A stretch of DNA of 56,759 bases. Source: a virus. The first letter of the stretch is position 1. Every line of letters starts with the position of its first letter. A program made the position numbers and the translations under genes. The stretch is from positions 1 through 56,759 of IMG/VR virus record IMGVR_UViG_3300032235_001027; one strand, given 5' to 3'. The notes under the pieces were generated by a model. It saw only the letters and a list, made by a program, of their open reading frames with translations, made no database searches and had not been told where the DNA came from. Shown one piece after another: positions 1 through 56,759 of the stretch.

Positions 1-165
1 AAACGGGAGCGTTCGCGCCAACTGGTGATTACGTTATCACTAGTCAAACTGGCAACTTCGTTACTACGTCCGAAACGGGAGCGTTCGCACTAACTGGTGA
101 TTACGTTACTGCAAATCAAACAGGTAGTTTCGTAACTACATCTCAAACGGGAACATTCGCAAGTA
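1..165 (+). repeat. TSQTG coding repeat, block 1
   Basis: Imperfect tandem repeats of roughly 36-60 bases encode T(S/N)(Q/E)TGxF(A/V) units. The block is richer in CpG (ttcgc, acgtc) than the surrounding DNA. A second block of the same repeat lies about 850 bases downstream in the same gene. Confidence 0.75.
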
Positions 166-1586
166 TCAATGGTGGATATCTTTTATCTTCACAAATTCCC
201 ACAATCACTGGAGACATTTGCATCCTTGCTGGCACTAATAACGCTTTAATTTGTCAATTGCAAGGATATCCAGTATCAACTGCGACTCCAGCAAATGGCC
301 AAACTTTACAATTTAATGGCACTTCTTGGGTGCCAGGCGATATTGCTGCTGGTGGCAATGGCGGTGGCGGATTGGTTTACTACTTCAACGAAAGGGTTGC
401 TGCGGACCTTCCTACTGGAAATCTTCCATATGCAATTTCTGGAGCTTATGAATTAGGTAGGTCTGGAATGACTGGTCAATTCTCATTCCAAACTCCAGAT
501 TTGCCAACTGCTAATTATACTGGAGTTGTTGGTTTTATTACTGATGTCCTGGACCCAAATATTTCTGCAATTCCAGCTGGTTTATTTGATTTTAATTTCT
601 GGGCATCTAGTAATACTTCAACACAAACAATTGTAAAATTAGAAGTATATAAATACGATGGCGCAACTACTACTGCAACATTAATAGCAAGCTCTGATGA
701 TATTTATACTTATGATGGTGATGTAACTGCTCAATATATAGCATCAGTTGTATTGCCGCAAACAACCATAACTTCTACAGATAGATTATACATAAGATAT
801 CTAGCAAAAGCATTGGGTAACAATAAAAGAATAACTTTTTACTTTGGTGGCAATACTCCTTCTCATGTTCATACAACTTTTCCATCGATTGGTGGTTCAG
901 GTTTAGTCAAAGTCATTAATGGAATCATGCAGAGTCCTGCTTCGCAATTGACTGACTCTGACGTTTCGGCGAGTGCGGCAATTGCGGGGTCTAAAATAGA
1001 ATCTGGATATTTCGCCCTATCTAGTGCGACAGGCACTTTCGTAACTACGTCCCAGACGGGTGTTTTCGCCCTTTCCGCTAATACTGGCAGTTTCGTAACT
1101 ACGTCTCAGACAGGTCAATTCGCTCCTAGTGGTAGTTACGTTACGACATCTCAAACAGGCACTTTTTTAAATACTGGTTTAGGATATTTTGATATTAAAT
1201 CTATAACCGAATCAATAACTGTTTGCAGTACTGGATCTACTGGCCTAATTCATTTTAATATTCTTTCTGGATCTAGCATATATAACATATGCAATTCAAC
1301 TGCAAAATCATATTTAAATTTAAGGGGAAGTGCTTCGTGCTCTTTGAATTCTTTAATTCCCGTAAATAGAACTTTAGCCATTTCATTTTTAAATACTAAT
1401 GGAGCGACTGCTTATGAATTAACTGGAGTTTCCATCGATGGAACTGGACAAACAATTAGATGGATGAATGGAACTGGAGGCCCTCCATCTGGAAACGCTT
1501 CAGCGATTGATATGTATTCTATAGTAACAGTTAAAACTGGAAACGGCCTTTATAATGTATTTGGCTCGACTTCATTCTTGAAATAA
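3..1586 (+). CDS. tail fibre-like protein with TSQTG repeats (5' end outside window)
   Basis: The reading frame is already open at base 3, so the gene is cut by the window edge; a TTG at 258 lies inside it and is not a likely start. About 527 residues are visible. They begin with repeats of the pattern (Y/F)VTTSQTGxFA, run through a non-repetitive Gly/Thr/Ser-rich domain, reach the segment LTDSDVSASAAIAGSKI (a wording common in phage fibre proteins), resume the TSQTG repeats, and end in a small C-terminal domain closing in FGSTSFLK. Such low-complexity beta-rich repeats are typical of trimeric fibre shafts. The gene sits 6 bases before a beta-propeller gene. Virion fibre or adhesin is likely; the receptor is unknown. 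Confidence 0.72.
   Translation, partial: TGAFAPTGDYVITSQTGNFVTTSETGAFALTGDYVTANQTGSFVTTSQTGTFASINGGYLLSSQIPTITGDICILAGTNNALICQLQGYPVSTATPANGQTLQFNGTSWVPGDIAAGGNGGGGLVYYFNERVAADLPTGNLPYAISGAYELGRSGMTGQFSFQTPDLPTANYTGVVGFITDVLDPNISAIPAGLFDFNFWASSNTSTQTIVKLEVYKYDGATTTATLIASSDDIYTYDGDVTAQYIASVVLPQTTITSTDRLYIRYLAKALGNNKRITFYFGGNTPSHVHTTFPSIGGSGLVKVINGIMQSPASQLTDSDVSASAAIAGSKIESGYFALSSATGTFVTTSQTGVFALSANTGSFVTTSQTGQFAPSGSYVTTSQTGTFLNTGLGYFDIKSITESITVCSTGSTGLIHFNILSGSSIYNICNSTAKSYLNLRGSASCSLNSLIPVNRTLAISFLNTNGATAYELTGVSIDGTGQTIRWMNGTGGPPSGNASAIDMYSIVTVKTGNGLYNVFGSTSFLK
1012..1166 (+). repeat. TSQTG coding repeat, block 2
   Basis: Three further units (TFVTTSQTGVFA, SFVTTSQTGQFA, SYVTTSQTGTF) restart the repeat seen at the window start after a non-repetitive domain. 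The near-identical DNA could support unit gain or loss by recombination. Confidence 0.75.
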
Positions 1587-1592
1587 AAATTT

Positions 1593-2651
1593 ATGGCATT
1601 TTTAAATAGAATTTCTAGTCCATTATATTTGTTATCAAAAAAAATTCAGATTGCTATTGGATATGTTTTTGGAAATATTTGGGTTGCAAAAGATAGCGAC
1701 AGAGTTTGGGTGGACTTAGAAATGTCTTCGGATGGAGTTGTTCAAACTGCGGTAGTTAGTGGTGGCCAAATATTTACCTCACATGATTCAGGAAATACTT
1801 GGGTAGCTAGAGAAAGCGCTAGAAACTATGCTAGAGTAGCAATGTCATCAGATGGAACTATACAAGCTGTCACATTTCAGAATTCTTCAACAGGGCGCAT
1901 ATATGTTTCAAGTAATTCTGGAGTAAATTGGACGGCAGTGGGTCCAACTAAAAATTGGAGATGGATAAAAGTGTCCGCAAGTGGAACAAAAATGACAGCT
2001 ATATGGGATTCTAATGATGGCTTTTTGGGTGAAATATACGTTTCAAATGATTCTGGAGCTAATTGGTCTGTTAAGGATAATCCAAGAAATTGGCAAGATT
2101 TAGCAATCTCTTTAGATGGAACTGTGCAAACCGCAGTTGCATCAAATGAACAAATATATGTTTCAACTGATTCTGGAAATACTTGGTTGCCAAAAGATGA
2201 TGTTAGGTCATGGTTTCGCGTAAAAATTTCCTCAAGCGGAAATATACAAACTGCATCTCTTAACGGTGTAGGAGTTTATGTTTCAAATGATTCTGGAAAT
2301 ACGTGGACATCAAGATTAAATGTAACAGCTTCTGATTTAGCAATGTCATCAGATGGAGCCATACAAACTATTTTAGTTAATGGTGGCAAAATATATGTTT
2401 CAACTGATTCTGGAGTTACGTGGTCAGCTAAAGAAAGCAATAGAAGCTGGCGCTCCATAGCAATGTCTTCAGATGGTACAAAACAAATTGCTGTAGTTAA
2501 TGGTGGTCAAATATATGTTTCAACTGATTCTGGAAGTACATGGGCAGCTAAAGAAAGTAATAGAAACTGGTATCTTGTTAAAATTTCTTCAGATTCATTG
2601 AGATCAACGGCGGTAGTTATTTTGGGGAAATTATATATTTCAAATTCCTAA
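1593..2651 (+). CDS. Asp-box (BNR) beta-propeller protein, probable receptor-binding tail protein
   Basis: Seven copies of the Asp-box (S-x-(D/N)-S-G-x-(T/N)-W), each as IYVSTDSGNTW or similar, are spaced about 45 residues apart and alternate with MSSDGTxQT segments. A last half-repeat ends in LYISNS. Asp-boxes mark sialidase-type and related beta-propellers; here the repeats are unusually alike, so the protein is probably a six- to eight-bladed propeller. No sialidase catalytic arginine triad or FRIP motif is apparent, so binding rather than hydrolysis is more likely. The N-terminus has a short hydrophobic stretch (IQIAIGYVFG). It follows the fibre gene directly, and its TAA overlaps the TAG of the convergent gene downstream by two bases. 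No clear ribosome-binding site is seen. Confidence 0.75.
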   Translation: MAFLNRISSPLYLLSKKIQIAIGYVFGNIWVAKDSDRVWVDLEMSSDGVVQTAVVSGGQIFTSHDSGNTWVARESARNYARVAMSSDGTIQAVTFQNSSTGRIYVSSNSGVNWTAVGPTKNWRWIKVSASGTKMTAIWDSNDGFLGEIYVSNDSGANWSVKDNPRNWQDLAISLDGTVQTAVASNEQIYVSTDSGNTWLPKDDVRSWFRVKISSSGNIQTASLNGVGVYVSNDSGNTWTSRLNVTASDLAMSSDGAIQTILVNGGKIYVSTDSGVTWSAKESNRSWRSIAMSSDGTKQIAVVNGGQIYVSTDSGSTWAAKESNRNWYLVKISSDSLRSTAVVILGKLYISNS

Positions 2652-3619
2652 TTCCCCATTAACTCAATCATCTGATCCATACTTAATGAACCGCCATTTT
2701 TCTTAATCTCATCTGCCAAAGAAACCTTCCTAGCAGATGGATCTAGAATATCTAAATCTTTAGAGGTCGCACCAAAAACTGCAGTCGCGCCGTCTTTTGT
2801 TTGAGATTGAAAATTTTCTCTAGTCTTCTTTGAATCGACAAAGTCAAAAATAGCTTTTGGATCTTTTCTTATATCGTCTGGAATATCGTCATGATATTGA
2901 AAGATGTTATTAAATATTCTACCATATAGCAATAGTTTCATTTGGTATGCAGTTAATTCATGAATGAATTTACCAAAGAAATGGTATGGATTTTCGCAAG
3001 CCGAAAGATATATATTAAAGAAATCCTGCAACACTATGCTTTGAATATTCAGATCCGATAAGTCGCTTGAAATGCGAAAGTAAGTTTTACTGAGTTCCGA
3101 AATATCATCTGAAGTTAAACTACCAAAATCTTCATCTGAGTATTTTAATTCTTTTAAATTGATATCTCTATATATTAATGTGCGTAAGAATTCTTCGTTT
3201 GCCATCTTATTGGCATATGTTTCGGCACTAGTCCCAACTAATTCATTCTTTCGCGAAAGAAGAAAGTTTAATTCGCTTTCTTGTTCATTGATTGTTTTTT
3301 GATGAGCTTCTTTCTGTGATGGAAGAAAGAGTTTTTCTTTCGTCTTTTTTAGATTAGAAACGTAATTTTCTAATTCTGATATTTTTAAATCATCATTCGA
3401 AGACCAATCGCCATCATCTTTTAATCTTTTGTAGATCTGTTCTTCAGTTTCTATTCCTCTTTTTATGGCAATCTTTTTATACTTTTCGTAAAAGACTCCT
3501 ATACAATTCTGATCGCGAATCGTAAAATGACGAAAAAACAACCTTTGACCATTAAGATCAAAGGCTGTCCTTCCATCGAATATATCTATTAGGCTATTAG
3601 ATAATGGATTATAGTTCAC
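2648..3619 (-). CDS. uncharacterised protein in tail region, possible tail assembly factor
   Basis: 323 residues, charged and mostly helical, with a Lys/Glu-rich probable coiled coil at about 85-130 and conserved-looking text HELTAYQMKLLLYGRIFNNI near 220. The start is a GTG inside the last codons of the upstream gene (11-base overlap), which implies translational coupling. I do not recognise the family. Its pairing with the 250-residue protein upstream, and the location close to tail tube and tape measure genes, make a tail assembly chaperone-like role possible, but this is inference from position only. The pair is on the opposite strand to the tail genes, which is unusual for such chaperones. 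Confidence 0.6.
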   Translation of the reverse strand: MNYNPLSNSLIDIFDGRTAFDLNGQRLFFRHFTIRDQNCIGVFYEKYKKIAIKRGIETEEQIYKRLKDDGDWSSNDDLKISELENYVSNLKKTKEKLFLPSQKEAHQKTINEQESELNFLLSRKNELVGTSAETYANKMANEEFLRTLIYRDINLKELKYSDEDFGSLTSDDISELSKTYFRISSDLSDLNIQSIVLQDFFNIYLSACENPYHFFGKFIHELTAYQMKLLLYGRIFNNIFQYHDDIPDDIRKDPKAIFDFVDSKKTRENFQSQTKDGATAVFGATSKDLDILDPSARKVSLADEIKKNGGSLSMDQMIELMGN

Positions 3620-4361
3620 CAGCTTCTATTTTTTTATCAAGATCTTCGAAGTCCTCTTTTGTCGAGGCTTGATTAAAAAACCAAAATGCGATTAATGTCG
3701 AAATCTTTTTAGAGATAACGCTATAGTGTTCATCTGGAGATTCTTCTTTTGAGTAGAAGTTTTGAAGCTTGTCTTCAAATTCCTCTCCTTGAAAATAGGG
3801 CTTTTCCTTATCTTCTCCATCAGGTTTGACATAAGTCAAATTTAAAATATACCAAAGAAGCAATTTATTTTGAGCCTTTGAATCTGCGGTGTGATCAAAT
3901 AAAGATCTATAATTAGATTCGATATCAATAATTTCTTTGCGAGTCTTTGTGAGATCTTCTAACACTGCATCGATTTTTTCTTTATTTTCTTTCTTTTTGG
4001 TGGAGCTTTCCAGACGAATACTTTCGTTTTGAAGGTCATAGATTTTCTTGTATAAATCTACTAACTTCTTTGATTCATTTTCGGAAAGCATTCCACCAGT
4101 ATCTGAATACTTCTTGGCCAACATAGCTTTTGTGAGAATGCCCTTCTTGATACATTTACTCATTTCAACGCTATACTCCAAATCAGCTTCTTCGATTTGG
4201 CGACGAGTTGGCTTCTTCAAAGAAACTTCAAAAGGTACTTTTTCGACTACCTTTTTCATCACAATAATTTCTTCTTTTGTTTGTTCGTCAACTCTCTTTT
4301 CCTCTACTGTATTTTCTTTTTCCGAGAAGAGAGTAAAACTATATAAATTTTTTGATTCCAT
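3609..4361 (-). CDS. uncharacterised protein, possible tail assembly chaperone-like
   Basis: 250 residues. The N-terminal part reads as a beta-rich segment (SLYSF-like, then VPFEVSLKKPTRRQIEEAD) followed by a conserved-looking helical stretch (MSKCIKKGILTKAMLAKKYSDTGG), a Lys/Glu-rich coiled coil at about 110-150, and an acidic C-terminus. The order 'FxVxLKxPTRRQxEEAD' resembles proteins I have seen beside tail genes, but I cannot name a family with certainty. The stop lies within the start region of the next gene, so the two are probably co-translated. No programmed frameshift seems possible (see rejected items). Confidence 0.6.
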   Translation of the reverse strand: MESKNLYSFTLFSEKENTVEEKRVDEQTKEEIIVMKKVVEKVPFEVSLKKPTRRQIEEADLEYSVEMSKCIKKGILTKAMLAKKYSDTGGMLSENESKKLVDLYKKIYDLQNESIRLESSTKKKENKEKIDAVLEDLTKTRKEIIDIESNYRSLFDHTADSKAQNKLLLWYILNLTYVKPDGEDKEKPYFQGEEFEDKLQNFYSKEESPDEHYSVISKKISTLIAFWFFNQASTKEDFEDLDKKIEAGEL

Positions 4362-4376
4362 ATTCCTTAAGTTATA

Positions 4377-4667
4377 TTAATTTTTAAATACAAAACTTAC
4401 ACTAAAATCTTGTAAGTTATCGTCATTTGATCGGACAGCTTCGTTGCCGATATCTAAAACTCTTTTCCTAAGCCAAGCCATTTTTGCTTCTGTAAAATAA
4501 TTCGAAGCATCTACGTATCCATGATACTCCTTTGGAATGGTTTGCTTGATTTTAGAAACTTGTTGTTCGTGTTCGAATTTCAAGTCTTCAATAAGCATTA
4601 AATATTGCTTAAAAAGTTGACTAATTGATTTTGATGATTTCTTTGCTAAAGATTCTTTTGCGTTCAT
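4377..4667 (-). CDS. small uncharacterised protein, first gene of the minus-strand trio
   Basis: 96 residues, basic in the N-terminal third and helical throughout (SISQLFKQYLMLIEDLKFEHEQQVSKIKQ looks amphipathic). An AAGGT sequence lies immediately upstream of the ATG, a plausible though tight ribosome-binding site. It is separated by 15 bases from the 250-residue gene and is the leading gene of this transcript, diverging from the neck gene at 4713. No family recognised. Confidence 0.6.
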   Translation of the reverse strand: MNAKESLAKKSSKSISQLFKQYLMLIEDLKFEHEQQVSKIKQTIPKEYHGYVDASNYFTEAKMAWLRKRVLDIGNEAVRSNDDNLQDFSVSFVFKN

Positions 4668-4698
4668 ACCTTATACCTATTTTATAATAAATTTAAAA

Positions 4699-4704
4699 GT
4701 GTAA
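4699..4704 (+). promoter_or_regulatory. GTGTAA start-site element before the neck/tail gene cluster
   Basis: GTGTAA lies exactly 8 bases before the ATG at 4713, in the 45-base divergent gap. The same core with the same spacing occurs before the genes at 41454, 51963 (as ATGTAA) and, on the minus strand, 55758. It is probably the -10-like part of a phage promoter giving an almost leaderless mRNA. Confidence 0.5.
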
Positions 4705-4712
4705 ACATAAAT

Positions 4713-5159
4713 ATGTCAGGCTTTTTAACAGAAAATCAGAAAAACAATATTAAAGATATCATTGATCGAATTCATGATACTTTTGCGAGAGAGATTACTG
4801 TTTACAAGTTTGGACAAAAAGTTGCGATTGCCACAACTAACGAATATAATGCTTTATACAAAACAAATGTAAATGCTAGTCGCCAACAGCTCACTCAAGT
4901 CTCTAGGACTATTATGGCAAGAATTAAATATGAAAAGTTTGATCAAACTAATTTTTATCAAGAAAAATCTCAAGAGAAAATAGTTATCCCAGAAGGAGCG
5001 GTTTACATTAAAGTTGATGAGGATGGATACAACTATGTTAAGGATGCAAAAACTGTAGAATTAGATGGCAAAACATTCGCAATCAAAAGCCCTGGAAAAC
5101 CAGAAGGGATGTTTGGACCTCAGTATTATAAATTTTTATTAATACCTCTAGAAAACTAA
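4713..5159 (+). CDS. putative neck / head-tail connector protein
   Basis: 148 residues. It opens with a helix (LTENQKNNIKDIIDRIHDTFAREITVYK) of the type found at the start of head-closure and adaptor proteins, and ends in a beta-rich half (PEGAVYIKVDEDG, GPQYYKFLLIPLE). It is the first of four closely packed genes leading to the tail tube. Its stop abuts the start of the next gene (one-base overlap). The assignment rests on gene order (small neck genes then tube then tape measure) and general look, not on a recognised domain. Confidence 0.5.
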   Translation: MSGFLTENQKNNIKDIIDRIHDTFAREITVYKFGQKVAIATTNEYNALYKTNVNASRQQLTQVSRTIMARIKYEKFDQTNFYQEKSQEKIVIPEGAVYIKVDEDGYNYVKDAKTVELDGKTFAIKSPGKPEGMFGPQYYKFLLIPLEN

Positions 5160-5815
5160 TGGCTAATGAGATTAAAATAAGTAGAGAATTAAGAAAAAAA
5201 ATGCAGACCGCTGCATTAAAAGTTATAAAGCAAAAAAGTGGAAAAGATATTGAAAAAACTGCGCAAAAGATCAAAGAGCAGTTAATTGCTGAATTCCTAG
5301 CTCATCCAGTAACAAAGGAGTTGTTGGAAAAAAATACCGCACAAAACTATAGTCAAACATTAGTTGGATATGGAAATTTGTATTCATTTATAGGCTTTGA
5401 TTATCCAGAAGATCCAATAGCTCCAATAATAGATTTATTAAATGCAATCAAAATAGATCTAAGACTAAATGGAAATAATCTTTTTTTATATGTTAAAATG
5501 CCAACTCCAGAGGATGTCTGGGTGGTAACCCCAATGCCTTGGGCAGATGGAAGAAGTTGGGCAAAGGGTATTGAATCTGGTATTTCTGGATTAAATTTTT
5601 ATCTATCAGTTCAAAAAGCTGGAGTCAAAGCGCTAAGAGCTTTTGAAGACTCTAGATCTGGAACTGCAATTCAATCTAGTAAACGAGTATCTCCATCCGC
5701 GAGATTTAATCCTACTCAATACATAAGCACTTTATTAAAAAAATACAAAACAAAATTCTCTTCTCTTGGAAAGAAGAGTAAAAATATATTTACAGAAGTA
5801 ACAACACTCGAATAA
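5159..5815 (+). CDS. putative tail completion protein
   Basis: 218 residues. Basic helical N-terminus (SRELRKKMQTAALKVIKQKSGKDIEKTAQKIKEQL is a continuous helix), a central alpha/beta part with WVVTPMPWADGRSWAKGIESG, and a basic C-terminal tail. A Trp-Gly-rich 'PW..GxSWxxGI' segment is seen in HK97 gp10-like tail completion proteins, and the position between connector and tube fits. Start ATG overlaps the previous stop by one base with no Shine-Dalgarno, so it probably depends on coupled translation. Confidence 0.45.
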   Translation: MANEIKISRELRKKMQTAALKVIKQKSGKDIEKTAQKIKEQLIAEFLAHPVTKELLEKNTAQNYSQTLVGYGNLYSFIGFDYPEDPIAPIIDLLNAIKIDLRLNGNNLFLYVKMPTPEDVWVVTPMPWADGRSWAKGIESGISGLNFYLSVQKAGVKALRAFEDSRSGTAIQSSKRVSPSARFNPTQYISTLLKKYKTKFSSLGKKSKNIFTEVTTLE

Positions 5816-6657
5816 TGAAACCTCAATTCCAACATAAACTCGCGACATCTTATTTGCTTTGGTTTGAGAATTTTTTCATGAAGAAGTCTGAAGCTTATTC
5901 AATAAAGACTGGCACTTTTACTCATTATGTCGATGATAGACTTCCAGTAGCATATGAAAGTTTTGGAAGTGAATACAAGCAAATGGTTTATGACTCCTCA
6001 TTACCAAATACTTATATACCTTCTGGATTATATGTCAGTGGTATTTTTAAGCCTTTTGAGAGAGATAAATATATGCTTGATTTTGACAATGGTCGATTTA
6101 TTGCTAGTGGAATTCCAAGTGGAAGCAATGTTACTGGTCAGTTCACAGTTAAAGACATAAACTTTTATTATACAAACGATACTGAAGAAAATATTGTTTT
6201 AAATGTGCAGGAAAAAATAAATCAAAGCGTTTCTAATATTCATACTGAATACTATCAACCTTACGAGCAAAAAATTCCAGCAATTTACATGTCTAATGAC
6301 AGCATGAAAAATAGTCCATTTGCATTTGGTGGAATGAATGAAACCTTAACTAAAGCTCGCGCAATTGCAATTGCAAATAATAGTTATGAATTGGATACTA
6401 TTTTATCAATTTTTGCCGATTCTTACAACGAGAATATTGCGCTAACTGAATTTGAAAGTCATCCATTTAATGAATATTCTAGTTTAAAAACTGGATATTA
6501 TTCTTACGAAGATATAAAGTCAACATATCCAAAACAAATATTTGTAAAGGAAGTTTACACTTCAAAACTTTCAGATAAATTAAAGCAAAATCTATTGAAA
6601 GACTTATATATAGGATTTATTGATTTTGATTTATCAATATTCAGGTACAGATCATAG
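5815..6657 (+). CDS. structural protein upstream of tail tube, function unknown
   Basis: 280 residues, mostly beta-rich and polar, with GIPSGSNVTGQFTVKDINFYY near residue 100. It overlaps the gene before by one base and is followed by a 60-base gap that holds a promoter-like TGTAAAATCTA. Tail terminator or neck protein is the natural guess from order, but no motif supports it. It ends in RYRS followed by TAG. Confidence 0.45.
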   Translation: MKPQFQHKLATSYLLWFENFFMKKSEAYSIKTGTFTHYVDDRLPVAYESFGSEYKQMVYDSSLPNTYIPSGLYVSGIFKPFERDKYMLDFDNGRFIASGIPSGSNVTGQFTVKDINFYYTNDTEENIVLNVQEKINQSVSNIHTEYYQPYEQKIPAIYMSNDSMKNSPFAFGGMNETLTKARAIAIANNSYELDTILSIFADSYNENIALTEFESHPFNEYSSLKTGYYSYEDIKSTYPKQIFVKEVYTSKLSDKLKQNLLKDLYIGFIDFDLSIFRYRS

Positions 6658-6717
6658 TTTAAATTTTCACAATCTGATGGGACTGCTGTAAAATCTAACA
6701 AATAATTTTTTAATCAT

Positions 6718-7893
6718 ATGGCACGTAATCGCGTAATTTATCAAAGTGAAGCTCTTTATGTTAGTAAGAATATCAATTCTACTGCTTCGGGCGAGCACGC
6801 TCAATTAAGAAGAGTTCAAAGTGCTAATTACAATTTTAGCATTGAACGTCAAGATGTTAACCAATTTGGTCAATTAGCACGTATTGACGCTTTGGTTCTT
6901 AAAAGTCCAACTGTTTCTTTAGATTTTACATATTATCCTACCGATGGATATAATGAAAAAGCTTTAGGATTTTATGTGCAAAATAACGCCAAAGGAGATG
7001 CTACAGAAGCTAATTTTGCTTCTGGTCAAATGGCTGGTTCTAGTGGACAAAATTTTTACATTATTACTTCTGAAGAGGGTTCAGATTTAAATACCCTTAC
7101 TGGAGATTATGCACTTTCTGGAAAAGCTGCAATTGCAATTGGAAACGGATATTTAAGTAATTATACGTTTAATGTAAGCGTTGGAAATCTTCCAACCGCT
7201 TCTATTACAATTGAAGGCTTGAATGTAAAATCTTCTTCCGTTTTGGGTAAAACTGGAGTTAATGGTGGAGCTGTTACTGGAAATTTTGTTCTTTCTCCAA
7301 CAATTGATCCTGTTGCTGGATCTGAATTATCTTTTACTGGCAGAATTCCAAGTCCAGTAGAAGCTACTGGTTCTAATTACGTTTCTGCTCTACGTCCAGG
7401 CGATATTACTTTAAGCTTTGGCGATTATACTGGAGTAAATGCGACTGGCGCTCCAATTGCAGTTCTTGAAGGTGCAAATGGCATCAACATACAAACGGCT
7501 TCGATCACTCTTCCATTGAGTCGCACTCCAATCGAAAGATTGGGTTCAAGATTCGCATTTGCTAGGGTTGTTGATTTCCCAATCGTCGCCACATTGAATG
7601 TTAGCGCAGTATTGAACGAAGTTCAAACTAAGAGCTTGGCTCAAATGTTGGATGATAACTCAAAGAGAGAAATATCATTGACTATCGGTAAACCTGGTTC
7701 GACAGCAAAAGCCTTAATTTTCAAGTTTAAAGGCTCTCAATTACAAAGTGAATCATTTTCTTCCAGCATTGGAGCTAATAAGACTGTTGATTTAGTATTC
7801 CAAACTCAAGTCGGTGGTCCAACAGATACGAATAACGGCATCTATCTTTCTGGATCTTATACTGACACGTTAGATGGGCAATGGGGCTACTAA
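6718..7893 (+). CDS. major tail tube protein
   Basis: 391 residues, beta-rich, cysteine-free, with the segment LRRVQSANYNFSIERQDVNQ near the N-terminus and the repeated-type motif YTFNVSVGNLPTASITIEG at about 145. It is alone between a promoter-like region and a strong intrinsic terminator, immediately ahead of the tape measure gene, as expected for a protein made in many copies. Related wording (SVGxLPK and a C-terminal R-P-I-V pattern) recurs in the proteins at 18252 and 24203. Codons are richer in C/G-ending triplets near 7440-7700 than in neighbours, which also fits high expression. No Shine-Dalgarno is visible before the ATG. Confidence 0.72.
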   Translation: MARNRVIYQSEALYVSKNINSTASGEHAQLRRVQSANYNFSIERQDVNQFGQLARIDALVLKSPTVSLDFTYYPTDGYNEKALGFYVQNNAKGDATEANFASGQMAGSSGQNFYIITSEEGSDLNTLTGDYALSGKAAIAIGNGYLSNYTFNVSVGNLPTASITIEGLNVKSSSVLGKTGVNGGAVTGNFVLSPTIDPVAGSELSFTGRIPSPVEATGSNYVSALRPGDITLSFGDYTGVNATGAPIAVLEGANGINIQTASITLPLSRTPIERLGSRFAFARVVDFPIVATLNVSAVLNEVQTKSLAQMLDDNSKREISLTIGKPGSTAKALIFKFKGSQLQSESFSSSIGANKTVDLVFQTQVGGPTDTNNGIYLSGSYTDTLDGQWGY

Positions 7894-7918
7894 TCAGTAG
7901 AAATTAAAATTGTAAAAA

Positions 7919-7947
7919 ACCCGTCCTCAAAAGGGGCGGGTTTTTTT
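7919..7947 (+). terminator. intrinsic terminator after the tail tube gene
   Basis: ACCCGTCC (7919-7926) pairs with GGGCGGGT-type sequence (7934-7941) around a 7-base loop and is followed by seven T. It separates the tail tube transcript from the tape measure gene and probably limits tape measure expression. Confidence 0.85.
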
Positions 7948-7960
7948 ATTTATCGTGTAA
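7945..7960 (+). promoter_or_regulatory. GTGTAA-type element before the tape measure gene
   Basis: TTTATTTATCGTGTAA is almost identical to TTTATTTATAGTGTAA at 41430-41445. Here it lies 20 bases before the start and a TAATAT plus an AAAGGA ribosome-binding site follow, so this mRNA would have a short leader, unlike the other sites of this class. Confidence 0.5.
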
Positions 7961-7980
7961 CTAATATAAAGGATTAAGGA

Positions 7981-10900
7981 ATGGCAGAAGATATTCGTTT
8001 ATCAGTAGGAGCGGACACAACGCAAATGGAATCGCAGATAGCTAATGCTGCGAAAAAGGCTGCTGTCGTTATTCGTCCAACTATTGATTCTAAAGGTCTT
8101 GAAAAGATCAGCGCACCTCTTGGTAGAATTACTGGTCAAGCTGATGAATTTTCGAAATCCATGGAAGCTGCAAACGCTCGCGTACTCGCGTTCGGAGCAT
8201 CTGTTGGAGTATTAAATGCCGTAGCAAAAAGCTTTCAAAATATAGTCACTGCTAGTACTCAAGTTGAAGCTTCTCTTAAGGAAATTCAAGTCGCTACTGG
8301 AGAAACAAGTGGTAATTTAGAAAGATTAGGAAAAGGAATATTTGAAGTCGCTAGATCTACTGGACTATCTTTCAAACAAGCATCTGAGGCTACGTTAGAA
8401 TTTGCTCGTCAAGGTGGAACTCTTGAAGATTCCCTGATGAAAGCAAAAGCAGCACTGGTGTTGACAAGAACTACTGGTTTGGATGCAGCGGAGGCGGTAA
8501 AGGGTCTTACGGCTGCTGTTTTATCATTTAATCAAGTTGGATTAGATTACGAAACCGTGGTAAATAAATTGGCTGCAGTCGATACTAAGTTCGCTGTTAG
8601 TTCTAGAGATTTGATTGAAGGTATTTCTCGTTCTGCTTCGGTTGCACAGGAAGCTGGAGTTTCTTTTGACGAATTAACAGCATTAATTACAACGCTCCAA
8701 GAAAAAACTGCGCGTGGTGGAGCTGTAATTGGTAACGCTTTAAAAACAATTTTCCAAAGAGTTCAGACGACTGAAAATCTTGACTATATCAGAAATTTAG
8801 GAATTGCAGTAAATGATGTTAGCGGCGACATTCTTCCCGCTACAACTATTATTAAGAAACTTGCGGATGAATTTCAAAATCTAGATTCTGCAACTAGAAA
8901 AGGTCTTTTAATTAAGATTGGTGGTGGTTTTCAGATTGATAAATTAGCAGCATTGCTTAATGATATATCAAATGCAAACGGCACATTTAATAGAAGCTTA
9001 GAACAGTCTACAAATGCTGGCAATGAAGGTTTTAAAAAACTAGATGAATTAAATAAAACAGTTCAAGCTTCATTTGATAGATTGACGACTTCTGGAACTC
9101 AATTTGCAGCAACTATTGGTAAGGTTGCTTTTTCTGATGATTTTAGATCTATTTTAAATAAAACATCTTCATTTCTTGAATCTTTAAATGAAAGTATTTC
9201 TGGCGGAGAGGAAGGTGGAGCTACTATAGGAAAGGCTATTGTTAAAGGAATTGGTTCTGTTATTACAGGTCCAGGTGCTCTTTTGATTGCTGGTCTTGGC
9301 ATTAAACTTTTTGGCGATCTTGCAAAATTTGGTGTTGATAGTTTAAAGAATCAGCTTGGTGTAACGAATGTCAAAAAAGAACAGCAAGATATAGAAAAAT
9401 CTATACTTGGATTATTGCTTCAAAACACTGCCGTTCAAACAAAAATTGTTTCATTAGAAGGAAATAAAACTGCTCAAGCAGAATATCTTTTGGGGCTTTA
9501 TTCTAAACAAGCTGCGACATTGGAAAAGATGTCAAAACTTAGCAAAGAAGTCGGACCTTCGGTTTATGAAGGAGGAATTAGATTAACTACTGAAGGTACA
9601 AAAAATGTTAAAGCAAAAACTGCTGCTGGTGGATACATGTCCAAAGAAGTTGCTAAAAAAATGGAAATGCAAGAAGCTCCTGCTGGCGCTTCAATAAAAG
9701 AAATTTCTAATTTTAATTTTGGTCCAACAGAGGGCAGGGGAACAATGATTGTTAATTCTATGGAGTCTGTTTATAAGACTCCAATGGGAGATTTTGTGGT
9801 TCCATCTTACTCAAAAACTAGAACTGGAAAACCAACTTTATTTTCAGCTTCTGGATATGTTCCAAATTTTGCAGACGTACAAAAAAGTTTAGATATTGAT
9901 GCAAATGCTTATTCCTTTGCGGGTTTAACAATAGGAGGAACTGGCTTAAAGACAGTAAGAGGTAAGCAATTAAGCCCACAATTACTTAGCGAAGTAAAAG
10001 ATCCAGCTTTAATTGAAGCTTTATCAAAATATTCTAAACTTAATTTTAAAAATGTAAGCGTCGGAAATATCTATAGAAGGCGCGATCAAAATTTAGATTC
10101 ACTTGAAGCAAGCGAGGAAGATATAAAAAATCATTTCCTTAAAAAGGCAAACGAAGCTTTAAGTCCTCAAATAGGAACTTTCATAAAAGACGAACTAAGT
10201 TCATTGGGCATAAAGCCAACTGCAACAATGCAGTTGATGATGAACAGGGGCAAAAAGTTTGATTTCGTCAATGATAGTATGGCTGGTACATTTTTTGAGA
10301 CAATGCTTAAGATGGCCAACATGTCTGCTGAAGATGAAAATTTTGGTCAGTTTTTCAACGACTCAAATAGTAGATTCGATATTTATGGATTGAAGCCAGA
10401 CATTGCAGAACAATATGGATTGCCTAAAAAGTTTTGGGAATATGTTGAAATTAAATCTTCCGAAAAAGCTTTAAATGACGAATTAGGTACAAAATTTATA
10501 CAACAACTTTCTCAGCCAGGTGGTGAAGCTTTAAAAGCTAAACTGTTAAATCAGTCAGCATCTATTCCAAAACAAAATGCAAAAACTGCTTCTAAGGGAT
10601 ATATACCGAATTTTTCAGAAGGTGGATTTGCTTACGAAAAAACAGCAAAGGCTTTAAGATTAAAGGATAAAGAAGATAAGGTTGATTCTAACAAAAAAGC
10701 CGTTGACATTTTCAAGGGAGAAATAAAACCAATACGCCAAAATAAAACAATCAAAGAATACACCAAACAAGCTCAAGAGACAGTATCGAGCATAGTCAAA
10801 AAACTTGGCAAAACAACTGGAAAAGAAATTGACGACACAAAATTAAATACTACTTTAAAAGAATTTGAGAAAAAAGGAATTGATCCCGTAAAAATTAAAA

Positions 10901-13900
10901 GCGTAAGAACGGCTGTAGAAAACTTAAATCCAACTGATCGTAGAAAAAATGGCGGCTATCTTGCTTTAATAAATCAAGTAAAAGGCATCCTTGGGGAAAT
11001 TGACGCTTCTAAAAAATCTGAAACACCCTTGACTAAAGGAAATGCTTTTCTTGATTTAATAAGTGGGGATGAAGTAAAAACTACTAAATCTCAAAAAGGT
11101 TCAGAAATTTTCTTAAAAGCAGTTAAGGATCATTTAACTAAAATGCCAGAAACTTTGTATAATGGATCTGAGGATATTGTTCCACTTGGAACTAGAAACG
11201 TTTACCTTCCAAAAGATACTCCGTTTACTGCTGCTCAAGGTTATATCCCCAATTTTGCGATAAAAGAATTGAAAAATGCACCAGTAATGACTATTGGTGA
11301 TCGAGTAAAAGGCGCAACAATAGAGCAGTTAAAAAACAGACTTGGTGGCAATGAATCATATACCACAGATTTAGCTGGAACAAAAGTTAATGAGAATTTA
11401 GACATAAATAAAATTAAAAATGATATGGCGGCTTCTATTTTAGGGCCGAATTATCATTTGCTTGGAAATGATGGCAGTCTTGATAAAGCGTATTATGCAA
11501 AGCTCATATCCGCATTCACCACTTACAAAACTGGTAAAACTAACAAAACTGCTTTTGGCCAAATGCCAGAAATTAAATCTGATGAAAATAGAGCCGTAAC
11601 TGGAGAAGTTAGCGGTTTTGCAAGAGAATTAAAATACGAAAAACTTGGACAAATATTTGATATCATTGCAAAAAATAGAAACATGCAAGATGTCTGGACT
11701 CAAATCTTTCAAACAAAAGCTGGTGCTGGTGTTCGCTCGATCAATAGTCCAGATGAACAAAGTAAAATATCAAAATTAGTTACTCAATTCAGACCAGTAG
11801 TAATTGACGAACTAACAAAAAGATTAAAGACTAAAGTATCTGCAATCATGACCACGATAGGTCGAGATGATGCAGAATTTTTAGCTTTAGGAAAAAGCGT
11901 TAATATAGATGAATATGGAAATTTGCTTTTGCCAGATAAATTAAAAGTTGATAAGCTTCAACAAGAAAAAAGATTTGTAATGCCTTTGCAAACTCCAGAA
12001 AATTTAAAAAGAGTTGGTAAATCTAAATTAGATAGAATCATATTAAAAGATCCCAAAAAACAAACAAACGAAAACAAAAGTTTTGGCACTTTTAATTCAA
12101 CTAGTTTAAAGGCATCAAATTTTCTCGATATAATTTCGCAAAGTGAATATCCGTATGGTTCTTATCAAACAACGAAGGAAGATAAATATACAGGACGATC
12201 AATTGTAAGAAACGTTGCTGGATGGAAAGGTGAAAATGGAATTGAAGCTAAATTAAATAGCTTAAATCAGGAAAATCCATTCCTTGCAAAAAAAATAAAA
12301 TCTATTTTTGCATATGATAAAAATAAAAAGAAAATGGTTATTACTAATCAAGCTGAAGCTGAAAAGCTTAAAAACGTTTTGCAAATAGTGAAAGATTTTA
12401 ATATTTCTGATTGGGATAATATTGATTTTGAAAAATCACTTCAGACTTATGCGGTTGCAAAAACTGCATCGGAAGGTTATATTCCAAACTTTTCAAGAGA
12501 AGCCATTTTAGATGCCATAGGTCGCGAACAAAGCGAATCTGGTTTGCCATTATCTGCAATTAAGGTGGTTCAAGACGCTCGCGTGCGAGGACCTCAAAAT
12601 CCAGACGGATATGCAGTAATCAATAATCGTGATGAACCAGATGGTAAAGTTCCAAACTTTGCTGCTCCGTCTAGCGGATTAGATCCAGCTGTATTAAAAG
12701 CTATAGAAGAATCTCTAAATGGATTAAAAAATTTAAAAGATTCGTCTCTAAATCTTGATGATGCCTTCAAAAGAATTGCTGACAATCTTGGAGTAAGTGG
12801 AGAAGCCGTAGTTCAAGTTTTTGATAAAATGACTTCAAGCGGAAGTGATGTCACAAGCACTAATCAAACAGCCGCAGCAAATTCAGCTCAAAATACTAAA
12901 CAAGGAAATAAAGAAGCTCAAGACAGAAAAACTACAAACGAAAAACAAAATAAAACAGTACAAGATTCTTTATATACTTTAATTAAATGGCAAAGTGCAG
13001 TTTCTTTGGCGAGTGGAGTCATAAGTTCTTTTGGGGAAAATGGTAAAGTAGCTGCTGAAGTTTTAACTGAACTTTCTTCTATTGGTTTATTATTTACGCA
13101 AGGCAAAGAAGTATTAGAGGGGTTTACGAAAGATAGAAGTTCTGGAGCTGGAAAAGCTTTGAGGCTTGGTGGCGCTGGCAGGGAGGGAGCTGCTTCACTT
13201 TCATCTTCATTATCAATAGCTGGAAACTTTGGAAGAGTTGCTAATACTGCTGGTGTTGGTGTTGGTGGGGCAATTGGGGGTATTACAGCAGGTCTAGCTG
13301 GTCCAGCAGCTGCAATTTACGCAGCATATAAAGCTACCGATGTTTTAAATACTTTATATAAAAAATATGGAGAAACTGCGGATAGAACTGCCGATGCCCT
13401 TGGAAGATTAAATGATATACAAAAAACCTATACTTTAAATTTAACTGAAGAACAAAAAGCTAAATCTGAATCTTTTGTTAGAAAAGTCGGAACTTTTGAG
13501 GCCGCAACAGCTTTTGATAGGGCGTTTAATTTTCAAAATTTAAATCCTTTAGATAAAACCAAACAAACAAAAAATGCACTTCAGTCTTTGGGTTTAGAAG
13601 GATCTGTCAATACAGGTATTCTTTCGGGTTTAAGTCAAATGGTGCAACCGCAAGCCGAAGCCGAATTTGCAACTAGAAGAAAAAATGGTGAAAAAGTTAC
13701 AACAACTGAAATAGTAGATAGAATGGTTGCAGAAAAAATAAATGAAATTGCAAAAAATACAAGCTTTACAGATAAAGGAAGAACGGCTGCTGAAGCTAGA
13801 GAATTCGCAAATAAACAAGCGTTAGATTTACAGCAAAAAAAAGGAGGCTTAAGTTCGGATGCGTATACTAAAATGAATGAAAAAATTCAAAATGAATTTG

Positions 13901-16900
13901 CAGAAGAACTCGCTTCAATTAAAATAGATTTTGATAAATTTTTTGGAAATTTGCAAAAAAGTTTCCAAGAAAATGCTAAAAAAGTTGGAGTAGATAATTT
14001 AGTAAAAACTTTTATTGCTGAATCTTTTTTAATTCCAGCTGAAACTTTAAAAGCTCAAATAAATACGTTTGGTGAGCTTCAAAAAGTTATTCTATCATAT
14101 ACTTCTGCAGAAGAGGATAATCTAGCTCTTAAAAAAGAATTGATAACAATAAATGCCCAAGAAAAAGCAAATATTGAAACTCAATTAAGATTAAAGCAAG
14201 AAGAAAGACAAACAAATGAACAATTAGGAAATGCAGCTTTTGAATTTGTGAAAAACATGCAAAATACTGCAATAACTAAATTAGGAACTTCATTGCCAGA
14301 AGATTACGCCAGCCGAAGAGCTACCGCAATGGAAAGTTTTGCAAAAAATGTATATAATCCACAAACAACTGACGAGCAAAGGTTGAAATTTGCACAAGCC
14401 GAAGTTGAGGCGATAAAATCTACAGTTAAGAGTAAAGAGCAGTTAACTAATGAACAAAAAAAATATTTAAGTTATTTAGAACAAGAAGTTATACAGCTCG
14501 ATCTTTCACAAAAAATAACTCGAAGCCAACAAGCTGCCAGACAAGATACAATTTTAAAAGAAAATCAAAGATTGGCAATTGCAACAAAAAACAGTTTTAT
14601 AGAAACAACTATAAGAGAATCTTTAACCGCAAGATTAAGTATAAATCAAAAATTATTAGATCAAGATAGGCAAAGGTTGGATATAGTTAGAAAAATAAGC
14701 GACATTCAATACGAAACCAAAACCTTGGCGACGCCAAATCAAGATCCTTCTATAAAAGAAAGATTAGATCTAGAAAGATCATTGGCTACAAGTGGGCCAA
14801 GACAAATGGAAGATTATCAAATCCAAAGGCAGTCAGCATTATTGACTGATAGATTAAATGCTTTAAATATTGCCTTTCAAAGAGGAGCAAATGCAAGCGA
14901 CGTTCAAAAAATAACAGAAGCGCAAGACTATCAATCTCTAGAACAAGCTCTTCAAACAGTTCTTGATAAAGAGGCGCAAAGCATAAATGATAGAGTCATT
15001 AAAGCTGGAGACGCATTCTTTATCAAGGCTCAAGAAGCAGGAAAGGCAGTTGGAGAAGAAATATTTAAAATACTTAATCGGGTTTCAGAAGAAGACATAC
15101 AAGATCAAATAAATATTGCAAAAGGCTCTACCTCAAAAGAAGATTATTTTGGAAGACTTCCGATTGTTACACCAGCAGCGCAAGTTGCTGCAAGTAGACT
15201 CTTTGGAGAAAAATTACCTACTGATCCTAGAACTGAATCTGGACTTCCTGCTTCCCCTGCTACTGCACGAAATGTACTTCTTGGTGGAACTCCTGTTCAA
15301 AATCCTAAAGATTTAATTAATGCACAAACAGAACAAACAATTAAACAATTAATTTTTGCACAAGAAAAAAGAGCATTAGATATAAAGTTGCAACTAACAA
15401 CTGCTGAAATCGCAAACGCTCAGAAAGCAATTGATCTTAGAAAAGAAGAAAGAGATTGGCAGCAAAAATTAAGAGATTCTGCATTTGAATTTTATCAAAC
15501 ACAGTTGAGTCCATATCAATCTGAAAAAGCAGCCGCATATAGAAATATTGAAGAAGAAAGAACAAGAGGATTGCAGGAAAATACTGACAGAATGCAAGAA
15601 AGATCATTGCAGTCCAGACAAGCTGGAGTCAAAACTTTGCAGTCTAGAGGAGCATCTCTTTCAGAAATAAATAGCTTTTTAAAAGGAGAAAAGACAGCTC
15701 CAGAAATAATCAAATCAATTGAAGACAAAAACATAGACAAAATGTATGGACTGGAAAAAGATCCATTTGCAGAACAAGTGGTAGAGGCAGCTAAGGAATT
15801 TAAGCAAATTATATTGGGTGCTGGAGCATCTTTTGTTTCAGGAAAAAAAATAGCAAGTGGCAATATTGAAGCTGGAGGTTTTAATTCAAAGGATTATTTG
15901 GGCTTTAATCCAAAAGACGAAAGTCAACAAGCGTTTCCATCTCCAATTAATGGTGCAGTAAGCAACTTAAGAAATGAAGAATTAAAAGCTTCAGTAAATA
16001 AAGCTAAATTGCAAACTTTTCAGGAAAGGCTTTCTGAATTATCTCCAGAAATTGAAAGGATAAAAAATAAACCTGTACCATTAGATGCAGCTCCAACTCC
16101 AGAAGAACAAGCAACATTAGACTATGCAGAAAATTTACAAAAATCAATAGATGAACTTACTTCCGCTTTAAAAGAAAAAGCTCAACAAGAAAAAGATAAA
16201 TTTACTGAAAAAAACGCATCTTTGTTAGTTAATGCAGAACAACCACTTCCATTTATAGATAGAAGTGGTCAAGTAAATCAACTAGCTTCAAATAGAACGA
16301 GAACAGTTAATGAAAAATTTGCGCAAGAAGAACAATTCGGAAAAGGATTTCGCTCTGGATTAAGGGATATAGATGACGAAATTACTAAATTCCAAGGAAA
16401 ACTTGGAAAACAAATTCCAACAGATTTTAGAAATGGATTAGTTGACGCAATGAGAGTTTTGTCAGATCCAAGTTCTACTGCTTCTTTAGGCGAAAGATTA
16501 ATGGGTGTAGCAACTGCATTTGTTAATAAAATAAATGAAGCATTAATGACAAAAGCTGCAAATCAGTTTACTACGGGACTTTTTGGAAATGGACAACCTG
16601 GAACTGGTCTTGCTGGAGCACTTGGTTTTGCTTCTGGAGGCGAAATTGAAGGCGGTTCTGGAGTTAAAGATGATGTGCCAGCAATGCTAATGGGTGGTGA
16701 ATATGTTATTAGAAAAGATGTTGTAAATAAATATGGAAAAAGTTTTTTTGAAAAACTTAATTCTGGAAAATTAAAAGGCTTTGCAAGTGGTGGACCAGTT
16801 ATGCCATACGGAATGCAAGAGACTGATTTGAATGATTTAATCAGAAATCCAAACAAATATACTGCTTATGGCGAAAATAGAATGGCTGGTCTTTCATTTG

Positions 16901-18252
16901 ACCAAAGCGGAAAAGTAACTGGCATTGACAACTATCAAGGAAAGGAAGAAGATAAGCAGGATGCATTACTAAAAGCTCAAACAAATTTTTATAGTCAAAA
17001 CCAACAGACTGGACAAAATGGTTTCTTTGCACCTGGAAGCTATGGACAAGGAGCAATAATTGGACAGAAAAATTTACTTTCATTTGCGACACAAGAAACA
17101 GTAGGCACTCAATATGATAAAATGTCATCATCTGGTAGTTCAGCTTCAATTGATATTGCTGGAGGAAGTGGAAATCTTTCATTATTTGCTCTTCGTGATC
17201 AAGGCAACGTAAGAAATGCTCAGTATTTAGAATCCAAAAACAAAGCTTTAGATTTATATTTCCAAGACTATCAGACTTCTAAAGATAAAATAAGAATGGA
17301 TTTTGAAAATGAAAAAGAATACAAGAGGCAAATGGAAGAGTGGGAAAAGGCTAAAAAAGAAGCTAAAAAGCAAGCTCAAAAAGCATTGATTACACAATTA
17401 GCTACAACAGCTATAATGGCTGGCGTTAGTTACGCTGGAAGCGCGATGTCTAAGGGAGTGAGTGCGACTAAACAAGCGGCAGCTTTACAAGGAAAAACTG
17501 CAACATTTGGGGAAAAATTTAAAGGAGCATTTACTGGAGGATCTTTTGGTGGCGAAAGCAGAGGTGGATTGGCAAATATTTTTAACAGTTCTGCAACAAA
17601 AGACTTTTCAACAATTGGAGCTGGAGCTTTAGGAAAGCAAGGCGGTGGATTATATAGTTGGAACAATAAGACAAATTCATATTCAATGATGAATATGGAT
17701 ACTTATAATACCCAATTTCCATTAGGAGCATCTTATGATAAACTAGGAACTCCTACCGCATTAACTTCTGGAACTTATTTTGATTCATTTTACGGAAGAA
17801 ATAGGTCTGTATATAATGGTAAAACTGTACCAATGGCAATCCCAATGGCAATACCAGTAGCTAGAAGGGCTGCTGGTGGTTATGTAGCTGGTAACGGAAT
17901 GGGTGATAATGTGCCAGCAATGTTGAATGGTGGAGAGTTTGTAGTCTCTAAAGAAGCTGCACAGAAAACTGGATATGGAGCTTTGCAAAAATTAAATTCA
18001 ACTGGTGCAACTGGTGGAGATTCTGGTGAAATGACATCTAGAATAGAAGCTAAATTGGAAGAATTAGTTGAAAAAATAGCTGGCGTTGGAACAATTAATA
18101 TATCAGTAAATTCAGATGGAAAAGGTGGCGAAAAAGAAAGCCAAAGCGATTCTAAACAAGATCAACAAAATAAAGAATTAGCAAGAAGAATTAAAGAAGT
18201 TGTTTTATCAGTTCTAAGAGACGAGAAGAGATTGGGAGGCATGTTAAGATAA
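7981..18252 (+). CDS. tail tape measure protein with GYIPNF-bounded insert
   Basis: 3,423 residues; no cysteine was seen on reading. Residues ~1-400 form a TP901-type tape measure core (ASTQVEASLKEIQVATGET, FARQGGTLEDSL, GLTAAVLSFNQ). A hydrophobic stretch lies at about 420-446. From about 600 to 1565 an insert is punctuated by GYVPNFA (625), GYIPNFS (873), GYIPNFA (1087), GYIPNFS (1499) and GKVPNFA (1555). The first segment carries E773, D800 and E823-x-K825 in the arrangement of a PD-(D/E)XK nuclease. A second hydrophobic stretch is at about 1757-1783, followed by long coiled-coil helices, and two copies of DxVPAMLxGGE(Y/F)V near 2895 and 3310. AAAGGATTAAGGA before the ATG gives a good ribosome-binding site. 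The protein sets tail length and is injected or extruded at infection. Confidence 0.93.
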   Translation: MAEDIRLSVGADTTQMESQIANAAKKAAVVIRPTIDSKGLEKISAPLGRITGQADEFSKSMEAANARVLAFGASVGVLNAVAKSFQNIVTASTQVEASLKEIQVATGETSGNLERLGKGIFEVARSTGLSFKQASEATLEFARQGGTLEDSLMKAKAALVLTRTTGLDAAEAVKGLTAAVLSFNQVGLDYETVVNKLAAVDTKFAVSSRDLIEGISRSASVAQEAGVSFDELTALITTLQEKTARGGAVIGNALKTIFQRVQTTENLDYIRNLGIAVNDVSGDILPATTIIKKLADEFQNLDSATRKGLLIKIGGGFQIDKLAALLNDISNANGTFNRSLEQSTNAGNEGFKKLDELNKTVQASFDRLTTSGTQFAATIGKVAFSDDFRSILNKTSSFLESLNESISGGEEGGATIGKAIVKGIGSVITGPGALLIAGLGIKLFGDLAKFGVDSLKNQLGVTNVKKEQQDIEKSILGLLLQNTAVQTKIVSLEGNKTAQAEYLLGLYSKQAATLEKMSKLSKEVGPSVYEGGIRLTTEGTKNVKAKTAAGGYMSKEVAKKMEMQEAPAGASIKEISNFNFGPTEGRGTMIVNSMESVYKTPMGDFVVPSYSKTRTGKPTLFSASGYVPNFADVQKSLDIDANAYSFAGLTIGGTGLKTVRGKQLSPQLLSEVKDPALIEALSKYSKLNFKNVSVGNIYRRRDQNLDSLEASEEDIKNHFLKKANEALSPQIGTFIKDELSSLGIKPTATMQLMMNRGKKFDFVNDSMAGTFFETMLKMANMSAEDENFGQFFNDSNSRFDIYGLKPDIAEQYGLPKKFWEYVEIKSSEKALNDELGTKFIQQLSQPGGEALKAKLLNQSASIPKQNAKTASKGYIPNFSEGGFAYEKTAKALRLKDKEDKVDSNKKAVDIFKGEIKPIRQNKTIKEYTKQAQETVSSIVKKLGKTTGKEIDDTKLNTTLKEFEKKGIDPVKIKSVRTAVENLNPTDRRKNGGYLALINQVKGILGEIDASKKSETPLTKGNAFLDLISGDEVKTTKSQKGSEIFLKAVKDHLTKMPETLYNGSEDIVPLGTRNVYLPKDTPFTAAQGYIPNFAIKELKNAPVMTIGDRVKGATIEQLKNRLGGNESYTTDLAGTKVNENLDINKIKNDMAASILGPNYHLLGNDGSLDKAYYAKLISAFTTYKTGKTNKTAFGQMPEIKSDENRAVTGEVSGFARELKYEKLGQIFDIIAKNRNMQDVWTQIFQTKAGAGVRSINSPDEQSKISKLVTQFRPVVIDELTKRLKTKVSAIMTTIGRDDAEFLALGKSVNIDEYGNLLLPDKLKVDKLQQEKRFVMPLQTPENLKRVGKSKLDRIILKDPKKQTNENKSFGTFNSTSLKASNFLDIISQSEYPYGSYQTTKEDKYTGRSIVRNVAGWKGENGIEAKLNSLNQENPFLAKKIKSIFAYDKNKKKMVITNQAEAEKLKNVLQIVKDFNISDWDNIDFEKSLQTYAVAKTASEGYIPNFSREAILDAIGREQSESGLPLSAIKVVQDARVRGPQNPDGYAVINNRDEPDGKVPNFAAPSSGLDPAVLKAIEESLNGLKNLKDSSLNLDDAFKRIADNLGVSGEAVVQVFDKMTSSGSDVTSTNQTAAANSAQNTKQGNKEAQDRKTTNEKQNKTVQDSLYTLIKWQSAVSLASGVISSFGENGKVAAEVLTELSSIGLLFTQGKEVLEGFTKDRSSGAGKALRLGGAGREGAASLSSSLSIAGNFGRVANTAGVGVGGAIGGITAGLAGPAAAIYAAYKATDVLNTLYKKYGETADRTADALGRLNDIQKTYTLNLTEEQKAKSESFVRKVGTFEAATAFDRAFNFQNLNPLDKTKQTKNALQSLGLEGSVNTGILSGLSQMVQPQAEAEFATRRKNGEKVTTTEIVDRMVAEKINEIAKNTSFTDKGRTAAEAREFANKQALDLQQKKGGLSSDAYTKMNEKIQNEFAEELASIKIDFDKFFGNLQKSFQENAKKVGVDNLVKTFIAESFLIPAETLKAQINTFGELQKVILSYTSAEEDNLALKKELITINAQEKANIETQLRLKQEERQTNEQLGNAAFEFVKNMQNTAITKLGTSLPEDYASRRATAMESFAKNVYNPQTTDEQRLKFAQAEVEAIKSTVKSKEQLTNEQKKYLSYLEQEVIQLDLSQKITRSQQAARQDTILKENQRLAIATKNSFIETTIRESLTARLSINQKLLDQDRQRLDIVRKISDIQYETKTLATPNQDPSIKERLDLERSLATSGPRQMEDYQIQRQSALLTDRLNALNIAFQRGANASDVQKITEAQDYQSLEQALQTVLDKEAQSINDRVIKAGDAFFIKAQEAGKAVGEEIFKILNRVSEEDIQDQINIAKGSTSKEDYFGRLPIVTPAAQVAASRLFGEKLPTDPRTESGLPASPATARNVLLGGTPVQNPKDLINAQTEQTIKQLIFAQEKRALDIKLQLTTAEIANAQKAIDLRKEERDWQQKLRDSAFEFYQTQLSPYQSEKAAAYRNIEEERTRGLQENTDRMQERSLQSRQAGVKTLQSRGASLSEINSFLKGEKTAPEIIKSIEDKNIDKMYGLEKDPFAEQVVEAAKEFKQIILGAGASFVSGKKIASGNIEAGGFNSKDYLGFNPKDESQQAFPSPINGAVSNLRNEELKASVNKAKLQTFQERLSELSPEIERIKNKPVPLDAAPTPEEQATLDYAENLQKSIDELTSALKEKAQQEKDKFTEKNASLLVNAEQPLPFIDRSGQVNQLASNRTRTVNEKFAQEEQFGKGFRSGLRDIDDEITKFQGKLGKQIPTDFRNGLVDAMRVLSDPSSTASLGERLMGVATAFVNKINEALMTKAANQFTTGLFGNGQPGTGLAGALGFASGGEIEGGSGVKDDVPAMLMGGEYVIRKDVVNKYGKSFFEKLNSGKLKGFASGGPVMPYGMQETDLNDLIRNPNKYTAYGENRMAGLSFDQSGKVTGIDNYQGKEEDKQDALLKAQTNFYSQNQQTGQNGFFAPGSYGQGAIIGQKNLLSFATQETVGTQYDKMSSSGSSASIDIAGGSGNLSLFALRDQGNVRNAQYLESKNKALDLYFQDYQTSKDKIRMDFENEKEYKRQMEEWEKAKKEAKKQAQKALITQLATTAIMAGVSYAGSAMSKGVSATKQAAALQGKTATFGEKFKGAFTGGSFGGESRGGLANIFNSSATKDFSTIGAGALGKQGGGLYSWNNKTNSYSMMNMDTYNTQFPLGASYDKLGTPTALTSGTYFDSFYGRNRSVYNGKTVPMAIPMAIPVARRAAGGYVAGNGMGDNVPAMLNGGEFVVSKEAAQKTGYGALQKLNSTGATGGDSGEMTSRIEAKLEELVEKIAGVGTINISVNSDGKGGEKESQSDSKQDQQNKELARRIKEVVLSVLRDEKRLGGMLR

Positions 18253-19067
18253 TGATAGATCCATCTGCATATAAATTGTATTACTTGTCTGGAAGTGCGG
18301 GAGATTCTTTTTTTGAACTAGATGGAATTAATAATCTAAGTGTTCAGAAAAATTTATCTTACGATAATCATTTTTCATTAGGTGGCGCGGACGCTGCATA
18401 TAGTGTGAATGCTCCAGAAGAAGTTGAGATTTCATTCGATAGAAGCTTCATAAATTATGATGCTATTTTTGATTATACTGGTCTAAATCCAATCAGGGAA
18501 TTCAGAATATATAATGGTGGTAAATTTTTTTCTATAAGAAATCTATATCTTAAAAGTTACTCAGCAACTTTCTCAGTTGGTGAACTGCCAAAAATAAGTA
18601 CAAATTTTTCATCTTATGGTTCGGAATTAAAGCAAATTGATTTTTTTGATGGCGGTTCAATTAGCTCAACTCAATTAGATATTCCTAAATTAAACTCAAT
18701 AAGTATATCTGGACTTTATGATCAAGATTTGAAAGAAAAATATAACATATATAGCTTTAGTTACAATCTAACAATAAATAGACAACCTTATTATTCAGTG
18801 GGCCAAAAAGAACCTACTGAAGTTTGCCCTATTTTGCCATTACAAATTCAAGCTTCAATTAATTCAAAAATACCAAATAATTTAAAAGATATAAATATTG
18901 CAAATAATCAAGATGGATTTAGAGACTTTGATATTATTGTATCTGGATCTTCTTCGCTATTTAAGTTGCCAATGAGAAAATCTAAATTGGTTTCTTCTAA
19001 TATTTCAATGAATAGTTCAACTACCATTGAATTAAAAAATGACTTTTTAGGATATTATGGCTTATAA
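18252..19067 (+). CDS. distal tail protein with tube-like motif
   Basis: 271 residues, beta-rich. SATFSVGELPKISTNFSSYG at about 98 matches the pattern in the tail tube (SVGNLPTASITIEG) and in the protein at 24203 (SIGSLPKVDVSLSF), and a later R-Q-P ... P-I-L-P-L-Q-I-Q-A-S segment echoes their C-terminal halves. This suggests a tube-fold paralogue acting at the tail tip. The start overlaps the stop of the tape measure gene (TAATGA); GGAGG 12 bases upstream may serve as ribosome-binding site. It directly follows the tape measure, the usual place of distal tail proteins. Confidence 0.55.
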   Translation: MIDPSAYKLYYLSGSAGDSFFELDGINNLSVQKNLSYDNHFSLGGADAAYSVNAPEEVEISFDRSFINYDAIFDYTGLNPIREFRIYNGGKFFSIRNLYLKSYSATFSVGELPKISTNFSSYGSELKQIDFFDGGSISSTQLDIPKLNSISISGLYDQDLKEKYNIYSFSYNLTINRQPYYSVGQKEPTEVCPILPLQIQASINSKIPNNLKDINIANNQDGFRDFDIIVSGSSSLFKLPMRKSKLVSSNISMNSSTTIELKNDFLGYYGL

Positions 19068-20073
19068 TAATCCATTTCTGTATAATAGAGACTCGTCTTT
19101 CAGGGATTCATATTCCTATGTTAATGACTTGAGCATATATAAACCAATATATGGATCAAGCGTTTCTTTTACTTCTAGATTAAATTTTTTAGAAACTGTT
19201 GATAATTCGCTTAAGATTTTACCTTCTTCGGAAAATAATATTTCAATAAATTACTCTTTTAAATTTTTATTGAATGACGAAGATGCTGGGAATTTATTAA
19301 AAACAGTTGAAATTGCTGGAGGATATAAGCACATAAAATTTCATGATCCATCCGATCTTTATAAAGATATAATAGGAGTTGTTGAAGCTTATTCAGTTTC
19401 TAAAAATTCTGGAGGTAGCAATTTAAATGAAGTAAATGTATCTTTATTGTCTTATATAAAAGCTCCACTTTTAAATTGGAGAACTAGCTCAATTTTAAAC
19501 AATACAAGTTCTACTGCTACGTTATTCAACTCAGCAAATTCTTACAAAAGGCATGAATTTGTTTACATTGATCCAGAAATAGTTCCATTGGCAAAAAATT
19601 TTACTAATAGTAAGATTGATAATTTTTGGTTTGCAAAAAATGATATAGCTGTTAATACAGCTTTTTCTTTGGAAAATTGGAGCAAAAATTTCACACATGA
19701 TTACAAATTGCCATTTGAACTTTCGAACCAATTAGATTTTTATAAAATGGATTTTAAAAATTCATTTATACAAACCATAAAGCACAAAAATAATTCAAAC
19801 GCATTAAAAAGAACATCTTTAAAATTTGATAATATAGACGATATTGAGTGCAGATCTATTTTATTTTTCTTGGAAAAGAAATGTGGATATAGAAGATTTA
19901 TTTATGAGTATCCAATTTTTTTAAAGGCAAACAAAGTTTTCATTTGCACTAAATGGACACATACCTTTAAGTATCAAAACTGTCATTCCATAGACATGGA
20001 AATCATAGAAGAACCAAATCCAAATATATTTATTGATAATGTAAATGGAAATGATTATTATTATATAGTATAA
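19057..20073 (+). CDS. minor tail protein
   Basis: 338 residues. The C-terminal third (SILFFLEKKCGYRRFIYEYP, then VFICTKWTHTFKYQNCHSIDMEIIEEPNP) resembles minor tail proteins in which a 'F-C-x-x-W' strand precedes a final E-x-P segment. The N-terminal two thirds are beta-rich and polar. It overlaps the previous gene by 11 bases and is followed 2 bases later by the large adhesin. Tail-tip assembly is the likely role; I cannot name a precise family. Confidence 0.5.
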   Translation: MAYNNPFLYNRDSSFRDSYSYVNDLSIYKPIYGSSVSFTSRLNFLETVDNSLKILPSSENNISINYSFKFLLNDEDAGNLLKTVEIAGGYKHIKFHDPSDLYKDIIGVVEAYSVSKNSGGSNLNEVNVSLLSYIKAPLLNWRTSSILNNTSSTATLFNSANSYKRHEFVYIDPEIVPLAKNFTNSKIDNFWFAKNDIAVNTAFSLENWSKNFTHDYKLPFELSNQLDFYKMDFKNSFIQTIKHKNNSNALKRTSLKFDNIDDIECRSILFFLEKKCGYRRFIYEYPIFLKANKVFICTKWTHTFKYQNCHSIDMEIIEEPNPNIFIDNVNGNDYYYIV

Positions 20074-20075
20074 AT

Positions 20076-23000
20076 ATGGCTTATCCACTTCAAAATTTAA
20101 ATATTAGTTGGGATTTTGCTGTAAATTCAAAGTCTAGCTATTTTAATAGTCCTGTATCGATTAGCGGAGATTATTGCATTTCATTTTGCGATCAATTATT
20201 GCCATTTTATGAAATATGTCCACTTCAAAATTCTCAAATTTATATTTTAGAAGCTGTAAGTGAAAAGCCAATTTTTTTAAATGGTGCAACTAAACCATTT
20301 GTCTACATAAGAAATATAGGAAATTATAATATAAATCTTTGTTCTGCTGAAACTGGAGTCAGCAATTTATATTTTCAATATGAAAAAGAAAAAATAAATA
20401 ATAAAAATGCTTGCTCTTTTTCTAATTATATTATTGAGCCGAAACAAGGGCTTTTGTTAAATTTAAATGTAGATCGAAATGGTTCTGCTTATTTTTCTAG
20501 TGGCGAATATTCATTTGGATATTTTTATAATTTTTCAAATTTAAAAAATCAAAATTTATGTGGATTATATCCCATATGTTGTATTAATGGCGCTCCAATT
20601 TACAGATATAATGACCTTTGTAATTTTAATATAGATTATATAGATTGCGGAAATAATAATCTTCAGATTGAGTATACAGGAACTCGTAGAACGTATGATG
20701 CTCCTAATACATCTGGTAATTTTTTAAGTTTGGCAATTGGTGACGATGAGTATTTGTCGATACCATCTGGAGGCAATGGTTGCAATTGTTTCAATATTAA
20801 AAATGGAAATTTTAATTTTCAAACTTGGTTTAATGTAAGTGAAATTCCAACTGGAACTGGCAACGTAAGTATTGCACATATGGATTCAAGTATTCCATAT
20901 ACTTTACTTGGCTTTAATAGAGAGTGTATTTTTGTTGGGACTGGAGATGTCATAAATAAGGAATTATGTTTTTCTACAAATTCTATTTGCTTCAATGTCG
21001 GTGGTCCGACTTTTTGTGGCGGCATCATAAATAATGAAGCAAGCGAAAAATATACATTAAATACAGATAATTTTACGATTGATTTTTTTGCAAAAGTAAA
21101 TAGCTTAAATGTTTCTTCTTTTTTTGACTTTAGAGGAATAAAATTACATCTTGGAGATTATTCAAACTGCACTTTTCAAATTGGAAATAACTCCTATAAT
21201 TGGCAACCAAATTTATATATAAAAACTGGACAGTGGCAACATTTTGCTATTTCAAGAAATAGTGGCTGCGTTAGAATTTATGCTGACTCATGCTGCGTTT
21301 TTGGCGCATCAAATACTGGATTATGCACTGGATATTGCAAGGCTTTAATAGGTTATAGAGACGGATACTATACATTGAATGCGTGCATGTATGGTTTTAG
21401 ATTTATTAAAAATCAATCCCTTTATACTGGAAATTGTATTTCAAGAATTTTTCCACCACTTTCAACTAGTGGCTTTGAAAAAAATAATCAACAAATAACT
21501 GGAAGCATTCAATTTTTAGGTCTTCAAACTGGAGCATTGGATTCTGGATGGCAAAATAGATCGATTTCATATGGAAATGGATTTTGCTCTACTGAATTAG
21601 TATGCGAAATAATTGAATCTGGTTTTTTTATAAAAACTGGAATTCTAGAAAATCAATGGAATCATTTTTCTGTTGATGTTTATAATTGCAATGGCGCTAT
21701 TTGGATTAATGGAGATTTGAAGTGCGTATTTTGCGGATTTAATAACTCTGGAATTTTAATGCCAAACTCTGGGACTAATAAATTAATAATTGGAAATAAA
21801 TTAAGTGGATTTGAAAATTTTAATGGCTCACTTTCTTATGTTCAATATATGGAGACTTCATCTAGTCATCCATTTGGTTCTAATTTTTCACCATGCGATT
21901 CTGGATTTAACAATCTTGGATATTCGGATTTATCTTTAGATTTTAAATGGATTTATGATCCATTTGATTCTTATCAAGAATTTTCTACCTGTTCATTAAT
22001 TGACAATGAATTAGATTTAAGTTTGTCATTTTCTGGATCATGCAAACACATTGATAGTAGTATATCCTGTCGTTCACAGTTTGGCGATAATGGCTATAAT
22101 TATTTAATTAATATTAAATGCGTTCATTTGTATTGTAATGACAAATTCTTATGCTTTGTCTATCCAACTGGAGAAAATTTTTACTCTGGATTTTTTCGAA
22201 AAATAATTTGCGAACAAACAAATTTATGTTTAAATTACGACTTTGAATTTTCATCAGAAAAAATTTACAGATTTAAATACCAATACTCTGGAACATCTGG
22301 AGATTCTAATCAAAATTTTGTACTAGTAAATAATGCTACACCATGTTCAATAATTGAAATTTCTGGCTCATGCATTATTAATGCAAATAATGCATATTCT
22401 ATAACTGGAAATTCTTTAGATAAATTTTATGTAAATTTCAATTTAAACTCTGGCTATTCAATAGCAAGTTTAAAAAATAAAAACATAAATAGACAAAATA
22501 TATACTTGCCAGCATGCGAAATTCTTCCGTATAATTATTGTTACGAAATAGCGGATATAAACTATTCATTTGAAACTGGAGTTTCTGGAAAATTTGTGGA
22601 TTGCAATTATCAATTTTCTACTGGAGAATTTATAAATTGTTCTGTATTAGTTAGCTGTTTAGATCAAGCTTACATTGATAATCAGCCAGCAGATTATTAT
22701 GTATGTTTAAATTATTGCGAAAATAGATTTTGCACTAATTCAATTTTATGCAAGGACAATTGCGACGTAAGTGAATACTTTGTTCCTATTATTGGAAATT
22801 TTGAAAAAAGTTATTTTTATAGCGGACTTGAATATAAGTACTATCCAGTTTGTTGTGTGCTGTACAAAGATTTAATTTACGAAATTCCAGAATCAAATAC
22901 AAATATAACTTTATTAGTTAATAATAATTCTACAGTTTTAGATTTCCCAATTCAAGCGCTGAGTTTGGATAAATTAAAAATAATTTCTAACTCAGAAGTT

Positions 23001-24203
23001 TATGAAAAATTATGTAATACTAATATAAATTTAACTTATAGCGGAATTGATTTAAGTTTTAATTGTTGTGGTTTGAATTCAGTTTGCTTCATGATTCCCA
23101 AAATAAATAATAGTACTACTTCTGGATTGGAATCTCCAAATTTTTATTTAACATCTTCTTACGAAACAAGAATAGATGATTGTGTGGTTCTGTATTTAGA
23201 TCCATATAGTAAATTTAATTTAGATAGATATTACGGATTAAATAATCTATTATTTTTTATTGCAAGTGAATTAAATAGTGGATTAGTGCATGCATGTGAT
23301 TACTGTAGCTTTTCATATGGATCTTCTGATTATAATTTTTTAATGATAGATTTAGAAAATGAATTTTATGATTGCTGCCACCAAATTCCTAGCGGAAGTG
23401 GAAGCTTTATAATAGATCAGAAAAATTCATGCAGAACTTCTTCTTCTGTCGAGCCATTTGCGTATAAATCAAAATCTGGAGATGGATATGCTTATGTTTT
23501 GCCAATAGTCAATTGTTTGCAGTATTCAGACTGCTTTATTCATTCTGAATCTGGATCGATTTGCTCGCAAAAGATTTTAGATAAAAATTTAAATTTCATA
23601 ACAACTGGATTTAGTTATATTGGTGGATCTACTGGAGAGCTATCTATTTTCTTTGAGAATGGAGATTATTCTGGAATAGAGTCTGGATTTTTACAAAATT
23701 CAAATGCAAGTATTTTTCAAAATCAATTTTCAATAAATATTGATTCAGAAAGTATAAGTCAAACTGAAACTGGAAGAACATTAAGTTTTTCTAAAAATTA
23801 TATTTTTAGCGGAATACAACCGATAAAATTTGTAACAAACTATCCCCTTCTTGACATTAAAGATCCGATATACTCAACAAATTTAATGAAATATTGTGAA
23901 GAAATAAACGATAGTGGATTAAATAAATTTTATTATTTTGTTTATGATTTAGCAAATTTTCAAGAAAAATCTATAAGATTTTTATCTCCAGATTTTACAT
24001 ATATATCTTCTATATGCTGGAATGATGGAAGTGGATCAAAAAGTGTTTTAAATAGCGATAATTTCAATACTGATGCAAAAATTCAAAATAATGCTGGATA
24101 TATTAAATACAGTGCAAGAAATTTAATAAATTCAAATCCATATTATTTATGTTTTTCTGAACAGAACAATATCTGTATAGATATAAGAGGAGGTATTTTA
24201 TAA
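20076..24203 (+). CDS. large cysteine-rich tail protein with LamG/concanavalin-like domains
   Basis: 1,375 residues with about 69 cysteines by eye count (5%). At least two to three lectin-like LamG-type domains are visible: one near 320-470 (FTIDFFAKV, TGQWQHFAISR, VRIYADS, YGFRFIKNQSLYTGN), one near 490-610 (ENQWNHFSVDV, AIWINGDLK, GSLSYVQYM), and a weaker partner near 225-320. The rest is beta-rich with many N-G and S-G turns. LamG domains in tail proteins usually bind glycans, so a host-recognition role is likely. Cysteines fall mostly before or after turns (NCT, DCC, GYC). It overlaps the next gene by one base, and the last codons hold that gene's ribosome-binding site. Confidence 0.7.
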   Translation: MAYPLQNLNISWDFAVNSKSSYFNSPVSISGDYCISFCDQLLPFYEICPLQNSQIYILEAVSEKPIFLNGATKPFVYIRNIGNYNINLCSAETGVSNLYFQYEKEKINNKNACSFSNYIIEPKQGLLLNLNVDRNGSAYFSSGEYSFGYFYNFSNLKNQNLCGLYPICCINGAPIYRYNDLCNFNIDYIDCGNNNLQIEYTGTRRTYDAPNTSGNFLSLAIGDDEYLSIPSGGNGCNCFNIKNGNFNFQTWFNVSEIPTGTGNVSIAHMDSSIPYTLLGFNRECIFVGTGDVINKELCFSTNSICFNVGGPTFCGGIINNEASEKYTLNTDNFTIDFFAKVNSLNVSSFFDFRGIKLHLGDYSNCTFQIGNNSYNWQPNLYIKTGQWQHFAISRNSGCVRIYADSCCVFGASNTGLCTGYCKALIGYRDGYYTLNACMYGFRFIKNQSLYTGNCISRIFPPLSTSGFEKNNQQITGSIQFLGLQTGALDSGWQNRSISYGNGFCSTELVCEIIESGFFIKTGILENQWNHFSVDVYNCNGAIWINGDLKCVFCGFNNSGILMPNSGTNKLIIGNKLSGFENFNGSLSYVQYMETSSSHPFGSNFSPCDSGFNNLGYSDLSLDFKWIYDPFDSYQEFSTCSLIDNELDLSLSFSGSCKHIDSSISCRSQFGDNGYNYLINIKCVHLYCNDKFLCFVYPTGENFYSGFFRKIICEQTNLCLNYDFEFSSEKIYRFKYQYSGTSGDSNQNFVLVNNATPCSIIEISGSCIINANNAYSITGNSLDKFYVNFNLNSGYSIASLKNKNINRQNIYLPACEILPYNYCYEIADINYSFETGVSGKFVDCNYQFSTGEFINCSVLVSCLDQAYIDNQPADYYVCLNYCENRFCTNSILCKDNCDVSEYFVPIIGNFEKSYFYSGLEYKYYPVCCVLYKDLIYEIPESNTNITLLVNNNSTVLDFPIQALSLDKLKIISNSEVYEKLCNTNINLTYSGIDLSFNCCGLNSVCFMIPKINNSTTSGLESPNFYLTSSYETRIDDCVVLYLDPYSKFNLDRYYGLNNLLFFIASELNSGLVHACDYCSFSYGSSDYNFLMIDLENEFYDCCHQIPSGSGSFIIDQKNSCRTSSSVEPFAYKSKSGDGYAYVLPIVNCLQYSDCFIHSESGSICSQKILDKNLNFITTGFSYIGGSTGELSIFFENGDYSGIESGFLQNSNASIFQNQFSINIDSESISQTETGRTLSFSKNYIFSGIQPIKFVTNYPLLDIKDPIYSTNLMKYCEEINDSGLNKFYYFVYDLANFQEKSIRFLSPDFTYISSICWNDGSGSKSVLNSDNFNTDAKIQNNAGYIKYSARNLINSNPYYLCFSEQNNICIDIRGGIL
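24188..24194 (+). promoter_or_regulatory. perfect Shine-Dalgarno AGGAGGT
   Basis: AGGAGGT lies 8 bases before the ATG at 24203, inside the C-terminal codons (RGGI) of the adhesin gene. It is the best Shine-Dalgarno in the window, where most starts have none, and shows that the host ribosome keeps a normal anti-SD. Confidence 0.85.
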
Positions 24204-25402
24204 TGATTTTTAAAAGTAATAATACTTTATTTGCATTAGACAAAAGTGCATTGAATGATTTTAGCGCTTTTTATTATTTAGATTTTCTGCAAAGCGTGTC
24301 GTTAAGTTACGATGTAAGTAGATCAACTCAGAAATCAATAGGAAAAAGCCTTAGTGATAAAAAAATATATTCTGATAATGATTTAAAATTACAAATATCC
24401 TATCTTCAAAGAAGTGATTTTTTACAAGAGAGAATGTTTGGTTTTAATATTTCAGAAACTGGAGATAAAACTATTTTCTCAAATTTAAAAAATAATTTCT
24501 ACAATAAAAATGCATTTTTATTAATTGACGAAACAAAAAATGGAGAACTACTTACAAAGATAATAGCAAATGATTTCACGCAAGATTTAATAAGTATATT
24601 TTTATCAAATTTATTTATTGATGGTTATTCATTTGCTTATTCAATTGGATCTCTACCAAAGGTAGACGTTTCATTATCTTTTGAGGAAATATTGAATGTG
24701 GCAAATCTTGTTTATATTTCTAATCCTGCTGGTTTTTATGCAAAGAAAACTTCTACAGAGAATGTAATTTTATCACAAAAGCAAATTGAGTCCTTACGAG
24801 ATAGAACTTCAACAAATTTATCTAAAAATGTCACGTATCAAGTTTCAAATTTTTCTTTAGATGCTTCATCGATTCAATCTTTAAATTTACCATTTACGGA
24901 TATTTCCGATTTTTTAACTGGTTTAATTCAGAGTATTAGCATCTCAGTTGATTTTTCAAGAACTCAAAATTTCTACTTTAATAAGACTAATAAGCCAGTA
25001 GATAGAGAGTTTTTGTATCCAATTGTAGGTAGGCTTCAATTATCTGGAATGACAGATAATTTTAATAAAAAAACATTATCTCAATTTTTGCAAAGCGATT
25101 CGACATTTTCTTTAAAAATTGCAATTGGAGATTCTTCATCTTTAAGTTCTGATTATTCTGAAATTATTATTCAAAATTTATATTTAGAAAATTTCTCATA
25201 CAATGTCGATGTAAATGGACAAATTATATATTCAATGAATGCTTCTTTTGAATCAAATGAAACAAATGGATTAATAATAAAATCAATTAATTTAAAAAAT
25301 AATGACCTTGTGTATGATGTCATTAGAGCTAGTAATGGAGACAAGATCCTTCCAAAGGGATCTTCCGATGGAGATTTAAGCTATATTAGAACTTTAATCT
25401 AA
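24203..25402 (+). CDS. tail protein, tube-like paralogue
   Basis: 399 residues, beta-rich, no cysteine. YSFAYSIGSLPKVDVSLSFE near 145 matches the tail tube motif, and the later SISISVDFSRTQ ... PIVGRLQLSG ... FSLKIAIGD runs parallel to LSRTPIERL ... PIVATLNVSA ... ISLTIGKPG of the tube protein. It is therefore probably a two-domain tube-fold protein at the tail tip, or a second tube protein. Strong ribosome-binding site AGGAGGT. The gene closes the structural cluster; its TAA overlaps the TAG of the convergent gene. Confidence 0.55.
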   Translation: MIFKSNNTLFALDKSALNDFSAFYYLDFLQSVSLSYDVSRSTQKSIGKSLSDKKIYSDNDLKLQISYLQRSDFLQERMFGFNISETGDKTIFSNLKNNFYNKNAFLLIDETKNGELLTKIIANDFTQDLISIFLSNLFIDGYSFAYSIGSLPKVDVSLSFEEILNVANLVYISNPAGFYAKKTSTENVILSQKQIESLRDRTSTNLSKNVTYQVSNFSLDASSIQSLNLPFTDISDFLTGLIQSISISVDFSRTQNFYFNKTNKPVDREFLYPIVGRLQLSGMTDNFNKKTLSQFLQSDSTFSLKIAIGDSSSLSSDYSEIIIQNLYLENFSYNVDVNGQIIYSMNASFESNETNGLIIKSINLKNNDLVYDVIRASNGDKILPKGSSDGDLSYIRTLI

Positions 25403-25788
25403 AGATCAACTTTGACATGCTTATTCTCAAATGATCTTTTGATTGTATCTGGATGTTTTGCGCCTCTTCTATTTTTACTATATTCTTTATAGTAATTCTG
25501 CTTGATTGGATCTACGCCACCCATTACTGAAGCTCTTTTTTCGCTTAACTCTTTACTATAATCCATCATATTTCCATATGTGCCTTTTTTTGATTTAGTT
25601 CTATCTAAAAAATCATTTGCGCTAAATGGATCTTGCTTTGTATCAATTGATGCTTGAGGTATTGTAAAAATTCTTTTCCAATTTTTTTCATTTCCTTTTT
25701 CTCCACTATACTCATGGAGTTCGTTCATTGATTGAAGAACTTCTCTAATTTCTCCAGTCTTTTCATTTTGATAAAGATATAATGGCAT
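25399..25788 (-). CDS. FmdB-like N-terminal phage protein
   Basis: 129 residues. MPLYLYQNEKTGEIREVLQSMNE follows the pattern of FmdB-family N-termini (MPxYxYxxxxxGxxxE), but the CxxC zinc pairs of bacterial FmdB are missing, as in many phage versions. The remainder is basic and probably disordered (KSKKGTYGNMMDYSKELSEKRA). Function in phages is unknown; small proteins of this kind often sit near structural genes. The start is preceded by TATAAT four bases away, downstream of the Hsp20 terminator, so it may have its own nearly leaderless transcript. Confidence 0.55.
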   Translation of the reverse strand: MPLYLYQNEKTGEIREVLQSMNELHEYSGEKGNEKNWKRIFTIPQASIDTKQDPFSANDFLDRTKSKKGTYGNMMDYSKELSEKRASVMGGVDPIKQNYYKEYSKNRRGAKHPDTIKRSFENKHVKVDL

Positions 25789-25804
25789 AGTTATTATAAA
25801 AAGA

Positions 25805-25833
25805 AAACCCGTCGATTTCGACGGGTTTCTTAT
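25805..25833 (-). terminator. bidirectional intrinsic terminator after hsp20
   Basis: AAACCCGTCGA (25805-25815) and TCGACGGGTTT (25818-25828) form a perfect 11-bp stem. On the minus strand a TTTTCTTTTT run follows; on the plus strand TTTCTTATTTTTT follows. It ends the long minus-strand operon after the Hsp20 gene and could also stop readthrough from the opposite side. Confidence 0.88.
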
Positions 25834-25854
25834 TTTTTGTTTTTTTTGGATTGA

Positions 25855-26211
25855 TCAATCAAGATCAATTTGGATAGTTTTATTATTAGTATTGCAACTA
25901 ATTGTTAAAATACCATTTTTTAATGAAGCTTTGATTGAAGATTCATCCACGGTCGAACTCAAAGTTTCTGAAATTTTCAGAATGCCAAATTCTTTATTTT
26001 CAGCTCTGATATTTAGAATTTTTTTACCGTAATGACCTTTATCTACACTTAATTTAATTTCAGATTTCTCATATCCAGGTACTCTGAATTTAATTTTAGA
26101 GAAACCATTTTCATCGACATATCCTTGATTTGCTAATGTGGATAATGAGTTTGAATTTAAATTAGTTTTTAAACCAAATGCTTGATTAATTAATTCGTCT
26201 GTTAAGTACAT
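25855..26211 (-). CDS. small heat shock protein, Hsp20/alpha-crystallin family
   Basis: 118 residues, close to the minimal alpha-crystallin domain. Visible are the entry strand (KIKFRVPGYEKSEIKLSVDKG), a strand pair (ILNIRAENKEFG), and the diagnostic end FxISETLxxxVDExSIKASLKNGILTIS. No C-terminal I-x-I tail beyond IQIDLD is obvious, although IQI itself fits the I-x-I motif. Hsp20 proteins are ATP-independent holdases; phage versions occur in several large phage groups and may help virion assembly. It is the last gene before the terminator of the dut-sigma-ssb operon. Confidence 0.88.
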   Translation of the reverse strand: MYLTDELINQAFGLKTNLNSNSLSTLANQGYVDENGFSKIKFRVPGYEKSEIKLSVDKGHYGKKILNIRAENKEFGILKISETLSSTVDESSIKASLKNGILTISCNTNNKTIQIDLD

Positions 26212-26232
26212 ATAATTTTAATTAAGCATATG

Positions 26233-27297
26233 CTATGCCAGCCCAATTAAACTTAAAATCTCATCGGTGGCACGCTTATATGTGAAAGTTTGTCCCAGTA
26301 ATGAGCCATGAGAATTAATCTGTCCCACTTTTGTCTCAGCAATTTCCATTGCTGAAATCAGATCTTGCTCATCAAAAGTTAAGAACGTTCCTTGATTAAA
26401 TGGACCTCCATTTTTAAAGAATATTCCATCTTCTGAATCTTGCTCTCCATTTGGTTTGACGAGAATGCAATTATCTTCATTAGCCCATTCCTTATGGGCA
26501 GTACCATCAAGAACGATACTCCACTTGCCGAGGCACGTAGCGTTGAATGCTGGCAGATTCCAGCCTTCTCCACCACTCATCCCAGTCAAATCAATATCAA
26601 TCGCATTCAATACCTCATTCATTTCCTTGTTTGTCTTTAGCCAAGGAATAAAATTAATATTTGAGTAATGCTTTCCTTCTAAACATGAAGCAATAATCTG
26701 CTGCATTTGCTCTGGCTTAACAAATGGATTTGTTACGCAACAAGAAAGTAAATACTTATTGTTATTTCCGTATTTTTTAAGCCAAGTTTTAATTAACTTT
26801 TCAGTATGCTTTCGCTTTTCAAACTTTCCAAAAATGCCGAAGTGAATAACATTTTCTAAATATTTCTTGCCAGTAATATGAAAATCTTCATCAAAGCCAA
26901 GTTTAAACGTATCTTGAGTTCCGAATAAATCTGAAGCATGTTTTGAGGAAAAGATTGTCTTGTCTTGCATTCCAGCAATTGTTTTTTCAATTTCTGTTGG
27001 CTTATTGCTTTCATAAAAAGTCAAAAGATATTGTTCTCTTGAACGCAGGGAATCAGATCCATTTAAATGCCAAAGCTTTAATGTTTTTAGATTCTTTGTT
27101 AATGCTTCATGACGCCTACCTCCAGCTTCGTTAAGCCATTGCATGAATTCCTGCGTTGGCTGCATTGCAGATAAATCAGGTTCTCCAATTGGAAAGTAAG
27201 CGATCTTGCGTCCAGCTTTAAAAAGTTCTCTTAGTATATTGTAAGAGACATTTCCAAAACTTAACGAATTAAGTGGGGCTTCTACTATTAAATCCAT
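26233..27297 (-). CDS. glycosyltransferase, GT-B fold (GT4-like)
   Basis: 354 residues, the usual size. The C-terminal half has FGIFGKFEKRKHTEKLIKTW (start of the second Rossmann domain), FIPWLKTNKEMNEVLNAIDI and the donor-site loop SGGEGWNLPAFNATCLGKWSIVLD, with the Glu of 'GEGW' in the place of the donor-binding Glu (E-x7-E-like region) of GT4 enzymes. The N-terminus (LIVEAPLNSLSFGNVSYNILREL) fits an acceptor domain. It probably moves a sugar onto a host glycan, the virion or phage DNA. It lies 2 bases after the SSB gene, an odd neighbour for a sugar enzyme. Confidence 0.75.
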   Translation of the reverse strand: MDLIVEAPLNSLSFGNVSYNILRELFKAGRKIAYFPIGEPDLSAMQPTQEFMQWLNEAGGRRHEALTKNLKTLKLWHLNGSDSLRSREQYLLTFYESNKPTEIEKTIAGMQDKTIFSSKHASDLFGTQDTFKLGFDEDFHITGKKYLENVIHFGIFGKFEKRKHTEKLIKTWLKKYGNNNKYLLSCCVTNPFVKPEQMQQIIASCLEGKHYSNINFIPWLKTNKEMNEVLNAIDIDLTGMSGGEGWNLPAFNATCLGKWSIVLDGTAHKEWANEDNCILVKPNGEQDSEDGIFFKNGGPFNQGTFLTFDEQDLISAMEIAETKVGQINSHGSLLGQTFTYKRATDEILSLIGLA

Positions 27298-27299
27298 AA

Positions 27300-27695
27300 T
27301 TAAAATGGTACTTCGGAATCGTCTTCGACTGATTTTGATTTTGTTGCTTTAGTTTCCTGTTTTGCAGAAGCTTGTTCTGATTTTTCGGACTTCGGACCGA
27401 CATTAGAAAATCTAATATCTTGAGCTTTCACAAAAAGTTTAGTTTCTTTCTTGCCATCCTTATCCCAAGAATCCATACATAGTCTTCCATCAACAATAAT
27501 TCCAGAACCTTTCTTTAGCCATTTTTGAGCGAATGTAGATTGATCTCCCCACGCCTCGCAATCGATATATACAGTGTTCTTTTCCCTGAATGGATCATCT
27601 ACTGCTAATCTAATCTTAGAAACAGAAGAGGATGCGAGTTCTTTTGTTTCTACGTCTTTAACTACATTGCCAATTAATATTACTTTATTATACAT
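27300..27695 (-). CDS. ssb: single-stranded DNA-binding protein (SSB)
   Basis: 131 residues. An OB fold fills about 1-105: MYNKVILIGNVVKDVE at the start, VYIDCEAWGDQSTFAQKWLKKGSGIIVDGRL in the middle. A Lys/Ser/Glu-rich linker leads to an acidic tip DDSEVPF, the classical SSB C-terminal peptide that recruits replication proteins (terminal Pro-Phe). It covers ssDNA during replication and would work with the phage helicase, primase and polymerase III encoded at 41-49 kb. The start overlaps the sigma factor gene by 8 bases. Confidence 0.92.
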   Translation of the reverse strand: MYNKVILIGNVVKDVETKELASSSVSKIRLAVDDPFREKNTVYIDCEAWGDQSTFAQKWLKKGSGIIVDGRLCMDSWDKDGKKETKLFVKAQDIRFSNVGPKSEKSEQASAKQETKATKSKSVEDDSEVPF

Positions 27696-28263
27696 AATTT
27701 ACTTCTTTTTTGATTTCTTCCAAGAATCTATTGTGGATATTAATACATCCTTGTATGCTGACATTTACTTCTTTTGCTACATTTTTCCAAGACATTAATT
27801 TATTTCCACTACCAACATTGTAGCGCAAATTAAGAATTTTAAAAACTCTTTTGTCTGGATGAACAAGCGCTATCGAGAATATCTTATCTAAAATTTCATT
27901 GCAAGAAATTTCTTCAATTTTATCTGGTTCTGAAAATTTATTATCTTCTTTATAGTCTTCAATATCTACGTATTGATATTTTACGCCTCTATTAAAAAGA
28001 TTTAAACATCTCCACCTTGTTTCATTTCCGAGATATGTTGAAAACTTTGCTTTTTTATTTGGATCAAATGCTAGTACTGCTTTATATATTGAATAGTTTT
28101 TATCTTCAATTAAATCATTTTTATCCAAGAACGTGCAATTATTTGGTATAACGGAATTTACCATTTCTAAATAAATTCCAGAATGTCTTTCAATCAGTTT
28201 AGATAAACTGTTTTGGTCATTATCTTTTTGAACTTTTTCTATTAAATCTATGTCGTTTTCCAT
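27688..28263 (-). CDS. sigma70-family sigma factor
   Basis: 191 residues, the size of phage late sigma factors such as T4 gp55. A region-2-like segment contains SIYKAVLAFDPNKKAKFSTYLGNETRWRC, with the FDP...FSTY...R pattern of region 2.2-2.3, and an N-terminal part (LIEKVQKDNDQNSLSKLIERH) of region 2.1 type. The C-terminal part (MSWKNVAKEVNVSIQGCINIHNRFLEEIKK) reads as a helix-turn-helix of region 4. It would direct host RNA polymerase to phage promoters, and the GTGTAA elements in this window are candidate targets. It overlaps dNMP kinase by 16 bases and SSB by 8, inside a replication/nucleotide operon. Confidence 0.75.
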   Translation of the reverse strand: MENDIDLIEKVQKDNDQNSLSKLIERHSGIYLEMVNSVIPNNCTFLDKNDLIEDKNYSIYKAVLAFDPNKKAKFSTYLGNETRWRCLNLFNRGVKYQYVDIEDYKEDNKFSEPDKIEEISCNEILDKIFSIALVHPDKRVFKILNLRYNVGSGNKLMSWKNVAKEVNVSIQGCINIHNRFLEEIKKEVNYV

Positions 28264-28835
28264 GCTTGCAGTTTCTCAGTTAAATCTTCACAACTGCAAA
28301 TAAAGGATTCTACAATTTGATCTATTGTGCTTTCGTCTACCGACCCATTAGTTTCTATTGTTTGCCAAACAATTTTTAAGGATGCTAAATTTGCAACCTT
28401 TGGATTATTTTCTGCTTCTTGAGGATTTGGAGCTTCTATATAGGAACCATCTTCTCTTTGGCGATTTAAATGAATTAAAAAACCACCATTATCAATAATC
28501 CATTTGGCTTCGTTTTCATAACGAACGTCAGTAATTATTATTAGTTTATTTTTTGTTTTTTCTTCAATTTGATCTATCCAGTAATTCGGACTTTGATTTC
28601 TTTTTGACTCTCCATATGCAACTAGCATCGGTCTTATTAAGAATTTTTCAGAATCATTTTTTGTGAACGCGGAAATATTAAATTTATCTAGCAAAAAATC
28701 ATTAAGATCTTCCTTTAGCACATTTGCAAAAGCAATTAATTCAGAATTAATTTTATAAGTCTTCAATATCCTTTGTAAAGATAAACCGAATGTATCTTTG
28801 CCGCTTCTTGCGTATCCAGAAATTCCAATTATCAT
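28248..28835 (-). CDS. deoxynucleoside monophosphate kinase
   Basis: 195 residues from the ATG at 28835; a TTG 21 bases further upstream is in frame but the ATG has GGAG at 7 bases and starts directly at the fold (MIIGISGYARSGKDTFG). Walker A is GYARSGKDT at about 7-15. IITDVRYENEAKWI near 105-118 matches the DVRxxNE segment of T4 gp1-like dNMP kinases, and ESKRNQSPNYWID holds the substrate-lid Arg. It phosphorylates dNMPs to feed DNA synthesis, together with the dUTPase just upstream and the ribonucleotide reductase across the divergent gap. Confidence 0.82.
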   Translation of the reverse strand: MIIGISGYARSGKDTFGLSLQRILKTYKINSELIAFANVLKEDLNDFLLDKFNISAFTKNDSEKFLIRPMLVAYGESKRNQSPNYWIDQIEEKTKNKLIIITDVRYENEAKWIIDNGGFLIHLNRQREDGSYIEAPNPQEAENNPKVANLASLKIVWQTIETNGSVDESTIDQIVESFICSCEDLTEKLQAWKTT

Positions 28836-28836
28836 T

Positions 28837-29352
28837 TTATTCTCCAGTGCTACCAAATCCGCCTCTTCCAGTTTCGGCTAATTGATCAACATATTGAATG
28901 TCAATTTTTTCTTTTTTAAGAAAAACTAATTGGCAAATTTTATCTCCAATCTTATAAATCTTTTCAAGATTCAAACGAATATAACATTTGGATTCGATAA
29001 AAACAAAATCTTCTGGCTGCGGCAAATACTTAAATCTGCACTTGATAGAATCTCTCCATTCGGGATCAATTAAACCAATTGAGTTTGCTAAAATTAAATT
29101 TTTCTTACTTATGCTAGATCTTGGAAAAACTAAAGTAAAAATATCTTCTTCAGTATTTCTTTGAATTGTATCCAAGCATACACCAGTATCATACTCAATA
29201 TATTCTACGCTTGAATATAGTCCATCAATATACTTTGTTCCTTTGATTTCTGGATCTTTAATCGCCTTTACATCAAAGCCGATATCTCTCGGCCAATTTT
29301 TTTCTTGAAGTTTGAAATCTTTTTTAATGAAAATTTTATTTTTATTCGTCAT
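28837..29352 (-). CDS. dut: dUTPase
   Basis: 171 residues with all five trimeric-dUTPase motifs: GFDVKA (motif 1, D27), PRSSISKKNL (motif 2, about 77), NSIGLIDPEWRDSIK (motif 3), GDKICQLVF (motif 4) and GRGGFGSTG (motif 5, at the C-terminus). The enzyme hydrolyses dUTP to dUMP and PPi, keeping uracil out of phage DNA and supplying dUMP. In motif 3 the usual Tyr is Trp (EWRD), and the Asp of GxID is kept. Stop and the next start are two bases apart; it overlaps the upstream gene by 11 bases. Confidence 0.92.
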   Translation of the reverse strand: MTNKNKIFIKKDFKLQEKNWPRDIGFDVKAIKDPEIKGTKYIDGLYSSVEYIEYDTGVCLDTIQRNTEEDIFTLVFPRSSISKKNLILANSIGLIDPEWRDSIKCRFKYLPQPEDFVFIESKCYIRLNLEKIYKIGDKICQLVFLKKEKIDIQYVDQLAETGRGGFGSTGE

Positions 29353-29644
29353 TTTTTGTCTTTTCTAAAAATTCTATTAATTTTATAGCCTCATTATGAA
29401 ATCCAGCATCAGCTAAAATCATAGGTGTAAAAAAAGTTTTACTTTCAAAAAGTCCTTCTGTTAAGTCTTCAGATATTTTTTTTACTAAAATCAGTGCTGC
29501 CAATGCTTTTTTTTGTGAATGTTCCATGACTTGTTCCACAGCTCTTGTGGCAGCAGATGCTTCGTCTTCTGCAAGAACTATTGTTTGCCATGTTGCAGTT
29601 TGACATACAAAAAAATATAGTCCATCTGTAATTTCTCTTATCAC
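29342..29644 (-). CDS. small uncharacterised protein, first gene of the dut operon
   Basis: 100 residues, starting at GTG. The first half has a beta-hairpin-like GLYFFVCQTATWQTIVLAEDEASAATRAVEQVME, the second half is helical. It begins 7 bases after a sigma70-like -10 (TATTCT, minus strand) and leads the operon with dUTPase, dNMP kinase, sigma factor and SSB. I do not recognise the family; position suggests an early gene. Confidence 0.6.
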   Translation of the reverse strand: MIREITDGLYFFVCQTATWQTIVLAEDEASAATRAVEQVMEHSQKKALAALILVKKISEDLTEGLFESKTFFTPMILADAGFHNEAIKLIEFLEKTKNDE

Positions 29645-29651
29645 TTGAAAA

Positions 29652-29679
29652 AGAATAATGATTTTAAAATAAAAGTCAA
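29652..29679 (-). promoter_or_regulatory. sigma70-like promoter of the dut-sigma-ssb operon
   Basis: On the minus strand TTGACT (29679-29674), a 16-base spacer and TATTCT (29657-29652), then 7 bases to the GTG start. Transcription would begin almost at the start codon. Confidence 0.6.
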
Positions 29680-29688
29680 ATTAAATTT

Positions 29689-29713
29689 ACGATTTTTACG
29701 AAGTGAAAATCGT
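29689..29713. other. 8-bp hairpin in the divergent nrd/dut gap
   Basis: ACGATTTT (29689-29696) and AAAATCGT (29706-29713) flank a 9-base loop. No T-run follows on either strand, so this is more like an operator or a structural element than a terminator. The remainder of the 220-base gap (29645-29864) holds the two divergent promoters and a second small inverted repeat AAAGT-TGC-ACTTT near 29800. Confidence 0.4.
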
Positions 29714-29826
29714 TCGGAGCAAAGCGACGAAAACAAATCTTCCCTTCAACGTCTTTAATTATAAAGATGCATTTTTCATTTTGTCAAGCATATTTTTTTA
29801 AAGTTGCACTTTTTGTTAAATGAGTA

Positions 29827-29854
29827 TTGACCTATAAATACTTTCGTGTAAAAT
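29827..29854 (+). promoter_or_regulatory. promoter of nrdB-nrdA with sigma70-like and GTGTAA elements
   Basis: TTGACC (29827-29832), 16 bases, TAAAAT (29849-29854). The -10 overlaps a GTGTAA core (29846-29851), so both promoter types seen in this phage coincide. A TATAAATA (29833-29840) also lies in the spacer. The ATG is 10 bases downstream of the -10. Confidence 0.6.
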
Positions 29855-29864
29855 CTATACAGCT

Positions 29865-30836
29865 ATGATTTTCAACGAACAAATCTCCAGAAAACCAAAT
29901 TTCCATCCTTGGACAGAAGAGGCTAAACAGGCAATGCATAATGGTTTTTGGACGGATAAAGTTTTTACGTTTACAGCAGACGTTCAAGACTTTAAGTCTG
30001 TCCTGACAGACAAGGAAAGAGAAATTGTTGTTCGCACTCTTTCTGCTATCGGTCAAATAGAAGTGGCAGTAAAATCATTTTGGGCTAAACTTGGAGAAAA
30101 TTTACCTCACCCATCACTTGCTGATCTTGGTTATGTAATGGCAAATGTAGAGGTCATTCATAATGATGCTTACGAACGTTTACTTTCTGTTCTAGGTTTA
30201 GAAGACATTTTCGAACAAAATTTGAAACTTGAGTGGATTCAAGGAAGGGTTAAGTACCTTAAAAAGTACACTCATAAATTCTACAAGGATAGTAAAAAGC
30301 AATACCTCTACGCTTTGATCCTCTTTACTTTGTTTGTAGAAAATGTATCTTTGTTTTCTCAGTTCTATGTGGTCAATTGGTTCAATCGTTTCAAAAATGT
30401 CTTGCCTGATACAGATACTCAGGTAAAGTACACTAGAAATGAAGAAACGATCCATGCAATGGTCGGAATGAAGTTGGTGAATACAATCAGAGAAGAATAC
30501 CCAGAATTATTCGATCATGATCTAGAGGCAAAAATTCTAGAAGAAGCAGAACAAGCTTTTATTGCAGAATCTAAAATTATTGATTGGATGGTCAATGGGA
30601 TTCAAGAAGAAAACTTGAGTGCTGCAATTTTAAAAGAGTTCGTAAAGTCAAGAATAAACGACTCATTAAAAGAAATAGGATTTAAACAAATTTTTAGCTT
30701 GGATGAAAGTCTTATAGAGAAGACTTCTTGGTTCAAGGAAGAACTACTTGCAAATACACTTACAGATTTCTTTAAGAAAAGACCGACAGAGTATTCAAAA
30801 AACAGCCAATCATTCACAGAAGACGATCTATTTTAA
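29865..30836 (+). CDS. nrdB: class I ribonucleotide reductase, small (beta) subunit
   Basis: 323 residues. The dimetal ligands are visible as E66 (QIEVAV), E96 and H99 (VEVIHNDAY), E159 (FVENV), E194 and H197 (RNEETIH). A tyrosine at 103 stands at the radical-tyrosine position (H+4). The first ligand is Glu rather than the Asp of E. coli NrdB. The C-terminus is acidic (SFTEDDLF), as needed to dock onto the large subunit. The protein forms the radical that starts NDP reduction. The gene lies first in a two-gene transcript; stop and nrdA start are one base apart. Confidence 0.93.
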   Translation: MIFNEQISRKPNFHPWTEEAKQAMHNGFWTDKVFTFTADVQDFKSVLTDKEREIVVRTLSAIGQIEVAVKSFWAKLGENLPHPSLADLGYVMANVEVIHNDAYERLLSVLGLEDIFEQNLKLEWIQGRVKYLKKYTHKFYKDSKKQYLYALILFTLFVENVSLFSQFYVVNWFNRFKNVLPDTDTQVKYTRNEETIHAMVGMKLVNTIREEYPELFDHDLEAKILEEAEQAFIAESKIIDWMVNGIQEENLSAAILKEFVKSRINDSLKEIGFKQIFSLDESLIEKTSWFKEELLANTLTDFFKKRPTEYSKNSQSFTEDDLF

Positions 30837-30837
30837 T

Positions 30838-32484
30838 ATGTCAGAAATATACTGGTTAAACAAAGAGTCAAGAAACTTTCTAAGCAAAGGATATTTAGTT
30901 GAAGGCGAGTCAGCGGAAGATAGATTGCACCAAATTGCAGATACGGCTCAAAAGCATTTACCAGAAATTAAATTCTATGATAAATTCATGGAATATTTAA
31001 AGGCTGGCTTTTACTCTTTAAGTTCTCCAGTTTGGTCTAATTTCGGAAGAAAAAGAGGATTGCCAATCTCTTGTTTTGGATCTTGTGTCGAAGACACGAT
31101 GGATAGCATCTTGGGTAAAGCTGCTGAGGTTGGCAAAATGTCTCAAATGGGGGGTGGAACCAGTGGATATTTCGGCAACTTACGCCCAAGAGGAGCAAAA
31201 ATATCAAGCGGTGGAGAAACTTCTGGAGCAGTTCATTTCATGAAAATGTTCGAAACGAACACTAACGTGATTTCTCAAGGTAATACTAGAAGAGGTAGTT
31301 TTGCAGCATATCTTCCAGTAGATCATCCTGATATTGAAGAATTACTTCAGATTAAAGACGAAGGATCTCCAATCCAAGAGATATCAATAGGCGTTTGTAT
31401 TTCCGACGCTTGGATGCAGGCAATGATTGATGGAGACAAAGATAAAAGAAGTTTGTGGGGCAAAATTATTAAGAAAAAATATGCAAGCGGATATCCTTAT
31501 ATTTTCTTTTCTGATAATGCCAATAATCAAGCTCCAGAAGTATACAAAGATAAAGGTTTAAAAATTAAACATAGCAATCTATGCTCTGAGATAATGCTTC
31601 CAAATAATGAAGACGAATCATTTGTTTGCTGCTTGTCTTCAATGAATTTGGCTAAGTGGAATCAGTGGAAAGATACGGATGCAGTAGAGATGATGATTTA
31701 CTTCCTTGATACAGTAATGGAAGAATTCATTATTAAAACAAAAGGCATGAAATATATGGAAGCCGCCCATAACTTCGCTGTACGCCATAGAGCGCTAGGA
31801 TTAGGGGGTCTTGGTTGGAGCAGTTATCTTCAAGACAATATGATTGCATTTGAATCTTTTGAGGCAAAAATGTTAAATGCTCAGATATGGAAATCGATAA
31901 AAGAAAAAGCAAATAGCGCAAGCGTTAATTTAGCAAAGTTAAAGGGAGAACCAGAATTGTTAAAAGGATACGGTAGAAGAAATTCTACTCTATTGGCAGT
32001 AGCGCCAACTACATCGAGTTCCTTTATTCTTGGACAAGTTTCACCAAGTATTGAACCATTAAAGGATAATTACTTCATTAAAGATTTAGCCAAAACAAGG
32101 TCAACCTACAAAAATCCAAGCCTTAAAAAATTTCTATCTTCAATAGAGAAAGATACCATAGAAGTATGGGATGCAATTCTCCAGAAAGCGGGAAGCGTTC
32201 AACATCTTGATTTCTTGACTCAAGATCAAAAAGATGTATTTAAAACATTCGGAGAAATTTCTCAAAAAGAAATAATCATTCAAGCCGCACAGAGACAAAA
32301 GCATATTGATCAAGGTCAATCCTTAAATATCCATATTCCTCCAGATACTAAACCTAAAGACGTAAGCGATTTAATGATTTTTGCTTGGCAACAAGGAATC
32401 AAATCTCTGTATTATCAGAGAAGCGCTAATCCAGCCCAAGAATTAGCTCGATCTATTTTGGGCTGTAAATCATGTGAAGGATAA
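30838..32484 (+). CDS. nrdA: class I ribonucleotide reductase, large (alpha) subunit
   Basis: 548 residues from the ATG at 30838; a TTG 90 bases upstream lies inside nrdB and is not a credible start. Catalytic features: C79 (ISCFGS), N247-L-C249-S-E251, C265 (FVCCLSSMNL), the loop APTTSSSFILGQVSP, Y525-Y526 for radical transfer, and the redox pair C543-K-S-C546 at the C-terminus. The N-terminal ATP-cone of longer NrdA proteins is missing, so dATP activity control is probably lost. It reduces NDPs to dNDPs with NrdB. Confidence 0.94.
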   Translation: MSEIYWLNKESRNFLSKGYLVEGESAEDRLHQIADTAQKHLPEIKFYDKFMEYLKAGFYSLSSPVWSNFGRKRGLPISCFGSCVEDTMDSILGKAAEVGKMSQMGGGTSGYFGNLRPRGAKISSGGETSGAVHFMKMFETNTNVISQGNTRRGSFAAYLPVDHPDIEELLQIKDEGSPIQEISIGVCISDAWMQAMIDGDKDKRSLWGKIIKKKYASGYPYIFFSDNANNQAPEVYKDKGLKIKHSNLCSEIMLPNNEDESFVCCLSSMNLAKWNQWKDTDAVEMMIYFLDTVMEEFIIKTKGMKYMEAAHNFAVRHRALGLGGLGWSSYLQDNMIAFESFEAKMLNAQIWKSIKEKANSASVNLAKLKGEPELLKGYGRRNSTLLAVAPTTSSSFILGQVSPSIEPLKDNYFIKDLAKTRSTYKNPSLKKFLSSIEKDTIEVWDAILQKAGSVQHLDFLTQDQKDVFKTFGEISQKEIIIQAAQRQKHIDQGQSLNIHIPPDTKPKDVSDLMIFAWQQGIKSLYYQRSANPAQELARSILGCKSCEG

Positions 32485-32510
32485 TTTTTTTTCAAAAAAT
32501 TAATTTCTCT

Positions 32511-32516
32511 GTGTAA
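32511..32516 (+). promoter_or_regulatory. GTGTAA element before the acidic protein gene
   Basis: GTGTAA lies 11 bases before the ATG at 32528 in the 43-base gap after nrdA, which otherwise contains only a T-run and A-run with no stable hairpin. Confidence 0.42.
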
Positions 32517-32527
32517 TTATTCAACAA

Positions 32528-33691
32528 ATGGAACTCGATTTTTCTGACAAAATTAAAGAACTTTTAAAGTCAAAGGACTCAACTGTAGTTGATTCTACTA
32601 TTGTTGCCGAAGATAAAATCGAAAAAACATGTTCAGAATGTAATAAATCAATGTCTGAATGTGAATGTGAAGATGAAGAAGAGGGCGAAGATTCCGAAAA
32701 CGAAGATTCCGAAAACGAAGAGTCTGAAAACGAAGATGAGATGGAGGAAGATGAAGCAAAATCAAAGAAAAAGAGCAAAATAGTTGCTTTCTTGATGAAA
32801 AAAGTTTCAGCCCATAATAGCAAAAATAATCCATTTGTAGTTTCTTTAGAGCAATTGATGAAAGTGTATGCAAGGGGATTGCAGGAATCTATTAAAAATT
32901 TCAAGCCTGGAAAATCTCAAGATGAGTGGGCGTTTGCAAGAGTTAACTTATTTTTGAAAATGGCATCTGGTCAAAATGTTTTAGCTTCTTATGCCAAAGC
33001 AGATTCTGATATTTTAAATAATCAAGATTTGTCAGAGAACTACGAGTTTTCAGATTTTCAAGATATTGAATTCCAATTAGCGAAACTTTCTTGCATTGAA
33101 GCTGGGTTTTCAGATTCTGAATTTGAATTATCTTCTGCGGAAGATAAAAAAAAAAGTAAGACTTTAAATAAACCATTTAGACTTCCTTCTGGCTCCAAGA
33201 AGAAGTTTGGAGTTTATGTAAAAAACGACAAAGGTAATGTCGTCATGGTCAAGTTTGGCGATCCAAACATGAGCATTAAACGTGACGATCCCGAACGTAG
33301 AAAAGCTTATAGATCAAGACATGGATGCGAAAGCCCTGGGCCAAAATGGAAAGCAAATTATTGGTCATGCAAAATGTGGAGTAAAACTCCCGTTAGTAAA
33401 ATAACTTCCTCTGAGGAATGCGATTGTGGCTGCAAAGAAGTCGATGTTCAAGATTTGATTGATATTGAGGGTGCAAAAAAAGGTCTTTGGGACAATATTA
33501 GAGAAAAGAAAAAAAGAATGGGCAAAAAATACAAGCCCGCTAAAGTCGGAGATAAGGACCGTCCAGATCCAGAAGCTTGGAAAAAAGCTCAAGCTGACGA
33601 ATACGAATGGGATGGCGAAGAAGAATTCTCTCAAGAAGAATTATTAAAACTTGATCCCTCTTTAGCTTCTGTAGAAATCGTCGAAGAATAA
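32528..33691 (+). CDS. acidic protein with Cys cluster and conserved FGDPNM module
   Basis: 387 residues. The N-terminus has CSECNKSMSECEC, followed by a very acidic stretch built from three repeats of a 15-base unit (SENED, 32690-32737) and a short basic patch (KSKKKSK). A helical middle follows. At about 220-285 comes a dense conserved-looking module: KKKFGVYVKNDKGNVVMVKFGDPNMSIKRD, then RKAYRSRHGC and WSCKMW. I have seen this module in many large phage proteins, sometimes beside capsid maturation genes, but cannot give it a secure name. Its Cys/His set (RHGC, WSCKMW, ECDCGC) suggests metal binding. The C-terminus is charged. Possible structural or maturation role. Confidence 0.6.
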   Translation: MELDFSDKIKELLKSKDSTVVDSTIVAEDKIEKTCSECNKSMSECECEDEEEGEDSENEDSENEESENEDEMEEDEAKSKKKSKIVAFLMKKVSAHNSKNNPFVVSLEQLMKVYARGLQESIKNFKPGKSQDEWAFARVNLFLKMASGQNVLASYAKADSDILNNQDLSENYEFSDFQDIEFQLAKLSCIEAGFSDSEFELSSAEDKKKSKTLNKPFRLPSGSKKKFGVYVKNDKGNVVMVKFGDPNMSIKRDDPERRKAYRSRHGCESPGPKWKANYWSCKMWSKTPVSKITSSEECDCGCKEVDVQDLIDIEGAKKGLWDNIREKKKRMGKKYKPAKVGDKDRPDPEAWKKAQADEYEWDGEEEFSQEELLKLDPSLASVEIVEE

Positions 33692-33703
33692 ATTATTATC
33701 TGA

Positions 33704-34477
33704 GTGATTTCAGTATATCATTCAGCATTTAATTTAAACAAGCATGGTTTTACTGGATGGCAAGACTGCTTACGTAAGTCATGTCAATTTGCAGATCAAG
33801 TAGTAATTGCAGTAAATACATCCGAAGATGATACCTATGACACTGTATCATCTATTTTAAAGGATAATGCTAAAAGCAGCATACTTTTAAAAACAAATTT
33901 TGACTATCAAGACCCTTGGCTTGATGGTAAAATTAAAAATGCAGCTCTTCAAGAGTGTAATTGCGAATTTAAAGTTCAATTAGATTTAGATGAATATATT
34001 CCATCTTGGCAGCGTCCACTATGGGACTCCATGTTTTTCAGGCTTAAATTTGATGGAGTTCAGTGTTATGCAGTTCCATCTATTGATTTATATAAAGATT
34101 TAAATCATTATAAATCCATAAATCATAAACAATACGCTCATAAAGGTCAAGCATATAGAGCGCCACAAAAGGCAGCTAGAAAAGCTGACGGAACAATAAA
34201 TACGCTACTCAGCGATGGATGCGATTTAGTTGATCAAGAAGGTAATTTTATTTCGACAGCTGCAATTACAAAAGATATTAATATCCTTGAAAGCAACCAA
34301 GCTCCATTTGTGGTACATCTTGGATATGTAGACCTTAATTCTAGATTAAAAAGAAATCATGAATTTTGGAACGAACATTGGTATGTAGAGGGAGGTGGAC
34401 AAGCTCCAGCTCATAAAATACATATGAATGATGAGGATTTCGACTATCCATATATACAGCATAAATTAAAATTATGA
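33704..34477 (+). CDS. glycosyltransferase-like protein (GT2-like, GT-A fold)
   Basis: 257 residues from a GTG. SVYHSAFNLNKHG at the start and DQVVIAVNTSEDDT give a Rossmann-like first half; QLDLDEYIP at about 94 provides a D-x-D motif for metal and nucleotide-sugar binding, as in GT-A enzymes. The remainder has FVVHLGYVD and a Trp/His-rich end (EFWNEHWYVEGG). First gene of the sugar cassette, overlapping the next by 4 bases (ATGA). The acceptor is unknown. Confidence 0.6.
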   Translation: MISVYHSAFNLNKHGFTGWQDCLRKSCQFADQVVIAVNTSEDDTYDTVSSILKDNAKSSILLKTNFDYQDPWLDGKIKNAALQECNCEFKVQLDLDEYIPSWQRPLWDSMFFRLKFDGVQCYAVPSIDLYKDLNHYKSINHKQYAHKGQAYRAPQKAARKADGTINTLLSDGCDLVDQEGNFISTAAITKDINILESNQAPFVVHLGYVDLNSRLKRNHEFWNEHWYVEGGGQAPAHKIHMNDEDFDYPYIQHKLKL

Positions 34478-35049
34478 TAAACGGAAAAACAATTACGCTC
34501 TCATCTATTGCGTGGGGAAAAGAAATTGAAAAAATTAAATTAACATTTAATCATTGTTTAGATATTTTCCCTTTTTTTGATGATGTAAAATTAATTACTC
34601 ATATTGATAATGCAACAGAATATAATAGATTTTCAATAGAAAACTTAAACAATTTTATAGAAACTGATTTTGTATTGCTAATACATTCAGATGGCTTTAT
34701 AAAAAATCCACATCTCTGGAATGATAATTTTTTAAATTTTGATTATATTGGTGCGCCTTGGCCTTGGCATGGAGTATGCGGAAATGGTGGATTTTCATTA
34801 AGGAGCAAAAAATTTTTAGAAATAAGTTCTAAATTAAAATATATAAAATATCATGAAGAATATGATAATTGTCCAGAAGATAACTTTCTATGCTTAGATA
34901 AATACAAACGTGGCTTTATGATGCAAAATGGAATAAAATTTGCTGATATAAAAACAGCTTTAGACTTTTCATTTGAACATTCTATTTCGGAATATCCAAA
35001 TCACACAATAGAAAATTCTTTTGGTTTTCACGGAAAATTTAATTTATGA
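34474..35049 (+). CDS. DUF5672-like glycosyltransferase-type protein
   Basis: 191 residues. The order TDFVLLIHSDGFIKNPHLWNDNFLNFDYIGAPWPW, GNGGFSLRSKKFLE, PEDNFLC, KFADIKTALDFSFE and FGFHGKF is that of DUF5672, a family associated with glycosyltransferase genes. H-S-D-G takes the position of a DxD-like motif. It overlaps its neighbours on both sides by ATGA, so the three first cassette genes are translated as a unit. Confidence 0.72.
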   Translation: MINGKTITLSSIAWGKEIEKIKLTFNHCLDIFPFFDDVKLITHIDNATEYNRFSIENLNNFIETDFVLLIHSDGFIKNPHLWNDNFLNFDYIGAPWPWHGVCGNGGFSLRSKKFLEISSKLKYIKYHEEYDNCPEDNFLCLDKYKRGFMMQNGIKFADIKTALDFSFEHSISEYPNHTIENSFGFHGKFNL

Positions 35050-35798
35050 TTTCAATATCTTATAATTATTCATCAAATGATATTGAATTTTTAGAACAAT
35101 GTATTGAGCAAGCAAAAATTGTGACAGATGATATACATTTTACTCATGTAGATAAATTTTTTAATGGGGATGAAGAAAATAAATTTTTAATAGACCAAAG
35201 CAAAAAAATTGCAAAAAATATAAATTTTCATGAATTAAAATTTCAAGATTTTTCAAAACAAATGCCAGATAAAAAAATAAGATTCAAATATTGGCACAAT
35301 GCATGTAGGTTAAATAATACATATAATTCTAAATATAAATACGTTCTTTATTTGGATGGAGATGAAATATTAGATGGAATTGAATTAAAGAAATGGTTAA
35401 ATAATGGATTCGAGAAATTTAACTGTTATGTATTTAATGTTTATTGGTACTTTAGAAGCAAAAATTACCAAGCAAAAACATTTGAGGAAGGACCAATTAT
35501 GGTAAATAAAAATTTACTTACAAATGAAGACATAATGAATATATCTGAAAGATGGGCTTTACTAAAAAATCCATGCGCTAGAAGCATAAATTCACTAGAT
35601 AATAAACCGATGATACATCATTTTAGTTGGGCAAAAGGAAATTCTGACGAAGAATGTAAAAGAAAACTGCTAAGTAAAGTTGAGAGCTGGGGTCATTCTA
35701 CGGATAGAGATTGGAAATCTCAAATAGAAGAAGAATTTTCAAGACCATTTAATGGAACCGATTTCGTACACAATTATAATTATAACATATTAATTTAA
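35046..35798 (+). CDS. glycosyltransferase family 2-like protein
   Basis: 250 residues. YLDGDEIL at about 102 is a D-x-D motif; YNYSSNDIEFLEQCIEQAK and WHNACRLNNTYNSKYKYVLYLDGDE match the nucleotide-binding half of GT-A enzymes. A C-terminal MIHHFSWAKG resembles the acceptor-side W-x-H region. It is the third successive glycosyltransferase-like gene and differs from the one at 33704 in sequence. Confidence 0.62.
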   Translation: MISISYNYSSNDIEFLEQCIEQAKIVTDDIHFTHVDKFFNGDEENKFLIDQSKKIAKNINFHELKFQDFSKQMPDKKIRFKYWHNACRLNNTYNSKYKYVLYLDGDEILDGIELKKWLNNGFEKFNCYVFNVYWYFRSKNYQAKTFEEGPIMVNKNLLTNEDIMNISERWALLKNPCARSINSLDNKPMIHHFSWAKGNSDEECKRKLLSKVESWGHSTDRDWKSQIEEEFSRPFNGTDFVHNYNYNILI

Positions 35799-35800
35799 TC

Positions 35801-35808
35801 TATAAATA
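35801..35808 (+). promoter_or_regulatory. TATAAATA box before the dehydratase gene
   Basis: An exact T4 late-type TATAAATA stands 2 bases before the ATG at 35811 and 11 bases before a second in-frame ATG at 35820, in a 12-base gap. In this AT-rich DNA it could be chance. Confidence 0.25.
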
Positions 35809-35810
35809 AA

Positions 35811-37097
35811 ATGAAAGAAATGATATCTGAATTAGTTTCAAATTTTAATCCTCCATATATTTATAATTCTAAAAATTTTATACCGCAAAAAAGTACAGTA
35901 TATTATTCTGGACCCTATTGGGACGAAAGGGAGTTGGAGGCGTCAATTTCTTCTTTATTAACTGGTAAATGGGTAACCGCTGGAGAAAAAGTTAATAAAT
36001 TTGAAATTGAGTTTTCCAAAAAGTTTAATACAAAATATTCTCATATGGTTAACTCTGGGAGTTCCGCAAATTTAATTTTAATTGCCGCATTAAAAAAGAG
36101 ATTCCTATGGGAAGATGAAGATGAAATTATTGTATCTCCAGTTGGTTTTGCAACTACGATATCCGTTATACATCAAAATAAATTAAAACCAGTTTTTGTA
36201 GATATAGAATGGGAAACTTTAAATTTTGATACAAATAAAATTGAAGAAAAAATAACAAGCAAAACAAAGGCAATTTTTGTTTCTCCAGTACTGGGCAATC
36301 CTCCAGATATGGAAAAGTTGATTGAATTATGTGAAAAATATAATATAAAATTAATTGGTGATAATTGCGATAGTTTGGGCAGCAAATGGAATGGAAAATA
36401 TTTAAATGAGTATTATGTAGCTTATTCTAATTCATTTTATCCTGCACACCATATTTCTACTGGAGAAGGTGGAATGGTTTGTACCAATGATTTAGAATTA
36501 AAAAAATTATTTGTAAGTCTTAGTTGGTGGGGAAGAGATTGTTATTGTGTTGGTTCTGCAAATTTACTTTCGTGTGGAACTTGTGGCAATAGATTCGATA
36601 AATGGTTAGAAAGTCATGATCAAATCGTGGATCATAAATATGTTTTCTCTCAAATGGGTTTTAATTTAAAACCATTGGATCTACAGGGAGCAATTGGTTG
36701 CGAGCAACTTAAAAAAATCGAAGAAATAGAAATCAAAAGGAAAATTTCAAAAAATACTTTGACAGATATTTTTTTAAATAATATTAAAGGTTTAAAAACT
36801 CCAAATATTTTAGATAAAGCTGACCCTTGTTGGTTTGGAACTCCTTTTATTTGCGAAGATTCTAATTTAAAAAATAAGTTAGTTAAACATTTAGAAGAAA
36901 ATAAAATACAAACAAGAAATTATTTTGCTGGCAATATATTAATGCATTCTGGATATAGTTTTCTGGATGACTATAAGAAATATGTAGAAGCGAATAAAGT
37001 TTTAGGAAAAGTTTTCTTTATAGGTGCAGCCCCACATTATAATGAAAATATTTTCTCTTATATTGAGGAGGTTATAAAAAAATTTAAATATGAATAG
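35811..37097 (+). CDS. RfbH/E1-like 4-keto-6-deoxyhexose 3-dehydratase (DegT family, iron-sulphur type)
   Basis: 428 residues of the DegT/DnrJ/EryC1/StrS fold. In SFYPAHHISTGEGG the usual PLP lysine is histidine (H213), the hallmark of the 3-dehydratases RfbH/E1 and ColD. Cysteines C186, C244, C246 and C255 (with C258) give C-x57-C-x-C-x8-C, almost the C-x57-C-x-C-x7-C 2Fe-2S signature of CDP-6-deoxy-4-keto-glucose 3-dehydrase (E1); ColD lacks it. Nearby WGRDCYC and CGNRFDKW also match RfbH. The reaction removes the C3 hydroxyl en route to 3,6-dideoxysugars and needs a reductase (E3), which is not in the window. The neighbouring gmd makes a GDP-linked 4-keto-6-deoxy sugar, so the donor nucleotide is uncertain. 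Confidence 0.8.
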   Translation: MKEMISELVSNFNPPYIYNSKNFIPQKSTVYYSGPYWDERELEASISSLLTGKWVTAGEKVNKFEIEFSKKFNTKYSHMVNSGSSANLILIAALKKRFLWEDEDEIIVSPVGFATTISVIHQNKLKPVFVDIEWETLNFDTNKIEEKITSKTKAIFVSPVLGNPPDMEKLIELCEKYNIKLIGDNCDSLGSKWNGKYLNEYYVAYSNSFYPAHHISTGEGGMVCTNDLELKKLFVSLSWWGRDCYCVGSANLLSCGTCGNRFDKWLESHDQIVDHKYVFSQMGFNLKPLDLQGAIGCEQLKKIEEIEIKRKISKNTLTDIFLNNIKGLKTPNILDKADPCWFGTPFICEDSNLKNKLVKHLEENKIQTRNYFAGNILMHSGYSFLDDYKKYVEANKVLGKVFFIGAAPHYNENIFSYIEEVIKKFKYE

Positions 37098-37929
37098 TAA
37101 AATATCGGTTTTTGGATCAACTGGATTTATAGGATCTGAATTTTGCAAAAAATATAAAAAAGACATTATTGAAATTGAAAAAAATGATTTTTTTCCAAAA
37201 AGCGATACTTTATTATATCTTATAAGTACAGTAGATAATTATAATATTTTTACTAGTAGCACGTTGGATATTGATACAAATTTGATTTATTTGATGAAAG
37301 TTCTAGAAAATTGCAAAAATAAAAATATTAAATTTAATTTCATTAGTTCTTGGTATGTTTATGGAAATGTTGATTTACCAGCAAGAGAAGATTCAAATTG
37401 CAATCCAAAGGGATTTTATTCTATAACAAAATATGCTGCAGAAATGCTTGTAGAATCATTTTGTAATACATTTAATATTGACTATACAATAATTAGATTG
37501 GGAAACGTAATTGGTGGAAGGGATAAAAAAGCATCAAAAAAGAAAAATGCATTTCATTTTTTATTAAATGAGTTAAAAAATAATTCTGAAATATCATTAT
37601 ACAATGATGGAAAATTTTATAGAGATTTTATAAGTATAAATGATACGGTTGAAGGATTAAATTTTTTAATAAAAAATGGAGAAAATAAACAAATTTATAA
37701 TTTATCAACTGGAGTTCCAGTTTTATTTTGCGATGCAATAAATTACGCTTACAAGAAATTAAAATCGACTAGCAATATAAAAAATATGGAGCCAACTAAT
37801 TTTCACAAAATAGTTCAAACTGAATCAATGCATTTAGATATATCAAAAATAAGAAAGTTAGGATTTCTTCCTAAAGAAAACATACAACAAATCATAGATA
37901 ATTTAATATCTGACTTTAACTTAAACTAA
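37090..37929 (+). CDS. NAD-dependent sugar epimerase/reductase (SDR family)
   Basis: 279 residues of extended SDR type: SVFGSTGFIGSEF for NAD(P) binding, ISSWYVYG with the catalytic Ser, and YSITKYAAE with the Y-x3-K pair. YRDFISINDTVEG and NLSTGVPV match the substrate half. It probably reduces or epimerises the sugar made by the dehydratases on either side. Short for the family but complete. It overlaps the upstream stop by 8 bases. Confidence 0.78.
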   Translation: MNSKISVFGSTGFIGSEFCKKYKKDIIEIEKNDFFPKSDTLLYLISTVDNYNIFTSSTLDIDTNLIYLMKVLENCKNKNIKFNFISSWYVYGNVDLPAREDSNCNPKGFYSITKYAAEMLVESFCNTFNIDYTIIRLGNVIGGRDKKASKKKNAFHFLLNELKNNSEISLYNDGKFYRDFISINDTVEGLNFLIKNGENKQIYNLSTGVPVLFCDAINYAYKKLKSTSNIKNMEPTNFHKIVQTESMHLDISKIRKLGFLPKENIQQIIDNLISDFNLN

Positions 37930-37941
37930 AAAATAAACACA

Positions 37942-38511
37942 ATGAAATATTTCATAAATTATAAAAACATACTAACCGCGCAACTTCCATCTACTTTAGA
38001 TTTTTTAAAAAAAATTATTTCTGAAAATAATTTCGAAACAATTCTGGAGATTGGAACGAACAGAGGGGGATTGACATTATGGTTAAATGATAATAAAAAA
38101 ATAAATTCAAAAATTTATTCTTTTGAAATTTATGAACATATTCCACTTTTTAAAAAAACAGACCTTGATGGCGATTTAATTATAGGAAATATATTTAGTG
38201 AAAATATTATGCAAATTGTAAAAAATTTACTTTTAGATAAAAAACAATGCCTACTTCTATGCGATGGTGGAGATAAAAATACTGAATTTAATTTATTTTC
38301 TAAATTTTTAAAGCCTAATGACGTTATTATGCTACATGACTACTGCGACAATGAAGAAGAATATAAATTAATTCAACAAGAAACTGGTTGGCCAACTCCA
38401 GCAGAAAGTGATTTAAATTCAATTTCATTATCCATTCGACAAAATAATCTTGAGCCCTATTATTACGAAATGGGTAAAAAGAATTTATGGGGTTCATTTA
38501 TAAAAAAATAA
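37942..38511 (+). CDS. class I SAM-dependent methyltransferase (CmcI-like)
   Basis: 189 residues. ETILEIGTNRGGLTLWL is motif I with the glycine loop; SKIYSFEIYEHIPLF is the motif II acid region; CLLLCDGGDKNTEFNLFSKFLKPNDVIMLHDY fits the D-x-(D/H) acidic and metal region of CmcI/cephalosporin-hydroxylase-like methyltransferases. Within a sugar cassette a sugar O-methyltransferase is the best reading. Confidence 0.68.
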   Translation: MKYFINYKNILTAQLPSTLDFLKKIISENNFETILEIGTNRGGLTLWLNDNKKINSKIYSFEIYEHIPLFKKTDLDGDLIIGNIFSENIMQIVKNLLLDKKQCLLLCDGGDKNTEFNLFSKFLKPNDVIMLHDYCDNEEEYKLIQQETGWPTPAESDLNSISLSIRQNNLEPYYYEMGKKNLWGSFIKK

Positions 38512-38514
38512 AAA

Positions 38515-39567
38515 ATGAAAAAAGTATTAATTACAGGAGTAACTGGCCAAGATGGAAGTTTGATGGCGGAATATCTTTTATGTAAATATGAAGATATAGA
38601 AGTATACGGTGCTCATAGGAGATTGAGCGTACCAAATCATTGTAATATTCAGCATTTAAAATCAAACCCAAGATTTAAAGTGATTGAAATGGATATTACA
38701 GATCCAGAAAGTATCAGCAATGTATTTGCTGAAATACTACCAGATTATTTTATTAATTTTGCAGCTAATTCTTTTGTTGGAAATAGCTGGAAGATGCCAG
38801 TAAATCACATGCAAACAAACGCAATGGGCGTTTTGCATTGCCTTGAGGCAATTAAAAATATCAAGCCAGATACTAAATTTTATAATGCTGGAAGTTCTGA
38901 GCAATTTGGAGATGTAGATTATGCGCCACAAGATATCAAACATCCATTTAAGCCAAGATCTCCATATGGAGTCTCCAAATGCACTGCTCATCATTTAGTA
39001 AAAGTATACAGAGAATCCTATAATATTTTTGCAGTTCAAGGAATCTTATTTAATCATGAAGGTGTTCGTAGAGGAGAAGAATTTGTAACTAGAAAAATCA
39101 CAAAAAATGTAGCTAGAATAAGCAAGGCAATTAAAGAAGGTAAATCATTCGAACCACTAAGACTTGGAAACATTCTTTCTCAAAGAGATTGGAGCGATGC
39201 AGAAGACTTTGTTCGTGGAGTATGGCTAATGCTTAATCAGGAAAAACCAAAAGACTACGTGCTTTCCTCCAATGAAACTCACACAATTAAAGAATTTGTT
39301 GAGTTGGCATTCAAGCATGTCGGGATTGTTGGAGAGTGGGCGGGAGAAAGCGGAAATAAAAAATATATTATTCCTAATTATTATATTGATATTTCTGGAA
39401 TTAAAAGTTCCATTTTAATGGAGATAGATCCTCAGTTCTACAGGCCCGCAGAAGTTGACTTGCTTCTTGGTGACTCAACCCCAGCAAGAGAAGAGCTTGG
39501 ATGGAAACCAGAAACATCGTTTCAAAAATTAGTGGAAAAAATGGTAGACAACGATTTATCGTCATGA
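38515..39567 (+). CDS. gmd: GDP-mannose 4,6-dehydratase
   Basis: 350 residues, full family length. GVTGQDGSLMAEYL at 8 is the NADP(H) loop; NFAANSFVGNSW, NAGSSEQFG with the catalytic Ser/Glu and SPYGVSK with Y-x3-K are all present; FNHEGVRRGEEFVTRKI and RPAEVDLLLGD match Gmd substrate and dimer segments. It converts GDP-D-mannose to GDP-4-keto-6-deoxymannose, the precursor of fucose, rhamnose, perosamine and colitose. Substrate binding looks conserved, so it is probably active. Last gene of the cassette, ending at the promoter of the recA cluster. Confidence 0.93.
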   Translation: MKKVLITGVTGQDGSLMAEYLLCKYEDIEVYGAHRRLSVPNHCNIQHLKSNPRFKVIEMDITDPESISNVFAEILPDYFINFAANSFVGNSWKMPVNHMQTNAMGVLHCLEAIKNIKPDTKFYNAGSSEQFGDVDYAPQDIKHPFKPRSPYGVSKCTAHHLVKVYRESYNIFAVQGILFNHEGVRRGEEFVTRKITKNVARISKAIKEGKSFEPLRLGNILSQRDWSDAEDFVRGVWLMLNQEKPKDYVLSSNETHTIKEFVELAFKHVGIVGEWAGESGNKKYIIPNYYIDISGIKSSILMEIDPQFYRPAEVDLLLGDSTPAREELGWKPETSFQKLVEKMVDNDLSS

Positions 39568-39573
39568 TATAAT
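39545..39573 (+). promoter_or_regulatory. sigma70-like promoter of the recombination/replication cluster
   Basis: TAGACA (39545-39550), 17 bases, TATAAT (39568-39573) preceded by TGA. The -10 abuts the gmd stop codon and ends 5 bases before the ATG at 39579, so the mRNA should be leaderless. Confidence 0.7.
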
Positions 39574-39578
39574 GCCTC

Positions 39579-39923
39579 ATGGCAAAAAAATTGAACAAAA
39601 GAAATTTGCTCAAGAAGTTCTTAGAAATCCCTAGATCCGCATCTAGGGATTTTTATTCTCGCGAAATGAAGATGTTGAATTCCTTAATAGAAAGGTATTC
39701 AGAAGAGTTTGTGTTTAAACTTAATTTTGCTAAAAAATTTGATAGCATGGCAGTTATTATATGTGAGGCGTTCAAATTGGAACTAGATAGAAAGTTCAGA
39801 AATTTCAATTATGAAATTGATTTTTCCAAGTATGAAACTTATAAAATCGACATAGTAAAACACGGTCAAGATTTAAACGTAAAAAGAAAAGTTAAAACAA
39901 TTAGAGATTTTTTAAATGGCTAA
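39579..39923 (+). CDS. small uncharacterised protein at the head of the recA cluster
   Basis: 114 residues, basic, helical (LLKKFLEIPRSASRDF, then MKMLNSLIERYSEEFVFKLNFAKKFD). No family recognised. It starts 5 bases after a TATAAT with no ribosome-binding site, and codons 16-26 form a terminator-like hairpin. An alternative is that the hairpin really ends the sugar transcript and the protein starts at the ATG at 39667 (85 residues). Its end overlaps recA by 8 bases. Confidence 0.55.
   Translation: MAKKLNKRNLLKKFLEIPRSASRDFYSREMKMLNSLIERYSEEFVFKLNFAKKFDSMAVIICEAFKLELDRKFRNFNYEIDFSKYETYKIDIVKHGQDLNVKRKVKTIRDFLNG
39625..39656 (+). terminator. terminator-like hairpin inside coding sequence (possible attenuator)
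   Basis: AAATCCCTAGAT (39625-39636) and ATCTAGGGATTT (39641-39652) form a perfect 12-bp stem with a CCGC loop, followed by TTATT after the last stem T's. It lies about 45 bases downstream of the promoter and within the open frame of the 114-residue gene. Confidence 0.6.
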
Positions 39924-41052
39924 AAAAGACGAAAAAATTATTACTTCAAATGAAATTCTATCTAATTTCTTGAAGACAAACAAAGAAGATCACTTTAATT
40001 TTGAAGAGGATTTTTCTTATAAGGTTTCAAGCGGATCTCTTCAGTTAGATCTGCATATGAATGGTGGATTTGGTCCAGGTCTTCACAGATTTTGCGGAAT
40101 TAATGAGGGTGGTAAAACCTCTCAAGCATTAGAGGTAATGAGGAACTTTTTAAAAACAGTTCCAAATGCTAAGGGTTTTTATATTAAAGCTGAAGGTAGA
40201 CTTTCTCCAGAAATGAAAGAAAGGTCTGGAGTTGCTTTTGTTTCAAATGCTGACGATTGGAATGCTGGAACTTGTTTTGTTTTTGAAAGTAATATCTATG
40301 AAACCGTTGTAGATGCAATGAGATCTTTAGTAGCAAATAATCAAGAAGGGATTAAATATTACTTTCTTCTTGATGCTGTAGATGGTCTTATTTCTAAATG
40401 CGATTTAGATAAAACATTCGAAGATTCAAATAAAGTTGCTGGAGGCGCTGTAATCGCTGCAAACTTCATGAAGCGCATGTCTATCGCCTTGGCAAAGAGA
40501 GGGCATATGGCGGTCTTTATATCGCAAGTGCGAGCCGATATTAAACTAGATCCATACTCCAAAGCTCCAATCAGACAAACTTCTGCAACTGGAGGCAATG
40601 CACTTCTTCATTTTGCGAACTGGATTCTAGAATTTGAACCAAGATTCAATGGCGATATGATCCTTCAAGATCCAAATAATAAAAAAATAGATCTTGAAAA
40701 AAATCCTCCAATCGGACATTGGGCAAAAGTTACTGTAAAAAAATCTCCCAATGAGAAAACAAACTTAACAATTCCATATCCAATCAGATACGGAAGAAAA
40801 AACGGCAACTCTATTTGGATTGAAAAAGAAATCGTAGATCTTCTTTACGCTTGGGAATTCATGACTAGAAGCGGTGCATGGGTAAAGCCTTCAGAAGAGT
40901 TTTTAGAATTAATTAAGGAAGTCGGAATAGAAATACCCGAAAACTTCTCTGGAGAAAAAGGATTATTTAAGTTCATTGAAGATAACTCGGATCTCTGTAA
41001 ATTTTTAATTAATTACTTCAAAAATTCCATCAATGAAATTCAAAACGCTTGA
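39916..41052 (+). CDS. RecA/UvsX-family recombinase
   Basis: 378 residues. Walker A is GINEGGKT (61-68), Walker B YYFLLDAVDGL, followed by FISQVRADI and the SATGGNALLHFANWILEF segment (loop 2 region) of RecA proteins. The N-terminal part has SGSLQLDLHMNGGFGPG, typical of RecA (G-x-x-x-L-D...GG). The C-terminal acidic tail of E. coli RecA is absent. It would form the nucleoprotein filament for strand exchange in recombination-dependent replication and repair, with SSB and the nucleases encoded nearby. It overlaps the nuclease gene by 20 bases. Confidence 0.88.
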   Translation: MAKKDEKIITSNEILSNFLKTNKEDHFNFEEDFSYKVSSGSLQLDLHMNGGFGPGLHRFCGINEGGKTSQALEVMRNFLKTVPNAKGFYIKAEGRLSPEMKERSGVAFVSNADDWNAGTCFVFESNIYETVVDAMRSLVANNQEGIKYYFLLDAVDGLISKCDLDKTFEDSNKVAGGAVIAANFMKRMSIALAKRGHMAVFISQVRADIKLDPYSKAPIRQTSATGGNALLHFANWILEFEPRFNGDMILQDPNNKKIDLEKNPPIGHWAKVTVKKSPNEKTNLTIPYPIRYGRKNGNSIWIEKEIVDLLYAWEFMTRSGAWVKPSEEFLELIKEVGIEIPENFSGEKGLFKFIEDNSDLCKFLINYFKNSINEIQNA

Positions 41053-41440
41053 TGGAAAAGATAGGGTTGTTAAGAATTTAAAAGACTCACTCATAAAGTG
41101 GGACTCTAAAAGCAGGAGTAAATTGCAGCAAGGTGTCAAGCTATTCTTAAAAAAATATTGGCAAGGAGATGTGGTTTTTGAGGAAATGAGGGTGGCTGGC
41201 ACAAGGCTATCGTTAGACTTTTATAATGCAAATAAAAGAATAGCAATTGAAGTACAGGGAGATCAGCACTTTAAGTTTGTCCCCTTCTTTCATAGTACTA
41301 GAGGAAGTTATTTAAAACAGATAAAAAGAGATGTTAAGAAGATAGAATTTTGTGAATTAAATCAAATTCAACTCATAGAGATTTTTCCAAAAGATGAGCT
41401 GAGTAAAGAATTTTTTGAAAACCTTGGAGTTTATTTATAG
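41033..41440 (+). CDS. PD-(D/E)XK-fold nuclease (Vsr/restriction-like)
   Basis: 135 residues. RLSLDFYNANKRIAIEVQGDQHFKF supplies D62 and E73-x-Q75, a known variant of the D...(D/E)xK active site, followed by H79. Then come SYLKQIKRDVKKIEFCELNQIQLIEIF with the helix and strand usual for this compact fold. Similar small phage proteins act as structure- or nick-specific nucleases. Placed between recA and the helicase, it may process recombination intermediates; a mobile-type endonuclease is a lesser option. Confidence 0.68.
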   Translation: MKFKTLDGKDRVVKNLKDSLIKWDSKSRSKLQQGVKLFLKKYWQGDVVFEEMRVAGTRLSLDFYNANKRIAIEVQGDQHFKFVPFFHSTRGSYLKQIKRDVKKIEFCELNQIQLIEIFPKDELSKEFFENLGVYL

Positions 41441-41445
41441 TGTAA
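41430..41445 (+). promoter_or_regulatory. GTGTAA element before the small acidic protein gene
   Basis: TTTATTTATAGTGTAA ends 8 bases before the ATG at 41454. It matches 15 of 16 bases of the site at 7945-7960 and overlaps the stop codon of the nuclease gene. Confidence 0.5.
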
Positions 41446-41453
41446 ATAAAAAT

Positions 41454-41741
41454 ATGGCCAAAAAGAAGGTAAAATTCAATAAATTTGAAATTCCAGAGAA
41501 TTTTTTGAATACCTTGTATGAATTAACTGGTTCGGAAAACAAAAATAAAGGCTATATTATTTGCTATATAGATGAGGATGGAAATGGTCAAATTAAACAA
41601 AAATTTGATTGTCAAGCTACAGAATTTGCTCTAACTAAATTTTTAGAGATTTTTATGAACGACAATGCTGAATTGCATGGAATTGAATTTCAAGGAGATG
41701 CATTTGAGAATAATGATGGCGAAGATGAAGAAGAGGATTGA
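41454..41741 (+). CDS. small acidic protein upstream of the helicase
   Basis: 95 residues from the ATG at 41454 (an upstream in-frame ATG at 41415 lies inside the nuclease gene). The basic start MAKKKVKFNKFE contrasts with the highly acidic end (AFENNDGEDEEED). The middle reads as strand-helix (YIICYIDEDGNGQIK, FALTKFLEIFM). Its TGA overlaps the helicase promoter's -35. A helicase-loading or DNA-mimic role is only a guess. Confidence 0.6.
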   Translation: MAKKKVKFNKFEIPENFLNTLYELTGSENKNKGYIICYIDEDGNGQIKQKFDCQATEFALTKFLEIFMNDNAELHGIEFQGDAFENNDGEDEEED

Positions 41742-41765
41742 CAAGCATCATTGTCATGCTATCAT
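41738..41765 (+). promoter_or_regulatory. sigma70-like promoter of the replicative helicase gene
   Basis: TTGACA (41738-41743), 16 bases ending TGC, TATCAT (41760-41765). The -35 overlaps the upstream TGA stop, and the ATG follows 5 bases after the -10. A TTG reading start at 41738 would be this -35 itself. Confidence 0.7.
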
Positions 41766-41770
41766 TCGGC

Positions 41771-43285
41771 ATGATCTATTCTTACGAACTAGAAAAACAG
41801 CTTTTAGCTGGCTTGATTAAAAATCCCAACTCTTTCATAGACATTTGCTCTTTCGTTAGTGAGAGAGATTTTTACTCTGAAGATTCCGTCTTAAATAAGA
41901 CGATCTTCACTGTCATAAAACAGGCTATCGAAAATGCCGAGGACGTTGATGACGTTATTATCGCCCAGAGAATACAATCTCTGGGCTTGTCTTTTGAGGA
42001 CAATATTAATGTAGCTGACTATATTCGCTCATTGGGAATGAGGAAGGTGTCAGAATCGAGCACTGTTAAGGCCGCTAAAGAACTCAAGAAGTACACAATT
42101 CGCAGAGAAATTTATGAATCTTCTCTTGATGTAGGAAGGAAGATGAAGACAATGGCTCCAGAAAGCTCTTATCTGGATATTGTCAATACTGCTGATAAAA
42201 TCTATAATTCAAAAATAAATCATTACGAAATTGGTGCTGATACTCCAGAGAATATCTACGAAGATATGGAGTATCTCATTGAGGAGAGGGGCAATAATCC
42301 GATTAAGGAATTTGGTCTAATGGGACCGCATAAGAAGGTTAATGATATTTATGGATCTCTTCTCAGACCAGGCAATATAACTGTTATTGTAGCGAGGTCT
42401 GGAGTTGGCAAAACTCAATTCTGCATGGACTACTCAACTAAAGTTGCCGCGCAATATGATATACCAGTTTTGCATTTTGATAATGGCGAAATGAGCAAGG
42501 AAGAATTAATGATGCGCCAATGCACGGCATTGTCTGGAGTTCCAATGCATTTGTTGGAGAACGGACAGTGGAGACAGTGCGGAGAGGCAGTTGTCCAAAA
42601 GGTTAGGTCGGTTTGGCCAAAAGTAAAGAAGATGAAATTCTTTTACTATAACGTGGGTGGAATGGATGTTGACTCAATGATTAACACTTTGAAAAGGTTT
42701 TATTTTTCTCAAGTTGGCAGAGGAAATAAAATGATTTTTAGTTTTGACTATATCAAAACTACTTCTGAAAAAAGTGACAAAAATGAATGGCAAGTAGTTG
42801 GCGAGATGGTGGACAAATTTAAAAAATGCATTCAGAAAGAAATGCTTATTGATGGCAAGCCAATCATTCCAATGATTACATCAGTTCAAAGTAATCGCAG
42901 TGGAATCACAAACAATAGAAACTCTCAGAATATCGTTGATGATGAAAGCATTGTTTCTTTATCAGATAGGATTATTCAATTCTGCTCTCACATGTTTATT
43001 TTGAGAAAGAAGACCACTGATGAAATCCAACAAGAAGCTAGTCAGTTTGGAACTCATAAGTTAATTAATATTAAAGCTAGACATTTGGGTTCAGACTTGG
43101 TAGGAGCATTAGAGCCAGTTTTACTTGGCGATACTTTGAGAAATAATTTTATTAATCTAGAATTTAAAAACTTTGCTATAACAGAAAAGGGCGACTTGAG
43201 AGATGTCGTGCAATTTTTAAACGGCAGAGAAGATTTAGACGAATCAGAATTTAATGGCAGAATACCAGATTTCAATGAACTCTAA
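41771..43285 (+). CDS. dnaB: DnaB-family replicative DNA helicase
   Basis: 504 residues from ATG 41771, chosen because the upstream in-frame TTG is part of the promoter and the family begins with SYELEKQLLAGLI. The N-terminal domain (about 1-110) is followed by a linker and a RecA-like ATPase: Walker A ARSGVGKTQF (about 208-217), HFDNGEMSKEELMMR (motif H1a), Walker B MIFSFDYIK, and a SVQSNRSG segment of the H3 type. The hexamer unwinds DNA 5'-3' at the fork. It overlaps the primase by 32 bases, suggesting the two are made together. Confidence 0.9.
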   Translation: MIYSYELEKQLLAGLIKNPNSFIDICSFVSERDFYSEDSVLNKTIFTVIKQAIENAEDVDDVIIAQRIQSLGLSFEDNINVADYIRSLGMRKVSESSTVKAAKELKKYTIRREIYESSLDVGRKMKTMAPESSYLDIVNTADKIYNSKINHYEIGADTPENIYEDMEYLIEERGNNPIKEFGLMGPHKKVNDIYGSLLRPGNITVIVARSGVGKTQFCMDYSTKVAAQYDIPVLHFDNGEMSKEELMMRQCTALSGVPMHLLENGQWRQCGEAVVQKVRSVWPKVKKMKFFYYNVGGMDVDSMINTLKRFYFSQVGRGNKMIFSFDYIKTTSEKSDKNEWQVVGEMVDKFKKCIQKEMLIDGKPIIPMITSVQSNRSGITNNRNSQNIVDDESIVSLSDRIIQFCSHMFILRKKTTDEIQQEASQFGTHKLINIKARHLGSDLVGALEPVLLGDTLRNNFINLEFKNFAITEKGDLRDVVQFLNGREDLDESEFNGRIPDFNEL

Positions 43286-44285
43286 AATTTATTCATCGTT
43301 AGTTGAATTGGGTTATGAGCTTTCTGATTTCGGAAATCACTGGAGAACGAAAGCTATTTATAGAGGTGGAGATAATCCAACCTCAGTAATGATCTATAAA
43401 GATACTGGAGTATGGAAAGATTTCGTAGCAAACAAGGGCGCAATGCCATTTAAAAAACTTGTTGAATTAACATTAAATACTACTGATTATTCAGTGGTTA
43501 AGAAATACGTAGAAGATTATGCTGACTATAAAGCTGAAGAACCTAAAGAAAAATTAGAAATGGAAAAAGTATATCCAGATGAATGTTTGAAGAAGCTTTT
43601 TCCAAATTATGCTTTTTATGAAAAGCGTGGTATTTCGGAGTCCACGCAATTGATGTATAAATGCGGTTTAGCCTCTGCTGGAAGAATGTATAGGAGAATT
43701 GTTTTTCCTATTTATAATTCAGATAATCAAATCTGTGGCTTTAGCGGAAGAAGACTTGACGAAGACAAGGACGTTCCAAAATGGAAACATATCGGATCTA
43801 AAAATAATTGGGTCTATCCAGCTTGCATTCCGAATTTTCCAGAAATAAACGACGAGGTGATACTTGTTGAAAGTATTGGCGATAGCATGGCATTATCGCA
43901 AAATGGTTATCACAATAATCTTGTGATGTTTGGATTGGACTGCAGCAATGCCTTGATAAATTTCCTTATTTCTAAAAATTTAAAATCCATCTATATTTCA
44001 AACAACAATGATTCTTCGAGTGAAAAAAATAGAGGTTTAATTTCTTCAATCAAAGCGTTCATTAAATTATCTTCTTATTTTGATTTTGACATTTTAAAGA
44101 TAAAGCCTCCAATGCTAAATGATTTTGGAGAGATGCAGCAGTCAGAAAATTCACTTTTATTTTGTGAATGGAACAAAAGAGAATCTTTATCGATTAAAGA
44201 TATCCTAGAGTTCATAAAGAAAAATGAATCAGAATTCAACAAAACAAAGTTAGCAAAATTTTATAAAAAATGTCTGAACGAGTAA
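43254..44285 (+). CDS. DnaG-like primase (TOPRIM)
   Basis: 343 residues. An N-terminal region resembling the primase zinc domain (IYRGGDNPTSVMIYKDTGVWKDF) has lost the usual CHC2 cysteines. The catalytic part has FYEKRGISESTQLMYKCGLA, RRIVFPIYNSDNQICGFSGRRLD, the TOPRIM acid VILVESIGDSMAL (E and D), and ISNNNDSSSEKNRG at the DxD position, where only one Asp is evident. It lays RNA primers for polymerase III. The C-terminal helicase-contact domain is short. A later in-frame ATG at 43275 is an alternative start. Confidence 0.8.
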   Translation: MAEYQISMNSKIYSSLVELGYELSDFGNHWRTKAIYRGGDNPTSVMIYKDTGVWKDFVANKGAMPFKKLVELTLNTTDYSVVKKYVEDYADYKAEEPKEKLEMEKVYPDECLKKLFPNYAFYEKRGISESTQLMYKCGLASAGRMYRRIVFPIYNSDNQICGFSGRRLDEDKDVPKWKHIGSKNNWVYPACIPNFPEINDEVILVESIGDSMALSQNGYHNNLVMFGLDCSNALINFLISKNLKSIYISNNNDSSSEKNRGLISSIKAFIKLSSYFDFDILKIKPPMLNDFGEMQQSENSLLFCEWNKRESLSIKDILEFIKKNESEFNKTKLAKFYKKCLNE

Positions 44286-45274
44286 CGCTATCCGCAAGCA
44301 GAATCAAGACTGCTCAATCTTGTAGTTGGCTTTACTGGTTTAAGTATGTGCTTAAAGCTCCAGACAAAAGTAATGATGGAGCAAAAAGAGGAACGATATG
44401 CCATTTAGTTTTTGAACTACTTGGAGATCCAAAAGAAAAAAAGAACTACGATAAAATCATAGAAAAACAAGATGTTTTTGCGAGTGCAAAAGTTAAAAAA
44501 CTTATCTTGACAGAAGCAAAAAATTCAAATGTTGACGACCAAGAAAACATGGATTTGATTAAAAAAATGACTCTTAATGGATTGAACTATGATTTTTTTG
44601 CTGAGTCGATGGGTGAGATAGATGAAGCTTTCTCAGAAAGAGATTTTGATTTTGATATAGACGACGGACAAGTATCTTATAAGACAAAAGGATTTATAGA
44701 TAAACTTTTTATTAAAAATGAAAAAGCAATTATTAGAGATTTCAAATCGAGTAAAGACGTATTTAAAGGAAAAGATCTGGAAGATAATTTGCAAGATTTA
44801 ATGTATACATTGGCAGTAAAAAAACTTTTCCCTAAATTAAAGAAAATTTATAGTGAATTTGTTTTTTTAAAATTTTCGCCAGATAAAGGTGTCATAAAAA
44901 TGCCGTCAGTATCAGATGCCGAACTAAGAGGTTTTGAGTATCAGTTAACATCAATCCAAAAATATTTAGATAACTTTAATGAAAAAATTGCAATGAAAAA
45001 TTTTGCAGCAAAAGCCGACTTTCCAAAAGACAATTCTTTTGGCGGACCACTGCTATGCGGATATGCAAAATCAGCGGACGAAAAAAAGGTAGACGGATCT
45101 CCCAAGTGGTTTTGCCCAGCTAAATTTGCATTTGATTTTTATCAAATTAAAAAAGATGGAAAGATTGTAGATTCATGCTTCACTAAAGAAAAAAAAGAAT
45201 ATGAAAAAAAATATCCAGAACATGAATTTTTTCTTTTTAAGTATGAAGGCTGTCCCGCTCATAAAAAGCGTTGA
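44270..45274 (+). CDS. RecB/Cas4-like PD-(D/E)XK nuclease with possible Fe-S cluster
   Basis: 334 residues. LSASRIKTAQSCSWLYWFKY and GTICHLVFELLG form the N-terminal part of RecB-type nucleases; D144 (GFIDKL), D157-F-K159 (IIRDFKSSK) and Q175/Y179 (NLQDLMYTLAV) make the catalytic set. One cysteine near the N-terminus (C18) plus four near the C-terminus (LLCGY, WFCPAK, DSCF, EGCPAH) recall the 4Fe-4S arrangement of Cas4 and AddB. Probably an exonuclease for recombination with the RecA-like protein. No cas genes are near, so it is not a CRISPR protein. Confidence 0.78.
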   Translation: MSERVTLSASRIKTAQSCSWLYWFKYVLKAPDKSNDGAKRGTICHLVFELLGDPKEKKNYDKIIEKQDVFASAKVKKLILTEAKNSNVDDQENMDLIKKMTLNGLNYDFFAESMGEIDEAFSERDFDFDIDDGQVSYKTKGFIDKLFIKNEKAIIRDFKSSKDVFKGKDLEDNLQDLMYTLAVKKLFPKLKKIYSEFVFLKFSPDKGVIKMPSVSDAELRGFEYQLTSIQKYLDNFNEKIAMKNFAAKADFPKDNSFGGPLLCGYAKSADEKKVDGSPKWFCPAKFAFDFYQIKKDGKIVDSCFTKEKKEYEKKYPEHEFFLFKYEGCPAHKKR

Positions 45275-45298
45275 CATTCGGATTCAATAGTCCATACT
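45271..45298 (+). promoter_or_regulatory. sigma70-like promoter of the DNA polymerase III genes
   Basis: TTGACA (45271-45276), 16 bases, CATACT (45293-45298), then 6 bases to the ATG at 45305. The -35 overlaps the TGA of the upstream nuclease gene. Confidence 0.62.
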
Positions 45299-45304
45299 GA
45301 ATTC

Positions 45305-46075
45305 ATGATACCAGTATTTAAGTCAAACTTCTCCATAGGGAAAAGCATACTGACATTAGATTTGCCAGAATCTTGTCCAGATGAAGATGGAGCAGATTCT
45401 ATTTTGCAAATCGCAAAAGATAACAATCTAAATCAAATTGTTCTCGTTGAAGATTCGATGATTGGCTTTTTAGAAGCCCATAAAGCGACAAAGAATTTAA
45501 ATATTCATTTGATTTATGGTTTAAGACTAAATTGCTGTAATGACGTTCTTGACGAGAAGAAAGAACAGTCAAAACATAAGATCATCGTCTTTGCTAAAAA
45601 TGACAACGGGTGTAAATTGTTAAATAAAATTTATTCAAAAGCATTTTGCGACCATTCTGGATTTGTTGACTGTAAAATATTAATGGAACTTTGGGACGAA
45701 AGCTCTCTTAGATTAACGATTCCATTCTATGATTCTTATATCCACAATAACAGCTTTGGATTTGGAACTTGTTTGCCTAATTTTGTTTTCACTAACCCAC
45801 ACTATTTCGTTGAGCGTAATCATTTACCTTTTGATTCGTTGCTCGAAAGACGAATCCTCGAAATAGAAAAAAATCCAACTTTAGTAAAAACAATTCTTTA
45901 TAAAAATAAAAAAGATGTTTTTGCATTTCAAACTTACAAATGCTTAACTAATAGATCCTTCGGAAAAGAAACTTCATTATCAAGTCCAAATTTAAATCAC
46001 TTTGGATCTGACGAGTTTTGTTGGGAAAGTTATTTAGAAGAAAGTAAAAAATATGGAAGACTTGCTACGGTTTAA
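45305..46075 (+). CDS. DNA polymerase III alpha, PHP domain as a separate protein
   Basis: 256 residues that align by eye with the N-terminal PHP domain of DnaE: ADSILQIAKDNNLNQIVLVEDSM, LNIHLIYGLRL, IIVFAKNDNGCKLLNKIYSKAF, FTNPHYFVERNHLPFDSLLE and a closing DVFAFQTYKCLTNRS ... FCWESYLE, the usual lead into the palm. The HxH at the normal N-terminal position is missing (VFKSNFSIGK), so metal-dependent PHP activity is probably lost. It overlaps the exonuclease gene by 23 bases and is followed by the catalytic gene; presumably the three assemble into one enzyme. Confidence 0.72.
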   Translation: MIPVFKSNFSIGKSILTLDLPESCPDEDGADSILQIAKDNNLNQIVLVEDSMIGFLEAHKATKNLNIHLIYGLRLNCCNDVLDEKKEQSKHKIIVFAKNDNGCKLLNKIYSKAFCDHSGFVDCKILMELWDESSLRLTIPFYDSYIHNNSFGFGTCLPNFVFTNPHYFVERNHLPFDSLLERRILEIEKNPTLVKTILYKNKKDVFAFQTYKCLTNRSFGKETSLSSPNLNHFGSDEFCWESYLEESKKYGRLATV

Positions 46076-46682
46076 ATTCGATCAAAAATATTTAATTCTT
46101 GATACCGAGACTGAGGGATTAAATTTAATTTCCTCAAGACCTTGGCAAGTATCTTGGATTGCAGCTCAAGGAAAGAATATCAAATCTAAAAATGATAGAT
46201 TTGTTAAATGGTCAAATTTAAATGTAAGTCCTGACGCTGCAAGAATAACTGGATTCAATCAATTTGATTACGAATCTAAAGCAGAAGATCCAAAGAAAGT
46301 TTTGTTAGATTTGTGGTCAGTTATAACTGATCCAAGCTATATTATTGTCGGACAAAACTTACTTAATTTTGATGTTTATATTTTAAATATACTGCGCAAA
46401 TGCTGCGGATTAGATCCTGACTATTCATACGTGCATAGAATTTTGGACACAAGAGCTTTAGCAATGTCTATTGCAATGGGCAATAAGGATATTGACAAGA
46501 GCGATATTTTAACTCAGTATAAGTACATATCTCATAGAGATAAAAAAATTAAAACAAGTCAAGCTGCACTGCTTAAGCAGTATGAAATTGAACACGATCC
46601 GTTGAAGTTGCACAATGCTCTTTATGACATTGAAATGACATTCAAAATCTTTTTAAAACAAATACAAGAAATCAATATTTAA
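46053..46682 (+). CDS. DnaQ-like 3'-5' proofreading exonuclease
   Basis: 209 residues of the DEDDh family: D17 and E19 (ILDTETEG), D107 (GQNLLNFDVYIL), and H187-x-A-x-x-D192 (LHNALYDIE). It removes mispaired 3' ends for the polymerase. The gene sits between the PHP and catalytic genes and abuts the latter with TAA followed directly by ATG, so the order PHP-exonuclease-polymerase of Gram-positive PolC is reproduced by three genes. Confidence 0.88.
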   Translation: MEDLLRFKFDQKYLILDTETEGLNLISSRPWQVSWIAAQGKNIKSKNDRFVKWSNLNVSPDAARITGFNQFDYESKAEDPKKVLLDLWSVITDPSYIIVGQNLLNFDVYILNILRKCCGLDPDYSYVHRILDTRALAMSIAMGNKDIDKSDILTQYKYISHRDKKIKTSQAALLKQYEIEHDPLKLHNALYDIEMTFKIFLKQIQEINI

Positions 46683-49235
46683 ATGTTCTCTGATTTTCAA
46701 AAATATAAATCTCCAACTGCTGCTGGAGTTCTTTTGCCGAAAATTAAAATTGAAGATAAGTACTACAAGATGTTGAGCGCTCCAAACTCAATATCGAACT
46801 ATGACTTTTTAAGACGCTTGGCTTTCAAGGGAGTAAAAGACAAGAAGATTGATTTGCTAGAAAATAAACAAGAATACCTTGATAGGGCAAAAACTGAACT
46901 GACTATTCTTGAAGAGCTTGGATTTATTGATTATATTTTATTAAACTGGGACATATTAAATTATTGCCATGAGAATGAAATTCCTACTGGAGCTGGTAGA
47001 GGAAGTGCAGCAGGAAGTTTGATTTTATATCTTATTGGTGTAACTAAAGTAGACCCTATTAAATATGGACTATTCTTTGAAAGATTTGTTTCTAAAAGCC
47101 GCGCAAGAAAGATCATTGATAACAATATTGTTTATCTTGATGGTTCTCTGCTGGCAGACGTCGATAATGATATTGCGTATGAAAGAAGAAAAGAAGTCAT
47201 CCAATACATCGAAAACAAATTTAAAGGTAAAACGTGCAAAATTCTTACGATGAATACATTGAGCGGAAAGCTCTGTATTAAAGAATGTGGCAAAATCGTA
47301 GGAGAATTAGAAGAATCAAAAGTAAATGAAATCAGTGAATCTATTCCGAAAAAGTTTGGCAAGGTAGCTCCGCTAACTCAAGCCTTTCAAGAGAGCGATA
47401 AGTTTAGAGAATTTTGCAATGAGCATCCAAAAGTTTATGAGATTGCTAGAAAACTAGAAAACTTAAATAAAAATACTGGAGTTCATCCGTCTGGTATTGC
47501 AATTTCTCATGACGAATTAACAGAGTTAATGCCAGTTCAAAAAACTGGAGATGGCGATTTAGTTTCTGGATACGACATGAACAATGTCTCAGAACTAACA
47601 GTTAAGTTTGATATTCTTGGATTACGTACTCTTTCCGTTCTGCAGGATGTTTGTAAGCAAACTGGAATTAATTTGACGGAGATTGATCTGTCTTCAAATT
47701 TAATCTATGATTATTTAAAAGATCTTCATAATCCACAGGGGTTGTTTCAGATCGAAGCAGATACAAACTTTAGGGTATGCCAAAAGGTTAAACCAAGAAA
47801 CCTTGAAGAGCTTTCGGATGTAGTAGCAATCGCTCGTCCAGGTGCTTTAGAGTTTTTACAGAACTATGCAACTTATATTGAGAGTGGAAACTTTCAAAGC
47901 GTTAATCCATTCTTTGACGAAGAACTTTCTTACACTGGAGGAATTCCACTATATCAAGAACAGTTGATGAAAATGGCGGTCAAGGTTGGATTCACATTGG
48001 ATGAATCTGAGCAATTAAGAAGAATTGTTGGCAAAAAGAAAGTCGATCAAATTGAAGCTTGGAAGCAAAAGATTGAGGACAAGATTAAGGAAAATAATTT
48101 AACTGAAGAGATTGGCAATGTGCTTTGGAAAGTTGCCGAAGATAGTGCGAATTACTCCTTCAACAAATCGCACTCAATATCTTATGCCATTCTAGCTGCT
48201 TGGACTGTTTATTTGAAATTTAACTACCCAAAAGAATTCTTCTTAAGCTTGCTTAAATCTACTCAATACGAACCAGATCCCCACGAAGAGATTTCAAAAA
48301 TATCAAAAGAACTAATTTATTTTGATATGAGGCTTTTAGCTCCAGATTTGATAAAGTCTGACTCTGATTTTAAAATTGAAAACAGAGATATAAGATATGG
48401 CCTGAATTCAATTAAGGGCATATCAACAAAAGTGCTAGAGTCGCTAATTGATTTTAGGCAGAATAGCTTTTCAAATAAATATGATTTATTTATTGCCGCA
48501 AAAGAATCTGGATTGAATATTGGAGCTTTGTCAGCATTAATACAAGCTGGGGCGCTAGACAGTCTATCTAGCGATAGATGTAGGCTAGTTCTAGAGGCTC
48601 AGACATTCAATATTCTGACTGATAGAGAAAAGATACAGTTTGTTAATATTGGATCTATTTATAACTACGACATCCTTCATTCGATCAAAGAGGTTGTCTC
48701 AAAAGACATGGTGGGAGACGACAACAAGAAAATAATGACCGCCAAAAGATTTGAAACATTTAAAAAGAAATACGAACCATACAAAGAAATTTATGAAAAA
48801 AATGTTAAGCACCAAAAATTTGCAAACTGGTTTTTTGAAAAGAAACTTTTAGGCTATAGCTACTCTTATAATATTCGAGATATCTTTAAAGATTCGGACG
48901 ACAAACGATTTACTAGCAGTTTGGAATTTAGGGCAACCGAAAACAATACTAACATTAGAGTTGTGGGATGGGTTTCTGAAGCTGAAAAGAGAACTAGTAG
49001 AAACCAAAACAAATACCTGAAAGTAAGTCTTCAGGATGAATTGGGCTCTGTCACTGCAATGCTGATGGATGGAAGGGATAATAAAATGACTCAATATTTT
49101 GAAAATGGAGGCAAAATACCTAAAGAGGATAGCGTAGTTGTATTGACAGGCAGGAAATCAAATGATACCATGTTCTTGGATAATCTTTTTATATTGGATG
49201 AAAAGATTTATATGAAATTGTCAGAATTGAAATAG
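46683..49235 (+). CDS. dnaE: DNA polymerase III alpha, catalytic part
   Basis: 850 residues. The palm starts with PTGAGRGSAAGSLILYLIGV and FFERFV; catalytic aspartates D159 and D161 (ADVDND) and D310 (KFDILGLRT) are present. Later KLENLNKNTGVHPSGIAIS, QGLFQIEAD, VVAIARPGALEF, PLYQEQLMKMAVKVG, FNKSHSISYAILAAWTVYLKFNYPKEF and the helix-hairpin-helix region GLNSIKGIS are standard DnaE. An OB domain lies at about 755-840 (IRVVGWVSEAEKR). About 13 extra residues lie between FERF and the catalytic DxD. The C-terminus has no clear clamp-binding peptide. It carries out phage genome synthesis with the helicase and primase. Confidence 0.93.
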   Translation: MFSDFQKYKSPTAAGVLLPKIKIEDKYYKMLSAPNSISNYDFLRRLAFKGVKDKKIDLLENKQEYLDRAKTELTILEELGFIDYILLNWDILNYCHENEIPTGAGRGSAAGSLILYLIGVTKVDPIKYGLFFERFVSKSRARKIIDNNIVYLDGSLLADVDNDIAYERRKEVIQYIENKFKGKTCKILTMNTLSGKLCIKECGKIVGELEESKVNEISESIPKKFGKVAPLTQAFQESDKFREFCNEHPKVYEIARKLENLNKNTGVHPSGIAISHDELTELMPVQKTGDGDLVSGYDMNNVSELTVKFDILGLRTLSVLQDVCKQTGINLTEIDLSSNLIYDYLKDLHNPQGLFQIEADTNFRVCQKVKPRNLEELSDVVAIARPGALEFLQNYATYIESGNFQSVNPFFDEELSYTGGIPLYQEQLMKMAVKVGFTLDESEQLRRIVGKKKVDQIEAWKQKIEDKIKENNLTEEIGNVLWKVAEDSANYSFNKSHSISYAILAAWTVYLKFNYPKEFFLSLLKSTQYEPDPHEEISKISKELIYFDMRLLAPDLIKSDSDFKIENRDIRYGLNSIKGISTKVLESLIDFRQNSFSNKYDLFIAAKESGLNIGALSALIQAGALDSLSSDRCRLVLEAQTFNILTDREKIQFVNIGSIYNYDILHSIKEVVSKDMVGDDNKKIMTAKRFETFKKKYEPYKEIYEKNVKHQKFANWFFEKKLLGYSYSYNIRDIFKDSDDKRFTSSLEFRATENNTNIRVVGWVSEAEKRTSRNQNKYLKVSLQDELGSVTAMLMDGRDNKMTQYFENGGKIPKEDSVVVLTGRKSNDTMFLDNLFILDEKIYMKLSELK

Positions 49236-49240
49236 TGTAA
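49235..49240 (+). promoter_or_regulatory. GTGTAA element before the Clp unfoldase gene
   Basis: GTGTAA starts in the last base of the polymerase stop codon. It lies 3 bases before ATG 49244 and 9 bases before ATG 49250; the second start fits the spacing at other sites of this class. Confidence 0.45.
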
Positions 49241-49249
49241 AATATGGAG

Positions 49250-51655
49250 ATGGAAAAATATAATCTTGTTCCTAGAGTCAAGAAAGTTATTGAGTCAGCT
49301 ATAGAGACAGGCAATAAATATAAACATAAAAAAATAAATAATGCCCATATATTGTACGCCATAGTTGAGCATGCATCTCTGCCAATTAAAGCAGTTTTTT
49401 CAAATTTTAAAGTAAATAATGATGGATTAAAAAAATCATTAATGTTGGAGCTTCCAATAGCTGAACCAAATCTTTTTTTAAAGGAAAATAATGAAGATTG
49501 GTGGAGTTCAGATATCGAAGATGCACTAAGGGCATCTTTCAAACTATCTAAAAGTCTAGGCCATGAATTTATAGGCGTTGAGCATTTAACTTATTCAATA
49601 CTTAAAAACGACGCTAAAATAAATAAATTTTTACTCTTTAAAGAGTTTCCATTGGATCAAGTCGCAGAAGCTGTGATTAATCTTTTAGATCCTAACGAAA
49701 AAAATGAAAGCGAAAAGGATAAAAAAGATAACGAAAATTCTTCAGAGGAAAAATCTGAAAAAATGTTTTGTGCTAAATATTGTCACAATTTAAATGAATC
49801 AGTTTTAAAATACGAGTCTAAAATTGAAGGTAGGGATGAAGAAATTTCTAAACTGATAGAGATTCTATCATGCAAAATTAAAAATAATGCAATATTAGTT
49901 GGCGAAGCTGGAGTTGGCAAAACTGCAATTGTTGAAGCATTAGCTCAATTAATCAACGCAAACGAATGTCCAATTTTCTTTTCTGGTTATAAAATTTATT
50001 CTTTAGACCTTGGATTAATGGTTGCAGGCACAAAGTACAGAGGTCAATTCGAAGAACGATTTAAAGGTCTTATAGAAGAATTAAAAGAAGATAAACAGTC
50101 AATTTTATTTATTGATGAGATTCATTCCATAGTTGGAGCTGGATCTACTGAAGGATCGCTTGATTTGGCAAATATGATTAAGCCTGCTTTGGCAAGAGGT
50201 GAAATTAAATGCGTTGGAGCAACAACGCAGGCTGAATATAAAAAATACTTTGAAAAAGATTCCGCTCTAAATAGAAGATTTCAAGTAGTTAATATCGAAG
50301 AGCCGAACAAAAAACAAACCTTTGAGATACTAAGAAAAGCCAAAGATGCTTATGAAACTTTTCACGGAGTCACTTATGATGATTTAATTATTGATAAAAT
50401 TATTACTTTGTCTGAGAAGTATATGCCGTACAGGAAATTTCCAGACAAAGCTTTTGACATTCTAGATAGAATAGGAGCAAAAGGAAAAATTCAAAAGTTT
50501 GAAATTCCTAAGAATCTAAAAAATAAAGAAGATGAAATTATAGACTCGATGGAAAAGTTTGATTTGTCCCTACAGGAAAATAAGGACAAATGCGAAAAGA
50601 TGCTTAAGAATTTCTTAACCAAGAGAAATGCTTGGATTAAAAAAACAGCAAGTTCATTTTTTACTATTAATGAGCAACATATTTTAGAGATCTTTTCAAA
50701 AATCAGTGGTCTTGATGTAGATAAAATAAAAGCAGAATGCACGGATAATTTTCTGTCTCTTAAAGAAGAAATTGAATCTAAAATATTTGATCAATCTCAA
50801 GTCATAAATAAAATTTACGAAGTTCTTTTGTGCGCAAAAGCGGGAATTAAAAAGACTAAGAAGACTATAGCTAATTTCTTATTTATTGGTTCGACTGGAG
50901 TTGGAAAAACTTATACTGCGAAAGTTATAGCTGAAAAGTTTTACAATAAATCTAACTCATTTCTTCAAATAGATATGGCGGAATACATAGACAAGAATTC
51001 CATATCTAAACTAATTGGAGCTACAGCAGGATACGTTGGATATGAAGAAGGTGGCCTTTTATCTGAGTTTGTTCGCAATAATCCATTTTCATTGATTCTT
51101 TTTGATGAAGTTGAAAAGGCTCATCCAGATGTAGTCAATATCTTATTGAAAATTATGGACGAAGGATCAATCGTTGATAATTTTAATCGGAAAATTGACT
51201 TCTCCAATACCATTATCGTATTAACTGGTAACATTGGCGCTGAAACTGAAACAGCCCGCTCTATGGGCTTCTCAAGCTCACAGTCTGCCGAAAACAGAAA
51301 GAATGATTATGAGAAAGCAGTAAAGAGGCAATTCAAACCAGAATTAATATCGAGACTTGATGAAATTTTAATTTTTAATAATAAGTTTTCAAAAGATGGT
51401 TTATTTAAAATGATTTCAGAAACAATTTCTGAAATACAAGATTCGTTGAAAAGCAAGGATATAAAACTAGAAACCTCAAATGAGATTAAAAATCATTTAT
51501 ATTCTTTAATTGAAAAAGATGGCAATAATGCTAGATCTGTACAAAAAGTATTAAAAAATAATTTTGAATTACCCTTGTGCAAGTTTTTAGTTTCAAATCA
51601 AAATTTGAGTAAAATTTCTATAAAACTAGTTGACAATGACATCTACTTCATGTAG
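49250..51655 (+). CDS. ClpA/ClpC-type AAA+ unfoldase
   Basis: 801 residues from the second of two nearby ATGs (49244 and 49250). Clp-N repeats at about 1-145 (NNAHILYAIVEHA, EFIGVEHLTYSIL), a charged linker, the first AAA+ domain with Walker A GEAGVGKT (218) and Walker B ILFIDEIH, a short middle part, and the second AAA+ domain with GSTGVGKT (547) and LILFDEVEKAHPDV. After the second arginine-containing region an SMGFSS segment sits where the ClpP-docking (L/I)GF loop of ClpC is found. This suggests it may deliver proteins to host ClpP. Likely targets, host or phage, are unknown. Confidence 0.88.
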   Translation: MEKYNLVPRVKKVIESAIETGNKYKHKKINNAHILYAIVEHASLPIKAVFSNFKVNNDGLKKSLMLELPIAEPNLFLKENNEDWWSSDIEDALRASFKLSKSLGHEFIGVEHLTYSILKNDAKINKFLLFKEFPLDQVAEAVINLLDPNEKNESEKDKKDNENSSEEKSEKMFCAKYCHNLNESVLKYESKIEGRDEEISKLIEILSCKIKNNAILVGEAGVGKTAIVEALAQLINANECPIFFSGYKIYSLDLGLMVAGTKYRGQFEERFKGLIEELKEDKQSILFIDEIHSIVGAGSTEGSLDLANMIKPALARGEIKCVGATTQAEYKKYFEKDSALNRRFQVVNIEEPNKKQTFEILRKAKDAYETFHGVTYDDLIIDKIITLSEKYMPYRKFPDKAFDILDRIGAKGKIQKFEIPKNLKNKEDEIIDSMEKFDLSLQENKDKCEKMLKNFLTKRNAWIKKTASSFFTINEQHILEIFSKISGLDVDKIKAECTDNFLSLKEEIESKIFDQSQVINKIYEVLLCAKAGIKKTKKTIANFLFIGSTGVGKTYTAKVIAEKFYNKSNSFLQIDMAEYIDKNSISKLIGATAGYVGYEEGGLLSEFVRNNPFSLILFDEVEKAHPDVVNILLKIMDEGSIVDNFNRKIDFSNTIIVLTGNIGAETETARSMGFSSSQSAENRKNDYEKAVKRQFKPELISRLDEILIFNNKFSKDGLFKMISETISEIQDSLKSKDIKLETSNEIKNHLYSLIEKDGNNARSVQKVLKNNFELPLCKFLVSNQNLSKISIKLVDNDIYFM

Positions 51656-51658
51656 TAT
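51630..51658 (+). promoter_or_regulatory. sigma70-like promoter of the small basic protein gene
   Basis: TTGACA (51630-51635), 17 bases, TAGTAT (51653-51658), lying within the last codons and stop of the Clp gene. The ATG is 9 bases downstream, giving at most a few untranslated bases. Confidence 0.7.
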
Positions 51659-51667
51659 TCTTTGCAT

Positions 51668-51886
51668 ATGAGAACTAGAAATACTACAACAAGCAAGAAA
51701 ACAACAGCTCTATTTGACCGTATTGCAAATACTGCAGGTCGGTTTTTTGGAGTGACAATGCAGAGTGGTGAGCGTATTAACGCTCAATATCGTAGTCAAT
51801 CAGAGCGATATTTGGTAGTCTATGATCGCAATCAGGCCCGCAATCGTCGTCTCCTTAAGACGAATGTTAGTGCAGCCACTGTCTAA
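51668..51886 (+). CDS. small basic protein, single-gene transcript
   Basis: 72 residues, strongly basic (about 14 Arg/Lys), with FFGVTMQSGERINAQYRSQ and VVYDRNQARNRRLLK. Arg is encoded mainly by CGT/CGC/CGA, unlike the AGA-rich neighbours, and the gene has more GC. With its own sigma70-like promoter and a strong terminator it is an isolated, probably highly expressed unit. ATG at 51668 is chosen over the TTG six bases upstream. Family unknown; a DNA- or RNA-binding or host-takeover protein is a fair inference. Confidence 0.7.
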   Translation: MRTRNTTTSKKTTALFDRIANTAGRFFGVTMQSGERINAQYRSQSERYLVVYDRNQARNRRLLKTNVSAATV

Positions 51887-51908
51887 ATTTAATTAATTTA
51901 GTCAATTT

Positions 51909-51940
51909 AAACCCCGCTAAGTTTACTTGGCGGGGTTTTT
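51909..51940 (+). terminator. intrinsic terminator after the small basic protein gene
   Basis: AAACCCCGCTAAG (51909-51921) pairs with CTTGGCGGGGTTT (51926-51938) around TTTA, one G-T pair, followed by a T-rich run. Confidence 0.9.
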
Positions 51941-51948
51941 ATTTTATA

Positions 51949-51954
51949 ATGTAA
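51949..51954 (+). promoter_or_regulatory. ATGTAA element before the pseudokinase gene
   Basis: ATGTAA, one base off GTGTAA, lies 8 bases before the ATG at 51963, preceded by TTTATTTTATA as at the other sites. Confidence 0.42.
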
Positions 51955-51962
51955 TATATAGT

Positions 51963-53048
51963 ATGAACATAACAACAGCTTTAAATCAAAGATCTTTTTT
52001 AATTCCAAGAGCTGACTTTGTTTCAGGTTCTCAAGAGAGTCTCATTAAACTTATTTTCGCAAGACATGGAGAAAAAGTAGTCACAAAAATAAAATTAATA
52101 GATGAAAATGATGATTATGATTCTTTTTTAGTAGAGGTTTTCGATAAAGGTTTTTGTTTAAAAATTTCTTTTGATCAAGTGCCTATTTTTTATGATTTCA
52201 TGATTTTAAAAGGGATTGAGCATTTAGAAATAGCTCCTCAAGCTGTAGATAGAAATGAAATTGAATACGGCAAAACGATTTACTATACGATCCAAACATT
52301 TGAATATTCAGAAAATTTATTGAATCTTGGCGGTTCTGCAATTTTAGATGAACAATATAGTTACTTTAATAATGTTATTTCTAGAATGCATTTTTATGAA
52401 CCACCAAAAGAAGTTTGGCCACATTTAGATGACACTAAATCCTATTTGGAATATCAAAATATTAATTTTGAAAATATTTTATCTTACGTGGACTCTGGAG
52501 AAGAAGATGAGTTTGAATTTGCCAAAAGCATGTACGCAGAAATATTTTTTGAAATGATGTCTATTTTTGAGAAAAATGAAAGCTCTTTAAAACTTAAAAA
52601 ATTAGTTCATGGAAATTTAGACTTAAGCACAATCATAAATAATAATAATTCTTTTAAATTTATTAATTTTGAAAATGCATTTGTCGGAAGTCCGTTTTTT
52701 GATTTAGCAAATTTAGCATTTGAATTACAAATGACTGGTCTAAAAGAATATGATTTTGTAACAAAAAGAATTAAAGATATTAAATTAGTTCAAAATAGAC
52801 TAAAGGCTGGAGAATTTTTAAATGAATATAAAATATGCAAACAAATTTGGAATAGAAAAAAACTTCTAGACTTAATGAAAGATTACGTAAAAGAAATAAT
52901 TGTAATGAACAGCTCTAGAGTTGATAAAATTGCAAGACTTTCAAGTGATTTCTCAAATCATTTTTATCGTTTTTCAGAAATAGAAGCGTTTCAAAAAAAT
53001 AAAGATTTCTTTGTGCAAAAATTTTCAGAATTAATTCTGAACAAATAA
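51963..53048 (+). CDS. aminoglycoside phosphotransferase/choline kinase-fold protein, probable pseudokinase
   Basis: 361 residues from ATG 51963 (a TTG 36 bases upstream would read through the terminator). The kinase C-lobe pattern is clear: LVHGNLDLSTIINNNNSFKFINFENAFVGSPFFDLANLAF corresponds to HGDLHxxN ... IDFExA ... DLA, but the catalytic Asp is N218, the metal Asn is Thr, and the DFE Asp is N235. FCLKISF (K67) may be the N-lobe Lys. It therefore probably cannot transfer phosphate and may bind a ligand or partner. It overlaps the convergent gene by 18 bases. Confidence 0.68.
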   Translation: MNITTALNQRSFLIPRADFVSGSQESLIKLIFARHGEKVVTKIKLIDENDDYDSFLVEVFDKGFCLKISFDQVPIFYDFMILKGIEHLEIAPQAVDRNEIEYGKTIYYTIQTFEYSENLLNLGGSAILDEQYSYFNNVISRMHFYEPPKEVWPHLDDTKSYLEYQNINFENILSYVDSGEEDEFEFAKSMYAEIFFEMMSIFEKNESSLKLKKLVHGNLDLSTIINNNNSFKFINFENAFVGSPFFDLANLAFELQMTGLKEYDFVTKRIKDIKLVQNRLKAGEFLNEYKICKQIWNRKKLLDLMKDYVKEIIVMNSSRVDKIARLSSDFSNHFYRFSEIEAFQKNKDFFVQKFSELILNK

Positions 53049-53468
53049 GTTTATATCATTCAAAATCATAGGATAAAAATATAATAAAATATTTATATCT
53101 AAAGGAAAAAATTTAGTTGTTATATCTCTTAATTCGTTCTTATAAAAAACTATTTTATTTTTTCTTTCTTCATCATTTGCTTCAAGAGCTTTGACAAAAG
53201 CAATATCTAATTTTTGCATTAATGGCTCTCTAAGAATTCTTAATTCTTCTTTTTTTAATTCTATTGCGACGTATATATTTATGTCTGGAGAATTTGTTTC
53301 CTCATTCCAGTAAAATGCTGGATAGAATTGCATTGGCAATTGATTCGCAGTAGGCAATATTTTATATGCTTTTGGGTTTATTTTATTTACAAAATCTAGA
53401 CATTCATTATTAGTTTCAAAATAATGAATACCTAATCCATGAGAAGTATTTGTATATAAAGTATACAT
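53031..53468 (-). CDS. putative tail fibre assembly chaperone
   Basis: 145 residues. The C-terminal half, LREPLMQKLDIAFVKALEANDEERKNKIVFYKNELRDIT, follows the pattern of phage fibre-assembly chaperones (R-x2-L-(L/M) ... D ... Y(R/K)xxLRDIT). It lies 2 bases downstream of the large fibre gene, the usual position for such a chaperone. The N-terminal half (TNTSHGLGIHYFETN) is not recognised. Confidence 0.55.
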   Translation of the reverse strand: MYTLYTNTSHGLGIHYFETNNECLDFVNKINPKAYKILPTANQLPMQFYPAFYWNEETNSPDINIYVAIELKKEELRILREPLMQKLDIAFVKALEANDEERKNKIVFYKNELRDITTKFFPLDINILLYFYPMILNDINLFVQN

Positions 53469-53470
53469 AA

Positions 53471-55585
53471 TTAATAGCCAAAAATTGTAAAGGTTCCAGT
53501 TCCATTCAATGAATTATTGCCAATTGAATAATAACTTCTTGAAGAAAGCGTCATGCATGCTGGAAGTAAACTAAATATTACTTCTCCATAATTATTTCCA
53601 AATGTTATTTTTTCAAAATCTCCAGTTTGATAATTACCAGTAGTAGCAGAAACAATTCTTTTTCCAGCATAATTAACTAAAGTGGAGAACATTGGAATTT
53701 GAACGGAACAAGCATATGATCCCAATGGACCCCAAGAAGCTGCCTGCCCACTAGCTCCAGCTGCTAATCCAGTTGAAATTATTCCACTTGTTAAACCCGC
53801 TACAGTTCCACTGCTTCCAGAATAATAAGCTAATCCAGGTATGCTCCCAGATCCAGTTCTTAAATATCCAGACATTTCACCACTAACAAGACTACTTCCA
53901 GATGAAAGATATCCAGTTCTAACTCCTCCGAAAGCATCAAAACCACTAACAGGATGAAATTGCAAATTAAAGGTAAATGGAGCCTTTACAGTTTCTGCTA
54001 AAGCCAATCCATACATAACATACGGATTATTCCATTGTCCACTTAATCCAGTTCCAGTTGGATAATAACGAAGTTGTGTCGCAGCGCTTCCAGACGCAGC
54101 TATTCCAGTTATTGGTAAAGTTATTCTACAGACATTATATCCAGTCAATAATGTCGGAATGCCACTAATTAGTGAAAATACGCCCCAAGCTTTTGCTGTA
54201 TTTGCCGCTTTAACATATCCAGTACAAGCTGTTCCTATATGAAATCCAGAAGAAGCGAAACAAGTAATTGTAGAACCACTTGTTTGAGAAAATACTGCTC
54301 CACTTACAAGCGTGCCGCTTATTGAGCCAGTTGTTAAGAAATTTCCAGTAGAACAAAAATTACCACCAGAAATCATACCAAATCCACAAATATCTGTAGC
54401 ACAAATATGCTTTTGAACACAAAGACATCCAGACAATACATTTAAAGATGTATCCAAACCAGTTGTACATATGTTATAAAATGCACCACTTCCAGTATTT
54501 AAAAAATTGCCTATATTGCAAAAAAATCCAGAATTTTGAAAGGAGCCATAATTATACAAATTGCTACCGCTCAAGCATAAATTTACATAATTACATATTA
54601 ATATATCAGAACTTGAACCGTTAATGTTATTAAAGCAGCCAGTTGTAACACATAATCCAGATACTTTTAAGCATTGAAAACAGGAATTACCAGTTCCAGT
54701 TATTGATTTTATATTTACTGTATTTAAATAAGCGTCACAAAAATACAAATTACCTTCACCACTTAAATTTGGAAATGCTCCAGTTTTAAAGCAAGCCACG
54801 CCATCAGAGCATATGCTATATCCTCCAGTCAAAATAACATTTCCAGAAAATATAGAATCTTTTCTAAAGATTGATCTTGTATTAACATCTAGTCCAGTAC
54901 CAGCGGCATTAAAGCACCCAGTTCCAGTTATATTTAAATTACCACTAAATAATGAAGTAGCATTAAAGTATGAATTCCCATAATTCGCAAAAGAATAACT
55001 ACTCAATGGAAGTCCGCCAACTGAGGTGGAATTGCCACTTATGTAATAAACGCCTTGCTCGTTAAGATTATCGAATCTAAATGCATTAGATCCACTTAAA
55101 CAAATTCCAGAATTGCTTGATTGGCATATATAAAATTGAACTTGACAAGAACAATTTAAAGATCTGAATGCATTATTTATTGTTGCCGTATTGGGAATTA
55201 ACGTAAATGATGGCGAAGATGAAAAGGATTGAATGCCATTAAATGCAGAATAAATGCCACTACCAGCAGCAAAATTTCCAACATTCGAAAACGAGAAAAC
55301 TGAATTATTGCCAGAAATATATAAACATTTATTTGTTGGCAAAGCTAAATAAGCTGGATTTGATGAATTGGTATCAGTATACTCAATTTTATTTTTACAA
55401 GTTTGAATTGCGCAATTTGCTACATATATGCCAGAATTATCATTAGCATCTCTAATTAAAAAACCAGACGTGCTTATATTTGAGGTGCATAATGGTCCAA
55501 CATAATTTCCAGTCAATCTCATGTAAGATTGCTGTATCTCGCAGCATATTTCTCCTGTAGTATTCCCTAAGATTAAATTAGCCAT
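53471..55585 (-). CDS. cysteine-rich tail fibre protein
   Basis: 704 residues with about 32 cysteines. Gly/Ser/Thr-rich repeats such as SGNxxITGTGCF, LxVSGLCVTTGCF and GNFLNTGSGAFYN suggest a beta-helical or triple-stranded shaft; the last ~200 residues (YPTGTGLSGQW, GYLRTGSGSIPG, FTIFGY) look like a compact tip. GGAAG 7 bases before the ATG is a ribosome-binding site, and the ATG overlaps the stop of the small membrane protein gene. Cys content and the TGxxCF patterns recall the adhesin at 20076. Confidence 0.65.
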   Translation of the reverse strand: MANLILGNTTGEICCEIQQSYMRLTGNYVGPLCTSNISTSGFLIRDANDNSGIYVANCAIQTCKNKIEYTDTNSSNPAYLALPTNKCLYISGNNSVFSFSNVGNFAAGSGIYSAFNGIQSFSSSPSFTLIPNTATINNAFRSLNCSCQVQFYICQSSNSGICLSGSNAFRFDNLNEQGVYYISGNSTSVGGLPLSSYSFANYGNSYFNATSLFSGNLNITGTGCFNAAGTGLDVNTRSIFRKDSIFSGNVILTGGYSICSDGVACFKTGAFPNLSGEGNLYFCDAYLNTVNIKSITGTGNSCFQCLKVSGLCVTTGCFNNINGSSSDILICNYVNLCLSGSNLYNYGSFQNSGFFCNIGNFLNTGSGAFYNICTTGLDTSLNVLSGCLCVQKHICATDICGFGMISGGNFCSTGNFLTTGSISGTLVSGAVFSQTSGSTITCFASSGFHIGTACTGYVKAANTAKAWGVFSLISGIPTLLTGYNVCRITLPITGIAASGSAATQLRYYPTGTGLSGQWNNPYVMYGLALAETVKAPFTFNLQFHPVSGFDAFGGVRTGYLSSGSSLVSGEMSGYLRTGSGSIPGLAYYSGSSGTVAGLTSGIISTGLAAGASGQAASWGPLGSYACSVQIPMFSTLVNYAGKRIVSATTGNYQTGDFEKITFGNNYGEVIFSLLPACMTLSSRSYYSIGNNSLNGTGTFTIFGY

Positions 55586-55758
55586 TATTCTTCCTTATTT
55601 TTCCAGTATTTTATTAAATGCACTATTTTAAGTATAGTGTATAAAAGGGCGGCGCTTAAGCCAGCCAACCTTAATCCATTTTCCAGAGAAGTAAAAGAAG
55701 CGCCCAAAGCTACTGCATTAGCTCCTATAACTTTTACACTGTCTGGTATCTGATCCAT
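55585..55758 (-). CDS. 57-residue membrane protein, holin candidate
   Basis: Reading the minus strand from ATG 55758 gives 57 residues: a polar start MDQIPDSVKVIGANAVALG, a hydrophobic segment LAGLSAALLYTILKIVHLI (about 31-49), and a charged end KYWKNKEE. One transmembrane helix with short polar N-terminus and a basic/acidic tail is the layout of small phage holins, but also of other small membrane proteins. The last A of its TAA is the first base of the fibre start, so the two are coupled. A GTGTAA element is 8 bases before the ATG. It is too short for most ORF callers. Confidence 0.6.
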   Translation of the reverse strand: MDQIPDSVKVIGANAVALGASFTSLENGLRLAGLSAALLYTILKIVHLIKYWKNKEE

Positions 55759-55766
55759 GTTTATTT

Positions 55767-55772
55767 TTACAC
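55767..55772 (-). promoter_or_regulatory. GTGTAA element before the membrane protein and fibre genes
   Basis: On the minus strand GTGTAA is followed by 8 bases (AAATAAAC) and ATG 55758, the same spacing as before 4713 and 41454. Upstream is TATAAT. The 37-base divergent gap also holds TATATT (55785-55790) 5 bases before the plus-strand ATG at 55796. Confidence 0.5.
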
Positions 55773-55795
55773 ATTATAATTTATTATATTCATAA

Positions 55796-56671
55796 ATGAA
55801 GAACATTATTTTTCAAGTAAATGGCGGCATTGGAAAGTCTATTATGGCTACAGCCGTATGCAGGGCTATCAAGAAGACTTACCCAGATTACAATTTGATC
55901 GTTTTATCTGGATATCCAGAAGTCTTTATTGGTAATCCAAATGTACATAGGTTCTATAGGGTTGGAATGGCTCCTTACTTTTATGAGGATTTCGTAAAGG
56001 GTGATGATACAATTTTCATGATTGATGAGCCTTATCTTTCCAAGGGCTACTTTAAGAAAAGCATGCATTTAGTGGAAGCATGGTGCGAAAATTTGGGCAT
56101 TAAGTTTGATGGAATTAAGCCAGATTTGTTCTTGAATCCATTAGAAATTAACAAAACAAAGTTCCAAGCTCCAAACAACAAACCAGTAATGATTTTCCAG
56201 CCATTTGGTGGCGGTTCTAAGGACGTTCAGTATAGCTGGAATAGGGATATCCCGCCACACCAAGCGCAGGCTATAGCGAACGTTTTAAGCCAAAAGTACC
56301 ACATTCTACAGATCTGCAGAGATGATCAGATTAAGTTACAGAATGTTCAGCACATTCATGCTCCATTTAGAGATTTGTTTGGTCTTATTTTGAGCAGTCA
56401 AGCTAGACTTGGAATTGATAGTTTTATGCAGCATGCTGCTGCCGCTTTTGGCAAGCAAACTTCAGTATGTTGGATCACTAACAAGCCAGTCGTCTTTGGC
56501 TACAAGAACAACAAGAACATTCTTCCAGATCCAAAACTAAAAACAACAATCTCAACACCCCCAGTTGAAGGTTATCTTGAGGAGTATGATTTTTCTGGCC
56601 ATAGGATACATGATTATCCTTATGCGACTCCAGATGTTTTTGACCTTAATGAAATAATTAAGGGATTTTAG
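55796..56671 (+). CDS. glycosyltransferase family 9-like (heptosyltransferase-type) protein
   Basis: 291 residues. NIIFQVNGGIGKSIMATAVCRAIKKTYPDYNLIVLSGYPEVFIGNPNVH matches the N-terminal half of ADP-heptose:LPS heptosyltransferases (G-G-(I/L)G-x2-(I/L)-x3-P pattern, here diverged), and GIDSFMQHAAAAFGKQTSVCW matches the donor-site half (D-(S/T)-x-x-x-H-x-A-A-A). It likely transfers a sugar to a surface glycan or the virion. It is a stand-alone gene with TATATT just upstream and a terminator downstream. Confidence 0.72.
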   Translation: MKNIIFQVNGGIGKSIMATAVCRAIKKTYPDYNLIVLSGYPEVFIGNPNVHRFYRVGMAPYFYEDFVKGDDTIFMIDEPYLSKGYFKKSMHLVEAWCENLGIKFDGIKPDLFLNPLEINKTKFQAPNNKPVMIFQPFGGGSKDVQYSWNRDIPPHQAQAIANVLSQKYHILQICRDDQIKLQNVQHIHAPFRDLFGLILSSQARLGIDSFMQHAAAAFGKQTSVCWITNKPVVFGYKNNKNILPDPKLKTTISTPPVEGYLEEYDFSGHRIHDYPYATPDVFDLNEIIKGF

Positions 56672-56693
56672 AAACAAAAAAGGCAAAAAAAGA

Positions 56694-56722
56694 GGGAAGA
56701 GTTTCGGCTCTTCCCCTTTTTT
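56694..56722 (+). terminator. intrinsic terminator after the GT9-like gene
   Basis: GGGAAGAG (56694-56701) and CTCTTCCC (56708-56715) form an 8-bp stem with a 6-base loop, followed by six T (56717-56722). Confidence 0.88.
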
Positions 56723-56759
56723 ATTAATTAATGAAACTAAAACTTAAGAAAAGTTTTCT

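Follow-up and report, generated by a model that had tools for sequence, protein, structure and literature searches.

Which reaction does the phage enzyme encoded at 35811–37097 (+) catalyse, and on which sugar nucleotide? The window, by which we mean the whole 56,759-bp viral fragment that forms the source record, holds at this position an uninterrupted ORF of 428 amino acids. The fragment comes from a tailed phage, as shown by its tape measure protein together with a DnaE-type polymerase. The tape measure protein (7981–18252, +) is 3,423 amino acids long, implying a very long tail. DNA polymerase III alpha is seemingly split into three successive ORFs (45305–49235, +), namely a PHP-domain ORF (45305–46075, +), a DnaQ-like exonuclease ORF (46053–46682, +) and a polymerase ORF (46683–49235, +), and is followed by a Clp-like protein (49244–51655, +) with two AAA domains, an AAA_lid_9 domain and a weak Clp_N match.

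The closest PDB sequence to the 428-residue product was E1 of Yersinia pseudotuberculosis (3bcx, E = 8.6e-74, a value that excludes a chance match), followed by ColD and then by ordinary aminotransferases. A fold search with an AlphaFold model of the product (mean pLDDT 91) likewise placed 3bcx first (E = 6e-39) and ColD second. The phage enzyme thereby resembles E1/RfbH/AscC/DdhC (CDP-6-deoxy-L-threo-D-glycero-4-hexulose 3-dehydrase, 3bcx) in fold and over its full length, and shares with it a histidine PMP-type site and four aligned cysteines, but it is only 33–36% identical, and its score against the NCBIfam RfbH profile (362.7 bits) lies under the curated cutoff of 423 bits.

By counting along 3bcx, we placed the E1 cysteines at positions 193, 251, 253 and 261, which we take to be the cluster ligands, and the active-site histidine at 220. 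Phage residue H213 (codon 36447–36449, +), in the motif SFYPAHH, aligned opposite E1 H220 in place of the PLP lysine, as a sequence-only reading of this DNA had proposed. Three of the four cluster cysteines named in that reading also found partners: C186 (36366–36368, +) opposite C193, C244 (36540–36542, +) opposite C251 and C246 (36546–36548, +) opposite C253. Its fourth, C255 (36573–36575, +), did not; the residue opposite E1 C261, in TCKKRF, is instead C258 (36582–36584, +), which lies in TCGNRF and is preceded by four extra loop residues. Conservation was counted over 317 viral homologues pooled from four scans. H213, C186, C244, C246 and C258 were invariant in 317/317, while position 255 was Cys in 160 and Asn in 154, and C255 was missing from cellular members of the clade too; the E1 alignment and these counts rule it out as a ligand. 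The signature of the phage enzyme is thus C186-x57-C244-x-C246-x11-C258. The gap of 11 residues between C246 and C258 is present in 317/317 viral homologues, so the viral clade does not match the spacing C-x57-C-x-C-x7-C, to which the phage motif had been said to come close; x7 is found in most ordinary RfbH. A review describes four cysteines surrounding PMP in E1 (PMC8987622). By alignment, we predict that the phage protein carries a bound [2Fe-2S] cluster.

The four cysteines bear directly on the second-best match. ColD (GDP-4-keto-6-deoxymannose 3-dehydratase, 2gms) has the same fold and is also a histidine-type 3-dehydratase, but it has no cluster, and glutamate takes the place of a reductase (PMC8987622), unlike the phage enzyme with its full set of cysteines. 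They bear equally on the idea that the phage protein acts as an aminotransferase to give an NDP-4-amino-sugar, as SpnQ does when deprived of a reductase, using PLP and glutamate (PMC8987622). That idea fits the aminotransferase fold and the lack of a reductase encoded nearby, but would leave the invariant histidine-for-lysine replacement and the four cluster cysteines with no reason to persist in 317/317 homologues, and some of these phages have a separate Lys-type enzyme (L064, L068 and L069); we regard it as very improbable.

The first viral scan, with the window protein as query, matched 526 related stretches; the top 80, at 71–79% identity, were taken forward. The nearest homologues labelled as cellular came from Bacteriovoracales (58–61%), a Nitrosomonadaceae MAG (58%), a Prochlorococcus single-cell contig (56%) and a Nitrospirales MAG (48%); among the matches listed, the remaining cellular homologues were at most 41% identical. 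In two trees the viral sequences grouped with these near cellular ones (support 99/98 and 100/100), and ordinary RfbH, including Yersinia E1, fell outside. In these trees the window enzyme is a member of a well-supported, almost wholly viral clade that is sister to ordinary RfbH, and a placement among ordinary aminotransferases was not seen. RfbH profile scores divided along the same line (337–365 bits for phage-type enzymes against 607–747 for ordinary RfbH), and the near-fixed differences between the two groups include the x11 loop, in place of x7 before the last cysteine, and W239, which replaces an aspartate. Within the clade, 20 near-fixed differences separate the window's subclade from its sister subclade. 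Attempts to read nucleotide specificity from conserved differences were uninformative without substrate-bound coordinates.

Judged by profile, PDB and fold matches, tree and alignment, the gene at 35811–37097 is an E1-type (RfbH-like) NDP-4-keto-6-deoxyhexose 3-dehydratase with an active-site histidine and a conserved cluster site, and is neither ColD nor an ordinary aminotransferase. The E1/RfbH-type assignment made in the sequence-only reading is therefore borne out by the E1-first sequence and fold matches, the conserved histidine and cysteines, and the separate clade.

Two other sets of genes were met in the course of the scans. OR851175 (L087), labelled as Salmonella phage, was rejected as a phage homologue, as this 2.6-kb record is ordinary rfbG-rfbH DNA and is probably host contamination. 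A second DegT-family protein, with a catalytic lysine (FQAIKHITTGDGG), lies near the E1-type gene in L064, L068 and L069.

The closest characterised homologue is the CDP-using E1, and the automatic annotation of one cyanophage copy points the same way, to an ordinary CDP pathway in which a divergent RfbH acts on host CDP-4-keto-6-deoxyglucose. Gene neighbourhoods argue against this. Whereas a CDP-glucose pyrophosphorylase or dehydratase (RfbF/RfbG) was present near 52 of 75 ordinary RfbH genes, within the available flank, neither was found near a viral-clade E1 at any of 321 loci or in any of 108 viral clusters (clustered at 90% identity), a contrast with a Fisher p of about 1e-27 when relatedness is ignored. 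No CDP-glucose dehydratase scored over the profile cutoff in 50 viral records. The viral enzymes also form their own clade, set apart from E1 by its lack of CDP-glucose genes, and the hosts would themselves need a CDP-dideoxysugar pathway. We consider the CDP pathway improbable here.

What recurs near the viral enzymes is RmlB, in 120/321 loci and 30/108 clusters, with a contiguous RmlB-SDR4-E1 arrangement in 65 viral loci. The cyanophage RmlB cleared the NCBIfam cutoff, which the RmlB of marine virus AG-345-D19 narrowly missed; in Bacteriovoracales, the SDR-E1 pair has divergent RmlA and RmlB as neighbours, each scoring above its cutoff. RmlB is rare in the window's own subclade (1 of 81 loci of the first scan). 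An RmlC-type 3,5-epimerase is present in 17 of 50 sister-subclade records (for example G050, G051 and G064), which would fit either rhamnose or an L-sugar branch of the ascarylose type, and some of the RmlB proteins could serve rhamnose.

The use of dTDP-sugars by an enzyme of this kind has precedent. The statement, made in the sequence-only reading, that known E1 enzymes use CDP-sugars is contradicted by SpnQ, an E1-like Fe-S 3-dehydratase that acts on a dTDP-sugar (PMC8987622). SpnQ, UrdQ and OssQ, from antibiotic pathways, are E1-like, use dTDP-sugars and have no dedicated E3, and the Fe-S motif is present in SpnQ (PMC8987622, PMC6490886). SpnQ differs from the phage enzyme in having a 2,6-dideoxy sugar as substrate and in belonging to an actinobacterial pathway; actinobacterial E1 homologues (not identified as SpnQ) fell within the ordinary RfbH clade. 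Any SpnQ-like dTDP context of the phage enzymes would lie in the RmlB association at clade level; the window itself has no RmlB.

The window does encode a GDP-mannose 4,6-dehydratase (gmd, 38515–39567, +), from which a GDP-linked substrate had been deduced. In such a scheme, Gmd would supply GDP-4-keto-6-deoxymannose, E1 with a borrowed reductase would remove the 3-hydroxyl by Fe-S rather than ColD chemistry, and the SDR would finish a colitose-like GDP-3,6-dideoxyhexose. This is attractive locally: the record encodes no 4,6-dehydratase other than Gmd, which lies 1.4 kb downstream of E1 on the same strand and has no adjoining GDP-fucose synthase, and gmd without fcl recurs in L402 and L404, which with the window are the only three such loci. 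Across the clade it fares less well, as gmd is present in only 19/321 viral loci and GDP-fucose synthase adjoins it in 16 of these 19. Genes resembling GT11 fucosyltransferases are common and occur in most loci with both gmd and GDP-fucose synthase; this co-occurrence means that GDP-fucose, independently of E1, accounts for gmd at most loci. Most relatives have E1 with no gmd at all, and we rejected Gmd as an obligate partner of E1. The gene pair that prompted the GDP proposal is real, then, but the step from it to a GDP-sugar is weak, the more so as RmlB recurs instead. The window's gmd may feed E1, and GDP is a possible, and the main, alternative for this particular phage; overall we rate the GDP scheme as rather unlikely.

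Because CDP-glucose genes are lacking, RmlB recurs and Gmd is explained by GDP-fucose, dTDP is most likely the nucleotide at the level of the clade. For the window's phage, dTDP would be an extrapolation from the sister subclade.

Immediately downstream of E1, and overlapping it by 8 bp, is a gene for an SDR-family NAD(P)-dependent epimerase/reductase (SDR4, 37090–37929, +), whose family and position suggest a 4-keto reductase or epimerase. An SDR from either of two families adjoins E1 on the same strand in 72 of 81 first-scan loci (84 rows minus three Lys-type aminotransferase paralogues), with an overlap that is mostly 1–4 nt. Between SDR4 and gmd is a methyltransferase-like protein (37942–38511, +; Methyltransf_24, below cutoff), for which methylation of a sugar or glycan is possible. 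Upstream in the same gene run are an unclassified protein (33704–34477, +), with no Pfam or PHROG match, that may, from its position and residues, be a glycosyltransferase; a DUF5672 protein (34474–35049, +), a putative glycosyltransferase that clusters by sequence with genes from related loci; and a protein of unknown family (35046–35798, +), without a match, that may also be a glycosyltransferase.

An E1-type enzyme needs electrons, and the sequence-only reading had noted that the reductase partner was missing and must come from the host or from beyond the window. Indeed, the 56,759-bp record yielded no E3, having neither a Fer2 nor a NAD_binding_1 domain. The Fer2 domain was likewise absent from 46 related IMG/VR records and a 642-kb phage, and no protein of E3 length was found in 96 other viral records, which are fragmentary, or in four named phages; because the records are fragments, this absence is not proof. 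Such an absence is nevertheless usual: among 75 ordinary RfbH loci, a motif search picked up a linked E3-like ORF in just 7 (a loose count, some loci being short), and SpnQ works with ferredoxin or flavodoxin systems and no dedicated E3 (PMC8987622). For OssQ, the reductase is thought to be encoded elsewhere (PMC6490886). The simplest reading is that the host provides the electron donor. A small stand-alone ferredoxin is encoded by three named cyanophages (L083, L084 and L085) and in 10 of 50 other viral (IMG/VR) records; such small plant-type ferredoxins on E1-bearing viral contigs are possible electron donors.

The explanation that we favour, and think probable, is that the gene encodes an NDP-4-keto-6-deoxyhexose 3-dehydratase that needs PMP and a [2Fe-2S] cluster, belongs to a phage-centred clade, and works with dTDP at clade level and with an SDR partner. 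After PMP and the 4-keto-6-deoxysugar nucleotide have joined in a Schiff base, H213 would take the C4' proton of PMP and drive out the C-3 hydroxyl. Two electrons, from host ferredoxin or flavodoxin or, in some cyanophages, from a phage-encoded source, would then pass through the C186/C244/C246/C258 cluster to the glucoseen, whose reduction would yield an NDP-4-keto-3,6-dideoxyhexose. The SDR at 37090–37929 would reduce or epimerise this product, and glycosyltransferases would attach the finished sugar to a virion or host glycan. In this scheme we infer cluster occupancy, electron donor, substrate, product and use; a search of the open literature found no biochemistry on any member of the clade.

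More tentatively, as a prospect that we hold to be serious though somewhat short of likely, the large viral E1 family as a whole may run a dTDP route (RmlB, E1 and SDR) to 3,6-dideoxyhexoses, which would add a third nucleotide to CDP and GDP for these sugars; host or phage ferredoxin would drive the route, and its products would decorate virions or infected cells.

Viral rfbH or ascC/ddhC genes are listed by name among virus sugar genes or auxiliary metabolic genes in passages of two reports (PMC10653327, PMC11295528); those passages, found through an open-literature search, do not mention the separate clade, the changed motif or the RmlB/dTDP association. Viral copies annotated as rfbH can be taken as evidence of a CDP-dideoxysugar pathway, and if the substrates of the clade are dTDP- (or GDP-) sugars, such an interpretation would be wrong for hundreds of viral contigs. 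The corrected cluster motif comes with a ready, testable enzyme set in RmlB, SDR and E1. If the proposal is true, phages of aquatic habitats would possess a pathway of their own to sugars that, elsewhere, are chiefly familiar as O-antigen determinants.
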